From Halichondria panicea (lineage: Eukaryota > Porifera > Demospongiae > Suberitida > Halichondriidae), in assembly GCF_963675165.1 (NCBI RefSeq), contig NC_087381.1, positions 248,001 to 312,000 on the forward strand: 64,000 bases of DNA. Reading direction: 5' to 3'. A program made the translations under genes and the position numbers. The notes under the pieces are model-generated. The model ran no database searches and was not told the origin of the DNA. It saw only the letters and a list, made by a program, of their open reading frames with translations. This document shows, in pieces, positions 1 through 64,000 of the stretch; within the stretch, counting starts at the first letter, position 1, and every line of letters starts with the position of its first letter.

Positions 1-80
1 TGTACTACTACTGTCTATATGGCTGCACAAATTTCAGCTTTATTATCACATGACTATCACATGACCTATAATGCGTGCAG

Positions 81-330
81 GAAGCAATGAGACACAAGGA
101 TTGCCAACGGCTGTACATAACGGAAGTGCTACAGGAGTTTCCCTGTGATGCTTTCTTCCCACACATCGACACCTCCTTGTACAAGATTATTGATCACTCA
201 GAGTAAGTGAACCGCGTGTTTAATCCTTTAATTAGAATCACTTTAACCCCTCAGTGATGGACGAGTGCCGCAGGGAGAATTGGAGGAGAATGGAGTTAAA
301 TACAAGTTTGTTGTGTATCAGAGACAATAA
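81..330 (+). CDS. DHFR: Dihydrofolate reductase, C-terminal exons (5' part outside window)
   Basis: Two exons, 81-202 and 255-330, separated by a 52-bp intron (GTAAGT donor, CAG acceptor), encode the last ~65 residues of DHFR. The peptide has the family pattern EAM-x-H, LYITEVLQEF, CDAFFPHID, YK and then G-V-KYKFVVYQRQ-stop, matching the end of animal DHFR (TRI..F..D.FFPEID..KYK and the final KYKF.VY strand). The enzyme reduces dihydrofolate to tetrahydrofolate with NADPH in the cytosol and is needed for thymidylate and purine synthesis. The N-terminal NADPH and folate sites lie outside the window. The stop codon is embedded in an AATAAA hexamer (326-331), so this may be the polyadenylation signal or chance. 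Reading phase closes across the intron. The 3' end and its flank recur inverted near 2.4 kb. Confidence 0.9.
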
Positions 331-2227
331 ATAACTTTTAGCGGACGTTACTTACTGTCATTAACGAACATTGTCATTAGTATACAAACTGTACCTAGTA
401 TTTTATTTTGTCCATGATTTGTTCTCAATGTGCATTATTTTGTATAATTTTAATTGTTCCTAACTCTAGAAGTAGGACTGCATTTCCCCTTCAACAAAGA
501 GGGGCGGGGCTGACTGCAGCCTCCCACTCATCAACCCTCATGCTTTAATTAATGATCGATGCTACAAGTCATAATTTCATCAGTACACACAATAATAAAA
601 ATAATAAATACACACAATAATAGTTCATAGTTTATAGTTCATAGTTTATAGTTCATTAACTTCCATTCCTGCGGAGGAGAAACAACAACAGTGAATGATA
701 CACTCTACACAATCACATGACCATACGGCCAATCACATGATCACTCACATTTATTTAGCCTTCCCTCCTCTTCTTTGCCCTCTCCTCCCTCTCGTCTCTC
801 TCCCTGTGCCGGTGCTCTCTTTCCCTGGCCCTCTTTCTAATATTTATTTCTCTGAAAACAACAAGGCCAAGTGTGTTTACATGTGACAACAGTGTATCAG
901 TGGTGTCTATCACAATACTTCAGTGATGACAAATAAATGATTAATTATACTGCATGCAAAGCCACAGTACAGTACATGACCCACCTCTGTTCCGGTGTCT
1001 CCTCCACCCCACCACTGCTTTCCCCCCGCCGACTTCTACTATCCTATATACAAGCAAACGAGACAAGACATTCATTTTTGTCAAGTCATCTTTCATGAAT
1101 TGTATAATACCACTGAATAATACAGGCAACACACGACTTAGGTATATGCTACCCAAAAGCGGGCGAGCCTCAGAAAAAGTGATTTGTTTTTTTGTGGTCA
1201 TACAATTATGGTAAGGACAAATTGCTTCAAGTCATACACGCACAACTGGGACAGTACCTCTCTCTCCGCCCTTCTCCCTTCTCCCTTCATCCTCCCTCTT
1301 CTTCACCTCTCTCTCTCTCTTCACCACCTCCCTCTCCCTTCTCTCCACTTCCTCCTCTCTCTTCTTCACATCTCTCTATTAGAAAAGATAAATGCTTCAA
1401 GTTCATGCACCAGGCACAAGACATGCAATGGTACACATGTATAGCTATACACATAACCTATATCCTGACATCAGTGCCTCGTGCTTTTACCTTCTTTAAA
1501 TACTTACCATTACTTCCCTCTCCCTGTCAAATTTTAGTTCTCTTTCTATGTATCCCCGCTCCCTCTGCTTCTCTCTCTCCTCTCTCTCTCTGAGAATAAC
1601 AACTATAGTCAGTGTACATGTGACAGGGCATATCTTAATATTCCATGTGCCTGCTCCTTGTTACACACATTGCGTATATACCTTAAATGTTTCTCCATGA
1701 GTTCTAATTTGGCTCCAAGAGCTACTGTCTTCTCCTATACACATGTACAACAATAAAACATTCATTATGACATCTATCAACCACTGCATATTGGCTGAAG
1801 ACACTCTGTAGCTAGTGAGACTATGGTGATAGCTATATATAGTTGGTACCTTCTCCTCCAGGAGGAGCTGTGAGGGTGTGGGGCTGGGTCCTGCAGTTGT
1901 CACGTCTACATATAGTGGCGGGAAGTGTGCGTATTATAGTGGAGAGAAAATAACAAGGGAATGTAATCACACTCTGCTATCAGTACAAAAATCAAAAATT
2001 TAACAAACGTTGTAACATTCCTAGACAAAGCCACTACTAAAATAACACATAGCCATGGATGCATCCATTCAATAGCCATACAATAAATGCATGGCCTAAC
2101 CCTAAACTGGTGGTACACACTTTTATCACGCTAAAAATAAGAGTTCACTGGAGATACAAGTTAGCTGTTGAGCAGCTAGGGCAGACATAATAGTAGATAG
2201 TTGGACTGATCTAGCCAAATTATCATT
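331..2227. repeat. Intergenic repeat-rich region, left arm of an inverted repeat with ~2.2-2.46 kb
   Basis: No intact gene is visible. The DHFR tail and its flank, about 290-530, match the reverse complement of about 2,240-2,463, including the GGGGCGGGGCTG block (about 502 on plus; reverse complement near 2,270). A short AT-rich repeat of the type AGTTCATAGTTTAT occurs at 620-660. Clusters of CT-rich sequence at 1,255-1,375 give long but low-complexity open frames on both strands, which I do not believe are coding. The stretch from 1,508 to 1,740 holds a minus-strand pair of charged exons, listed separately. Confidence 0.6.
1508..1740 (-). pseudogene. Inverted copy of a two-exon charged coiled-coil unit
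   Basis: On the minus strand, an exon ending with the peptide KLELMEKHLR (about 1,681-1,740) is followed after a short intron by an exon (1,508-1,589) reading EREEREKQRERGYIERELKF and on to REREVM, then a GTAAG donor. The same two-exon unit occurs on plus at 12,656-12,891 and 13,344-13,558. This inverted copy has no internal stop, unlike the 13.5 kb copy. The peptide is extremely rich in Glu, Arg and Lys and is predicted to form a helix or coiled coil. I do not recognise the parent gene. No other exons of a complete gene can be joined to it, so it is called a gene fragment. Confidence 0.45.
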
Positions 2228-2427
2228 AGATTGAGGGTCACATAATTATAGTGGGAGGCTGAGACAGCCCCGCCCCTCTTTGTTGGGAAGGTCGTACAAT
2301 TAACCACGCCCACTTAGCTTCTTGTTACCAATTGAGGGAAAAATTCTAATTATGACAACACAAAATAATGCATGGACAAAGTAAAATACTGGGTAACAGT
2401 TTCTAGAAATGTCTGCTAAAAGTTATT

Positions 2428-2463
2428 CCTTGTCTCTGATACACGACAAACTTGTATTTAACC
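2428..2463 (-). pseudogene. Inverted fragment of the DHFR last exon
   Basis: The minus strand repeats the end of the DHFR coding sequence (VKYKFVVYQRQ) nearly exactly, but the stop codon is replaced, so the frame runs on. Homology continues into the 3' flank down to about 2,240, including the GC-rich CAACAAAGAGGGG block. It is therefore a duplicated piece of the DHFR 3' end, not a functional exon. It marks an inverted duplication whose arms enclose roughly 560-2,230. Confidence 0.7.
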
Positions 2464-2928
2464 TTTCGTAGAGTTCATTCCTGCAGTGGAGAAACAACAA
2501 CAGTGACTCATACGCACACAGTCACATGACCACTTCGATTATTCTTGCCTCCTTGTCTGTGTTAGCCTATACTTGGTAATTGTTTTAACTTTACGACAAT
2601 GGAGCACAATCAAAGTACAACACAAACGCATAATTATTTTACGAGCTAGGAGATATAGTTGGTACCTTCTCCTCCAAAAGGAGCTGTGAGAGGGATTTCG
2701 AGGGTGGTGGGAGGGCTGTCGAGGATCCCCTGGGGGATATTCTCCACTTCTTTGGCTGTTGAGGATTCTGCGGGAGAGATTCTCTGCAGCGAGAGAACAC
2801 AAGAGAATGGATTAGTTGCACATGAAAATATTAATTGTAACGTTACAATGATTATGGCCGTATGTATAGTCATGTCATGTGGAACAACGGACATGTGCTA
2901 CAGTAGCACTGAATATGAAAGCAGCACC

Positions 2929-3021
2929 GCGGGTGCTGATGCCTCGGTGTCTACCTCAGGAGGTCTGCCTGGTATCATAGCGGGTGCTGATGCCTCGGTG
3001 TCTACCTCAGGAGGTCTGCCC
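2929..3021 (+). repeat. 51-bp in-frame direct repeat
   Basis: A 51-bp unit beginning GCGGGTGCTGATGCC is present at 2,929-2,979 and again, almost complete, from 2,980. The period is a multiple of three and the open frame across it repeats the peptide AGADASVSTSGGLP. The opening words of the unit also occur at 55,228-55,260 inside an inserted element, which suggests a mobile-repeat origin and not a protein-coding one. The 3' flank (ATCAAAGAGGCTCTCTGAAG, 3,031-3,050) recurs at 6,064. Confidence 0.6.
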
Positions 3022-3419
3022 GCGGGTGTTATCAAAGAGGCTCTCTGAAGCTAGAGGAAGGATAGAGGTGAGGCATTGGTATTAATACTAGATAGATCTA
3101 TATAGAACTAGGAGAACTGAGAATTATAGCCTAGGTCTAAGAGATTCTTGCAACTAGATCTATGTGTGCTCTGGATAGCGCCAATAGAAGATAGCTGCTA
3201 TAATTATGTATGTAATGGAAGTTATAAAATAATGTTGTTTAGGCCTCCAATGTAACTGAAGACATTGAAACTTGCAAGCATCTCTAGACCTTTATTTCAC
3301 TTATTGCCTCAAGCTTGACTCCTAACCATCAACAATATAACTATAGCCTGTTTGATATGTACTGCCTTTTCCCGCTGATGAGGCTGTACCCGTGATCTGC
3401 CTCAGCTGTAGACATTCAC

Positions 3420-4100
3420 GAGAATCGACTATATATAGCTATCACCATAGTCTCACTAGCTACAGAGTTGGTTGTGCTATATGAGTTTGTATGACTGAAA
3501 CAAGTCTGAACGGGGATATAGGTGAATCAATAAGCTAAAACATTATTCAAAAATATTTCCCCAAAAGTTGGTAATCGTACTGGGCATGCTCAGTACACAC
3601 CCTCACAGCTCCTCCTGGAGGAGAGGGTACCAACTATATATATATATATAGCTATTGAAACGACTGCTCAGAGGAGAATCTCCCCTAGGGGGACACGACA
3701 TATTTCAAGCCACCCTCCACAAGCATCCTCACAGCTCCTCCTGGAGGAGAAGGTACCAACTATATATAGCTATTTCCATAGTCTCACTAGCTACAGAGTG
3801 TCTTTACCCAATATGCATTGGTTGAGAGATGTCATAATGAATGCTCTATTGTTGTCTACGTGTATAGTGTGATACATCCCTCTTGTTATTGTGTTCTCTC
3901 CACTATAATACGCACACTTCCCGCCACTATATGTAGACCCTATCACCGTGACAATAAGAACTCCAGGACCCAGCCCCACACTCTCACAGCTCCTCCTGGA
4001 GGAGAAGGTACCATCTATATATAGCTATTTCCATAGTCTCACTAGCTACAAAGTGCCTTTAACCAATATGCATTGGTTGTGCTATATGCTGAGTAGGCAC
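3420..4100 (+). repeat. Clustered ~100-120 bp repeats with a palindromic core
   Basis: Several copies of a unit with the palindromic core GCTCCTCCTGGAGGAG, followed by AAGGTACCAACTATATATAG, CCATAGTCTCACTAGC and a tail ending CATTGGTTG, are seen near 3,610, 3,735 and 3,990. Related inverted copies lie at about 1,805-1,875 and 2,650-2,690. The cores are self-complementary and would form small hairpins. A second shared segment (ATTATTCAAAAATATTTCCC and following) occurs at 3,541 and 4,144. No coding potential was recognised. Confidence 0.65.
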
Positions 4101-4199
4101 TGAAACAAGTCTGAACGGATATAGGTGAATGAATAAGCTAAAACATTATTCAAAAATATTTCCCCAAAAGTTGGTAATCGTACTGGGCATGCTCACTGC

Positions 4200-4610
4200 T
4201 TGTCTTTACAACCTCCCCGATGAGTTCAGTATATGTGATTAGCCGTATGGTCATGTGAGTGTGTAATTCACTGTTGTTGTTTATCCTCCGCAGGAATTGA
4301 AGTCTATGAACTATTATCATTTTGTTCTGTGCAATTTACCCCTCCTCATAATGACTTACGAGAATTAATTATAACTTGTAGCATCGATCACGTGTAAAGT
4401 GGGAGGCTGCAGCACCACCCCTTTGTATAGAAAGAGGGCCAGAGAGAGGAAAGAGAGACACCGAGAGAGAGACGAGCGAGTGAAGCTATGAAGTATGAAT
4501 TTTGTATTATGACTAGCATGAGGGTTGGTAATGCAGTCAGCCCCGCCCCTCTTTGTTGAAGGGGAAATGCAGTCGTACATTAACCACACCTTCTAGAGAA
4601 AAGTCGAGCC
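4200..4610 (+). repeat. Inverted copy of the ~0.46-0.72 kb repeat
   Basis: Sequence from the CCGTATGGTCATGTGA block (about 4,240), through ACTGTTGTTGTTTATCCTCC and TAGCATCGATCA, to the GCCCCGCCCCTCTTTGTTG block (4,541-4,559) is the reverse complement, with interruptions, of 480-725. A purine-rich insertion at 4,430-4,480 interrupts the alignment. The same GC-rich block appears a third time at 2,265-2,285. This is a dispersed, probably transposon-derived, family of unknown class. Confidence 0.55.
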
Positions 4611-4906
4611 ATGAACAATTATACGAATATTGTAATTATGATAAGGGAGAAAAGGAGCAGCAGATGCTAAAGTCGAGCTTCGAGAAACATCTGAGGTATA
4701 CACACGAGAGCTGAGATTGTGGAGGCAACCATCAACTGTGGGGTAAGTTAAAAAAAACAACAACATAAAACAGGAACAGGTTTTAATTGTAAAGCATGTA
4801 CGTGTCCATCAAGATGTTGAAAATATTGTCATTTTGCTTCCATCTTGTGCTCGTGAACTTGAAGCATTTATCTACTGTACCTGCTCCACCACTACTATGC
4901 TACCAG

Positions 4907-4981
4907 ATGGAGGCTATTGAGCTTAGAAATGAGCTCAGGAGCCTTGGCCTGCCCACATCAAGCCAGAAGAGAACTATATGA
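4907..4981 (+). pseudogene. SAP-domain-like exon fragment
   Basis: The open frame starting at 4,907 reads MEAIELRNELRSLGLPTSSQ then KRTI-stop. The pattern hELRxELRxLGLPTSGxKxxL is that of the ~35-residue SAP motif, a helix-turn-helix that binds DNA in chromatin proteins and in some mobile-element proteins. The frame stops before the last turn, and the preceding CCAG could be a 3' splice site. Related but degraded copies lie near 5,026 (frameshifted), 6,686, 9,534-9,608 and 12,103-12,162. I infer a duplicated gene or transposon family carrying a SAP exon. None of the copies can be assembled into a full gene. Confidence 0.5.
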
Positions 4982-5516
4982 TAGTATGTTCTACCACTCT
5001 TTGCCATGCCTCAGCTACATGAAGAAATGAAGGCTGCTGAGTGCCCTTTCACCTGCCTTTATCAGGCCATAAGACATTACATAGATCAGAGCCAGGCTCT
5101 AGGTATACGAATAAACTTGAAATATATTAAATACCCATGGAACCAGCGACGTTCCTATTATCACAGAGCGGTGAACAATTTTTTAGAAGAATTAGGTCAA
5201 ATTTTTAGTGATTAAACTTGGCTGTCGTATGGTCATGTGACTGTGTATCAATTGAGTAAAGCATGAAGCATAGTTATGTGGGTCAAGTAATTGTGCAAAC
5301 ATAATAATTATTTCTGCAGTGTGAAACTGTCAAAAGTCAACAGCCTATAGAAATTCAAAACTGTCATAATAATCCCTTCCTACTAAGCAGCAGCAGTCCG
5401 ACCTTTTCCTCAAATATACGTCTTTAGTATATACACTTCCAGAAGAAAAGAATTCTTATTTAATATTGGACAGAAGAGTGACAGTGCACAAGTGACGTAT
5501 GCTTTGCTGTTTCCAG

Positions 5517-5836
5517 GGCCATCGACATAGCGAGAAGGAGGGCAGAGAGACATATGCTCGTGAGAAAAAAGAACTTAAACAAAGGAGACGGGGAGGTAAA
5601 AACAATAAAAAGAAATGTGAGCGGTACGTGTATAGTCACTATACTACTTCCAAAGTAGGAAATAATAAACTGTTAAGGTCTCGTCAACTGCAGTGCCGAG
5701 TACGAGGTTGAAGCTATACTAAATGAACGAAAGAATGGAGTGGAATATCTGGTGCTGTGGAAAAATTATGAGGACCCCCACGTGGGTAAAAAGTGTAGAC
5801 TGCAATTGCCAAGAAGTCCTGCATTCTTTTAAATCC
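5517..5836 (+). pseudogene. Basic exon plus chromodomain-like exon with a frameshift
   Basis: After a TTTCCAG acceptor at about 5,516, an exon-like stretch encodes a basic helix (AIDIARRRAERHML) homologous to the other charged units of this region. An acceptor CAG at 5,691-5,693 opens a second exon reading AEYEVEAILNERKNGVEYLV then LWKNYEDP. This is the signature start of a chromodomain, a methyl-lysine-binding fold. A run of five C at 5,775-5,779 shifts the frame by one. In the next frame the expected TW and then DCNCQEVLHSF follow, ending at a GTAAGT donor (5,837). With one C less the domain would read through, so this copy is a pseudogene or contains a sequencing error. Confidence 0.6.
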
Positions 5837-7162
5837 GTAAGTTCTGTGTTGTTCTAGAGTGTGTAAGCGTGCTATAACTACTACAATAGATATGCATCTT
5901 ATAGTATGCACTGACTGAGCCGTTTATTTGTGCATCATGTGACCATGTACATGAGTCAACTAGTACAAACCACTGCCTGTTCTACCGCCACTGCCTGATC
6001 CAATTAATCTCAAGCTACTTTGTTTTAGTTGCTATTCGATCAAAAGGGCACAAGAGGGTCCTATCAAAGAGGCTCTCTGAAGCCAGAGGAAGGATAGGTA
6101 TATTATACTATAATTATGATAGAAAAATAAAAAAATTGTTGTACTTATTATCATTTTTAGATCAGTGCTAGAGTGAGTCTCCCTAGACTTATGGCTTCTA
6201 ACCGCTTCTCTCATTATGGAGCTGAGACGAAGGGTGTTCTTCAAAAGACAAACGTAGTTGAGTGACAGTTCTCACCACGTGTCTACAATGTTGGCCGTAA
6301 TACCTAAAACGCATTAATAAAAAGAACTTCCATAAAGAAAGTAGTTCTGTTGACTAAAAGAAAAAAAATAATCAATGTCAAGAGTATATACTGACGACAA
6401 CATTACTTCTGCTTTAATAGAAGTTGAGTAGGGGTGACGTTTATGCTAAAGGCATCTCTTGGTGACGTTTACACCAAGCAGGTATCGTAGCGAGTGGTCG
6501 ATTCGTTGTACCACTCAGCAGAGTCTGCATGATGTTGCTCACAGAGCTGAGACATGAACTGATGATAAGACTTATGGAGCCGTTTAGAATATCATCTGAA
6601 GTTATTAACTATATGTTCTCGACACGCCGTTAGATAATACTGCCTGCTCTACCACTCTTCCTGTCACGCCTCAGTTACATGAAGAAATGAAGCTCGAGGA
6701 ACTATTAAGACAGTACCAACCAGTTGCACATGTAATTGGAGATCAAGAGGCGTCAGAGGAGAGGTAGTTTATGGAGTGAGCCAATGAACTCTTAACTATG
6801 CGTATAATTATATTTATTGTGTGTTTCCAGACCATAAATATCCAAAAGAGGAGAAAATAGGAAAAAAGAAATGCAAGTGGTCATTTATTTTGTTGACTTA
6901 TACTAGACACATCCCACAAAGGAAGGAATTAAACAGCTTATCACTGTCTCCATAGTTGAAAGCTGCGGAGGAGAAAATTCAACAATTGGAGGGACTGTTA
7001 AGGTATGCAGGTGTTGTGTTGTGTAATGATGGGCTAACATGAACAAGTCACATATATACGAGTTGTTGTTCCTAGGCAGCACCAACACGTTGGAGGGGGG
7101 TCGAAGACGCCGGAGGAGAGGTAGGTTGTGTCATGTGCAGCGAGTCCATGCTGTGATTATCG

Positions 7163-7789
7163 ATGCATGCATATATGCAAGCAAGGCATGCAATATTTTT
7201 ACGTAAACTGTGTTGTATGTGTTCTAGGGCCCTAAATATCCATCAAAGGAGGGTGGCCAGGGCCGAGAGACACGGGGAGAGGGACATGTTGGAAGAGAAG
7301 CATAAACAGAAAATGCGAAGGGGGGAAAAATGTGAGTGGTCATGTGACTATGTACATGACTCACTGTTGTTTCCCTACGCAGGAATGAACTCACAGAACA
7401 AATACACACTATATAACAAGTCGGAAAAAGTGACAAAGCAATCAAGACTGCGTCCAGCCCTAAGAACAAAAAGCCAAAAGCCAAGAGCCAAGAAACAGGG
7501 CAAAGACCAAGGCGCTCACAGCCAAAAGCCAAGAACCAAGAAACAGAGCAAAGACCAAGACGCTCACAAGGATGGACAGGACAGCAGTAACAACTCTTAT
7601 CAGTCAGACTACGCAAGTGAGGAGCTTGATATGGACACGTTGGAAGATGACATCATCAGTGGGTGCAATTGCGGTGCTAACGAAAAACCTCACAAACGAT
7701 CATGTCCCATAAACCCCAGAAACTATCCCATGTTGCAAGAAACAGAGCAAAGACCAAGACGCTCACAAGGATGGACAGGACAGCAGTAA
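7163..7789 (+). CDS. Hypothetical 208-residue protein: basic region plus Cys/His knuckle-like motif
   Basis: This is the longest open frame in the first 19 kb. Residues ~20-55 hold the charged unit (ALNIHQRRVARAERHGERDM). Residues ~90-140 are Lys/Gln-rich with a repeated KKQ-K-Q-AH pattern. Residues ~165-190 carry CNCGA-x3-PHKRSCPINPRN, a C-x-C-x(6)-H-x(3)-CP pattern resembling zinc-knuckle motifs next to DNA-binding domains in mobile-element proteins. A CTAG splice-acceptor-like site at 7,226 and a GTGAGTGG at 7,331 suggest that part of the frame could be intronic, so the open frame may be a fusion of exon and intron by chance. The tail lies in a 199-bp tandem duplication that shifts the frame. 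The function is unknown. It is probably a member of the decayed family in this region. Confidence 0.35.
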   Translation: MHAYMQARHAIFLRKLCCMCSRALNIHQRRVARAERHGERDMLEEKHKQKMRRGEKCEWSCDYVHDSLLFPYAGMNSQNKYTLYNKSEKVTKQSRLRPALRTKSQKPRAKKQGKDQGAHSQKPRTKKQSKDQDAHKDGQDSSNNSYQSDYASEELDMDTLEDDIISGCNCGANEKPHKRSCPINPRNYPMLQETEQRPRRSQGWTGQQ

Positions 7790-7934
7790 CAACTCTTATC
7801 AGTCAGACTACGTAAGTGAGGAGCTTGATATGGACACGTTGGAAGATGACATCATCAGTGGGTGCAATTGCGGTGCTAACGGAAAACCTCACAAACGATC
7901 ATGTCCCATAAACCCCAGAAACTATCCCATGTTG
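7537..7934 (+). repeat. 199-bp tandem duplication of the Cys/His-motif exon
   Basis: Positions 7,537-7,735 and 7,736-7,934 are near-identical direct repeats, each carrying the coding block for SYQSDY, EELDMDTLEDDI and the CxCG/HxxxCP motif. The period of 199 is one base more than a multiple of three, so the second copy is out of frame with the first. Its own frame resumes at 7,830 and runs to 8,081. This is a recent local duplication, given the few mismatches. Confidence 0.8.
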
Positions 7935-8430
7935 CCATCCATTAAAGTAATATTTGATGATGAGGTACATGTAAGTATAGTAAGATCACCGTACTCCAAG
8001 TTAACCCAGAAAGTACAAACCAGCAGCATGTGTTGGAGGGTCGACGTCAGAGGAGAGGTAGTTTATGCAGTGAGCCAATGAACTCTAACTACACGTACAA
8101 TTATATTTATTGTGTGTTTCCAGGCCATAAATATCCAAAAGAGGAGAATGGCCAGATGGCCAGACAGGCACAGGGATGAATTGGAGGAAAAGAAGAAAAA
8201 AGAAATGTGAGTAGTCATTTGTTGACTTATACTTATACATATGATTATAGTACACATACTGAAACAGAAAGACAGTAGACATTCATAACGACTTCCATAC
8301 GCGTATACTAGTGCTGATTGCTGTATGATTAATATGTGAGCACACGTATGTACAAATAACAAGACTCCAGAGAGAGAGAGAGATCAGAGGCTGCTCAAAA
8401 CCCTGCAAGCCCTCCATGACATGTTCCAAA

Positions 8431-9010
8431 TGACGAACAAGAGGCTCAGGACACATGGGCCTTTGGAGAGAAGGTTCCCTGGGGGCACCTCCCCCGAGGT
8501 CAAGGATCTCTCCCCAGTATGTTATGAACCCTCATAGTGACGTCAACCTCTGTTATAACAACAGTGAATGGCTGAATGGTCTGTATTTATTATTGTCCTA
8601 GAATTACGGAATGACGAAAATTATAATCATATTTTTAATAAGTTGTTTATCATTACACTGTCAAGTCACTATAATTATAATGAGTTGTTGTTCCCAGGTC
8701 AAGAGAGTATATACCAGCGTGCATTGGAGGGTCGATATTAAGGTTGGAGACACCAGAAGAGAGGGTTGTGCAGAGCTCCAGACATTGAGCCTACAGCAGC
8801 CTGTGGTAACAGTACGGTATTAATTTACTAATTTTGGAATCACTGCAGACTTTCAGCGAGCAAGAAACTGTGTTGTCTTCCAGGGCCGCCAACACATTGA
8901 AACGAGGAGGGTGGCCAGAGAGAAGAGGCACAGGGAGAGGGACGAGCTAGAACGTAAAAAAAAGGCGAAGAGGGAAAAAATAAATGTGAGTGGTCATGTG
9001 ACCATGTACA
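8431..9010 (+). pseudogene. First copy of a ~0.6 kb duplicated exon block
   Basis: The segment starting GAGGCTCAGGACACATGGGC is repeated at 10,432-11,045 with only scattered differences. It includes an exon-like stretch after TTCCCAG (8,698) reading VKRVYTSVHWRVDIKVGDTR, and a second after TTCCAG (8,884) encoding the basic unit (R-VAREKRHRERDELERK). A GTGAGTGGTCATGTGA segment follows, also seen at 7,331 and 11,022. The recurrence of plausible acceptor and donor sequences around both blocks suggests duplicated exons of one ancestral gene. No start codon or full reading frame can be assembled. Confidence 0.5.
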
Positions 9011-9533
9011 CGACTTGATTCCCTACAGTCGGAATAAACGAAACTGATAATGTATAGAAGTACGAATTTTAGTTCAGAAATGTTAATTTTCACAAAACTA
9101 CACAGCTCATTAAGTATGACGTGTCAAAAGGTAACTGAGCCTGAGGAAGAGATTCAGCTATAATCTACAATACAGTGGACAGATCTCACAATAGTACAAC
9201 ACTATCAACGCCTCACAATACCTCGACAGGTAGTTGCGGCACATATATATATATATACAAATAACGAAGACTCCAGTAAATAACTTCCGTGGTCGTTGGG
9301 AAGAACATGATTATAATTAAAGGTAATAATGAAAAAATAAAATTAAAGTGATACAACATCCGCTGGGCAAAGATATGGTTTCCAGTGACTAGTGTTACTA
9401 AGAACGGTAAACAAGCAGGAATGCTGCACTATCTCTCTTTACTAATAGAGGAATGTGAAGAAGAGAGAGGAGGAAGTGAAGAGAAGCAGCTACAATAATT
9501 ATAACTGCTCTACTGCCGACTCTACATGAAGAA

Positions 9534-9608
9534 ATGAAAGCTGCTGAGCTCAGAGATGAGCTCATCGGCCTTGACCTGTCTTTATCAGGCCACAAGATGA
9601 TATGTAGA
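9534..9608 (+). pseudogene. Degenerate SAP-like fragment
   Basis: The frame from 9,534 reads MKAAELRDELIGLDLSLSGH then KMICR. The SAP pattern (AELRDEL..L.L...G.K) is recognisable, but the conserved Gly-Leu-Pro/Ser-Thr turn is replaced. The flanking nucleotides (CATGAAGAAATGAA) are shared with 5,020 and 6,680, which shows common descent of these copies. Confidence 0.4.
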
Positions 9609-10431
9609 TCAGAGCCAGGCTCTAGGTATAAGAATAAACTTATTTTGCTTTAATCGTTTAGACATATTCATTAAGACTCGCAAAAGTGCATCCAGAACTG
9701 AAGTGGTTGCCAACGTTTTGCCCTAAGAGACGAATTAAGTAAATAGCAATGGAACCAGCAACGTTTTACATTGTGATTCGTAAACAAAAGCTGCTGAAAA
9801 AAATCGAAGCTTGAGCAGAAACTACTTTTAAGGTATGCAGGTGTGTAGTGTAACGATGATAAACAAGTTACAACAAGGCATATAGTACCGATTTCCCCCT
9901 TCCTTGAGAAATTCATGCTAACGTGTCCTATCTAGAACACGTGATTACCGTTGGCAAGTCAGTAGAGCAGGGTTCAATCAAGGACTTCAGGCTCAAACAG
10001 GTATAATGTTGGGTAATTTCGTTGGGTAATTACACTAAAAGAAATCTGTTGTACGGGCAATTGTAAACCCAGGAAAGAAGAACGTGAATTTTTCTTCACC
10101 AACTTGCTCCATTTCGGCTAAAAAAATTAATACAGTGGGGGAAGAAAACAAGGGAATATCATAGTTCCTTGATAATTAGGGGGGGAACGCGCCCCCTCCT
10201 GGGATAGAAGAGTGATATTGTCCATAGACTGGTCTGCACATTATTGCGGAGCGAATGGATTTTGTTTTATGTTTGATGTGCTTATTTACTTAGATACCGA
10301 TGCCCTCCAAAAAAAATGGGTATTAGTCGAAAGTGAGTTCTTAGTTGATCATGTTAGATGTCTTAATTATGCTCAATATACAGCAGGTGTCCTTTTTGTA
10401 ATAAACTGTATCAAGTCTCAAACAAGAGGCT

Positions 10432-11045
10432 AAGAACACATGGGCCTTTGGAGAGAAGGTTCCCTGGGGGCACCTCCCCCGAGGTCAAGGATCTCTCCCC
10501 AGTATGTTATGAACCCTCATAGTGACGTCAACCTCTGTTATAACAACAGTGAATGGCTGAATGGTCTGTATTTATTATTGTCCTAGAATTACGGAATGAC
10601 GAAAATTATGATCATATTTTTAATTTTAATAAGTTGTTTATCATTACACTGTCAAGTCACTATAATTATAATGAGTTGTTGTTCCCAGGTCAAGAGAGTA
10701 CCAACCAGCGTGCATTGGAGGGTCGACATTAAGGTTGGAGACACCAGAAGAGAGGGTTGTGCAGAGCTCCAGACATTGAGCCTATAGCAGCCTGTGGTAA
10801 TGGCACGGCATTAATTTATTACTTATGAATTTTGGAATCACTGCAGACTTGCAGCGAGCGCATGTTGTGATTATCACTCGGTGCATGCGCGTGCGAGCAA
10901 GAAACTGTGTTGTCTTCCAGGGCCGCCAACATTGTAAGGAGGAGGGTAGCGAGAGAAAAAAGGCATAGGGAGAGGGACAAACTAGAAAGGAAAAAAAGGC
11001 GCGAAGAGGGAAAAAATAAATGTGAGTGGTCATGTGACCATGTAC
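10432..11045 (+). pseudogene. Second copy of the ~0.6 kb duplicated exon block
   Basis: This is a direct repeat of 8,425-9,010, about 2 kb downstream. The exon-like stretch at 10,690 again reads VPTSVHWRVDIKVGDTRREG, and the basic exon at 10,919-11,022 reads AANIVRRRVAREKRHRERDK then LERKKRREEGK. In this copy the basic exon is the cleanest of all and has the TTCCAG acceptor. A further basic exon follows at about 11,153-11,240 (RRMARMQRHRERDQLEEK). The protein family is not recognised. Confidence 0.5.
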
Positions 11046-12102
11046 ATGACTCACTGTTATTGTTTGCGAGCCGAGCCAATGCTGCGATAATGACTCAGTG
11101 CGTATGTGCAAGCAAAGTATGCGATATCATTAAGTAAGCTGTGTTGTTTCCAGTACCGTCAACATTAAAAAAAGAAGGATGGCCAGAATGCAAAGGCACA
11201 GGGAGAGGGACCAGTTAGAAGAAAAAGAAGGAGAGGGGAGGAAAAAAGAAAGGGATGTCTCTATTCATACTTTTCTAATTAAGATTGTTGGCGCTATCAA
11301 ATGCTGCACATTGCAAAAATATCGCACGAATTTTAGTTAGGAGGACAAGAGGAGCCAGTCAACATGTTGCAAGCTTCGATTATATACAATTATATGTGCT
11401 GTCTAATTATAAGCAGCAGCGGCAGTTGTCACGCCACAACCCTCACAGCTCCTTTTAGAGAAACCGTTTGTTCTTGAAGAACGATCAAGAATGCCGTACC
11501 TCTTGAGTACAGTGATCTATGTACATCAGTAATTCTTAATCAAATATATATAGACCACTCTCTCTTTGAAACTCTCCAAAATTTAATTGTGTGGATAAAT
11601 TTGTATTCACTTCATCATAACCTACGCCTTGACAAGTGCACGGGCTATGGCTTGAAAGAAAAGATGCTGGTGTACCACATTCTTGTAAACTAGTTGCTAG
11701 GACGATTCAAAAGATAACTGTCTACCACTTCTGTGGCCGTTGGGAAGAACATGTAATTAAAGGTATTAATGAAAATATAAAATTAAAGTGATACAACATC
11801 CGCTGGGCAAAGATATGGTTTCCAGTGACAAGAATGGTAAATAAGCAGGGACTGCACTATAATCTCATTCCCTCTCTTTACTGAATGTGAAGCAGCGAGA
11901 GGAGGAAGGTGAAGGAAAAAATCAAGGAATTGAAGCAACTAGGAATAATTATATGTAGTGAATATAATGAGGCATGTCCGGTGGAGCTGGCTGCCATAAG
12001 TTTCGTCTTCACACCCCTGGAGGCCATGTCAGTCACAGTACTTATTGTGCAGGCATGTTATAATTTTTAGATCAGTGCTAGAAATTTCGAACGACGTCAA
12101 CC

Positions 12103-12162
12103 ATGGACAATCTTAAGGTAGCTGAACTGAAACTTGAACTTGAAAAGGTGTCAACACCGTTA
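12103..12162 (+). pseudogene. SAP-like N-terminal fragment
   Basis: An ATG at 12,103 opens a frame reading MDNLKVAELKLELEKVSTPL before it is lost. Met-x-x-Leu-Lys-Val-Ala-Glu-Leu-Lys-x-Glu-Leu is a typical beginning of a SAP motif at a protein N-terminus. This suggests that the ancestral protein of this cluster began with a SAP domain. Confidence 0.4.
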
Positions 12163-12655
12163 GGAGAAGGGCGGAGAGGGACGTGTTCCGAAAAGAATAT
12201 GTGTACTCGACATGTATAATTATTATTCAAATTATAATGGTTATAAAGAAAGAGGAATTAAACTGTTAAAACTGTGAAGGAGAGAAGAAATGGATCACAA
12301 TAATTATGCTACTTGAATCTTGACCTGTAGATCTACTAGCAATGAAAATAAAAAACGCAAAAGAAATCATAATCTTGAAACTAACGGAAGGTCGGATCGA
12401 CCGCAGCTAGCAGCTATAGTGTAGAGTTCATGGTTCAATGCCATAAAGAATTGCAATATACTAAGATCTGTCCAGTCATATGTATACACTATAATAATTA
12501 TAACGAGTTGTTGTTGTTCCCGAGAGAAAGAAGAGAGAAAACTCCTATTATATATTCATCGGCAGATAGCATGGCTACTGATGACATACGCTGTGGCACT
12601 TGGCATTTTTTTTATGTGCCCTGGTGGCATATCCATTCCCACCCCTGGTACGAGA

Positions 12656-12891
12656 ATGTAATAATGAAGCAAAACTTGAGCTCCTCGAAAAACATCTAAG
12701 GTATGCAGTGTGTGTAACGAGGAGCAGGCACATGGAATATAAAGATATGCCCTGTCACATGTACACTGACTATAGTTGTTATTCTCAGAGAGAGAGAGGA
12801 GAGGGAGAAGGAAAGAGAGCGAGGTTACATTGAACGGGAGCTAAAATTCGAGAGGGAGCGGGGGTATATTCAACAGGAGCAGGTGGTAATG
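12656..12891 (+). pseudogene. Two-exon charged coiled-coil unit, copy with open frame
   Basis: An exon ending AKLELLEKHLR at 12,700 (GTATGC donor) is followed by an 88-bp intron and an exon at 12,789-12,891 reading EREEREKERERGYIERELKF, then ERERGYIQQEQVVM, ending at a GTAAGC donor. The unit has no internal stop. It is duplicated at 13,344-13,558 (direct) and 1,508-1,740 (inverted). The splice sites are conserved in all copies, which argues that the unit was once a real pair of exons. Upstream and downstream exons were not identified. Confidence 0.45.
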
Positions 12892-13343
12892 GTAAGCATT
12901 TAAAGGAGGCAAAAGCACGAGGCACTGATGTCAGGATATAGGTTATGTTCATAGCTATACATGTGTACCATAGCTGCACTTAATGTATATAGAAATAGAA
13001 ACTGCAATTTGTGTATTAGCGGCCGCCTCCTCTAAATATTAAGATCAGGGCGGTCTTTCTATTTCACACAGAATGCGTATAGTTTTTCAACCAAATACAA
13101 TCAATACAAATAACAAAGACTCCAGTAAATAACTTCTGTGGTCGTTGGGAAGAACATGATTATAATTAAAGGTAATAATGAAAGTATAAAATTAAAGTGA
13201 TACAACATCCGCTGGGCAAAGATATGGTTTCCAGTGACTGGTGTTACCAAGAACGGTAAACAAGCAGGAAGTGTGAGTGACTGCACTGTCTCATCATTCA
13301 CTTTCTTTACTATGAATTATGCTCTATTGTTGTATACTTGTAG

Positions 13344-13558
13344 GAGAAGACGGTGGCTCTCAAAGCCAAATTAGAATTACTCGAAAAACATCTAAGGTAT
13401 GCAGTGTGTGTAACGAGGAGCAGACACATGGAATATAAAGATATGCCCTGTCACATGTAGCTGTTGTTATTCTCAGAGAGAGAGAGGAGAGGGAGAAACA
13501 GAGGGAGCGAGGCTACATTGAACGGGAGCTTTAATTCGAGAGGGAGCGGGAAGTAATG
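13344..13558 (+). pseudogene. Two-exon charged coiled-coil unit with in-frame stop
   Basis: Exon 13,344-13,396 reads EKTVALKAKLELLEKHLR, and exon 13,477-13,558 reads EREEREKQRERGYIEREL, then a TAA where the sister copy at 12.8 kb has AAA (Lys), then FEREREVM. The single base change makes this copy non-functional. Splice sites and intron are otherwise nearly identical to the 12.7 kb copy. The following ~60 bases (AAGGAGGCAAAAG and on) are also duplicated. Confidence 0.6.
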
Positions 13559-13559
13559 G

Positions 13560-14700
13560 TAAGCATTTAAAGGAGGCAAAAGAACGAGGCACTGATGTCA
13601 GGACATTGGTTATGTGCATAGCTATACGTCTTATGTATATCAATGCTGCATTTAATAATTATTTTTAAGGAGGCGGCCGCTAATACCACAAATTGCGGTT
13701 TTCATTTCTCCATACGTTAAGATCGGGGCGGTTGTCACATTAAACAGAAAATCTATGTGCATGGCCGCGAGAAGAAAATATAGAGGCAGACCTGAGTTCT
13801 GACGAGGACTGCTAGAATGTTGAGGAAGTCGAGAAATCCACTGTTTAAAAAACGCCAATCCACCTTGCAAAACATTTAATCCCACGTGGCTCTCGATAAA
13901 TGACAAGGAAATCTTCTTCAGATGGCGTCTTGGCAAGTATGCAGGTACGAATCTTACCCACTGGCTTCCTCAGATCTCATTTCAGGCGATCTCGTTTATT
14001 ACACAAATTATCTTTTTAATTTTAGTGTATAGTAAGTAATGCAGATAGAATAGATAAAGTAGTTGAATTGTTCGTATTAACTATAATTAGTAACATAATA
14101 CAATAACAACTAACATTGAAGATTTAAGATTGGCGAATCATCAGTTATGTTTGTTAAGCCAATCCCTTTAGGAAGAAGCTAATCCATGAGGCTACTAATG
14201 CTTATATAGTTACTACAACAGTTGAGCTTATGTGTATGTCTATATACTTTTCGCTCTGGCATTCAGGCTCTGACTTTTGGAGCAGGATTTAGTATTGAGC
14301 TATATTAGAGCTAAATTTATCATTATCAAATAATATCCACAAGAAGATCACAACATAACTACAGGCTTGCCACCACCAGAAAAGTCAGTGCTACAAATAC
14401 ACTTCATGTATTTTGTCTTTAATGCTGAAAAATCATATTGATGAATAACTAGGGCATAACTATGTATACATATGTGTATGTATAAAATAGATGTTGCTAA
14501 GCATTCCATGTATCCTGTGTCAGTTGTGTACCATAGATAGACACTCCATATACATACCACAGAAAAGGCTATAGTAACCATAGTAACCATGTAGTGACCT
14601 GTCCACAGGCATCTCGCTTCTTTAAATTTCGCACCCCAACACTCTAATCTATCTCATGCTCAGAAGACGGCCCTTGTGAATGCACCGAGGTATATTATCA
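13560..14700. other. No gene recognised
   Basis: This stretch holds the duplicated 3' flank of the preceding charged unit, a segment (13,670-13,930) with short minus-strand open frames lacking recognisable motifs, and AT-rich sequence. I see no conserved protein, RNA gene or clear transposon end. Confidence 0.5.
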
Positions 14701-14706
14701 CCCTCA

Positions 14707-14734
14707 CCAGTGCATGCAAACCATCGGGCCCGCT
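14707..14734 (+). repeat. Left 28-bp direct repeat flanking the 179-bp array
   Basis: The segment starting CCAGTGCATGCAAACCATCG is repeated exactly at 16,852-16,879, just past the end of the tandem array. Its inner part (CAAACCATCG) is also found in every unit of the array, which suggests that the flank and the array share an origin. An open frame through the left copy (14,680-14,889) is not recognisable. Confidence 0.8.
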
Positions 14735-15292
14735 TAAAGAAAGAACCAGAAGCGAAGGCAGAGGACAAATCGAAGGCCAAAACAGCCCTAGGAGGAACAG
14801 ACACAAGCAAGTTTTTGCACTTCCAGAAACCTAAGGGGTCACCCATACAGTTGCATTTCAGTGCTCCATGTCTTTATTTAGTTATATAAGGCGCTAAAGA
14901 ACGAAAAACAACTGCAACTAAGCTTTTCATCATCGGATTCAGAGGCTGATGTAGACGACCCAATAGAGTGGACGACCTCACAAACAGAACCAAACTCAAA
15001 ATGAACAACATTAGTGCAAAAATAGGAAATAATTAATTGCTAAAAAAGTTCATTACAACGAACATTCAAAGTCTGCCAGATGCTTGTTACTTCTATGGTG
15101 CTTGTATAGTATACAAACACACCACTTGGATATTCCGATTTGTGACCAACACTAACATGTCGGCCCACGCATAGTTATAATTAAATTACTGTTAGATGTA
15201 CATAAAGCACAGTACAGCAGTAATGTCATTACAACTTAAAATCTCCTTCTACTACAGTAAAGATGTCAAGGTAAGGCATAATATTAGTTGGT

Positions 15293-16832
15293 GTAGAATG
15301 CTTAATGAAGAAAAATGTTAGTATGCATAAACTAAACATCCTCTCTTCCACCTACTAATAGCTCTCTACCTCCTCCGTATAGCAACGACAGGAGAAACGA
15401 TCCTGACAAAGCTTATTTCCCATTTCCCCCGTACACAAACCATCGATACCAACACAACTTGCAACTGTCTGTAGAATTGCTTAATGAAGAAAAATGTTAG
15501 TATGCATAAACTAAACATCCTCTCTTCCACCTACTAATAGCTCTCTACCTCCTCCGTATAGCAACGACAGGAGAAACGATCCTGACAAAGCTTATTTCCC
15601 ACTTCCCCCGTACACAAACCATCGATACCAACACAACTTGCAACTGTCTGTAGAATTGCTTAATGAAGAAAAATGTTAGTATGCATAAACTAAACATCCT
15701 CTCTTCCACCTACTAATAGCTCTCTACCTCCTCCGTATAGCAACGACAGGAGAAACGATCCTGACAAAGCTTATTTCCCACTTCCCCCGTACACAAACCA
15801 TCGATACCACCACAACTTGCAACTGTCTATAGAATTGCTTAATGAAGAAAAATGTTAGTATGCATAAACTAAACATCCTCTCTTCCACCTACTAATAGCT
15901 CTCTACCTCCTCCGTATAGCAACGACAGGAGAAACGATCCTGACAAAGCTTATTTCCCACTTCCCCCGTACACAAACCATCGATACCAACACAACTTGCA
16001 ACTGTCTGTAGAATTGCTTAATGAAGAAAAATGTTAGTATGCATAAACTAAACATCCTCTCTTCCACCTACTAATAGCTCTCTACCTCCTCCGTATAGCA
16101 ACGACAGGAGAAACGATCCTGACAAAGCTTATTTCCCACTTCCCCCGTACACAAACCATCGATACCACCACAACTTGCAACTGTCTATAGAATTGCTTAA
16201 TGAAGAAAAATGTTAGTATGCATAAACTAAACATCCTCTCTTCCACCTACTAATAGCTCTCTACCTCCTCCGTATAGCAACGACAGGAGAAACGATCCTG
16301 ACAAAGCTTATTTCCCACTTCCCCCGCACACAAACCATTGATACCACCACAACTTGCAACTGTCTGTAGAATTGCTTAATGAAGAAAAATGTTAGTATGC
16401 ATAAACTAAACACCCTCTCTTCCACCTACTAATAGCTCTCTACCTCCTCCGTATAGCAACGACAGGAGAAACGATCCTGACAAAGCTTATTTCCCACTTC
16501 CCCCGTACACAAACCATCGATACCACCACAACTTGCAACTGTCTATAGAATTGCTTAATGAAGAAAAATGTTAGTATGCATAAACTAAACATCCTCTCTT
16601 CCACCTACTAATAGCTCTCTACCTCCTCCGTATAGCAACGACAGGAGAAACGATCCTGACAAAGCTTATTTCCCACTTCCCCCGCACACAAACCATTGAT
16701 ACCACCACAACTTGCAACTGTCTGTAGAATTGCTTAATGAAGAAAAATGTTAGTATGCATAAACTAAACACCCTCTCTTCCACCTACTAATAGCTCTCTA
16801 CCTCCTCCGTACAGTAACAACAGGAGAAACGT
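15293..16832 (+). repeat. 179-bp tandem repeat array, eight units plus a partial ninth
   Basis: Units begin at 15,293, 15,471, 15,650, 15,829, 16,008, 16,187, 16,366, 16,545 and 16,724 with the word TAGAAT(T)GCTTAATGAAG. Identity is very high and the period is 179 bp (178 for the first). Diagnostic variants show a dimeric order: units start alternately GTAG and ATAG from the third on, and a CGCACACAAACCATTG variant recurs in the sixth and eighth units, followed by an ACACCCTC variant in the seventh and ninth. This points to late amplification of a 358-bp dimer. The last unit diverges after CCTCCTCCGTACAG. No open frame of note is present. It is a satellite-like array of unknown function. Confidence 0.95.
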
Positions 16833-16851
16833 CTATACGTGTATACCTCAC

Positions 16852-16879
16852 CCAGTGCATGCAAACCATCGGGCCCGCT
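16852..16879 (+). repeat. Right 28-bp direct repeat flanking the 179-bp array
   Basis: This is an exact copy of 14,707-14,734 and lies about 20 bases beyond the end of array homology. The pair could be terminal repeats of a larger element or the outermost divergent units of the array. Confidence 0.8.
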
Positions 16880-19250
16880 GGATTCTTTCTTACATATCAT
16901 TAATATCATTAGCCCCAGGACGAGGGAATAAATTAGGGGAGTAGCCCCCTCCAATGAGAATAAATGTATCTAGTCTAAAGAGTACTATAAATTATTGTAA
17001 CTCGATATTGAAAGTCATGCCGGAGTGTTGCCCATTACAAGAATAGCATCTCATTTGACATTTATGACCCTAGTATTCATACTTGATTCATTGATTGTAT
17101 ATGAGTGCCTAACTGACACACTCGTCATCATTATCACAGACTTGTTTCTTTCTCTTTCTATAATTATATCAAACAAGATATTTACAATTACAACGAGCGT
17201 CATGCCAAGATCTACCATCCCAAACTCCTCCGAAACCAATAAAAGTGGGTCGTGGTATATCACACGCGAATTTTTTAGTAGGCATACAATTGGAACATTT
17301 ATTGCAAAACATGGATAACTTTGTGGCAAAGTGGAAAGATGCTGAAAGCATGGTAATGTTGACGGAGAAGTAATATGGAAAACCTAAAGGCTCACATTGA
17401 ATGTCTACGATCCCTACAACTAAATTGAAAAAATTGGAACATGGTTGTCTTTCAGATATTGAACCATCAGGTGGAATAAATTACAACGAGCTAGGCACTG
17501 CACTGATCATATACTTTTCATTTTGTGTATAAAGTCACTAGTTGTTTTTATTATTTTTTGTCCTGATGAATCGCTCAATGCGAGGAAAAGCTTTGACAAT
17601 AAAACAAATTGAAAGTGACTCTATATAGCCATAGCCTTAGCCAGCTAACAGCTATTTACCTAAAATTCCAACGAGGCACTGCACTGACCATATAAACCCA
17701 TACCATGGTCAGTTCACACTTTTACTAACTATAGTAAGTAAATTGGAAAGTCTTTATAGTACTAAATTTATTTTTGGATAGCTCAGCGCCATTCATATTA
17801 TCACTTTCATATGCCTATTGTAACACTTGTTGCAAACTGGAATCACTGACCCCCTTCCAATGCTAAAAGCTCTATATGGTCAGATGATGTATATACGCAG
17901 ATAAGTTACCTCTAGTAACATTGTTGTTAATTATACCTAACATAATTATTATTAGCTATTGGAAATTCTCTTTGAAAGTGATAGTAAAGACTGCACCACA
18001 AACCAGACACTCTTACCCACTAGAGTAACTGTGGGACATGAGACCAAGCCTACAGTCATTGTGGGCAGGTCTATAGTAACTGTGGGATAGACAAGATGCA
18101 ATATTGTATTGATCCTTACAAGAAACATTGTCAAAAAATTTTTTAGCGCTGAACATGGCCTCACCTTGCAAAACCTGCCCCCTAATGAGGGTATGATGGT
18201 CTATGTTTTGTTTGAAAAGCTACCACATTTGTTACATTGGAAGGGCAGCAGTAAGGCAAGCAACAAGATCAGCAAGATCCATGTGCAGTAAGATTGGACA
18301 TGCACGCGCTCATACAGTCCAACAGAAGGATGCACTCAGTATAATATAATACACCAGTATAGTAAACACGCCGCCTGACAGTATAATAAGAACAGAGGAT
18401 AGGAAAAGGCAATCAAATCAGTGGGAAGCACCTAGATAGGATTACCTTTTGTGCAACCCGTTCCATGCATGTATATATGCATGGATAAAATTATTTCAAT
18501 TCAAATGCTCTTACCATATTAAACATAATTATTAAGCAGGCTGAACAATATAAAGCTTGGTCAATAACAGTATATAAAGTATAGTAAGAATTATAATACA
18601 ACAAGCTTCCTAATGTGCTATCTGGTGTACACAAACTATCAGCGTCAGGGAGCAGTAGTGAACATGACGATGAGAGAGCTTAAAGATTTCACCATGGGCA
18701 GGCCTACACTGTACTCGAATAAAACCACCCACCGTTACTTGATCTTTGCTTCTTCAGAGTGAAGGCCTCCTGTTAGAATAGAATTCTTGCAAACTGTGGT
18801 CCTGTGGTCCAGCAGCATCTTCTCCCAGTGCAGTCTGCAATAATGCAGGGATATGGATAGTGCTGATAATTAGTTGTTCGCAACAATGCAAATGTCTCAC
18901 CTTCATTTCTTCAAAATACTGCTCGGAAGTCTTCTAATAGAATTGCTGCCCTTGCAACCCGTCCATGTGTCCACTCCACAACCTCCAGCGCCCGCAGAGA
19001 GCTTCTTCTCTCAGCTCTCTCCTGCCTCAGTCTTCAGTTCTTCCACGAGGGAACTAACACGCATGCGCAACAATTGTGGTTGAAGACGTAGTTAGGCGCA
19101 CTTTATTTTGGCATGCGGCCAATAATCGAGGTCAATATATTATTTGATGCCAAAATTGATTTTATGGCACCATTTGAACTCTAAGCTTAGACATTGTATT
19201 CAAGCAGGAGTGCATGCACTCTTGATTCAAGTTATGGCAGCTGAAAGAAT
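16880..19250. other. No gene recognised
   Basis: Intergenic, AT-rich sequence. Short open frames at 17,025-17,318, 18,109-18,291 and 18,874-19,083 have no recognisable motifs and no supporting splice pattern. The last (69 residues, hydrophobic start) is weak. I see no RNA gene. Confidence 0.5.
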
Positions 19251-19259
19251 CCCGAACCA

Positions 19260-19590
19260 TTGACGGAGGGGAGTGTCTTTCAACAGCCTTAACTTTTTAG
19301 CGATAGATCCAATGCCAAAAATTTTAGGATTTTCTGAAAGCTTAGAAAGACACCTTTCAAATGATGTGTTTCAATTCAAAATTTGTAGGGGGCCCTAATT
19401 TGTCATCTTTCGGCCTTGGACCATGGGCTATTATTCATGGTATCGCCAAATTGGCAAATAATTTTATCTTTCATATATGATTTTTGATGACACCATTTGA
19501 ACTCTTTTTTCTAAGCTTTCAGAAAATCCTGACATTGGATCTACGGAATTCAAGTTATGGCAGCTGAAAGAATCCCCTGAACAAACACGG
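19260..19590 (+). repeat. Fold-back repeat, family 1, upstream of NAXE
   Basis: A segment with an imperfect inverted-repeat structure. It contains CCATGGGCTATTATTCATGG, GCCAAATTGGC and an arm pair built on TTTTCTGAAAGCTTAGAAAG on the left and TTTCTAAGCTTTCAGAAAAT on the right, ending in AAGTTATGGCAGCTGAAAGA. The same family lies in introns of NAXE, myosin V, the VPS4-like gene, PRPF3 and SPPL2. No coding capacity. It is a non-autonomous, MITE-like or fold-back element. Confidence 0.75.
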
Positions 19591-19703
19591 AATCTGGGCG
19601 GTTGGCCTTTGACCCCTAATTATAAAGGGGTGTACACCAGCAAGGAACTAGCCACGCCCATCTTGGCCAAACATTGCCCCAGTAATCCAGAGAGTAGATA
19701 TAG

Positions 19704-21626
19704 ATGCGACTTCTTTCCACCTGTATAAAGTTCAAAGCACTAATAAAGCCATCAAGACTGCTCCAAGCACATCCGAGAAACCTAACAGCATTTGCACTGA
19801 GGAGGAAACCTACTCCAAATAGAGACCACCATCACCCCTTGTATTTACACCATAATAGTCTGTCTACAAGAAGTTGTGTTGCTATGGCCGAGGAAGAGGT
19901 TGTCAAGGAGCCTGAATGGAGGGAGTATCTGGGACAAGAAGAAGCTGCTGAATTTGATAATTCTTTATTCTTTGAATACGAGTTCTCTATTGACCAGTTG
20001 ATGGAGTTGGCCGGACTATGCGTGGCGCAGGTACATATGTATACTCGTACACAGTTACCATAGCAATCGGAGAGTGTGCCCGGTCGCACAAAATTACCAT
20101 TATTGGATTTAATAATACAGAGGTAACCCTATTCTTGTTTTCCTCCATGTAGGCTGTGGCTCGTGTGTATCCGCTAGTGGGTGGGGCCAGTGGACGTGTT
20201 CTGGTGGCGTGCGGCCCGGGGAACAATGGAGGTGACGGACTAGCAGCAGCCAGACACCTCCTCATGTTTGTAAGTGCCTCATCGCACAATTATTATATGA
20301 CATGTATGACCGTTCAAAGATGCTATATGCCTACCATACGTGTCGAAGCTGAATTTTTGAAAGGCCATAACTTTTGTTCTGGTGACCCAATTTCAATGAT
20401 TTTGTGGTTTTCTGAAAGCTTAAAAGGAGTTCTTTCAGTTGGTACCTTCAAATCAAATATTATTTTTTTGACCCATTTTTAACTAATGACCATGGGCCCA
20501 TGGTCATTAGTCAAAAATGGGAAATTTGGCCAAGTTCCAAATTTGCGAGTTAAGCATCCCATTTTAAAAAGCCCCTTTTAAGCTTTCAGAAAATTATAAA
20601 TTCAGTGAAATTGGATCATTTCAACACAAGTTACGACCATTCAAAGCCCCCCCCCCCACCCACACACACACACACTTGCAGGGGTACGAACCAATCATCT
20701 TCTACCCGAAGCGAACTTCTAAAGAGATCTACCAACTTCTGGTCAACCAATGCGAGAAGCTGAACATAACTTTCATGGAGGATCTCCCATCTCAGGCTGA
20801 CATTGACAGGGACTATCACGTGATAGTGGACGGCATCTTTGGCTTCAACTTTAAAGGAGCAATACGTCCACCGTTTGAGAGAGTCCTCAGCACTCTACGC
20901 AGTGTGCAGGTGCCCATAGCCTCTGTGGATATACCCTCAGGTGTGCGTGGGCGTGTGTGTGTGTGTGTGTGTGGGGAGGGGGTGGGGTATCAACGATGTC
21001 CAAGTGTTTAGACTGGTAGAATATCAACTGTGTTAACCACCTCTAGACAAAACCTCTTAGGCCTATATGTAGTTATTGGCTGTAAAAAGCTCTTTTTACT
21101 TAACTCTAGTTAAGATTGTGGGACTGAAAGTAGCCAACACTTAGACAATTCTGGGCCCATTACTGTAATTACTGTTATACACGGTGCAGAAGATAGTTAT
21201 AGCATGTGTTTGTTTGTGTATTTGTTGCCAGTTGTCAAGGTGATCAGTGCATACCATACCTGTGAGATCATTACCTCTTTGCCACGTCAACATTGACCAG
21301 TCTCTGACACTACCGAATGCCTGGTTTCCATATCCCATAAATACAAAGAATTCACACATACAATTATTGTTGTCATCTATTTACGCTGTTGTTTGACCCC
21401 TGTTCTGACCCCTGCAGGTTGGGATGTGGAAAAGGGCAATGTCCGTGGGGATGGTTTGAACCCTGACCTCTTGATATCTCTATCTGCCCCAAAGTTGTGT
21501 GCCCAACACTTCAAGGGACGTCATCATTACCTCGGACTCAGAATCATACCCAAAGAACTGGCTGATAAGTATCGTATCAAACTGCCGACGTACCCCAGTA
21601 CCGATCAGATAGTCAAGCTGAAGTGA
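19704..21626 (+). CDS. NAXE: NAD(P)H-hydrate epimerase (YjeF N-terminal domain, AIBP)
   Basis: Four exons, 19,704-20,030, 20,153-20,269, 20,682-20,940 and 21,418-21,626, give 303 residues with all phases closing. The enzyme interconverts R and S forms of NAD(P)HX so that the dehydratase can repair them. Conserved blocks are YLGQEEA near residue 74, a QLMELAG helix, the [10 protein letters not shown] loop that binds nucleotide (about 128-137), [37 protein letters not shown] and the final HYLGLR..P. Residues 1-60 are basic and Ser/Leu-rich, consistent with a mitochondrial presequence. An internal Met at 19,884 would give a cytosolic form. Intron 2 carries a family 1 fold-back repeat and ends in a CA-rich tract. 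Intron 3 begins with a GT-rich tract. The family's usual length is about 230-290 residues. Confidence 0.95.
20353..20650 (+). repeat. Fold-back repeat, family 1, in NAXE intron 2
   Basis: The left arm begins GGCCATAACTTTTGTTCTGG and includes GGTTTTCTGAAAGCTTAAAA. The right arm includes TTTTAAGCTTTCAGAAAATT and ends with ACAAGTTACGACCATTCAAA. The arms are imperfect reverse complements over about 80 bases, with a central palindrome around GACCATGGGCCCATGGTC. It would fold into a long hairpin in the pre-mRNA. Confidence 0.8.
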
Positions 21627-23310
21627 CTCTCGTGACAAACTGCCTGTACATGTGTGTGTGTGGACTTGTGTGTGGACTTGAGGCTCTCACGGTTGTTTTA
21701 ATTCCATGATTTCTTTCAAAAATAGCCCCTCATTTTATTCTTAAGTGTACATGATCCGTTTTGTGCCATTATCATTTGTCTTAATACGCTTTCCAATTAA
21801 ATCATTATTGTAATTTATTACGTGTTTAAAAAATGTTCTCAACATGTACACACAAAAAAACCAGTAAAATTAATTGCTTAAAGAATTCCCATGACAGCAA
21901 GATTGTATAGACTACACTTACAGTGAGATATAAACTCTGAGACTAATTTTGCTGACCATGTGTGCATAATACTGGGCAATATACTTGAGTCTACCTCTGG
22001 AATAGAATCGTTCACCTACCAGGTCTGAAAGGAGTCCTTAGTGTTAGTGTGATCTATGTACACGCAGTGGCAGCACTTAGCGTGTTAACTAAGTGTGCAT
22101 GGCTCTGACTTGGACTCCAATCAGTCAGTGTACATATTGCTCACTACCTTAATTTATTAGATTATGTGGTTTTGCTTCCGTCAGTGCTTTCTTACACAAT
22201 ACACAATAATTAACCACGACTTGTTCTTTCCCTTGTATAGAATTGTTCCCGGGCATATGTAGTCTAAATACCGACCATAACTGCACTGGCCACAAGAGCC
22301 AACAGACTTAGTAACAGAACTAGCAAGTATGGGTGTACTTGAAGTGTGTCTATCCCCTCATAGTGTTTGTTTGTGCTCCCAAGTATTCGCCCACTCTCAC
22401 CACAATATCGCCTCAGGAGCTTCCCTCGCACACAATACTGTATACAGTAGTACCTGTGCATGAGGAAACCCTCACAATAGGAAGTCAGGCCTAGATGAAA
22501 ACTACCTATGAAGATTATCCCCTTTATAGTACTCCAACTATTACATAGTAATACTATAATAACACGTGTTAATTCTTTCTATTGTATTATTGTTGTTGTA
22601 ATTTACCCCTCTTTATAATACTTATCGGTATAGCGTGCTATATATATAACTGTTACATTATTATTATTCCTACATTATAATGTGTAGCCGTGTGTTTGCT
22701 TCCTATTGCTTGCTTGAGGGCTTAATGGTAACACTTGTTGTTGTCATGTCTTGTTAGTCTGTTTGTCTATTCATAGAACATTGTTCTAGTGCTTGCCTTA
22801 CCGCTATGCTATTCATTACACAGCCCACCAGAGCTTTAGTCTAAAATGGTCTCAAATATCTCAAATGCTAATTGTATCAGTGTCTCCTAACATTGGACAT
22901 ATTAACCTAATGAAGTTGTGACTATCACCTTACAGGATGGGATCTTCCAAACATGTACCGACTTTCAATGTTATCTTAGCCATGTATACTTACTTACTGC
23001 GATGAAATCTCCCGTATATATACCGCTCCTATAAACCAATTAAATGCAAATCCTTAAACATGTACTACATGGGTTTGCTTATAGGTAATGTTGTGTATCT
23101 ATTGTATGGCTTTGTATGTGGTCAGTGTATCCTTTAGGATACTGTTGTTACACAGGTCACCTGTGCTTAGTGTACCTCGGCTCCACGTCTCTATGGACAC
23201 CTGTTGATATATAGATCATAGCCATCTATCCTGTTATGAATAATAATGTTAAAATTACATTTTCAAAAACTAAATATTATACAAATATAAGAAGCCTCTA
23301 GACTACTGCA
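21627..23310. other. Intergenic, no gene recognised
   Basis: NAXE 3' flank and AT-rich intergenic sequence. A minus-strand frame at 22,264-22,461 ends in a strongly hydrophobic stretch (YLLVLLLSLLALVASAVMVG) like a membrane tail anchor, but no upstream exon or family could be identified, so it is not called as a gene. Confidence 0.5.
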
Positions 23311-23319
23311 GGTTATAGT

Positions 23320-23430
23320 CAGAGGAGGTACGATATCCGCGTGTCATCCACACACACATTATTGAACTTTGACCTAAGGAATGTGTGTGTAAAACATATC
23401 CTTTGACACGCGGATGTCGTACCTCCTCTG
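23320..23430. mobile_element. 111-bp MITE with 27-bp inverted repeats and 9-bp target duplication
   Basis: The ends are CAGAGGAGGTACGATATCCG on the left and, as reverse complement, CAGAGGAGGTACGACATCCG on the right, matching over 27 bases with one mismatch. The element is bordered by GGTTATAGT on both sides (23,311-23,319 and 23,431-23,439), a perfect 9-bp target-site duplication. Duplications of 9 bp are typical of Mutator-like elements. The class is inferred from that length only. No coding capacity. Confidence 0.85.
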
Positions 23431-23442
23431 GGTTATAGTAAG

Positions 23443-23651
23443 CATAGGCGTAGGAACCAGGGGGGCAAGGGGGGCAGTTGCCCCCCTCAGCCAAATATTT
23501 TGCTTTTTCGCCCCCCTTAGCCAGCACTGCTCTCTAATTGAAAAAATATTGTGAGCATATTAAATATTGGAGAATTTTAAATTGTGTCTCAGTGATATTG
23601 GTATAACATATTGTTTGCCCCCCTTAGGTAAAACATCTTCCTACCCCTATG
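23443..23651. mobile_element. ~209-bp MITE-like element with GGGGGGC-rich end
   Basis: The left end CATAGGCGTAGGAA and the right end TTCCTACCCCTATG are inverted repeats with one mismatch. GTAAG flanks both ends (23,438-23,442 and 23,652-23,656), a possible 5-bp target duplication. The interior has two blocks of GCCCCCCTTAGCC type near each other. The element sits only 12 bases from the preceding MITE. Confidence 0.65.
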
Positions 23652-23964
23652 GTAAGTTATAGCATGCAGTCCTGTAACAATTTAAATTGCACTTTTAAAA
23701 CTAAGTATGCAATTATAAGCAGCCTACAGGCTATAATTATAGTACGTATGTAGTCGAGAGCATACAGTCTTGTAACAATTTGTCACAGTGATTGCATACC
23801 AGCTGCTGAGTGCCAGACAATAAAGGACGAGTAATTTGTTGGCTCTCTCGACACAGCCAGTAAGTGCATCATTGTTAGCGGAGTGTACCACACACACTAG
23901 ACACAACAGAGTGATAGCGCTGCCCAGCTATACGTATATGTGCGTACAATGATGGTTTTGTTTA

Positions 23965-24078
23965 TTCCCTGCAATTTCACGCCAAGCCAGTTTTTTACAC
24001 GGCTGTACTGGCCACAGAATGTTCCCTGCAATTTCACGCCAAGCCAGTTTTTTACACCGCTGTACTGGCCACAGAATG
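23965..24078 (+). repeat. 57-bp tandem duplication
   Basis: Two direct copies of a 57-bp unit starting TTCCCTGCAATTTCACGCCA lie at 23,965-24,021 and 24,022-24,078, differing by a swapped dinucleotide. There is no coding frame. Confidence 0.85.
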
Positions 24079-24838
24079 TTTGACATCATTAGAGCATTGA
24101 GGTCACTAGATACTTCTCAACCACATGCAATGCACCAATTATTGTATGAGGGAGAGAGTAATTAAGATAGGCCATTTCTGTGGTTGCGGTCTAAGCATTG
24201 TCAGCAAGCCACATTGTGTATGCATTCAAGTTCTTATCAGTTGGGGAGAACTTGTACTACTGCAAACCAGCCACAAAAATCCCCCCTATCAGCATAAATT
24301 AGAATACAATACAATAGCTGTATGTTTGTGTTGATGTCATAGATAAAAGTATCTCTATATACTGCGCTGTGATAGCACTGCATGCATTAGTAAGCTTTTT
24401 GAATTGAGTGTTTATTTATTTATTACAGATAGATTCAACTGACCAAATCATCAATGTATACAGTGCCAATCAACTGTGAAGACACAAGCACATGCCACGC
24501 ACAGTTTTGATGACTTGTTGATGGTTATTCAATATTCATAGGATAATTTTAACAACTTGTTTCGTCTTGCTGGTCAGCCTACAAATGTTTGAAGCTTTTC
24601 AAATGGCTAGGTACAATTAGCGATGCATGTTATAAATTGTTATGGTATGTCCTCTACATTCCGATCTATAGCATCGCTTTAGCATTCATCCAAATATTTT
24701 AACACATCAGAAAAGTTCTTTAATTAATGGAACCATGAAGATTGGCCGGTATAATAATCATGGGTGACAATAAGTTATAAAACAAGTGTTAAAATGCACA
24801 AAGACACACAAAAAAGCACACAATATACATACGTACGT

Positions 24839-26278
24839 TTAATCATCGTCCAGTTCACTGTCGTCTGATTCTATCATCATGGATCTGATGGGTGTGGCCT
24901 CAAAAGTCATTCTTCGCGGTGTTGCTATCTCCACGATGCCATCCCGTTGGTCGTCACTACTACTTGACCAACTCGGACGATTTTCCCGTTTGACAGGTTC
25001 CACAGACAGCATTCGCATGTGAGCCACAGCCGATGTGGTCATACTTTGGTAAGAGGCAACGGTACAACCGTCGGGGCTAAAACACTCGGTCCATTGTTGC
25101 TTGTCCTCGCATGACAGTGTGGGTGCCGGGCGACGATTGAACAGATATGCTATAGAGTTCCTTTTGCCCGCGTGCAGTTTTTTCTCCTTTTTGTCTCTTA
25201 TTTGAATCATTCCGTCGCTCAGTGCCAGAGGGGATATGATGTTCAAAGGATCGCTGATTTTCCGTTCTATCTCTTCTTTATGAACTACGTTTGAAGGCAC
25301 AGTACTGGAGCCTACTCGAGACAATCTGAGGTGTCCATTGGAGGTGGTTGTGGTTGGACTGAGAAGTTGATCAGCGTCGATAGACTGACTTCTTTGTGAT
25401 TTTTCTAATGGTGATTTTGCACTGGTTGAATCAACAGCTTCGATTGGAATTTTCGACGCCTTGTGCTTGGATTTAATTGATTCGTTGTTCAAACTCTTGG
25501 ACCTTTTACGAATCATTCTACCCAGAGATTTTCTTCGAGACAATTTCGGTGAACTGGAACCACGGGGGAGGGGCTGAGGTGGTGACGACCGTAACGGACT
25601 AGGGGGTGGTTTGGCCAAGCTGGCTGCATAGCGATCTTCCTCGGGAATTTCTGCGATGGACGTGATTTGCTCGAGTTTAATGAGGTTCTTCAGTGCTGTT
25701 TTGAGGTCCTTCTTGTCTCTGCACATGTTGATGCCTTCTTTGTAGACCTGCTTTGCTTTCTCCCATTCGTTTATCACGCACAGAGCGGCCCCCATCCGCA
25801 TGTACCACTTTGACTTGCTCGGATGGTGGTCAGATTCGCTGCTAGCCTTAATGTACACATCTCCCAATTGGTTTAGGATTTTCTTGCAACTCTTATCTGC
25901 AGAATGCACTGGGCTATCGTTCATACGACTCTGCACTTCTCGACGTACTAGTCCACTCACGAAACCAAGATTTGTATCGTACAAGCACTCCAGCTCAGTT
26001 TGCAACTCTATTCCTAGTGCTTCATTGAACTGAGTTACTGCTGATAGGATATCCCCTGAGGCATAAGAAGACCGTCCTACAAACGATGCTGAAACGTATT
26101 CATCCATCACAACACCGATACTCTTTGGAGATGGCATCCCATTATCTGAGTCTTCTATCTCCTCGTCTTCCAGCTCCAGTAGACGTGTTGAAGTTGCAAC
26201 TGTTCGTGCTTCTAGTTCTGTAGTTGATGCAGAACTCAGACTGCTATCTAGCGATGCTGCTCGCTTCTTGTTGAACAT
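24839..26278 (-). CDS. Intronless protein with TPR-like helices, function unknown
   Basis: A single open frame encodes 479 residues. The start Met (26,276-26,278) is the first in the frame. Residues 1-60 are Ser/Glu-rich and acidic. Residues 60-100 (ASGDILSAVTQFNEALGIEL) and 150-200 (KWYMRMGAALCVINEWEKAK, then QVYKEGINMCRDK) have the spacing of tetratricopeptide helices, a protein-interaction fold. A Pro/Ser-rich and then highly basic stretch (about 220-260, SRRKSLGRMIRKRSKSL) could be a nuclear localisation or phosphorylation region. The remainder is low-complexity and ends in an acidic DDSELDDD tail. I do not recognise an orthologue. The gene is head-to-head with myosin V. Lack of introns among intron-rich neighbours suggests retroposition or a lineage-specific gene. 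Confidence 0.8.
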   Translation of the reverse strand: MFNKKRAASLDSSLSSASTTELEARTVATSTRLLELEDEEIEDSDNGMPSPKSIGVVMDEYVSASFVGRSSYASGDILSAVTQFNEALGIELQTELECLYDTNLGFVSGLVRREVQSRMNDSPVHSADKSCKKILNQLGDVYIKASSESDHHPSKSKWYMRMGAALCVINEWEKAKQVYKEGINMCRDKKDLKTALKNLIKLEQITSIAEIPEEDRYAASLAKPPPSPLRSSPPQPLPRGSSSPKLSRRKSLGRMIRKRSKSLNNESIKSKHKASKIPIEAVDSTSAKSPLEKSQRSQSIDADQLLSPTTTTSNGHLRLSRVGSSTVPSNVVHKEEIERKISDPLNIISPLALSDGMIQIRDKKEKKLHAGKRNSIAYLFNRRPAPTLSCEDKQQWTECFSPDGCTVASYQSMTTSAVAHMRMLSVEPVKRENRPSWSSSSDDQRDGIVEIATPRRMTFEATPIRSMMIESDDSELDDD

Positions 26279-26566
26279 GGTTAACTCACTGCAATGGTAG
26301 CTAGCTAGCTCGCTTGTGCGCTTGTATTTACTACAAAGTTGTTACATGATAATTACAAGCGGATGTGTGTGGTCAAATTGCATTTTTCGCCCACACGGGA
26401 AAATTCATTAGATTACGTGCGCATGCTCAACAAACTCTTGAGAGGGGAGGGGCTGCATTGGTGCACGTTAATTAGAAGAGAGGCGGAGCCATGTGCCGGG
26501 ATAGGCTGCTGTGGTAAAGACAGCCAAGAAACCATCATCAAGTGTAGAGACTCTGCACTGAACATC
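26279..26566. promoter_or_regulatory. Shared upstream region of the TPR-like gene and myosin V
   Basis: Only 288 bp separate the two divergent start codons. No TATA box is convincing. The segment has no introns or repeats. It is inferred to be a bidirectional promoter from position alone. The myosin V reading frame stays open upstream to an ATG at 26,339, so a longer N-terminus cannot be excluded. Confidence 0.4.
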
Positions 26567-29500
26567 ATGGATCTCTATACCAAGGTGATGCATTTTGTCA
26601 GACACACAGACACACAGTTTATAAGCTGTACCCCCCCCCACACACACACACAGGGCACACGTGTGTGGGTGGCCAGTGACTCTGTAGTGTGGGAGGATGG
26701 AGAGGTGGTGGACTGTGAGGGTGGGCGTGTCCACGTCAGGTCACATGACGGTCGTTCCCTGGTTATATCGTTACAAGACAACCCCCCTCACTTGATGAAC
26801 CCTGATATTCTAGTGGGAGCTAATGACCTCACATCACTGAGCTACCTACACGAACCAGCAGGTACCACTAATAGAGCTCTACTCCGCCCACTTGACCACA
26901 CCCTCTTTCTCAAAGCCTAATAGAGCATAAATTGTTCTCCAATCGTTCTCATACCGTATAGCGGGTAATTTTTGTATAAACTGCCCAATTAACTATTATT
27001 TTCAATATTTTAAATAATTATTCATACAGCTCAGGATAGATGTTAATAATTACCAATAATTTATTGCATTTTCCATTCCAGTTCTGCACAATCTCAGTGT
27101 TCGGTTCCAGAGATCCGGTACCATCTACACGTACTGTGGTATAGTGCTGGTGGCAGTCAACCCTTACCAGCCATTGCCCATATATGGCAATGAGATAGCG
27201 GCAGCCTACAGTGGACGGCATGCGGTGAACCTTGACCCCCACATCTACGCTATAGCCGAGGAGGCCTTTGCTAGACTAACCAGGTAAGCGGACTGGAATA
27301 ACTTCGTCATAATTATAATTATAGAAATGACAATTCCATTAATATTTGGTTGAGAAACTAGCTGTGTTTAGACACTAGTTGATAAGATCTACATGGGAAG
27401 TACATGAGAAGTACATGGGAAAAGTGCCTCAGAGCAGGTATACTATGGGACTTAGTGTACCTGCAAATTTACTTAGTATACCTAGTATTCCGTTGTCAAG
27501 TAATTGTATTGTAGTCGAGCAGTTTGCACATGCGCACTAGTATCTAAATGAGTTAGACATGCACTGTTTTGTCGGTGTCCATGTGATTTAGAAGCCCTCA
27601 GCCACTTTAGTACCCTCGCTACGTTCGAGATACTAAATCAGTGCCTTTGGGCTTCTAAATCCCATAGACACCTCCAAAACAGTGTCTAACTATTATTTAG
27701 TGTAAGTGATACTTTATAAAAATTTCCCATTTATGTAGAGAAATTAATTTTGTTGTCTGACTCATATCTTTAGAGAGGGGCGCAGTCAGTCAGTGATAGT
27801 GAGTGGGGAGAGTGGAGCGGGGAAGACTGTCAGTGCAAAGTACACCATGAGCTACTGTGCGGCAGTGGGCGGGGCTGAGTCACATGACTGTCATGTGGAC
27901 AGGAAGGTCCTAGCGTCCAATCCGATCATGGAGGTAAATATGCAACCTTTTGTTACACATCTAAACGAGCTCATTCCGAAAATCATACAATCGTTGAATT
28001 TAAACCAACAGAACTCTAGTTACAGAGCCAACTCTAGAACTTGAAGGGACCTGCCTGTAGCGTTAAATAGAGCATCTTTAAACGACCATAACTTTAGTTC
28101 CGTTGGTCCGATAACGTTAATTTTATGATTTTCTGAAAGCTTAGAGAGAGGCCTTTCACATGATGTGTTAAAACATAAATTTTCGTCGGGGCCCAAATTT
28201 GTCATTTTTCGGCCTTGGACCATGGGCTATTATTCATGGTATTGCCAAATTGGCAAATAATTTTTCTCTCAAATATGAACTTTGATGACACCATTTGAAA
28301 GGTATCTTTCTAAGCTTTCAGAAAATCATAAAATCGTTGAATTTAGATCACAACTGTTGTTACAGAGCCAACTCTAGTACTTCAAAGCGAAGGGGATCTA
28401 CATGTATAGTGTTGAGCATTTTTGAATGGCCATATAAAGTTCTGTTGGTCCAATAGCGTTAATCATATGACCAAATCAGTACCCACTGTGCTAGCTGTTT
28501 CTTCAGATACATAGTATAGTTCTATCTTTATTGCCTCCCCCCTCAGGCTATTGGTAACGCTCGTACCACTCGTAACGACAACAGTAGCAGGTTTGGCAAG
28601 TACACTCAGATCAGGTTTAACAAGAGTCACCAAATAACTGGAGCCCTCATGAGCACCTTCCTCCTGGAGAGGTCAAGGTGTGTTCGGCCGTCCCTTGGTG
28701 AGAGGAACTATCACATCTTCTATCAGCTGTGTTCTTGTGCGGAGGAGGAAGAGTTTAGTCACCTCCGATTGTGTGAGTGTGTGGTGTGTGGGTGTGGGTG
28801 TGTGGTGTGTGGGTGTGTGGTGAGGGGGTGATGTTCGCAACATAAGTTATAGATAGCTTCGAAAAGAGTAGAAAAAACACTTCGAGAAAAAAAGCGCGGG
28901 CTCTTATTATAAGTTTATTATAGCCCACGCTTTTGGACAATCTGTGCCTGAAATAATTTACTATTATTAACGTGTTCCTCTCTCCTGTGTAGCTCCGCCT
29001 ACTGACTTCCATTACACTAATCAAGGTGGGTGTGTCCAGATCAACGGTGTGAGCGACCAATCAGAATTCAGGAATACTCGCGAGGCTCTTCGGATGCTTG
29101 GTTTCCATGAAGATCAGGAGGCGTATATATTCCGCGTACTAGCAGCCGTACTTCACCTTGGCAACGTCCAGGTGGGCGTGGCACATTCCGGAGGGGAAGA
29201 CGTATCTACAATCTCATTGGACGATGATCACATGACCCATGCCGCTCAGTTACTGGGAGTGGATAAAGCTCAACTGCGACTCTGGCTAACACATAGACTG
29301 ATAGTAACAGCACGGGAGAGTTTGAAGAAACCACTGTCTCCGGAGCAAGTAAGTGTGTGTGGTGTGGGCGTGTGTGTATAGAAACTACTGTCTCCGGAGC
29401 AAGTGAGTGTGTGTGTGGTGTGGGCGTGTGTGTTTACTGTCATAATTTAGAAGCATGGCGTGGGCTTTTATTAAGTGCAGAATGAGACCTGTTTTCAGAG

Positions 29501-32500
29501 CTAACTTTGATTGTCCATAACTTGTGTTAGGAACGTCCGATTTTAAAGCTAAAAGATGCATTCAGTCAGTAGCTCTGTCATGGTGTGTCTTAGATCTGTG
29601 ATTGCGTTCACAATTTTCCCCTGCAGGCATTATCTGCTCGTGATGGCTTATCCAAACATTTGTACGCTCGTCTATTTGATTGGGTGGTGGTGCAGATCAA
29701 CCAATCACTGAGCAGTCGTCAGTCACATGACCAGCCCTTTATAGGGGTGCTGGACATCTATGGCTTCGAGGTATTCAACGTGAACAGTTTTGAGCAGTTT
29801 TGCATCAACTATGCGAATGAGAAACTGCAGCAACAATTCAACCAGGTTCGTATACATTGCATTTCAATTATTTACCGTGTATAGCGCGAAATTTCCGAGG
29901 CATCCCACGAAAAAACAGCGAAAATTAATTAAGCCCCCTCTAAAATTAGCGCTATACAATATATTAGCGCTATACAATAATTGTTTTATAATAATAATTT
30001 TATCAATTTATATTGATTTATTTGTTTATTTTCTAGCATGTTTTTAAGTTGGAACAACAAGAGTACGTGAGAGAAGCCATTGAGTGGTCGTTCATCCATT
30101 ACCATGACAACCAGCATACCATAGACCTCATCGAAAGCCGACTCGGTATTTTAGATTTACTGGACGAAACATGTCGGGTGAGGTCCCTCGAATAGTAGCC
30201 TCATCCCTCGATTAATGGCCTCCCTCTATTACAGCTCCCCTCGTCTAGCGATGCACTGTTTGTACAGAAGCTCTACTCCGCCCACTTGACCACACCCTCT
30301 TTCTCAAAGCCTCGTACATCTGTACGTAGCTTCTGTGTGACTCACTATGCTGGAGCAGTGGAGTACATGAACACTGGGTTTGTGAGTAAGAACTTGGACT
30401 CTGTTCATATAGAACACGTCAGTCTCGTCAGGGGGAGTAAGGTATGTGTGGGCGTGTGTGTGGGTGGGTGGTGTGGGGGTGTGTCATAGGGGACATGAAC
30501 GTTAATTACGTATCATATTATTGCTATTAGTTCCATTTTCTGTAATCCTTTACTCAGTTTGTCACTGCATGATTATACCGCCCACACAGGACAAACTAGT
30601 GGCAGGGCTGTTTGCTGACAATGCTAAAAGCACAAAGGGAGGAATAAAGAAAGAAACTGTCGGATCTCAGTTCCGAACTTCCCTCTCACAATTAATGAGC
30701 ACCCTCAGTTTGACCACACCCCATTACGTCCGCTGCATCAAACCAAACGACAACAAAACACCTTTCACGTAATAGCAACTAAAAATAATATTAATTATTA
30801 ATTATCATAATTATTACATATATTTTCTCGCATATACATGTCACATGACTATCACATGACCTGCTGCTCAGGTTTGACCCTCATCGTGTAGTGCAGCAGT
30901 TGAGAGCGTGTGGTGTTCTAGAGACGGTGCGGATTAGTGCAGCTGGTTATCCCTCGCGATGGCTTTACGGAGAGTTCAGGGCGCGTTACCGAATGCTAGG
31001 GGTCAAAGGTCATCAGAGGGGGTGTGCTGAGAGGGAGGTGGTCCAAGGATTGCTAGAACGTTGTATCAAGGTACAGAATGCATATATATATATATAATTA
31101 TAGAAGTTATGATTGCATAAGTTATGGCCGTTCAAAGATGCTAAAATTAATGTGTACACTAGAGCCTCCAATTGCCAACTTTTTAAACAGCCGTAATATC
31201 GTGGATCCAATGTCAAAAATGTTATGATTTTCTGAAAGCTTAGAAAAAATTGTTCAAATGGTGTCATCAAAAATCATATTTGAGAGATAAAAGTATTTGC
31301 CAATTTGGCGATACCATGAATAATAGCCCATGGTCCAAGGCCGAAAAATGACAAATTAGGGCCCCGACAAAATTTTGGATTGCAACACATCATTTTAAAG
31401 GTCTCTTTCTAAGCTTTCAGAAATCAAAAAAGTTTTGACATTGGATCAACGATACTAAAGTTAAGGCTGTTGAACTACATTCCATGGTTTAGGGATTCTT
31501 TCAGCTGCCATAACTTCAAAGAGCTCCTCTGGTGTTTCCCAGTCCCATATAATTACTGTAGTTATTTGTAGGACAACTGCCAGTAGCTCTAACATACGTT
31601 GATATAGCCACACGTATAAATGTTTGGTTAGCACTTGTTTCTTATGCAGGATCGTGACAAGTATCGCCTTGGTCGCAGCAAGGTGTTCTTCCGTGCTGGT
31701 CAGGTGGCCTACCTCGAGAGATTGCGCTCTCTGATACTGCAGAGTAGTGGTCTCATGATACAGAAGCATGTGCGTGGATGGATACAACGGAGGAGGTGTG
31801 TTGTGTGGGTGTGTGTGTGTGGGTGTGATGCATGTGCTCAATCGTTGTTAATTAAATGCGTGTACATATGTGTGTTCAGGTACCTGAGTCTAAAGATTCT
31901 CACTGTGAGATTACAAGCTCTGGTGAGGGGCGTGGCTGCAAGGAGGTGTGTCTGTTATCAGGTCACGTGATTGTCATGTGATATTTGTGTATTCGTAGGT
32001 GGGCGTGGCATCTTAGACAGACAAGTGCGGCCACTACTCTTCAGAAGTATATCCGCTGTTTTATTGCCCGGAAACAGTTTCTACGGTTACGATTTGGTTG
32101 CCTGGCGATACAGAGTCTGTTTCGAGGCTTGGCCGCTAGAAAGGTAGATACAAATACACCCCCTCCACACACACACACACCTCACACCACCCACACAGCG
32201 CTATCGTGCCCTCGTGTGTGATGTGAAGGCGACCATGATTCAGAGTGTAGTGCGTGGATGGTTGGAGAGGATACACTACAGACGAGCGTTGAGGGGTGTG
32301 GTCATTGTACAATGCTTGGTTAGGAGGTGGCGTGCTAAGAGACAGCTAAGAGCTCTCAAGGTGAGCAATACATTATAACATGTTGACCTGTTTGATCGTA
32401 CACACTATTATTCTGTAAAATTTTTGAAGTGGTGGATATTTTCAATGACTCCCAAACTTGACCGAATTCTTTTGTTAATCATACATGTACGTGTGTGTGT

Positions 32501-35500
32501 GTGTGTGTGTTCTCTCAGATGGAGGCTCGCTCAGTGGACAGACTACAGACGTTGAATAAAGGCTTTGAGAACAAGATAATAGAACTACAACAGAAGCTCA
32601 CTGACCAGGTAAGTACATGTGTACAGCACACCTACTGTAGCTATGCAGGGTGTTGGCTTATCCCAACACTGTAGTTACTGTCAGGGCAATTGGTTGTTAG
32701 AGTCTGGCTTACTCGTTAAGGTCAGGCTAGATTAATAGTTGGCTTCTCTAATACTGTAACAGTATACGTAACACAAAGATATCTTAAATACAAGACAGGG
32801 GAGGGGGACATCATCAAGATACTTTCATACACCACATATATACCCTAATAGTACAGGCCAGGGGGTGGGCTACTGCACAATGATACCTGCTATTCCATGA
32901 TTGCTACAATAACTCCTTTTCCTTCCATTTCTCAGATATCAGCCAACAACGTCCTCAGGGCTAAGTCTGATCGCCTGGAAACACAGCTCAAGTCTGCCCA
33001 CCTCCGCCACTCCACAGCACTGGAGCAGGCCACCCTCAGGCTAGCACACCTGCAGGTACACTGTGTACATGCATATCAAACAGTTACTATACTTAGTAGA
33101 AGCACGCAGTGTTAAAGCCAAAACTTGTCTAACTTCACTGTGCATTGTGTACATGTGTGTGTCACAATATTCATGCATACATTAAGTATAGACTGTGAAT
33201 ACCCCCCACACACACACACTTACCCTCACACGCACACACACACGCCCACACATGTACAGGCGGCCCTAGAGACGGCACAAGTGGCGCAGCAATCGCTTGA
33301 AGAGCAGCTAAAGTCCGAGCAACAGTCAAGCTCTTCACTGGAGGAACAACTCAACGCTGAACGAGAAAAGCACATAAAAACACTCGAAAAATTAGCGCTC
33401 CTGGAGAAAGAAAACGCGGCAAGTCATGTGATAGATCATGTGCCGAAAGAGGGTGATCATGTGATACAATCTGAAGAAATAATGAAACCACCACCTCCTA
33501 GTATTGTAGAAGATTCACTAGAAATGAAATATTCCGATTCTTTGCAAAGTCCGTTCACACTTCCACCCGTAACCAAGGCAACACAACAACAGAAAGCCAC
33601 ACCCACTAGTGCTCCGCTACACTCCACCCCCACGAAAACATTGGAATCAAAACATCGGAACAGGGCTCTGCCCGATCATATTCGTAATATGCTTTTATCT
33701 GAGAGAGATACGTCAAGGTCAAAGGTCACTAACGATACTCCATATACTGGGTACAGTGGGGTCAAAGGTGAGGGGATTTCCCTGCCAGAGGAGGCACTAA
33801 TTGGTCTGAGACAAGCGTTTGATTTGATCAATACACTGACGTCCATCAATGTACAGCTGCAAGATGAGCTAGCCCGACTGTCACAGGAGAACCTGGTGAG
33901 ACTTGTGTGTGCGTGGGCGTGCGTGTGTGTGTGGGGTAGATGGAGTAGATGGTGTTTTAAACAAATCATTTCCAACCATAAATTTTTATTTGACAAAAAT
34001 CTGCTCTTCTCCTTATTGCAATGTACGTACATTATTCACACACCCACACACATCCCGCCCACACACACACACAGACACTACGAGACGTTGCCCCACACCC
34101 TCCCTCAGCACGAAGGCAACAATCACTACCACTCACGCCACTCTCACCCCGTCACCATGATAACCCATCGCCACGACGATCATCCATCCCGTTGCGGACA
34201 CGCCCCCCTCTTGCTAACGTCTCATTGGACAGTTTAGTTGAAGCTCCGTGCATGGGAATGTTGGAATGGGAACATCGGAATGTGAAGCAAGTAGCATCCA
34301 GTCTGGTTATGGAAATAGACCCGGAGAAACTGACCAATCAAATCCCTTGCTTGCCGGCCCATATGATGTTTATGTGCTTGAGGTTTGTTGTACTGTTAAC
34401 AATAATTGCTTACTCACACGCCCACGCAACACTTTTCACACTCTCCACACACACGCCAACGCCCACACACTACAGATATGCGGACCATGTGAATAACGAG
34501 GAACAAGCTACTCAGTTTATGGAGGGTGTCGTCAACGCGTTGCATCAGGTGACCCATCGTAACCATGGAAACCTGGAGCTCCTATCGTTTTGGATGGCCA
34601 ATACGTGTCGTCTCATGCACAACATGAAACAGTTCAGCGGAGGACATGTGAGACAGTAAAATATCACTCAATACCATCTATATTTTGAGGGTATAAACTT
34701 TTGCGGAATGACCGTTAGAAAAGTTTTCGTTGATTTAATTTTCGTGGAATAGCAGCCTTTTTTTGCAGCATGCATGCATGTGATATGGGTATAAATGTTC
34801 GCGTTACATGCTTAATCAGTGAAAACTGCGAACATTTATACCCTCAAAATATACCCGCTATACGGTACACGTCAAGAGTAGGAAATTGCTGTTACTAGCA
34901 GTTCAACACTCTTACTCTTATCTACTCTTGAGTACGTATATATATATCCCACTCTCACTATTCTCTTAACCATTCTGCTTGTGGTGTTGTTAATTTGTAC
35001 TTTGTACTCTGTGTGTAGGATACGTCCTCTCATACCCTGGTGAACTTTGACCTCTCCGAGTACCACCGTATATTGACGCACAGAGCCACTGCCATCTACC
35101 ACGCTATGATAGAGTTGATACACTCACGTCTCAAGGGGCTTATTGGTATGTGTGGGTGCGTGTGTGAGGTGTGTGTGTATGGAGGTTGGAACTGCACAAA
35201 TTCCTAGAACAAATATTAAACGAACATCTTTTTATTTCAGTACCAGGCCTAGTAGAACATGAGTCTATTCCTGGCATCACATCCTCGCGTCCGATTGGCT
35301 CAAAGGGCTCGGCCGAGTCACATGATTCTCCTCTCGTTAGCGTTGATATGGTTGTCAAGGAGATTAATACCATGGTGATGACGCTACGACAGAACTATGT
35401 TGATCCAGAGATAGTCAGTCAAATCATTCGACAGGTAACATAATGTGATCTGTGATATACTGTGCAAATTTAGCGTTACTTTGAACGGCCATAAATAGTT

Positions 35501-36652
35501 CTGTTGGTCCAATAATGTTAATTGTTTGAAGCTTAATTAGAGAGAGGCCTTTCAGATGTTGTGTTCAAAGTATATTCTGGGCCTGTAATGATGGCCTTTT
35601 GAGTATACTGTACGTTAATTTTGTATAAACGCTGACACACACACAGATTTTCTTTGTCGTGAATGCCACCATGTTGAACAACCTTCTCTTGAGGAGAGAG
35701 CTCTGTCACTGGTCCAAGGGAGTGCAAATGAGGTACACACACACACACCCACACACACCCACACACCCACACACACACACATGCATCAATTGCACAAGTA
35801 ACATCATTTTCGTATGTTTTGTGCTAACGTAATGCTTCATGCAATAGTAGCCAGATAGCTACGGTACTCTTGATAGTCATTGGCTGACTATAGCAGCAAT
35901 GAATGGCCGATGATAGTTTATTTGTCAATTTGTATAGGTATAACGTCAGTCAACTTGAGGATTGGGCGCGGGACATGGGTGCCATGGCAACAGTGGCGCT
36001 AACAGAGCTACTCCCAATCGTAGAGGCCTCTAAACTGCTACAGATGAGGAAGAGCTCCACTAGTCATGCCCCGGCCATCTCTGAGCACTGCTCTCATCTG
36101 AATGCTCTGCAAGTATGTGTCTATATACCGTATAGCGGGTATACTTCGAGGGTATAAACTTTCGCGGAATGACGTGCTGTTATAAAGGTTTTCGTGGGTT
36201 TAATTTTCATGGAATAGCAGCATTTTTTGTAGCATGCATGCATGTGATATTAAATTCGTGGATATAAATGTGAACTTCGCCGCGGTACATACTTATATTA
36301 ATCAGCGAAAACCGGAACAATACCTCTTGTTTGCGATTACATTATACTATTTAGCAAACCAATTTTGAGCATTTTAATTGTTTTTTCCTGTTCATATTTT
36401 GTGCTTCTCTTTCAGGTTCAGAAGATTCTGTCGATGTATTCTCCAGCTGACGATTATGAGGAGCGTGTGCCTAGTGCTCTAATCCGATTGGTCGCTGAAA
36501 TGTGCGAGGCAGATCAAGTGGACCCCAACAACATCATGGTTGATGTTCATCGATTTTATCCAATCGAAATATCATACGTATCATGTGATGTGAGTTTCCC
36601 CACACTCAAAATTCCACACAATCTACTCGGCAAGCACATGACTGTCATGTGA
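26567..36652 (+). CDS. MYO5: Class V unconventional myosin heavy chain
   Basis: Twenty-five exons: 26567-26584, 26654-26861, 27082-27283, 27774-27933, 28547-28772, 28993-29348, 29627-29845, 30037-30177, 30235-30441, 30590-30768, 30872-31070, 31650-31795, 31880-31945, 31999-32143, 32199-32360, 32519-32608, 32936-33055, 33260-33895, 34075-34382, 34476-34647, 35019-35145, 35241-35434, 35647-35732, 35938-36112, 36416-36652. All phases close, giving 1,592 residues. Actin-based cargo motor. The start MDLYTKGTRVWV matches the class V N-terminus. The motor has the P-loop GESGAGKT (154-161), switch I NDNSSRFG (206-213) and switch II DIYGFE (433-438). Six IQ motifs (about 742-875) bind calmodulin-type light chains. 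Only ~280 residues separate the IQ region from the C-terminal globular DIL cargo domain ([28 protein letters not shown]), against ~500 or more in vertebrates, so the coiled coil is short. Confidence 0.96.
26875..26918 (+). repeat. 44-bp exact copy of myosin V exon 9 sequence inside intron 2
   Basis: The segment beginning AGCTCTACTCCGCCCACTTG is identical to 30,269-30,312, which encodes part of exon 9 ([15 protein letters not shown]). In intron 2 it starts 14 bases after the exon 2 boundary and is not in a spliceable context. An exact 44-base match in non-coding sequence points to a recent local copy or gene-conversion event, or an assembly artefact. Confidence 0.9.
28060..28440 (+). repeat. 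Fold-back repeat, family 1, in myosin V intron 4
   Basis: Left arm with AACGACCATAACTTTAGTTC and GATTTTCTGAAAGCTTAGAG. Centre with GACCATGGGCTATTATTCAT. Right arm with TTTCTAAGCTTTCAGAAAAT. It is followed by a partial second copy (TTTTTGAATGGCCATATAAAG). Same family as at 19.3 and 31.1 kb. Confidence 0.75.
31105..31530 (-). repeat. Fold-back repeat, family 1, in myosin V intron 11
   Basis: The element lies in the opposite orientation to that at 19.3 kb: it begins GTTATGGCCGTTCAAAGATG, contains TGATTTTCTGAAAGCTTAGA, GCCAAATTTGGC-like and ATAGCCCATGGTCCAAGGCC blocks, and ends with TTCAGCTGCCATAACTTC. The arms are complementary with interruptions. Confidence 0.75.
34681..34853 (+). repeat. Fold-back repeat, family 2, in myosin V intron 20
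   Basis: An inverted repeat with outer arms TATTTTGAGGGTATAAA and TTTATACCCTCAAAATATA, a centre with TGCATGCATGCATGT, and an inner TTTAATTTTCGTGGAATAGC block. Related elements occur at 36,141-36,330 (myosin intron 24) and 44,811-44,973 (PRPF3 intron 7). It differs from family 1 in sequence and is shorter, about 170 bp. No coding capacity. Confidence 0.8.
36141..36330 (+). repeat. Fold-back repeat, family 2, in myosin V intron 24
   Basis: It opens with CTTCGAGGGTATAAACTTTC, contains GCATGCATGCATGTGATATT in the centre and AATCAGCGAAAACC near the right end. The right outer arm is degraded, so only half of the terminal hairpin is preserved. Confidence 0.65.
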
Positions 36653-37006
36653 CCTACGAACTGTATTGATTGCTACGTACATGTACACTTATTCAAATTC
36701 TGTTATATATTCGTATATCGACAATATTCATTTTGTCACATGCTTTTTGCTCACATAAGATTATAATAAATTTGATATTACAAAGCTCTACAATTTTACA
36801 TAATACAATTAAACTGATAGTGGTGTTAAAAACAGAGATTAAGATTCGATAATGAACATTAAAATAATTATAGCTAATAGAACGAGGCCTTATGTAAATG
36901 ATATGACTGTACAATCGTATGTTGTATACATATTTAATAAAATAACAGATCATAATTATAATAGATGATTGGATGGTGGTATAAGTGATAAGTAATTAAG
37001 ATTCAA
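36653..37006. other. Intergenic space between convergent myosin V and VPS4-like genes
   Basis: A 354-bp AT-rich spacer between two convergent stop codons. An AATAAA at 36,936-36,941 is a candidate myosin V polyadenylation signal. Nothing else is recognised. Confidence 0.5.
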
Positions 37007-40000
37007 TCAAGTTCCACTTTGTCCGAACTTGAGGGTGAACTGTTGGTATCTTTCCAGGGCCTCAGGGGACACAGTTCTGTGGCTTCTCTCCAACGCTTTC
37101 AGTAGGTCAAGCAGACAAACCGGTCGTGGGCACACCTGTGTGTGTGTGTGTGTGTGTGGGTGGAGGTCTGATCTACATGTACATATATAAAAGTCGTAAG
37201 CTAATTATTGTTGAGAGAGTGTACCTGCTGAGGTAGTAGGTCGCTGATGGAGAGCGCCTCCGCCCCCACATCCACAGGGTCACAGGGCACGTACACTGGA
37301 CCACACCCACTTGGGGGAGACGACAATTCCCCTCCCTCGCTGTAGCTCTGTACACCACAAAAAATAATTATAGCAAACGCGACAAAAAATAATGTCAAAG
37401 GCCATAGAGACTTAAAGGTATACTGACATGAGTGTTGGACGTACCTTGTTGGTGGGTGTGGTTAATTTCCAGTGGGTGGTGTGCTCTAGTTCTCGTACTG
37501 GTTCCATGAGAGCATCCGCCACACACGTGGCTATATCACTGCCAGAGAATCCTGTGGAGGGGTTTTGTATTGTAAGATTATATATAATTAAAGGGACATA
37601 ACGTACCGTCAGTCTGACAGAGGAGGGTGTCCCAGTCAGCCTTGGTCATGTGACAGGGGGTGTGGCTTAAGTGCAGCGAGAAAAGCTGCTGCCGTGCTGT
37701 CCTGAGCATAATTATATAATGACCATTCCAAAATAAATAGAGAAATTTGCTTTCATACTCCATACCTATTTGGTAGTGGTATATAAATGCGTCTCTGACA
37801 TCGTCTAATGAAGGCGGGGTCTAGTTCCCACGGAGTGTTGGTGGCACACAACAGGAACACACCCCCTCCACCAGTAAGAGGCGTGTCTGCTCCTTCCATC
37901 TGTATAGGGTAAGTTAAATACAGGTTTATAATGCGAGGTTAACCGATTGTAAATGACACTGTACAAGCATTGATTGCGTTTCTAACTATTGCAAATTGCA
38001 TGCAAAGGGACGGGAAATGGCATGCTCACTCTGCGCGTGTCTTTAGATTGCAATTAAAATCACCACATTGTAAGCCCGATATATGGTAGTCACCTGACGT
38101 AGCAGCTCAGTCTTGACCCTGCGTGTGTGTTCTTCCTCACTGGAGTTACGTGCTCTACACAGACTGTCCACTTCGTCAATAAACACTACCTACAGTGGAA
38201 TGCATGGGCGTATGTGTGTGTGTGTGTGTGTGGAGTGGGCGGTATGAACACGCACCGATTGACCATGCCGTTTTCTAGCATGTTGAAACAAGTCTCGGAT
38301 GATCCTGAATATAAAAACAAAATTAAGCATAAAAAGTTGAACTCTTATAAGCTATTAATTTACTGTATACTTAATACAGTTGGATCGAGCACCTACTTTG
38401 ATGATCATGTGATGCACTATAGCTATGTACTTCATTCCATGGCCATGCAACATTGTCAATCATGCAACTAACTACAAACAATTTTGAATAAGCTCTAAAT
38501 TTATTAAAACCTTCCCCTCACTTCTCCCTCACTTCTCGCTCTCTCCCACCCAGCTCGAGAGAAGGTCCGAGGAAGAAACACAATAAAAAGTGGACTCTGC
38601 TTCACTGCTCACTGCCTGTGCCAGTCGCGTCTTGCCTGTGTGATAGTGTGACAAGTGTGAGGGGGGCACTTAAGTAATTGCATGGGACTTTGTCTAGTCT
38701 TTGAACGGCCATAATTTGTGTTGCAAAGAAGATCCCATTTCAAAGATTTTCTGAGAGCTTAATTTTGTCAGGGCCCTAATTTGTCATTTTCCAGCCTTGG
38801 ACATGGTATCGCCAAATTTGTAAATACTTTTATCTAGCTCTCAAATGTGATTTTTGATGACACCATTTGAACTTTTTTTTTTTTAACTTTCAGAAAATCC
38901 AAAAAAATTTGACATTGGATCCATGAAATTCAAGTTATAGCAGCCGAAAGAATCCCTGAACCATCGAATAAAACAGGGTGAAGTTGAACATCTTTCAGCA
39001 GCCTTAACTTGAGTACCGTTGATCCAATGTCAAAAATTTTATAATATTCTGAAAGCTTAGAAAAATACCTTTCAAATGATGTGTTGCAATCCAAAATTTT
39101 GCTAGGGCCCTAATTTGTCATTTTTCGGCCTCGGACCGTGGGCTATTATTCATGGTATCGCCAAATTGGCAAATACTTTTATCTCTCAAATGTGATTTTT
39201 GATGACACCATTTGAACTCTTTTTTTCTAAGCTTTCAGAAAATCCCCCAAAATTTGACATTGGATCCACGGAATTTAAGTTATGGCAGCCGAAAGAATCA
39301 ATAAAACAGGGTGAAGTTGAACATCTTTCAGCAGCCTTAACTTGAGTACCGTTGATCTAATGTCAAAAATTTTTAAATGTTCTGAAAGCCTAGAAAAATA
39401 CCTTTCAAATGATGTGTTGCAATCCAAAATTTTGCCAGGGCCCTGATTTGTCATTTTTCGGCCTCGGACCGTGGGCTATTTATTATTCATGGTATCACCA
39501 AATTGGCAAACACTTTTATCTCTCAAATGTGATTTTTGATGACACCATTTGAACTCTTTTTTTCTAAGCTTTCAGAAAATCCCCAAAAATTTGACATTGG
39601 ATCCACGAAATTCAAGTTATGGCAGCCGAAAGAATCCCCGAACCATCGAATAAAACAGGGTGAAGTTGAACATCTTTCAACAGCCTTAACTTGAGTACCG
39701 TTGATCCAATGTCAAAAATTTTATAATATTCTGAAAGCTTAGAAAAATACCTTTCAAATGTTGTGTTGCAATCCAAAATTTTGCCAGGGCCCTAATTTGT
39801 CATTTTTCGGCCTCGGACCGTGGGCTATTATTCATGGTATCGCCAAATTGGCAAATACTTTTATCTCTCAAATGTGATTTTTGATGACACCATTTGAACT
39901 CTTTTTTTCTAAGCTTTCAGAAAATCCCCCAAAATTTGACATTGGATCCACAGGATTCAAGTTATGGCAGCTGAAAGAATCCCCAAACCATTAAACAGGG

Positions 40001-40528
40001 GGGGGAGGGTTATAGTTGAACATTTTTTAATAGCCTTAACTTGAGTACCGTTCCATCTAATGTCAAAAATGTTCTGAAAGCTTAGAAGGAGACCTTTAAA
40101 ATGGGATGCTAAATTCTCATTTAGAACATGGCCAAATGTTCTATTTTTGGCCAATGCCCAATAGTATTTTGTCAAAATGGATGGTATTTGATTTGAAGGT
40201 ACCAACTGAAAGAGCTTCTTCAAGCTTTCAGAAAATCGCAAAATAATTGAAATTGAGTCAAAGTTATGGCCATTCAAAAATTGGATGCTAAGACAAAGCT
40301 CAGAGAACTAGTAAGACAATACATGTACACTGTAGCTCTTACCCGTTCCAGGTGGTCCATAGAGTAGGACACATCTCCAGGGGCGACGCCCACCTGTGAA
40401 GAGATGAGGATATTGTAGAGGCAGAATAATGGCTTCTCTCAGAGCCTGTTTTGCGAAGGAGAGTCCGGCCACACCCTCAAAACATATCCCACCCCCACCC
40501 ATTATTGTGTCCTCTATAGCTGACTGCC

Positions 40529-40593
<65 letters not shown>

Positions 40594-41198
40594 AGATCAA
40601 TAGCATGGGGATTTACAACAAAAAAAACACTACACTGCACTCACCGTTTCTCCTGACCATCGTCCCCCTGGCCACTAGTATGGCTGGCCACACTGCCTCC
40701 TGTGGCTTGCACCATGCCCAGGGGAGGAGCTCTATACTCCGCTCTCTCTAACTGCCTCTTCTTAGCTAGTAGCACTTCACGGTGACCCGACAATGTACCA
40801 GCCAGCTGCTCCAGTGCTTCCTGTGACATGGGTGTGTGTGTGTGGGTGTGAGGGGGGTGCTCTTAACCGAGGATTAAAGATGCTGCGTACATGTACGTAG
40901 TGGTGGTTTCAATATTACTTTTCTAACAGAGTTCGTTTCCACGAGTACCAGTTCTCGTACGTCACTAGCGCAGGCCTCAATGTCAGACAGAAATTTGTTG
41001 ATGTCCACATTTTCCGTCTTTTTACTCTCGTATGTGGCAGACTCGAGCCTGTGGATAGATAGAGGTGATAAAGAAGAAGTAGAAGAAGAAAGTTATTCGT
41101 CGTTTTACCATCTTACAGCACCTGCAAAAATGTATGTTAACTGTAGAGAGAGAATATTAGCAAGTGTGTAGACCCTCACCTTGATATTTAGCTAACAT
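37007..41198 (-). CDS. Divergent VPS4-type AAA ATPase
   Basis: Minus-strand exons, 5' to 3': 41198-41180, 41140-41122, 41048-40919, 40820-40645, 40530-40343, 38635-38533, 38304-38256, 38189-38094, 37899-37766, 37701-37607, 37551-37445, 37347-37225, 37135-37007, giving 455 residues with phases closing. The AAA core has [20 protein letters not shown], the Walker [24 protein letters not shown], the Walker [26 protein letters not shown], a DGFSGSD sensor region and the C-terminal LKFGQSG that is typical of VPS4. VPS4 disassembles ESCRT-III filaments. The N-terminal ~130 residues do not resemble a standard MIT domain, and several core residues differ from VPS4A/B, so it may be a specialised paralogue. 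The first two 19-base exons are the least certain part. Intron 5 (1.7 kb) is filled with family 1 fold-back repeats. Confidence 0.82.
38690..40290 (+). repeat. Tandem array of ~340-bp fold-back repeats (family 1) inside the VPS4-like gene
   Basis: The word AATAAAACAGGGTGAAGTTG recurs at about 38,967, 39,300 and 39,649 (spacings 333 and 349). Each unit has the family 1 architecture: CAGCCTTAACTTGAGTACCG, TTCTGAAAGCTTAGAAAAAT, GGCTATTATTCATGGTATCG, then CTAAGCTTTCAGAAAATC and AAGTTATGGCAGC. About four and a half units are present, all within one intron. The last unit is a different subtype (ending TTATGGCCATTCAAAAATTG). Confidence 0.85.
40531..40592 (+). repeat. (GT)n microsatellite at an intron end of the VPS4-like gene
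   Basis: About 30 uninterrupted GT dinucleotides. On the coding (minus) strand they read (AC)n immediately before the AG acceptor of the exon at 40,343-40,530, a pattern shared by many introns here. Confidence 0.95.
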
Positions 41199-41318
41199 TG
41201 CTCGAGCTCATAGTTACTTGCATGCTGCATGCAGCTGATATAGGCCAAAGAGTTTAGTTAGGTAATGGTCGTTTGTTAACGATCTTTACCTATTACGATT
41301 TTCCAACGTCCCAAAGAG
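41199..41318. promoter_or_regulatory. Putative bidirectional promoter of the VPS4-like gene and PRPF3
   Basis: Only 120 bp lie between the two divergent start codons if the predicted first exon of the VPS4-like gene is right. No TATA box is evident. A TGCATGCTGCATGCAGC segment is self-complementary. Assigned from position only. Confidence 0.4.
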
Positions 41319-44300
41319 ATGTTGTCAAAGACAGAGCTTGAGGAGCTCCGTCCATGGGTGGCTGAGACGGTGCAAAACACGCTAGGGTACTCGCAAGATG
41401 CGCTAGTCATTACAGCGCTCGATTGCATTTCAAAGAACCTAAGCAGGCAGTCTACTACGGGTGAGCTAACCACGTGGTGTGTTGTAAGGGAGGCTTCGTG
41501 CTATTTGATCTGCATATTGATGATTTGACTGTAGCTAAATCTTATACCAGTAGAGGGAGGGACATCTTGTAGTTTGTGTCTTTTTTTTTTATTTACGCTT
41601 AAGTATCAATTGTCAGGCTCGTTATTTATCGTCCCCCAGCTTTAATTACGGACTACGTTAATCGCTCCATCCATAATTATGACGAGTATACTTGGCGAAG
41701 AGGCAACTCAACTATTAATTAATTATTACCAATGTTTAATTTGATGATGACATGCAATAATCCTCACGTACTTGATTTGCCAAATCATCAAAATTACGCT
41801 AAATTTACCTGCTATAATTATTATGGTATATCACTGTCTCAGACCAACTGGCACATTACCTTGCCAAGGAGGCGCCTAACTTCGTGGCTACTCTATACAA
41901 GAAGGTGTTGGAACTAAAGACGGCCAAGCTCATGTCAGCAAGCTTCACCAGTGCAAAGAAGCGCACTCTTGAACCTGGAGAAGACGAGGAGTTTGGCAAT
42001 GATGAGAAACCACCAGGTTAGAGAAGTTAGTGCCTCTAAAGTTACGGTTGTTCAAAAATGGAAATTTTGGCACTTATTATAATAATTGCAATGGGATGTC
42101 CTAGTTTTAGCATCTTTGAATGGCCATAACTTTAGTTCTAATGATCCAATTTCAATGATTTTCTGGTTTTCTGAAAGCTTAAAAAGAGCTCTTTAAAATA
42201 GTATGTTCAACTCTCAATTTTGCAACATGACCAAATTTCCCATTTTCGGCTAATGACCATGGGCTATAATCCATGGTGGTACGGCTAACTTAGAAAATAC
42301 TTTTATCTCTCGAATATCAACTTTGATGTTACCATTTGAAAGGTCTCTTTCTAAGCTTTCAGAAAACTATAAAAATGTTGACTTTCGATCCACAGAATTC
42401 AAGTTATGGTAGCTGAAAGATTCTCAAAATCATTAATTAAACGGAGGGGGGGGGGGTGTCTTTCAACAGCCATAACTTCAGTACCGTTGATCCAATGTCA
42501 AAATTTTTATGATTTTCTGAAAGCTTAGAAAATTACCTTTCAAACAATGTGTTTCAATCCAAAATTTCATTGGGGCCCTAATTTGTCATTTTTCGGCCTC
42601 GGACCATGGGCTATAATAATCCATGGTATTGCCAAATTGGCAAATACTTTTATCTCTCCAATATCAACTTTGATGGTACCATTTGAAAGGTCGCTTTCTA
42701 AGCTTTCAGAAAAACCTAAAATTTTGCTCCTTTTAAGCTTTCAGAAAACCATAAAATCATTGAAATTGGGTCACCAGAACTAAAGTTATGGCCGCTCAAA
42801 AAATATTAACTGTTCATACTTCCCACTCGTAGATTCTAAAAAGAAGCGAGCGAGTCGCTTTGCTGCCTCAGAAGATGAAGCCGCACCTCCTGATATTCAG
42901 CAGCTCCTCGAGAACACGAGGCGACAAATTGAAGAGAGGAAAAAGCAAACTCAAGCCATGCTCATTCAAACAAGAGCTCAGGTGATCCAGTCATGTGACA
43001 ATGCTCTCGTTAATTGTTGAATTATTTGTCAGAATTCGATTGTTTTGCTGAACTATTTTACGTACATACTTATATATATTATATTTTTCTCTCCAGGGTC
43101 TCATAAATAATAAATTGTATAAAATATCGTCCATAGTGACTGTTTTGCTATCTGTGCCGTGTTTTTTCCCTCCAGGTTCCCACCAATGTCCTCCCAGGTG
43201 TGGTACCCAGTCTTCTCCCCACTACCCCCCACTACCCTCAGGCCCCCGCTCCGTCCCCGGCAAGTCTTGACCCTGGGGCCATGGACAAGGCTAAGAGAAT
43301 GAGCGAGGTACTGCATACATTGTGTATAATAGTGTATTGTAATAGATATAGCATGAAACCGAGTGTTTTATGTTCATTAAAATTACTATTATGATTAACT
43401 CCTTGCTCCCTGGTTATTCATGTACACTGTACACTTTAGTTGCAGGCGCGTATTCAGAGCCAGCTGATGCAACAGCCCGGCCTGCTCTCAGGGAACAAAG
43501 CTTCCTCCGTCAAACCCACACCACTCATCCTAGATAAGGAAGGAAGAACAGTGGATAATCTAGGCAGAGCTATACAACTATCAGTTAGACAGCCGACACT
43601 CAAGGTAAACCACCCACCATGCATGAGAGGTTCATATAAGTTATGTGATATAAAAAGCTTTTCACTGGAAATAATGCAGTGAAGTAATAATAGCTACTAT
43701 AGTTTTATGAGAATTTTAAAATTAAAAATGGTATCCATTTTACTTCTCCCCCCCCCCCCCCCACACACACACACACCGCTCACACCACACAGGCAAACAT
43801 CCGTGCTCAGCAGAGGGCCACGTTCCGTCAGATCACAGAGAAGAAGACGAGTGTGAAAGAAGTGGAGCGTGTGGAGGGGGCGTTTGTTGATGGACGAGTG
43901 AGACAGGGCGTGGCGGGGAGGACCAAGAAACAACTCGCCTTCAATGAACCAGGTGCGTGGACTGTGTCTAGTGTAGCATCTTTGAATGGCCATGGTTTTC
44001 TGCCTACCACTGAATCTGTTTAACAGTGTTATACTATAAAAGGGACCGTTTCAGGTTACTGGGTGGAGGGTGGGCTTTAGGTAACTTCAGCCATACTATG
44101 CCAGTATCTAGATAGTGGCACAGTTCAAGGCTTGACCTGTGCCATATGGCAGATATTGGCACAGTGCTTCCTTTGATCTGCCCACTCAAAATGTGGTAGC
44201 CATGGCAGTGATGCAACATGCCATATACTGAGCACTGGATTGCTTTGATCTGCCCACTCACTGGGCAACAAGGGCTATATATATAAAGCCCGTGGTATTT

Positions 44301-47300
44301 TGCAAAAATGGGTCAACTGATATTTGATTTGAACATACCAACTGAAAGAGCTCCTTTTAAGCTTTCAGAACCACAATATCATTGAAATTGGGTCACCAGA
44401 ACTAAAGTTATGGCTGCTCAAAAAATGAATTTTGGCACCAGCGTCTTTGAACGGCCATAAATTTGTTACAATTCTTTATTTTCTGACAGCTTTATAAGGA
44501 GCTCTTTTAAAATAATGATATATTTAATTAATACGAAAACTAGTTGTAATTATATTGCTGCATCATCCTCTTATCTCTGGTTCCATCTCCAGGAAAGTAC
44601 GTGAAGCAAGGCCAAGTGTTGAGAGCCAAAGCACAACTAGAAGCCCTTCAAACGCAGATAGCTTCCGTTGCTAGGAAGACCGGTATCTCCTCGGCAACCA
44701 AATTGGCGCTGATTGCCCCCCAAGATGGTAACGACGGGGGCATCCCCAACACCGAGTGGTGGGACGCAGTCATCATATCTGGCGAGAGGTAAGAGTGATC
44801 GAATACTGGTATAATTCGAGGGTATAAATGTTTGCGGTTTTCGCTGATTAAAGCATGTACCGCGCAGTTCACATTTATACCCACAAATTTAATATCGCAT
44901 GCATGCATGCTGCAGAAAGGCTGCTATTTCCACGAAAATTAAATCCGCGAAAGTTTATACCCTTGAAATATACACTACCGTGTTCATGTAGCGCGTAATA
45001 ATCATAATTTAAAAAAATGGTGCTACAATGAAAATATTAAAGTTTCGTATACATTAGAGAGTGGTGCTATAATTAGAACAAAAATATGGTAGTTCAGAAC
45101 AGTACAAAATAAATAACGTGAATTGCTATTCTGTTAGTATTCTCAGTTGTGGCCATCCTTTCACTCGTCTCACTGCCCTCACAAGGTCGGCTGCATTATC
45201 CACCCACTCCACTCTCACACGCCCCCTCGTGGTTGTTACGACGACCACGCTCCCGTGTTCGGACTCTAAACAGATGTGACGTATATCTAGAAGCGGTATA
45301 AACGATTTGTGCAAATAGCATTTTCTCCATCCCCTATAGTGCAGTCCCTTGTTGGTCAGATGGAGGTCCCACTTGGCACGATTAAGACAGCACCAGCCAC
45401 AGTAGAACGGTATCAATGGTAGTCCCAGTATACTGGCTGCCATTACTGATATAACGCAAGCATCTTTACGATTGACAGCTCTCTTACTCAATTTCCCGTT
45501 GAATGTTGTTAGTTCGATGTCTTCTTTCCTTGTACGCCTCTCCCAGACTGTTGTGTCCATTTTCTCAGCTGCTGCTGCTTCCAAATCAACTTTTATAATA
45601 GTAGAGTATTCTTGTGCTGGACTGTACTCACTGAAAGTGACTGTTGTCCTTGAGACATCTTCTTCTCTCTGCTTCTCTGCCATAGCATCTTCATAGCTAG
45701 GTGGTGGTGGAGGAGTCTTGTGATACATCGTTTCACTAGCTATCTCTCTTCAAATTGTTGTTGAAAGTTGAAAGTCGTACTCTTGTTATTACAGCTACTG
45801 TTATTACAGCTACATGTACTCTCTTTAATAGCTTCTTTAGTGATTGTAAACAATCTGTCTGTGTACTCAACCTTAGTTGCTATGGGAGGGTAATTGCTGG
45901 TATCTATGACGCTATGAATGCTGTTACTGATTAGTGTTGCTCAGTGTTAAGCATGTTAGAATGCTGCCTTGGTTGCTATACTGGCCTGTAATAGAGCTAA
46001 CTAAGCCTCTCAGTGATATTATCCTAGAAGGAAGACTGAGTTAAACTGTAAATAGAGCTGGAGTATAAGACACTTAATATATTGATACACTGTGTGGGTT
46101 GTGACATGTTGTAAGTAGTTGCTATTAATACTGGTGTAGGAAGATCCTGTTCTGTGGCTCTCCAGGAAAAGTTGTTACAATTGTTCACTGACTGTGTTCG
46201 GGTTTCCTGATGCTCCATTGATTCCTTCCCATTAGTACAGTCATGCATAACCATAGTAACGTGTTAGATTGCATGCAAGCAGTGAGTGGGAGTATTGTAT
46301 GCATAATTATTCTGTAGCAACGGATTCTTTCCTCCAAACAAGTATATTCATTACAATAATAATAACTTTCCGTATAGCATTTTTTTTTCGTGGATTGCTC
46401 AAGCTAAACACTACATTTCGCGGATTTTATTTTCGAGGATAGAGCTTCAAATGACCACATCCCTATAGTAGTGAGGTTCAATCCGCGAAAACTGCTAAAT
46501 ATTAGCTCCTAGAAAATAAAGCGCTACTGACAGTGTGTAAAGTAAAATACATATTTAACGTAATTTTGCAGTAGCTAGCTAGAAATTATCATAACATTTA
46601 TTATCAAAAAAATGAAGTAACTTAATATTATAGCCACACCTTAACCACACCCACATGTATGTTATAGCCACACCTTAACCACACCCACATGTATGTTGTA
46701 AGTTACGACTGTACAGTATTTAAAAGTTACAGATCGTTTCCATGTGATAACTTCGATCAATATTCTCGTTCTGTTTCTTTACAGCTGCCACAAATCTCGG
46801 CGCATTTTTCACATTTCGTAGCACCAAATAGTCGCCATAGCGATAGCAAGGACATGTAGCTATCTCCGCAATTTGATCTCGATTGACATACACACGAATC
46901 GAAGTTGATCCCACTATGGCGATGTTTTGAACCTCCTGTAAGGGTATAAACCACGTCTCCCTCCAGCCAAGGAATGATGACGTGTACTGGATGCCGTCAG
47001 TTGTTAGATAGAGCTTCCATTGCCTCAAAGAAAGTAACATCGATATACTTATCCATACCAGTAACGGTAGCAGTGGTAGCGCTAGTATACATAATACTAG
47101 ATAGACACAAGTTACGGTCTTGTGTTCAAGCTCTCCATGTATTAGAATATCTGTATTTCTTTCTTCTCTAGCTTGTGTGCTTGTTACAGAGCCGTAGCTA
47201 CATGTAGTAGCCATCTTGTGTGTGTGTATAGTGACGTAGCTAGAGAGATGGTTGTACAGAGATAGGCTATTATAGACAATGGGGAAATGGCTGTCATTGT

Positions 47301-49798
47301 GTCCTGTAAGTGTGTGTGTATTCTATCACCATTATTACTAGCAAGTCTTTGCAAATGAATTAACAGAAATGTTGACAATTTGTACCCTAAGGTGACATAT
47401 TTTTGCGGGTATTCATTTCAGCTATTTCTGCAAATTAAAGTAAAATCACCAAAAATGTGTACTCGCAGATAATTGGAAAATGCATATACATGTCTGCTAA
47501 CATTCCTCCTCCACACACACACACAGCTACGCCGACGCCACCCTCTCCCAAATTCCACCCCAGTCACGCTTCAAAGGCATCACAAGTCTGATCGAACATC
47601 CAGTGAAAGTACAGCCTCCAGCAGAACCAAACAAAATGGCCGCCCTCCCGATTATCCTGACATCAAGAGAGAGGAAGAAGCTCCGAAAGCAGCGGAGGAG
47701 AGAGGCAGAGAGGGAGAAACAAGAGAAGATACAGTTCGGTCTTATTGACAAACCTGAACCAAAGGTGAGTAGCTAGGGTCCGTTATCTGAGTTAAAATTT
47801 TGAAAATGGACCTGTTTTGATGTCTAACTTTTTGCGGCCATAACTTTTGTTTCGTTGGTCCCAGAACGTTAATTTTACGATTTTCTGAAAGCTTAGAGAG
47901 AGGCCTTTCAGATGATGTGTTAAAACCAAAAGTCTATTTTTGACCTGGTTTCGACAAAAAACCATGGGCTATAGCTATAGCCCATTGTTTTTTCCCGAAA
48001 ATAGGAAATTCTGGTCCGTTCCAAATTTGGGATTTAAGCACACCATTTGAACGGGCTCCGTTTAAGCTTTCATAAAACCATAAAATCGTTGAATTTGGAC
48101 CATTAGAACTTGTGTTTTTGTAATCTCATCCACTATTCCCTCCCTCCAAACACCAGGTCCGTATTAGCAACCTGATGAGAGTGTTGGGCAGTGAGGCAGT
48201 ACAAGATCCCACTAAAGTGGAGGCACATGTCCGAGCTCAGATGGCCGAGAGACAAAGGTGTGTGGGTGTGAGTGTGGGCGTGTGTGTGTGGGGGGGGCGT
48301 GTGTGTGTGAGCAACGACAGACTAGTACTGTGATCCTGATAATATGAGCTATAGCTGTACATATGGAGTCCTCTTAGAAACTTGACAACGACAGCAAACT
48401 AATACTGCACTATAATTATACAGACCCAGAGCATAATAATTATTACAGTGTACATTGTATAATTATGTGCAACTTTATTCCAATGTTTTGTTTCTTCCTT
48501 TATTACCTCCAGGACGCACGAGGCGGCTAACTTGTCTCGTAAGCTCACGCCCGCGCAAAGAAGTGCTAAGAAAGTGGCAAAGATGAAGGAAGACTTGTCA
48601 TGTGGTGTGCATGTGACTGTATACAGGGTTCACGACCTCTCGAAGCCGGCAATAAAGTTCAAAGTGGATATGAACGCACAGCAGTTGCACTTGACTGGTT
48701 GTGTCATGTTATTCCCCGATGTCAACCTCGTTATTGTGGAGGGAGGTACGTAGGTCATGTGATCAGTAGTCATTGTCATGTGACTGAGGGATGGTTGTAA
48801 CTTTACTATATTGACGGTCTACATGTACATGTATAGTGACATGCCCAGAATATTTGCAGTGGTGGCTATTTTTCAATCCTCAATCTCTCTCAATTTAGCA
48901 TACAAATTTGCCTCTTTATAGCCTGGTATTAACCAAGATGTGGTTATATTTTGTCTAGTGGTGGTTAGTACCAACCACCACTGACCAGTGTGTGGGCACA
49001 TCCCTGAGATTGTATGTGTGGTCATTGTGAATCAGTACATGTGATGCAATATTCCCCCAGGCAACATGTATGCCCACACACTCCCCCAGGCTACATGTAT
49101 GCCCACACACTCCCCCACGCTACATGTATGCCCACACACTCCCCCAGGCTACATGTATGCCCACACACTCCCCCAGGCTATGCCCTCACACTCCCCCGGG
49201 CTATGCCCACACACTCCCCCGGGCTATGCCCACACACTCCCCCAGGCTATGCCCTCACACTCCCCCAGGCTATGCCCTCAGGCTTGTCCATGTATTCAGT
49301 GACTTGTGTATGCAGGTCCTAAAGCACTGAAGAAGTTTAAGAGGCTCATGATGAACAGGATAAAGTGGAAGCCCAAGAAAGCGGCAGCAGGTGTGTGTGT
49401 GTGTGGTGTGGGCGTGTGTGTGGTGTGGGCGTATATGTGTGTGTGGAGTGTGCTTTATGACATTTGCCTTTAGCTTAGAGGTTGCCTGAATTTTGGGACC
49501 AAATCTTATTCCATTACTATAACAACAAGATTAATTGATCTCCTCTGTTTTACCTCTAATCTGTCCCCCCCCCCCCATAGATGATGATAACGACTCGGAC
49601 GGTGAAGGTCATGTGACTAACATGTGCAGTGTGGTGTGGGAGGGGGTGGTCCACGACAGGGCGTTCAATGATTGGAGAGTGCGTAACTTCCCCACCGAGC
49701 CTCTCGCACGGGATCATCTCAAGCGACATAAGATTGAACATTATTGGGACCTGGCGCTGAGTCAGCGAATTGTAGAGCAGGAAGAGGAGGAGTCTTGA
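41319..49798 (+). CDS. PRPF3: U4/U6 small nuclear ribonucleoprotein Prp3
   Basis: Twelve exons: 41319-41460, 41843-42016, 42833-42981, 43176-43307, 43440-43604, 43793-43952, 44593-44788, 47527-47764, 48157-48257, 48513-48745, 49316-49390, 49581-49798. Phases close and give 660 residues (human 683). It is a component of the U4/U6.U5 tri-snRNP in the spliceosome. Residues 1-75 form a PWI-like N-terminal domain ([17 protein letters not shown]). The middle has [25 protein letters not shown] and [16 protein letters not shown]. The C-terminal half has [45 protein letters not shown] and [19 protein letters not shown], and ends with [25 protein letters not shown] follows at 49,989. Intron 7 (2.7 kb) contains two opposite-strand genes. 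Exons 8-12 are duplicated at 53.4-56.1 kb. Confidence 0.96.
42040..42815 (+). repeat. Two fold-back repeats, family 1, in PRPF3 intron 2
   Basis: Two tandem units. The first runs from TTTGAATGGCCATAACTTTA to GAATTCAAGTTATGGTAGC. The second starts near 42,465 (CAACAGCCATAACTTCAGTA) and ends with AACTAAAGTTATGGCCGCTC. Both have TTTTCTGAAAGCTTA on the left, CTAAGCTTTCAGAAAA on the right and a central ACCATGGGCTATAAT. Confidence 0.8.
44325..44530 (+). repeat. Partial fold-back repeat, family 1, in PRPF3 intron 6
   Basis: Right-arm sequence (TTTTAAGCTTTCAGAACC and CAGAACTAAAGTTATGGC) followed by the start of another left arm (GTCTTTGAACGGCCATAAAT). The left half of the first unit is missing. Confidence 0.6.
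44811..44973 (+). repeat. Fold-back repeat, family 2, in PRPF3 intron 7
   Basis: The outer arms are ATTCGAGGGTATAAATG on the left and AGTTTATACCCTTGAAATAT on the right. The centre has GCATGCATGCATGC. Orientation is opposite to the copy at 34.7 kb. Confidence 0.75.
45126..45728 (-). CDS. Nested membrane protein with PH-like C-terminal domain (copy A), inside PRPF3 intron 7
   Basis: Single exon, 200 residues. It starts [20 protein letters not shown], carrying a PPxY-type motif (PPSY) that WW-domain ubiquitin ligases bind. A hydrophobic segment (about 97-115, [18 protein letters not shown]) is followed by [40 protein letters not shown] and a final [13 protein letters not shown] helix. The alternation of strands and terminal helix after a membrane segment resembles small PH-like (bPH2-type) membrane domains, which is an inference by eye. 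It is homologous in layout to the genes at 46.7 kb and 52.5 kb, with the shared signature W-x-x-(Y/H)-L-T-x-x-G-(I/L)-x-Y and F-I-P-L-x-(E/D)-(V/I). Function unknown. Intact and intronless. Confidence 0.75.
   Translation of the reverse strand: MYHKTPPPPPSYEDAMAEKQREEDVSRTTVTFSEYSPAQEYSTIIKVDLEAAAAEKMDTTVWERRTRKEDIELTTFNGKLSKRAVNRKDACVISVMAASILGLPLIPFYCGWCCLNRAKWDLHLTNKGLHYRGWRKCYLHKSFIPLLDIRHICLESEHGSVVVVTTTRGRVRVEWVDNAADLVRAVRRVKGWPQLRILTE
46374..46510. repeat. Imperfect inverted repeat in PRPF3 intron 7
   Basis: Left block CGCGGATTTTATTTTCGAGG and right block TCAATCCGCGAAAACTGC, with TTTTTTTCGTGGATTGC at the left edge, form imperfect complementary arms. The style is similar to family 2, but the sequence is different. 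A 34-bp tandem duplication (TATAGCCACACCTTAACCAC unit) lies downstream at 46,629-46,695. Confidence 0.5.
46720..47214 (-). CDS. Nested membrane protein with PH-like C-terminal domain (copy B), inside PRPF3 intron 7
   Basis: Single exon, 164 residues, starting [20 protein letters not shown]. Two adjacent hydrophobic stretches (about 32-65: [20 protein letters not shown] and VWISISMLL) form a hairpin or one long membrane segment. They are followed by [44 protein letters not shown] and the C-terminal helix [13 protein letters not shown]. The fold is inferred to be a small PH-like beta-sandwich on the cytosolic face. It is a paralogue of the 45.1 kb and 52.5 kb genes. The first half of this gene is duplicated at 51.9-52.1 kb. 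It lies antisense within a PRPF3 intron, so it needs its own promoter. Its function is unknown. Confidence 0.75.
   Translation of the reverse strand: MATTCSYGSVTSTQAREERNTDILIHGELEHKTVTCVYLVLCILALPLLPLLVWISISMLLSLRQWKLYLTTDGIQYTSSFLGWRETWFIPLQEVQNIAIVGSTSIRVYVNRDQIAEIATCPCYRYGDYLVLRNVKNAPRFVAAVKKQNENIDRSYHMETICNF
47815..48115 (+). repeat. Fold-back repeat, family 1, in PRPF3 intron 8
   Basis: The left arm GCGGCCATAACTTTTGTTTC and TACGATTTTCTGAAAGCTTA pair with the right arm CGTTTAAGCTTTCATAAAAC and ACCATTAGAACTTGTG. The centre is ACCATGGGCTATAGCTATAG, followed by CCCATTGTTTTTTCCC. The duplicated intron at 53,695-54,005 carries the same insert, so it predates the segmental duplication. Confidence 0.8.
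49055..49285 (+). repeat. Minisatellite in PRPF3 intron 10
   Basis: About nine units of 21-28 bp built on CCCACACACTCCCCCAGGCT, in a long subtype with ACATGTATG and a short subtype (CTATGCC). All three plus frames stay open through it and give His/Thr/Pro-rich artefact peptides. The duplicated intron at 54.9 kb retains only one to two units, so the array expanded after or contracted since the duplication. Confidence 0.9.
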
Positions 49799-50120
49799 TC
49801 GCATGATCACATGATATAGTCACATGACATATTGGACATTATACATGACTTTTTGTAGATATCTATTATAAAACAAGAACTTTGCTTAAGAATATCTAAT
49901 TATAGGTCATTATTTTAATTTTTGTTGAATAGTATGTATACATGTACGTACATGTTGAGGTGATTATGCTGTTAATTGTCAATTTATCAATAAATTTGTT
50001 GAGTATCTGTCAGAATAGTGAAAGCGGAAGAGATAATAATTATAATATGACAGTTCTGAGTCTTACAAAGATTTGCTTTGAACACGGTGAATAACTATTG
50101 TGTACATGATGTTGACTTTA

Positions 50121-50202
50121 TAGCCTCGATTCCAGGCCGCTCTCAATTGAGAAAGACAACTAACCCTCTCTATAGTAGTGAGAGGGGCTGGGATCGAGGC
50201 TA
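50121..50202. mobile_element. 82-bp MITE with 9-bp target duplication
   Basis: The ends TAGCCTCGAT and ATCGAGGCTA are perfect inverted repeats, with imperfect pairing continuing inwards (TCCAGGCC against GGGGCTGGG). TTTGACTTTA-like flanks resolve to the exact 9-bp duplication TTGACTTTA at 50,112-50,120 and 50,203-50,211. The same target length is seen in the elements at 23.3 and 57.2 kb. Confidence 0.75.
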
Positions 50203-50440
50203 TTGACTTTACTGCTTGCTCTATATACACATGATGTGCATCCGCTGTATATAATTATGTGCTTATTATGTATACATAATCCATATGCACATACCACATT
50301 AATCTTTGTCACTCTCAATTATATAATAAGCCAAAACAATGGCAAGCAGATCATAAAAACCTATATATATAATAAAAATTATACTGAGTGCCAACGTTAA
50401 AAAAAAAAGCGGTCTGGCCAGAAACTGCTTAGGGGGTAAG

Positions 50441-50637
50441 GTACTACTTTTTAGGGTAGCATAAGTACTGCTTTTCGAAAGCAGCATAAGTACTACTTTT
50501 AACGGTAGCATAAGTACTGCTTTTGAGGGCAGCATAAGTACTGCTTTTGAGGGCAGCATAAGTACTACTTTTTAGGTAGCATAAGTACTACTTTTTAAGG
50601 TAGCATAAGTACTGCTTTCGAGGGCAGCATAAAGTAC
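50441..50637 (+). repeat. ~24-bp minisatellite
   Basis: About eight units of GCATAAGTACTGCTTTTGAG type, with TACT/CTGC variants. The minus frame gives a repetitive MLPSKAV peptide that I regard as an artefact. It sits between the PRPF3 3' end and the duplicated segment. Confidence 0.85.
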
Positions 50638-51062
50638 ACTACACCGAGCAGTGCATACTGAGGTTACAGAACTCCGGATAAAGTAGCGCTCTGGGGTGGG
50701 CCAGTTTCCCGACACCCAACCACCAGCTCCGGAGCCCCATGAATAACCCAAGCGCTACATTGGGTCACCGGAAGTGGTTTGTATAAAGTGGGCACTGCAG
50801 CCTTGCAGGTGCAGAGACAAGCCCCTCCCTCTCACTCTCTGGCCACACCTCTCTTGAGAAATGAAACACACAGAAGGAAGGAATGTTATTTGACACTCAC
50901 AGTACAGTGCTGGCTAGAGGACCTGGTGAATATAACACAAAGCCTTAAGGAGGGTAAATCTACTCTTGTCAGTAAAATATCGAATATGACTTTATATGTA
51001 CCCCATATTCTCGTACAGACAACACCTCTCCAAGCATACTATTACAATATTAAGAACCATGG

Positions 51063-51140
51063 ACAATTTGGAGGACCCTTTATCGTACACAATTTGGAGG
51101 ACCCTTTATCGTACACAATTTGGAGGACCCTTTATCGTAC
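51063..51140 (+). repeat. 26-bp triplication
   Basis: Three exact copies of the unit ACAATTTGGAGGACCCTTTA plus TCGTAC at 51,063, 51,089 and 51,115. The period is not a multiple of three, so the open frame through it changes frame with each copy. Confidence 0.9.
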
Positions 51141-51900
51141 CTACCGGACCCTCCTGACGAGTCGTTGCCTAGCGATTGTTGTGTGTGGCACAGGGTGCAC
51201 TCCATGCGTTAACGTTATGGACATCTACCACGATGAGCTGCAAACATGGACGACACTGGTTGCCATGACTCCACTGGAAAGAGCCGCTTGGAGACGTGAA
51301 AAACTGGGACGTTTAGAGGGAAGAGAGTTACCTGTCAAGTCTGCATTGTCTACGAATGAGTTCACAGCACTTACGGTGAAGGATATTGTACAAGTTACAG
51401 AGGATTCACTTGTGTACACTATATCTCTGCCTGATGGTCGTTGCCTGGGTTACCAGCCTGGCCAGCACTGCATACTCAGGGGAGTGATACCCTAACCCTT
51501 CCATCTATTGTGGTACTAAACATAATTGTAACTGAGTAGCCTGCTCTGTCTATATATTGTACACGTACCCAAGCTTACTATATAGTGTTAATATTTCTAC
51601 AGGGGGTTTGTTGATTCTTCCGAATGCTCTGTGACTAGACAGTACACACCAATCTCTCCACCGGATGAAGATGGTTCCTTTGCTGTGCTTATCAAGGTGA
51701 GCAGCCAGCACACACAGTATGCCATAATGGTTATCAAGGTGAGCAGCCAGCACACACAGTATGCCATAATGGTTATCAAGGTGAGCAGCCAGCACACACA
51801 GTATGCCATAATGGTTATCTGTATGTCCTATAGTAACCTCTCTAAGTTGTACAAAGATGGACGTGTGTCGGAGATGATTAGAGCGTGGGCGGTGGGAACA
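51141..51900 (+). pseudogene. CYB5RL: Truncated NADH-cytochrome b5 reductase-like gene fragment
   Basis: The frame around 51,170-51,480 reads CGTGCTPCVNVMDIYHDELQ, then TW, and later ENEFTALTV-like and GYQPGQHCILRG. This matches the N-terminal Cys motif and the start of the FAD-binding domain of CYB5RL. A second exon (from about 51,603) reads GFVDSSECSVTRQYTPISPP and DEDGSFAVLIK, containing the RxYTPISPP flavin-binding motif. A third part, YSNLSKLYKDGRVSEMIRAW, continues the domain. The sequence then joins a copy of the PRPF3 intron 7 membrane gene at about 51,901, and the rest of the reductase (FAD/NADH domains) is missing. The splice phase between the first two parts does not close by one base with the visible donor. 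Called a broken gene fragment; whether a complete copy exists elsewhere is unknown. Confidence 0.65.
51691..51816 (+). repeat. 42-bp triplication duplicating a 5' splice site
   Basis: Three direct copies of a 42-bp unit at 51,691, 51,733 and 51,775, each starting ATCAAGGTGAGCAGCCAGCA. The first copy contains the natural exon end of the CYB5RL-like fragment (LIK followed by the GTGAGC donor), so the array offers three identical, in-frame donor sites spaced by 14 codons. Confidence 0.9.
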
Positions 51901-52135
51901 GTGACGTGTACTGGATGCCGTCAGTTGTTAGATAGAGCCTCCATTGCCTCAAAGAAAGTAACATCGATATACTTATCCATACAAGTAATGGTAGCAGAGG
52001 TAGCACTAGTATACATAATACTAGATAGACACAAGTTACGGTCTTGTGTTCAAGCTCTCCTTGAATTAGAATATCTTCTGTATTTCTTTCTTCTCTAGCT
52101 TGTGTGCTTGTTACAGAGCCGTAGCTAGTAGCCAT
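51878..52135 (-). pseudogene. Truncated duplicate of nested membrane gene B
   Basis: The minus-strand frame repeats the first ~80 residues of the 46.7 kb protein ([46 protein letters not shown]) with few changes, then ends in unrelated residues where the homology stops at about 51,901. It lacks the PH-like strands and the C-terminal helix. The break coincides with the junction to the CYB5RL-like fragment, so it marks the left edge of the segmental duplication. Confidence 0.8.
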
Positions 52136-52471
52136 CTTGTGTGTGTATGTATAGTGACGTAGCTAGAGAGATGGTTGTACAGAGATAGGCTATTATAGAC
52201 AATGGGGAAATGGCTACCATTGTGTTTATGTCTAAACTGTGTAAGTGTGTGTGTACTCTAGAATGTTTTGCAAGTGTTTGCATTATTATCTTTGATGCTC
52301 ACAAAAGAGTTACGATATACATTTAAATACATTAACTTTTTACTACAGACAATTTAGTTGCTACGGTATTAGCTATCGGGCTCATAATTATAGTCAATAA
52401 TGATTATTCAACTATTTGTATGTATGTAGTTTGACATCTTAAGTCATTTATAAGTTAGTACAGAAGTTCTT

Positions 52472-53221
52472 TTATAGCCGCTCTGTCTCAGCCTGCACAG
52501 TATTCAGTTCTCTTTGACCGTGCTGCTCTTCTTTAACAGCAGCTGTAAACTGGCGTGCATTATTCATTGGGCCCAATACTATCTCCTTGGCACCACACGT
52601 CCATAAATAACAAGTTTTATCGGTTTTGACTCGAATGTTGATATAGTTACTGTGATATCGGTACACACGGATGTTTGTAATTTCGTCAATTGGAATCAGT
52701 TTTGTTGAATCTTTTACAAAGCATGAGCAGCACGCTTTGTTGTCCAGGGCAACTGTGTACCAGATGCCTTTGCTGGTTAGGTACGTCCGCCATTTCTTTT
52801 TGTATGCGCAATAGCCACAAAGGCACCAAATGAAGAAAGGAAAAAGACCAAGCAAAATTGCAACACAACACAAAATTGGGCCGAGAATTGCTTTGGCAAA
52901 AATGAAAAGCTTGACTCCAAATTTGATTCCTTTATTACGTTTTTCTCGATTGAAAACATCGTCTAAAATTGCTTCACAAATAATCTCGTTGCCATGTTCA
53001 TCCACTGGAATGGAAATCAATTCTCCCTCCATTAAACTATCCACTGGAATGGAAATGGATTCTTGACTTCCCTCCATTGAACTAGCTCTAGAACTGCCTG
53101 TGCTAGTAGCACCTTCTGTAGTAGTAGCTTCATGGAGAACAGGCGAAGAAGTTGGAGAAATAGGAATAGCAACGTTTGTAGCCATCTCTTTTCTTTGTTG
53201 TGCTAGTCTACATTGTACCAT
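52472..53221 (-). CDS. Membrane protein with PH-like C-terminal domain (copy C)
   Basis: Single exon, 249 residues. It starts at the first Met (53,219-53,221); a second Met 13 codons in (MATNVAIPIS) aligns better with copy B. An N-terminal Ser/Thr-rich segment holds a repeated ISIPVD motif (about 56-75). A long hydrophobic stretch (about 107-137, ILGPILCCVAILLGLFPFFI and WCLCGYCAY) precedes KKKWRTYLTSKGIWYTVALD, TKLIPIDEITNIRVYRYHSN, INIRVKTDK and a final NNARQFTAAVKEEQ helix. It shares the family signature with copies A and B. It lies inside the second copy of the PRPF3 intron but has no counterpart at that position in the first copy. Intact; function unknown. Confidence 0.75.
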   Translation of the reverse strand: MVQCRLAQQRKEMATNVAIPISPTSSPVLHEATTTEGATSTGSSRASSMEGSQESISIPVDSLMEGELISIPVDEHGNEIICEAILDDVFNREKRNKGIKFGVKLFIFAKAILGPILCCVAILLGLFPFFIWCLCGYCAYKKKWRTYLTSKGIWYTVALDNKACCSCFVKDSTKLIPIDEITNIRVYRYHSNYINIRVKTDKTCYLWTCGAKEIVLGPMNNARQFTAAVKEEQHGQRELNTVQAETERL

Positions 53222-53694
53222 ATAATTATATGTATGGAGATTTTCTTTGACTGATTGTTTTCGAGGCTTACAGTATTTTTTGACTGTTTCAAAAATGTGT
53301 ATATCTTTCTGTTTACACTTTTTTATATTAATTTTATATTATAATTATTATTGTATTTTATCCTCATAACTCATCATGTACGCTAATATTCCTCCACCCA
53401 CACACACACACAGCTACGCCCACGCCACCCTCTCCCAAGTTCCACCCCAGTCACGCTTCAAAGGCATCACAAGTCTAATCGAACATCCGGTGAAAGTACA
53501 GCCTCCAGCAGAACCAAACAAAATGGCTGCCCTCCCGATTATCCTGACATCAAGAGAGAGGAAGAAGCTCCGAAAGCAGCGGAGGAGAGAGGCAGAGAGA
53601 GAGAAACGAGAAGATACAGTTCGGTCTTATTGACAAACCTGAACCAAAGGTGAGTAGCTAGGGTCCGTTATCTGAGTTAAAATTTTGAAAATGG

Positions 53695-54005
53695 ACCGGT
53701 TTTGATGTCTAACTTTTTGCGGCCATAACTTTTGTTTCGTTGGCCCCAGAACGTTAATTTTACGATTTTCTGAAAGCTTAGAGAGAGGCCTTTCAGATGA
53801 TGTGTTAAAATCAAAAGTCTATTTTTGACCTGGTTTCGACAAAAAACCATGGGCTATATAGCCCATGGTTTTTTCCCGAAAATAGGAAATTCTGGTCCGT
53901 TCCAAATTTGGGATTTAAGCACACCATTTGAACGGGCTCCGTTTAAGCTTTCATAAAACCATAAAATCGTTGAATTTGGACCATTAGAACTTATGTTTTT
54001 GTAAT
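53695..54005 (+). repeat. Duplicated fold-back repeat, family 1
   Basis: This is the counterpart of 47,815-48,115 within the second PRPF3 segment. Its central palindrome (ACCATGGGCTATATAGCCCA then TGGT) is more perfect than in the first copy, where a few bases differ. Confidence 0.8.
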
Positions 54006-55223
54006 CTCATCCACTATTCCCGGCCCTCCAAACACCAGGTCCGTATTAGCAACCTGATGAGAGTGTTGGGCAGTGAGGCAGTACAAGATCCCACTAAAGT
54101 AGAGGCACATGTCCGAGCTCAGATGGCCGAGAGACAAAGGTGTGTGGGTGTGAGTGTGGGGGGGGCGTGTGTGAGTAATTAACGACAGACTAGTACTGGG
54201 ATCCTGAGCTATAGCTGTTCATGTGGAGTCCTCTTAGAAACTTGATAATGGCAGCAAACTAATACTGCACTATAATTATACAGACCAAGAGCATAATAAA
54301 AAATTAATAATAATTATTACAGTGTACATTGTATAATTATGTGCAACTTTATTCCAATGTTTTGTTTCTTTCTTTATTACCTCCAGGACGCACGAGGCGG
54401 CTAACTTGTCTCGTAAGCTCACGCCCGCGCAAAGAAGTGCTAAGAAAGTGGCAAAGATGAAGGAAGACTTGTCATGTGGTGTGCATGTGACTGTGTACAG
54501 GGTTCACGACCTCTCAAAGCCGGCAATAAAGTTCAAAGTGGATATGAACGCACAGCAGTTACACTTGACTGGTTGTGTCATGTTGTTCCCCGATGTCAAC
54601 CTCGTTATTGTGGAGGGAGGTACGTAGGTCATGTGATCAGTAGTCATTGTCATGTGACTGAGGGATGGTTGTAACTTTACTATATTGACGTTCTACATGT
54701 ATAGTGATATGCCCAGAATATTTGCAGTGGTGGCTATTTTTCAATCCTCAATCTCTCTCAATTTAGCATACAAATTTGCCTCTTTATAGCCTAAAATGTG
54801 GTATTAACTAATAGCTAGGCCTAAGATGTGGTTATATTGTTTACGTAGCGGTGGTTTGTACCAACCACCACTGACCAGTTGTGGGCACATTCCTGAGATT
54901 GTACACATGGTCATTGTGAATCAGTGCAATATTCCCCCAGGCTATGCCCACACACTCCCCCATGCTATGCCCTCAGGCTCGTGCATTTATTCAGTTACTT
55001 GTGTTGCAGGTCCTAAAGCACTGAAGAAGTTTAAGAGGCTCATGATGAACAGGATAAAGTGGAAGCCCAAGAAAGCGGCAGCAGGTGTGTGTGTGTGTGT
55101 GGTGTGGGCGTATATGTGTGTGTGGAGTGTGCTTTATGACATTTGCCTTTAGCTTAGAGGTTGCCCTTTATAGAATAGTGAATTTTGGGACCAAATCTTA
55201 TTAATATTCCATTACTATAACAA

Positions 55224-55695
55224 TGAAAGCACCGCGGGTGCTGATGCCTCGGTGGAGGTGCCAAAGCTACATAACATAAAAGCTAGCTTTTATACACACA
55301 TTGATTATAATGATTAATTTTGCTGCATGCAGAATCCAGAATCACAGGGAAACTCAAAGAGTGGGTAATGATCCACGATGATTGTTGTTAATGCCAAAAG
55401 TTCAAGTCTAAAATTAATGGCTGCAAGTCAGCTCTCTTCTCACTCTTGCAGGTACCAATAGCTAGCGTTCTAGTGCAGAGTTAACTACTAAGTAGAGTAG
55501 CAACACTCGGTGAACAAGTTTTGCTACAGACTCTTCTGAAAAGGCTGCAATGGCATTCCAAGTAAGCAAAACTAGGCATAACTCGAGAACGAAGCTTTAT
55601 TTTGCAAATCCACAAATACCAAGCCAAGAAAACATGACTAGAAGCCTATAGAAACTCCTACTTGCACTTCATTGATCCTTGAGCAGCTGAAACAG

Positions 55696-55738
<43 letters not shown>

Positions 55739-55805
55739 AGAGAGACACACACAGAGACACACAAACACACTACCGTATACCTCGCTTGCGCATGCGCACC
55801 GAGGC
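55224..55805. mobile_element. ~582-bp insertion in the duplicated PRPF3 intron 11
   Basis: Comparison of the two PRPF3 copies shows extra sequence in the second, bordered by ATAACAA on both sides (55,217-55,223 and 55,806-55,812), a possible 7-bp target duplication. The left end carries CACCGCGGGTGCTGATGCCT, shared with the 51-bp repeat at 2.93 kb, and TGCCTCGGTG, which is the reverse complement of the CACCGAGGCA at the right end. A (CA)n tract lies at 55,699-55,735. No open frame of note is present. It is a non-autonomous mobile element of unknown class. Confidence 0.65.
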
Positions 55806-56408
55806 ATAACAACAATGATCTCCTCTGTACTACCTCTAATCTGTCCCCCCCTCTATAGATGATGATAACGACTCGGACGGTGAAGGTCATGTGACTAACA
55901 TGTGCAGTGTGGTGTGGGAGGGGGTGGTCCACGACAGGGCGTTCAATGATTGGAGGGTGCGTAACTTCCCCACCGAGCCTCTCGCACGAGATCATCTCAA
56001 GCGACATAAGATTGAACATTATTGGGACCTGGCGCTGAGTCAGCGAATTGTGGAGCAGGAAGAGGAGGAGTCTTGATCACATGATCACATGATATAGTCA
56101 CATGACATATTGGACATTATACATGACTTTTTGTAGATATCATATAATTATTATGAACTTGGTTAAGAATATCTAATTATAGGTCATTATTTTAATTTTC
56201 TTTGATTAAAATAATAGTATGTATAATTATGTAGAGGTGAAGATGCTGTTTGTTATTAATTACTTGTTGTCAATTTATCAATAAATTTGTTAAGTATCAG
56301 AATAGTGAAAGTAAATAAAAGGATCGAAGAGATAATATAATGACTGTTTTGTGGTTTTATGTGGTCAAATGTTCAGTCATGTGATTAAACTAAGAGTCAT
56401 GTGATGGA

Positions 56409-57125
56409 CTATTTCCCTGTAGATCCATAGCCGCCCGTCCCTCTCTCAGTGTTGTCAAGAGAATCCATTTCCACAACAGGTGGTGTGAATATTCTCTCCA
56501 GAACAAGTTGTGCAATTCTGTCGCCTTTTTGGACTTTGTACTCTTGTTTCGCCAAGTTGAATAGCACGACGCCGACGTTGCCACGGTAATCATAGTCAAT
56601 CACACCAGCGCCGACATCTATATGGTGTTTCCATGACAACCCTGAGCGAGGAGCTGTACGTGTGTGGGTGGGAGTGAAATATTAAAAAACATAGAACACA
56701 AAATTCTCACCTACCCTCCCATAGCAACCCTCAGGTACGGCTATGGCGATGTCAGTTTTCACCAGAGCTTTGCCTTCAGGACAAATGGTTACATCTTGAG
56801 CACTGTGAGAAGGGATGGCAGTAAAAAAATCCATTATATGGACGGATTACGTACCTGTACAGGTCGTAGCCGGCTGCAAAGGGGGATCCCCTAGTCGGTA
56901 ATGTGGCTTTGTCACTCAGTCTCTTCACCTGGAGGGTCTGATCAGCTGCCGGTCGCGACTTCTTTGGGGAACTGCCCATATCCACTGCAAGGAAGAGAAC
57001 GATAATATTTATTACAACAGACTGCTAGCTGCAAGGCTATGCATGCACGGTAGCTAAGGAAGCTTACAGGTTTTATTCTGGGTGTTAGTATAGTCAGAGA
57101 GGGGAGAAGGAGCAACCACAGCCAT
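56409..57125 (-). CDS. DUT: Deoxyuridine 5'-triphosphate nucleotidohydrolase (dUTPase)
   Basis: Minus-strand exons 57125-57068, 56984-56855, 56802-56711 and 56653-56409 give 174 residues with phases closing. The enzyme hydrolyses dUTP to dUMP and PPi, which keeps uracil out of DNA and feeds thymidylate synthesis. All five trimeric dUTPase motifs are present: [54 protein letters not shown] and [11 protein letters not shown], the last closing the active site. The N-terminus ([20 protein letters not shown]) is short and not clearly a targeting peptide. A SPKKSRP stretch resembles the nuclear form's N-terminus. Length is normal for the family. It lies head-to-head with SPPL2, and a MITE has inserted ~85 bp upstream of the start. 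Confidence 0.95.
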
Positions 57126-57210
57126 CTTTTTTAGTAGAGACCTTCTTGTACGTATTGTAGAGAGTACGAGTAGGGTGGATAATTTCATTATAATATCTCC
57201 CGCCGCCTGC

Positions 57211-57527
57211 TAGTTGGGCGGAGCCCGACCGTCCCTGACGGGAGGTCGGGTTGCAAGCCTATCTGGGATTTGTTCTGCGCATTATGTAGTACTGCTATGA
57301 ATATTATTATTCTCAAGTGGGTGTTAACCGACTTGATGACGTGAAACCACAAGGATGGCACAGCAATACTGCATGCGGTTTTGCAACTAGATGCAAGCGG
57401 AAGTGTAACCAAGCCACGTGAAAAATGCTGCAATCTGATAGGGCGCCACTATAGTGGCGCTAGAACAAATCCCAGATAGGCTTGCAACCCGACCTCCCGT
57501 CAGGGACGGTCGGGCTCCGCCCAACTA
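57211..57527. mobile_element. 317-bp MITE with 66-bp perfect inverted repeats and 9-bp target duplication
   Basis: The ends are TAGTTGGGCGGAGCCCGACC and its reverse complement, and the arms are identical for 66 bases. GCCGCCTGC occurs immediately outside both ends (57,202-57,210 and 57,528-57,536), a perfect 9-bp target-site duplication. Long inverted repeats with a 9-bp duplication are characteristic of Mutator-like elements. The interior (~185 bp) has no coding capacity. The perfect arms indicate a recent insertion or strong sequence maintenance. It lies in the shared upstream region of dUTPase and SPPL2. Confidence 0.92.
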
Positions 57528-57843
57528 GCCGCCTGCAACTTTTTCCTTCACGTGGCCTGGCATATGGATGTGGTCAATAAGTAATTAATAGTAAGAGTAT
57601 TCTTATCTACTCTTGATGTGGTAAAACTTTTCGGCTACTCCTTTGCGTTTTTTTCTCCATCAGAGAAAATACGGGAGAGTTGGGAAGAAAAAGAAGAAGC
57701 TCTTATAAGGTTTCCTATGACGTCACTATGTTCCGAAATCAATAATGGTTTTGTACTATGGCGACCTATACCATACGTAAGGCTTGTAAACACAACACGG
57801 AACACAGCAACAGAGTAGCTAGCTAGACTCTGCCTGTTCTACA

Positions 57844-59568
57844 ATGGACAGCTCTAGGCTATGGATGTCTACCCTACTGGTTGTGCTCATACTTTATTTG
57901 GTGAGTCATTAAATAACAGCAAGTTTCTAGTCAGTATCTATAAGTTAAGTTATTAAAGTAGTGTGTTTGTGTATAATTATTCTGAATCTATTTACTGTAT
58001 TACTTATTAGTACCTATATCCTGCAGGCCCCTCCCACCTGTGCCAACTATGCTGTCCTCTCAGTCACTAGGCACCCAGCTAGCAATGAGACACAACACAA
58101 GTTTTGCTCCGTGTACAATCCTGACCACACACACCTAGACACACTGTCACAGCCATCACAAAACGACTACGTTCTTGCCGTTCAAAATACTTCACTGTAT
58201 GACCCGTACGGATGTGCCCCTCCCCCTTCTGACCTCGTGGCTAATAAAACACTTATTGTATTACGTGGAAATTGTACTTATAGTGAAAAAGCGTACCTAG
58301 CACAGGGAGCGTCTGCCGCCATGTTGGTGGTTGTGTATGATGAGAAGACCATGTCCAGTCCGTCGCTGAATGATAGTATAACGATACCAGTGCTCATGGT
58401 GAACAACGAGACTGGCCGTCTATTACTGGTACGTGTGTGTATGTGCGTGGGTGGGTGTGTGTGTGGGTGTATCTAACGTATATACATGTAGAGTGTTATG
58501 CAAATGCTTTGGAATGTCTTTCTGTTATTATTGCTCATTCAATGTAAATACACTATACACGTGTTTAGCCAACACTTTCACTCTTTTCAGGAGAATATTT
58601 CCACTGCTCCGCTATATTTCTATGGTTACCTCCTGCCTGCTGTGGCCTTTGACCCTAGCGCTGTCGTTCTTCTGCTGATTGCCGTGGTAACCGTGTTTCT
58701 AGGTTCATTCATCGCCAACACACCTTATGAGTTTATGAGGTACTTTCCGCATATAATAATTAAACAAGTCCATAACTTGAGTTAGGAGAATACTAGCACT
58801 GTATTTAGTAGCTTCGGTGGTTTAATTTTATTATGAAAGCCCCAAATAAGTTAAGATTGTCCAATGAATTAAAAAGATTTATCTCTTGAAAGGCCTATCT
58901 ATCTAACGATGTCTTCTTTCATTTTTTTGCCAAGAAGATCTGATTTGCCCACACACCACACACCACCACCCCCCACACACACACACACCACCCCCCCTAC
59001 ACACACACACACACACAGGTACGGTGTACTGTTGAGGAAAGGAGAGAATTGTGACAGCGTTGAACACAATAGTGGTAGTGGTGGGCTGGAGAAGGTATCT
59101 GTTGTGGGTGTGGTCATGGGTGTGGCTTTAATGCTGGTTGTCGTGTGTGGCATGTTGCTACTCCTCTACTTCTTCTATTACCCCATGGGTGAGTCATGTG
59201 ATCGTCAAATGTTGCTTTCCCTCGAAATTCCTATCTTTGAGAGCCTGTAATTAATTTTGTGTTCAGATGTTCCAATTTCAAAACTAATTGATGCATTCAA
59301 TAGCTCTCAGAATTAGCTTTCCAATGGTGTGCTTAGATACATTTATAGTTAATAGTATGTTAAGTACTGTAAGGTGTACATTTCTAACATTAATTTGTTG
59401 TCCTTTTTATTCGAGACCTTGTTTCACCATTCAGTGTACATAGCGTTGGCTGCATACAGTCTGGCTGCTGTATACGCCCTCTACCACCTCCTCTCTTCCT
59501 TTGTTGCCGTCATACCTGTCGTGAATGACAAGTGTAGGTGAGTTCCAAGCAATACCATATCACCCCCC

Positions 59569-59611
<43 letters not shown>

Positions 59612-61419
59612 CCTCCCACACACACACTACACACACACAGACTCCCACCTAACAAGCTACCTATACTAAACTATCGTCCCAGCCCACTATTCCCTGCCAC
59701 TATCCTCGTCTCTGTTGCCATAGTAACTTGGTGGGTGGTGGAACGCCACGCCCCCTACGCCTGGGTACTACAAGACATCCTTGGTTTTGCTTTCATCACT
59801 CTACTATATCAAAAGCTGAGTTTCCTCCGGCCTTGGATGGTGGCTCTGATCATGTGTGTGCTCTTCTTCTACGACATCTTTATGGTCTTTATCACTCCAT
59901 TCTTCACAAAGGTATGTTCATAGTACTGATGTCATTTCTTTTAATACATTAAGAAAGTAGCGATTTGTTGCAGAATAATATAACTTAGCAATGCCTTAAG
60001 TTCAGTAAGAAATTATTATAGAGCGATAAGTATTATTGCAACTTTAACTCTAGCTGTAACCATGCGGTTAAAATGATATCGATTTTTAAAAATCATTGAA
60101 ATTGGATTTTTCCAATTTCCTGTCCCCCCTCATACCTGATAGAATGGTGTAAGTGTGATGGAGACGGCCGCTCTTGGTCCACCCGGCAGTACAGAAAAAC
60201 TTCCTCTTGTTTTCACTGTCATCAAGTTTATATATCCCACTCAACTTGACATTATCTGCTCTGCCTTGCGGCCATACGGTCTCCTTGGTTACGGGGACGT
60301 TGGTATCCCTGGGTTACTCGTTACGTTGGGATTGAAACATGATCTCCAGTTCAGACGAGGAAAGTGTTTCAAGATCTATTATGCAACTGCAGGCATTGGT
60401 GAGTGTGGGTATTTAGAGGGCGGCCTATTGTTGAGGATTTTGTGATCAAGGGCGACTTATTGTTGAGGATTGTATGTTTCTGAGATTGAGGGCGTCTTTA
60501 GATTGAGGGCGTTCTTAGACTGAATATGTGCATAGGAAAACTTTGGTTTTTCAAACAGGAAACGTAATTATGTAATTAGTACATGTAGAAGCTGTGAGTT
60601 GCATTAAAATGGCATTTTCCATTTTCCTTTCTCTGTGTGCAGCTTACACTATTGGGCTAATGTGCACGTACATTGCACTGACCTTTATGAAGACGGCACA
60701 GCCAGCTCTGCTCTATTTAGTGCCCACTACCCTCCTCTCTGTGGTGGCTGTGTCCTTGCTACGACGAGAGTTCCGTCTGTTCTTCACTGGGAAACAAAAA
60801 GTAATAACCTTAACTAGCATGTAACACAAGTTATGGCCGTTTAAAGATGCTACACTAGCCCGAATTTCAACTTTTTGAAAAATGCAGCCATAACTTAAGT
60901 TCCGGTGACCCAATTTGTGGTTTTCTGAAAGCTTAAAAGAAGCTTCAGTTGGTATGTTCAAATCAAATATCATTTTTTGACTCATTTTTGACAAAATACC
61001 GTGGGCTATAGCCCATGGTCATTAGCTGAAAATAGGAAATTTGGTCATGTTGCAAATTTGAAAGTTAAACATTTCATTTTAAAGAGCTCCTTTTAAGCTT
61101 TCAGAAAATCAGAAAATTATTGAAATTGGATCATTGTAACACAAATTATGGCTGTTCAAAGATGCTGCTTCACTACAGCACATAAACTGTGTCTCATTAA
61201 TAAACTGCTTCTTATGATGCACTCTCATTGTTATTGAATGTATCCTGTAGTTGGCAACTATACACAAGACATTGTATGATGAAATGTACTCCTTCTCTCT
61301 TGGTGTGTATGCAGGTAAACACAGCAGCTGGTCACTGTCAGGAGGACTCTGGTGTCCGTAGCGATGGCGGACAAGACACAGACTCTGAGAAAAGTCCGCT
61401 AGTGAATGCTACTACTTAA
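57844..61419 (+). CDS. SPPL2: Signal peptide peptidase-like 2 intramembrane aspartyl protease
   Basis: Nine exons: 57844-57900, 58027-58428, 58591-58739, 59019-59188, 59435-59537, 59641-59911, 60143-60398, 60643-60800, 61315-61419. Phases close and give 556 residues. GxGD-type protease that cleaves type II membrane proteins in endosomes and lysosomes or the late secretory pathway. Exon 1 encodes a signal peptide (LWMSTLLVVLILYL). Residues ~20-155 form a protease-associated (PA) luminal domain with N-glycosylation sites (NKT, NCT, NDS) ahead of the membrane core. The catalytic YD (FFYDIFMVFITP, Asp ~372), GYGD (LLGYGDVGIPGLL, Asp ~436) and PAL (QPALLYLVP, Pro ~490) motifs are intact. Unlike the usual GFGD, the second motif is GYGD. 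The short acidic tail ends KSPLVNATT. Introns carry GT-rich starts and CA-rich ends. Confidence 0.95.
60825..61175 (+). repeat. Fold-back repeat, family 1, in SPPL2 intron 8
   Basis: The arms include ACAAGTTATGGCCGTTTAAA, GGTTTTCTGAAAGCTTAAAA on the left and TTTTAAGCTTTCAGAAAATC, CACAAATTATGGCTGTTCAA on the right. The centre has ACCGTGGGCTATAGCCCATG. This copy is closely related to the NAXE intron 2 element. Confidence 0.8.
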
Positions 61420-61447
61420 GAATTTATGGAACTAATGTACATTCATG

Positions 61448-62246
<799 letters not shown>

Positions 62247-63107
62247 ATGATGTTCTCAAAAGAAAGAGCAGTCAAATTTCTGGCTGATGTTTTGGGCATA
62301 TCTGATGCAGAACAGCTCCTAAAAGAAGATCGATTGAAGTTGCTATCGACAATCATGGAAGCATACCAGGCAAAGATCCCCTTCCAAAGTCTCTCTCTAA
62401 TGACGGAGCCCCTTAGCAACCGTCGTCGACCAACCATTGAGGAGAGCGTGGCAGAAGTGGAAGCCGGCAAAGGTGGTCTGTGTTATTCCGTGAACGTCTT
62501 CTTGAAGATCCTATTTGACGCATTGGGTTATACAACGTACCATACTATGGCAACTTGCATGGATCTCGACAACAACCACATCATGACCATAGCTAAGGAC
62601 GTTGTTGCAGCTGGTGACAGATATATTGTAGACTCAGGTACCGGATTTCATACTTCTGTGATTCCATTGGATTTCGAGACCGAGTCTCCAGTTCATGATG
62701 ACTGTTTTTTGAAGTACAAATACGCCTGGGAGGACGGACTACTTAAGAGATACAATCTCCGCGGTGAGAGGAAAGGAGAGGGGAAATGGGAAGTATTCTG
62801 TGTGAGTGATATGGTTCCAAAAGATTTGGCCTGTTTTGAGGCCCCAATGTGTCAGGTGTACACCGATCCGAGCAAAATTCCATTCCATACGAGCATGAGA
62901 GCAATCAAGTTCCCAAACCAGAAGGCAGTTTGTATTTGCGACATGAAGCTTCTCGTTGAAGACGACAAGCACACATTCCAAGAGACGAAGTTTTCGTCGG
63001 AAGGAGAATTTTTGGATGCAGTGAAGGAGCACTTTCCATTGCTAGTGGAGGATGCAAAGAAGGCATTGACCAACTGGACACCCAATGGAGAATCTAGCAT
63101 TGAATAG
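62247..63107 (+). CDS. Arylamine N-acetyltransferase
   Basis: Single-exon gene of 286 residues. The family transfers acetyl from acetyl-CoA to arylamines and hydrazines through a Cys-His-Asp triad in the cytosol. The catalytic Cys79 lies in GKGGLCYSVNVFLKIL (the family has RGGxC), His111 in DNNHIMTIAK and Asp129 in YIVDSGTG. The N-terminal IPFQSLSLM helix motif is also present (the usual form is IPFENL). A second ATG directly follows the first, so the start may be residue 2. The gene is followed after 93 bp by a paralogue. The absence of introns, in contrast to its neighbours, fits the intronless coding exon of animal NATs but could also reflect acquisition by transfer, which cannot be decided here. 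Confidence 0.9.
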   Translation: MMFSKERAVKFLADVLGISDAEQLLKEDRLKLLSTIMEAYQAKIPFQSLSLMTEPLSNRRRPTIEESVAEVEAGKGGLCYSVNVFLKILFDALGYTTYHTMATCMDLDNNHIMTIAKDVVAAGDRYIVDSGTGFHTSVIPLDFETESPVHDDCFLKYKYAWEDGLLKRYNLRGERKGEGKWEVFCVSDMVPKDLACFEAPMCQVYTDPSKIPFHTSMRAIKFPNQKAVCICDMKLLVEDDKHTFQETKFSSEGEFLDAVKEHFPLLVEDAKKALTNWTPNGESSIE

Positions 63108-63200
63108 AAGAGACAATTGTACATTTTTATACAGTCAGTAATTTTTGTGGTTTAGTAACTATCTTTGGTATGCAAACTGAACATGTGACCTAATTAGTTT

Positions 63201-64000
63201 ATGCCAATGGACCAAGTTGAATCAATATCATTTGTGACAAACAATCTTTGCATACCTGATGTGCAGAGGAAACTCAATGAAAGCAAATATGAGCTCCTAT
63301 GTGAGATAGTGAGGGCCTTTCATGAGAAGATACCATTTCAAAGCCTTACGTTGCTATCTGTACCACTCCCAAAACGTCGCAAACCAATACTAGACGAAAT
63401 TCTCAGCGATATCCAATCATTCAAAGGAGGTCTTTGCTATACAATTAATACGTTTTCGAAGTTGTTGCTGGAAGCTCTGGGCTATAACGTGTTCCATGTA
63501 TTGAGTACTGTAAAATTTCCGGACAATCACATGATCACAATAGCTTGTATCAATGGAGTCAAGTATTTAGTCGAGAATGGGTGTGGTTACCCCACCCTGC
63601 AACCAATCCCACTCGATTTCAAAGATGAATCTCTGGTTTACGAAAACTCGTTTATCAAGTTCAAGTTGGTATGGGTTAGTGAAGATGTAATTGAACGACG
63701 GCAGACGTTTCTAACACCAAACTCCACCTGGCAATTTTTCTATTCTTTTAGTATGAGGCCGAGAGAACTTCACGAATTTGATGGACCAATGATAGTTGCC
63801 TATACAGATCCGAATGCTATTCCATTTCATGTCTCTTTCAGAGCAATGAAGTTTTGCAACGGAAAAGCAATTGGTATTCGTGATATGACTTTCCTTGAAG
63901 AAGGTGACAATCACATACTCCACGAGTTTCCGATCTCTTCTGAAGCTGAACTATTGGACACAGTAAAGAAGCACTTTCCAGCGCTTGAAGATACTGCAAG
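63201..64000 (+). CDS. Arylamine N-acetyltransferase paralogue, 3' end outside window
   Basis: An open frame from ATG 63,201 runs past the window end without a stop (266 residues seen). It aligns with the upstream gene throughout: HEKIPFQSLTLLS, SFKGGLCYTINTFSKLLLEA, DNHMITIA, PLDF, YTDPNAIPFHVSFRAMKF and a KKHFPALED tail. Cys79 and His110 are conserved. At the position of the catalytic Asp (VDSG in the neighbour) it reads VENG, so Glu or Asn occupies the triad position. The enzyme may be altered in activity or inactive. The tandem arrangement indicates local duplication followed by divergence. An alternative start at ATG 63,207 cannot be excluded. Confidence 0.88.
   Translation, partial: MPMDQVESISFVTNNLCIPDVQRKLNESKYELLCEIVRAFHEKIPFQSLTLLSVPLPKRRKPILDEILSDIQSFKGGLCYTINTFSKLLLEALGYNVFHVLSTVKFPDNHMITIACINGVKYLVENGCGYPTLQPIPLDFKDESLVYENSFIKFKLVWVSEDVIERRQTFLTPNSTWQFFYSFSMRPRELHEFDGPMIVAYTDPNAIPFHVSFRAMKFCNGKAIGIRDMTFLEEGDNHILHEFPISSEAELLDTVKKHFPALEDTA

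Follow-up and report, generated by a model that had tools for sequence, protein, structure and literature searches.

A direct duplication of the 3' half of PRPF3 in the sponge Halichondria panicea, with an interposed fragment copied from a second chromosome

In the demosponge Halichondria panicea, the 3' half of the splicing-factor gene PRPF3 is found twice on the same contig, which raises the question of how the second copy arose and whether it still contributes to a PRPF3 product. A first-pass annotation of this region had described a recent, rearranged duplication of nearly identical sequence and had offered two readings of the second copy, namely a young pseudogene or an alternative 3' end reached by splicing over the first copy. 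Here we report an analysis of a window of 64 kb (C5:248001-312000; "the window" denotes this whole stretch of DNA) together with the assembled genome (131.5 Mb, 39 contigs). Positions refer to the window unless another contig is named, and the features of the locus are collected in Table 1.

Table 1. Features of the duplicated PRPF3 locus and of related sequences elsewhere in the genome.
Feature	Position	Strand	Description	Basis
Homology block 1	46978-47302 = 51902-52225		94%	self-comparison
Homology block 2	47489-49093 = 53375-54967		92%, with gaps	self-comparison
Homology block 3	49238-49486 = 54933-55165		91%	self-comparison
Homology block 4	49536-50024 = 55816-56311		90%, with gaps	self-comparison
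PRPF3, complete version	41319-49798	+	first recognised exon to stop, with copy-1 exons 8-12	open frames, hPrp3 match, Pfam
Copy-1 exons 8-12	47527-47764, 48157-48257, 48513-48745, 49316-49390, 49581-49798	+	one open frame, all junctions GT/AG	
Copy-2 exons 8'-12'	53414-53649, 54039-54139, 54387-54619, 55010-55084, 55859-56076	+	2-base deletion near the end of exon 8'	
Gene A	45126-45728	-	200 aa; nested, outside the duplication	
Gene B	46720-47214	-	164 aa, full length; nested	
Gene B'	51878-52135	-	5' half of B, cut at the joint; 94% over residues 5-81	
Gene C	52472-53221	-	249 aa; one genomic occurrence found; relative of A and B	
Further A/B/C family member	C1:5849158-5849598		172-residue frame	
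Dispersed repeat between the copies	50056-50797		24-bp internal array	self- and genome comparison
CYB5RL-like 5' fragment	50798-51905	+	decayed; copied from C3 ~8189160-8190239	C3 alignment, FAD_binding_6
Microhomology TGAC	51902-51905		4 bases, C3/C5 joint	alignment
Dispersed repeat in copy 1	47383-47484		~100 bp, where copy 2 has gene C	genome search
Dispersed repeat in copy-2 intron 11	55222-55813	+		empty site in copy 1

Self-comparison and alignment revealed one large direct repeat in the window, in which 46978-50052 recurs as 51902-56346, and the duplicated content comprises PRPF3 exons 8-12 with their introns and flanks. The homology starts inside the nested gene B and runs to approximately 50052 and 56346, beyond the AATAAA signals at 49989 and 56280, in line with the first-pass annotation. 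Its main observations on copy 2 were likewise borne out: exon 8' carries a 2-base deletion followed by a premature stop, intron 11 holds a repeat for which copy 1 has an empty site, and the left edge at 51902 fuses gene B' to a broken oxidoreductase gene, which we take to be CYB5RL-like. The term "nearly identical" was too strong. When gene B is left aside, 46 of 1389 non-coding positions (3.3%) are substituted, and there are 44 non-coding indels in 1559 bp; with the first stretch of the tally included (336 bp with 9 mismatches, of which 233 bp are gene B coding sequence), the substitutions come to 55 of 1725 (3.2%). A whole-genome search with 53400-56100 as the query found the PRPF3 part at these two places and nowhere else among the 40 of 4711 candidates that were scored, most of the remaining candidates being the dispersed repeat of intron 11.

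Copy-1 exons 8-12 form a frame of 287 aa that matches human Prp3 in solved spliceosomes (E 2.1e-103) and the Pfam families PRP3 and Prp3_C, and the first recognised exon at ~41319 presumably corresponds to the start of PRPF3. The domain search also returned a Peptidase_A22B match. Copy 2 retains all four introns of its exons 8'-12', and its five acceptors and four donors are intact, with the same phases as in copy 1. The reading frame closes after 72 codons of exon 8', and downstream of the deletion another frame encodes 222 aa identical to copy 1, with 8 synonymous changes. On the present sequence, a full PRPF3 can be obtained solely via copy 1.

Unprocessed (duplicated) pseudogenes keep their introns, lie adjacent to the parent gene and carry frameshifts. 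The retained introns, the missing exons 1-7, the frameshift and the early stop of copy 2 are those of an ordinary duplicated pseudogene, one that was identical to its parent at birth and neutral since; unlike such pseudogenes, copy 2 shows coding constraint over most of its divergence. The exons of the two copies differ by 14 substitutions in 865 nt, 12 synonymous and 2 nonsynonymous (at residues 3 and 9 of the tail, before the frameshift), plus one indel. Given the transition bias of the non-coding sequence, 75% of random changes would be nonsynonymous, and 60% would be expected had copy 2 been neutral since the split; for copies identical at birth, finding at most 2 of 14 then has a probability of 0.0006, and the neutral share of copy-2 time is at most 42% (95% limit). 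Copy 2 alone should have gained 10.3 nonsynonymous changes at the rate of the non-coding sequence, against 2 observed over both lineages (P=0.002). For indels, 12.2 are expected on copy 2 in the 863 bases used for this and the rate test, against 1 seen (P=7e-5); if the indel rate is taken as one half or one third of this value, P rises to 0.016 or 0.09, respectively, and these weaker values are the safer ones since part of the non-coding indels sit in simple repeats. It is the substitution test, rather than the indel test, that bears the claim of constraint.

Neutrality since an identical birth is rejected by the substitution and indel tests, and we regard the ordinary pseudogene as very improbable. 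Since the exon differences are almost all synonymous, the copies appear to have diverged mainly while both were under coding constraint, and the exon pattern demands constraint on copy 2 for over half of the time since the two copies separated. Of the young pseudogene proposed earlier, the recent disabling is thus retained, whereas most of the divergence is not that of a pseudogene. Both indels between B and B' are in frame, against 8 of 44 non-coding indels in multiples of three, and the substitutions (3 nonsynonymous and 4 synonymous, counted by hand from the alignment) give no clear sign of constraint.

The main rival to redundancy is that copy 2 serves as an alternative 3' end, with exon 7 spliced to either exon 8 or exon 8', both tails selected and the 2-base deletion recent. 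The constraint on the copy-2 exons over most of the divergence is in its favour, as are the kept splice junctions, phases and poly(A) signal and the state of the adjoining CYB5RL-like fragment, which has decayed beside little-changed PRPF3 exons (P about 0.09 for the comparison of indels). The two tails nevertheless encode nearly identical proteins (with 2 differing residues ahead of the frameshift and, in the other frame, none behind it), which leaves no evident function for a choice between them; splicing would have to bypass the upstream tail, which is complete and has a poly(A) signal too, and the copy-2 tail is now frameshifted. The route from exon 7 to exon 8' is possible on paper, as the first-pass annotation had supposed, and would meet a stop after 72 codons of exon 8', with the Prp3_C domain and four splice junctions still to come, so that it cannot give a normal PRPF3. 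Its truncated message would probably be degraded, presumably by NMD. We consider the alternative 3' end unlikely, and a related version, in which copy 2 was selected as a second 3' cassette whose frameshifted tail now acts as an NMD switch lowering PRPF3 when the first tail is skipped, seems to us hardly probable. The best reading of the copy-2 exons is that they are redundant and were broken by the 2-base deletion.

The origin of the arrangement is best approached from the ~1.85 kb that separate the copies (50056-51901) and are part of neither. The left part is a dispersed repeat whose long form, as found on C1 and C10, begins where the homology between the copies ends; by eye, a hairpin-like stretch at ~50123-50203 interrupts it. 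Collinearity of the piece with C3:8188746-8190239 begins at ~50296; on C3, too, a related repeat precedes the gene, and the right part of the piece is a fragment of that gene with a Pfam match to FAD_binding_6. Fragment and C3 source differ at 24 of 949 bases (2.5%, four stretches summed), which is near the 3.2% between the PRPF3 copies. The source is still in place on C3, as for a templated copy from a distant locus. At the right joint, the C3 match runs to ...GGGAACAGTGAC and the copy-1 match starts at TGACGTGTACTGG, the bases TGAC being common to both, and the CYB5RL-like exon and gene B are truncated alike at this point. The left joint is the end of the dispersed repeat, a relative of which also adjoins the C3 donor, and its exact base cannot be fixed. 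The donor gene on C3 itself lies in a direct duplication (C3:8189943-8193948 and C3:8198970-8203000, ~9.03 kb apart), which is 96% alike over at least 4 kb and begins in an intron of the CYB5RL-like gene.

The observed order of copy 1, repeat, C3 fragment and copy 2 is that expected from replication moving from C5 to C3 and back to C5, and the TGAC microhomology, together with the dispersed repeat at the left joint, indicates replicative template switching; an insertion templated from a source left in place and a joint with microhomology are both found here. The rearranged duplication of the first-pass annotation is thus supported, and a template switch through chromosome C3 would account for it. 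We give about even credence to the full explanation, a complex direct duplication by replicative template switching that returned via the other allele and whose second copy was broken recently. Copying would have run off the end of PRPF3 on C5 and moved to C3, probably via the shared dispersed repeat; there, the start of the CYB5RL-like gene would have been copied, followed by a return jump through TGAC to C5 inside the nested gene B and onward toward the next gene, presumably a dUTPase by its motifs. We infer that this was a single event and that it had this direction.

A stepwise origin has to be weighed against this explanation: a plain tandem duplication, then the insertion, in one step or several, of the repeat and the CYB5RL-like fragment (the repeat being a possible carrier), and a deletion cutting B'. 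Over 50630-50797, in the right part of the repeat, the relative on C1 is the better match (3 substitutions in 168 positions and 1 gap column, against 7 in 166 and 9 gap columns for the relative on C3), a difference that argues against straightforward copying of the C3 repeat. The repeat also ends where homology between the copies stops. A repeat already at C5 with the switch inside it and a stepwise history would both fit the closer C1 match, and the left joint may have been a separate event. A stepwise origin nevertheless requires more events, the block keeps the C3 order of repeat and CYB5RL, and the divergence of the fragment from C3 is similar to that of the copies; we hold it to be distinctly unlikely. 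The fragment differs from C3 by several small, frame-breaking indels, which suggest that the event lies further back than expected of a very young duplication. It also contains two fresh tandem expansions of about three perfect units each at 51063-51140 (26 bases) and 51689-51819 (42 bases), and the 42-base unit holds a possible splice donor.

Under replicative template switching, a return onto the other allele would be the simplest account of the exon pattern. The copies would then stem from two functional alleles and have been different at birth: the mostly silent exon changes would be old allelic differences, as would the variable presence of gene C, the 50056 repeat and the intron-7 repeat, and only the 2-base deletion would need a recent date. 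Copy 1 would provide the working PRPF3 tail and copy 2 would keep the only gene C. This requires alleles ~3% apart, and an allelic origin is suggested by the allele-like pattern of the differences. Redundant allelic contigs were sought by viewing the starts of 8 high-numbered contigs among the 39 and searching 3 kb of three of them: C22 (143 kb, unplaced-looking; 1001-4000) equals C2:2417429-2420428, on a chromosome-sized contig, at 100% over the 3 kb sampled, which lends no support to a high allelic divergence, C28 consists of repeats and C20 is without a close second copy.

The same observations bear on whether the duplication is an assembly artefact, in which the primary contig would contain both haplotypes, placed head to tail. 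The differences between the exons resemble those between alleles, the assembly has at least one redundant stretch (C22), and haplotypic duplications, 28 and 11, were reportedly removed from two published sponge assemblies (PMC12398682, PMC13087572). The copies are nevertheless separated by sequence foreign to both and partly from C3, with a 4-base joint and no overlap, and an overlap assembler would hardly create base-level joints to a third locus. In addition, the left flanks of the two copies differ, and the window is free of any N. We therefore judge an artefact to be quite improbable.

The nested genes offer a further view of the ancestral locus. Genes A and B lie fully inside a PRPF3 intron on the opposite strand, bounded by exon 8 and by an exon that ends near 44790, and gene C stands in the equivalent intron position of copy 2. 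Protein comparisons relate all three (B-C 30%, E 1e-12; B-A E 1e-8; C-A E 3e-7). Genome searches with A, B and C singly (E 0.01) found A, B, B', C and one gene on C1; these searches were not fully sensitive, as the B and C queries missed A and the A query missed C, and more distant relatives may be present elsewhere in the genome. None of the three has a Pfam match above the cut-off; B has a weak one to GRAM (18.8 bits against a cut-off of 23.6), A and C have none. They appear to belong to a small gene family that clusters at the PRPF3 locus and whose members look single-exon and contain a hydrophobic stretch. A structure model of C built from the A/B/C alignment is too poor (mean pLDDT 47.7) to identify the family and only suggests a long helical stretch followed by strands.

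Gene C had been described as an insertion into copy 2, and the history was probably the reverse. A fresh insertion is disfavoured by the genome searches, in which all relatives found except the gene on C1 lie at this locus, and by the low likeness of C to B; since B' is 94% like B and C only 30%, C is not derived from B' and would predate the duplication, and its position beside A and B indicates that it stood in intron 7 beforehand. Most likely, copy 1 has lost C, or the allele from which copy 1 descends lacked it, so that copy 2 holds the sole C. At the corresponding position, copy 1 has ~55 unmatched bases and the ~100-bp dispersed repeat, and a search there for a remnant of gene C found none (score 15.7 against a shuffle 95% point of 16.5). 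On the two-allele reading, gene C, formerly inside PRPF3, would now probably lie beyond the working gene and no longer be nested.

The repeats within the copies add to the chronology. The repeat facing gene C occurs at 39 other places (83-90%) among the 40 of 334 candidates scored. For the intron-11 repeat, 38 of the 40 candidates scored (out of 4711) are long matches at other places; it also shows a possible 5-bp target duplication, AACAA, which is not constant in the other copies looked at. It carries 5 private substitutions in 512 positions (1.0%), against ~1.6% per lineage between the PRPF3 copies, and would thus have arrived after the lineages split, though not yesterday. Copy-1 intron 10 contains a minisatellite (49053-49277, units of 23-29 bases) of which approximately one unit is left in copy 2, and elsewhere in the window self-comparison showed a tandem array at 15292-16831 with ~179-base units that are 95-99% alike.

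The PRPF3 locus resembles complex rearrangements formed during replication, presumably those named FoSTeS or MMBIR. A literature search on partial duplication of PRPF3 returned work on ocular genetics only. Human interchromosomal insertions are reported to arise by iterative template switches (PMC5120786) and share with our locus the gain of a copy, the templated insertion of a piece of another chromosome and microhomology at the joint; the PRPF3 case differs in being evolutionary and diverged, in a sponge, with its left joint at a dispersed repeat. Heterogeneous duplications of ace-1 in mosquitoes reportedly associate different alleles of a locus for good (PMC5137868, PMC6121789), and the PRPF3 copies may likewise join different alleles, although here this is deduced from their differences; unlike ace-1, only the 3' half of the gene is involved, there is no known advantage and one copy is disabled. 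The gene lrrtm4 is reported to have become un-nested from its ctnna host after duplication (PMC3933685), so that in both cases a nested gene would lose its host context after a duplication, with the surrounding host copy lost. The present duplication is small, local and partial rather than whole-genome; it took in no more than the 3' half of the host, and the other copy lacks C.

New relative to the first-pass annotation are the C3-derived block with its TGAC joint, the probable loss of gene C from copy 1 and the constraint on the copy-2 exons. The combination is instructive, although each kind of event is already known. It provides a case, at the level of single bases, of how one template switch may copy a portion of an essential gene, join sequence from another chromosome to it and free a nested gene. 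The possible joining of two different alleles by the duplication can be enough to leave traces of selection in a "young pseudogene", and would be a trap for the dating of duplicates in highly polymorphic animals.
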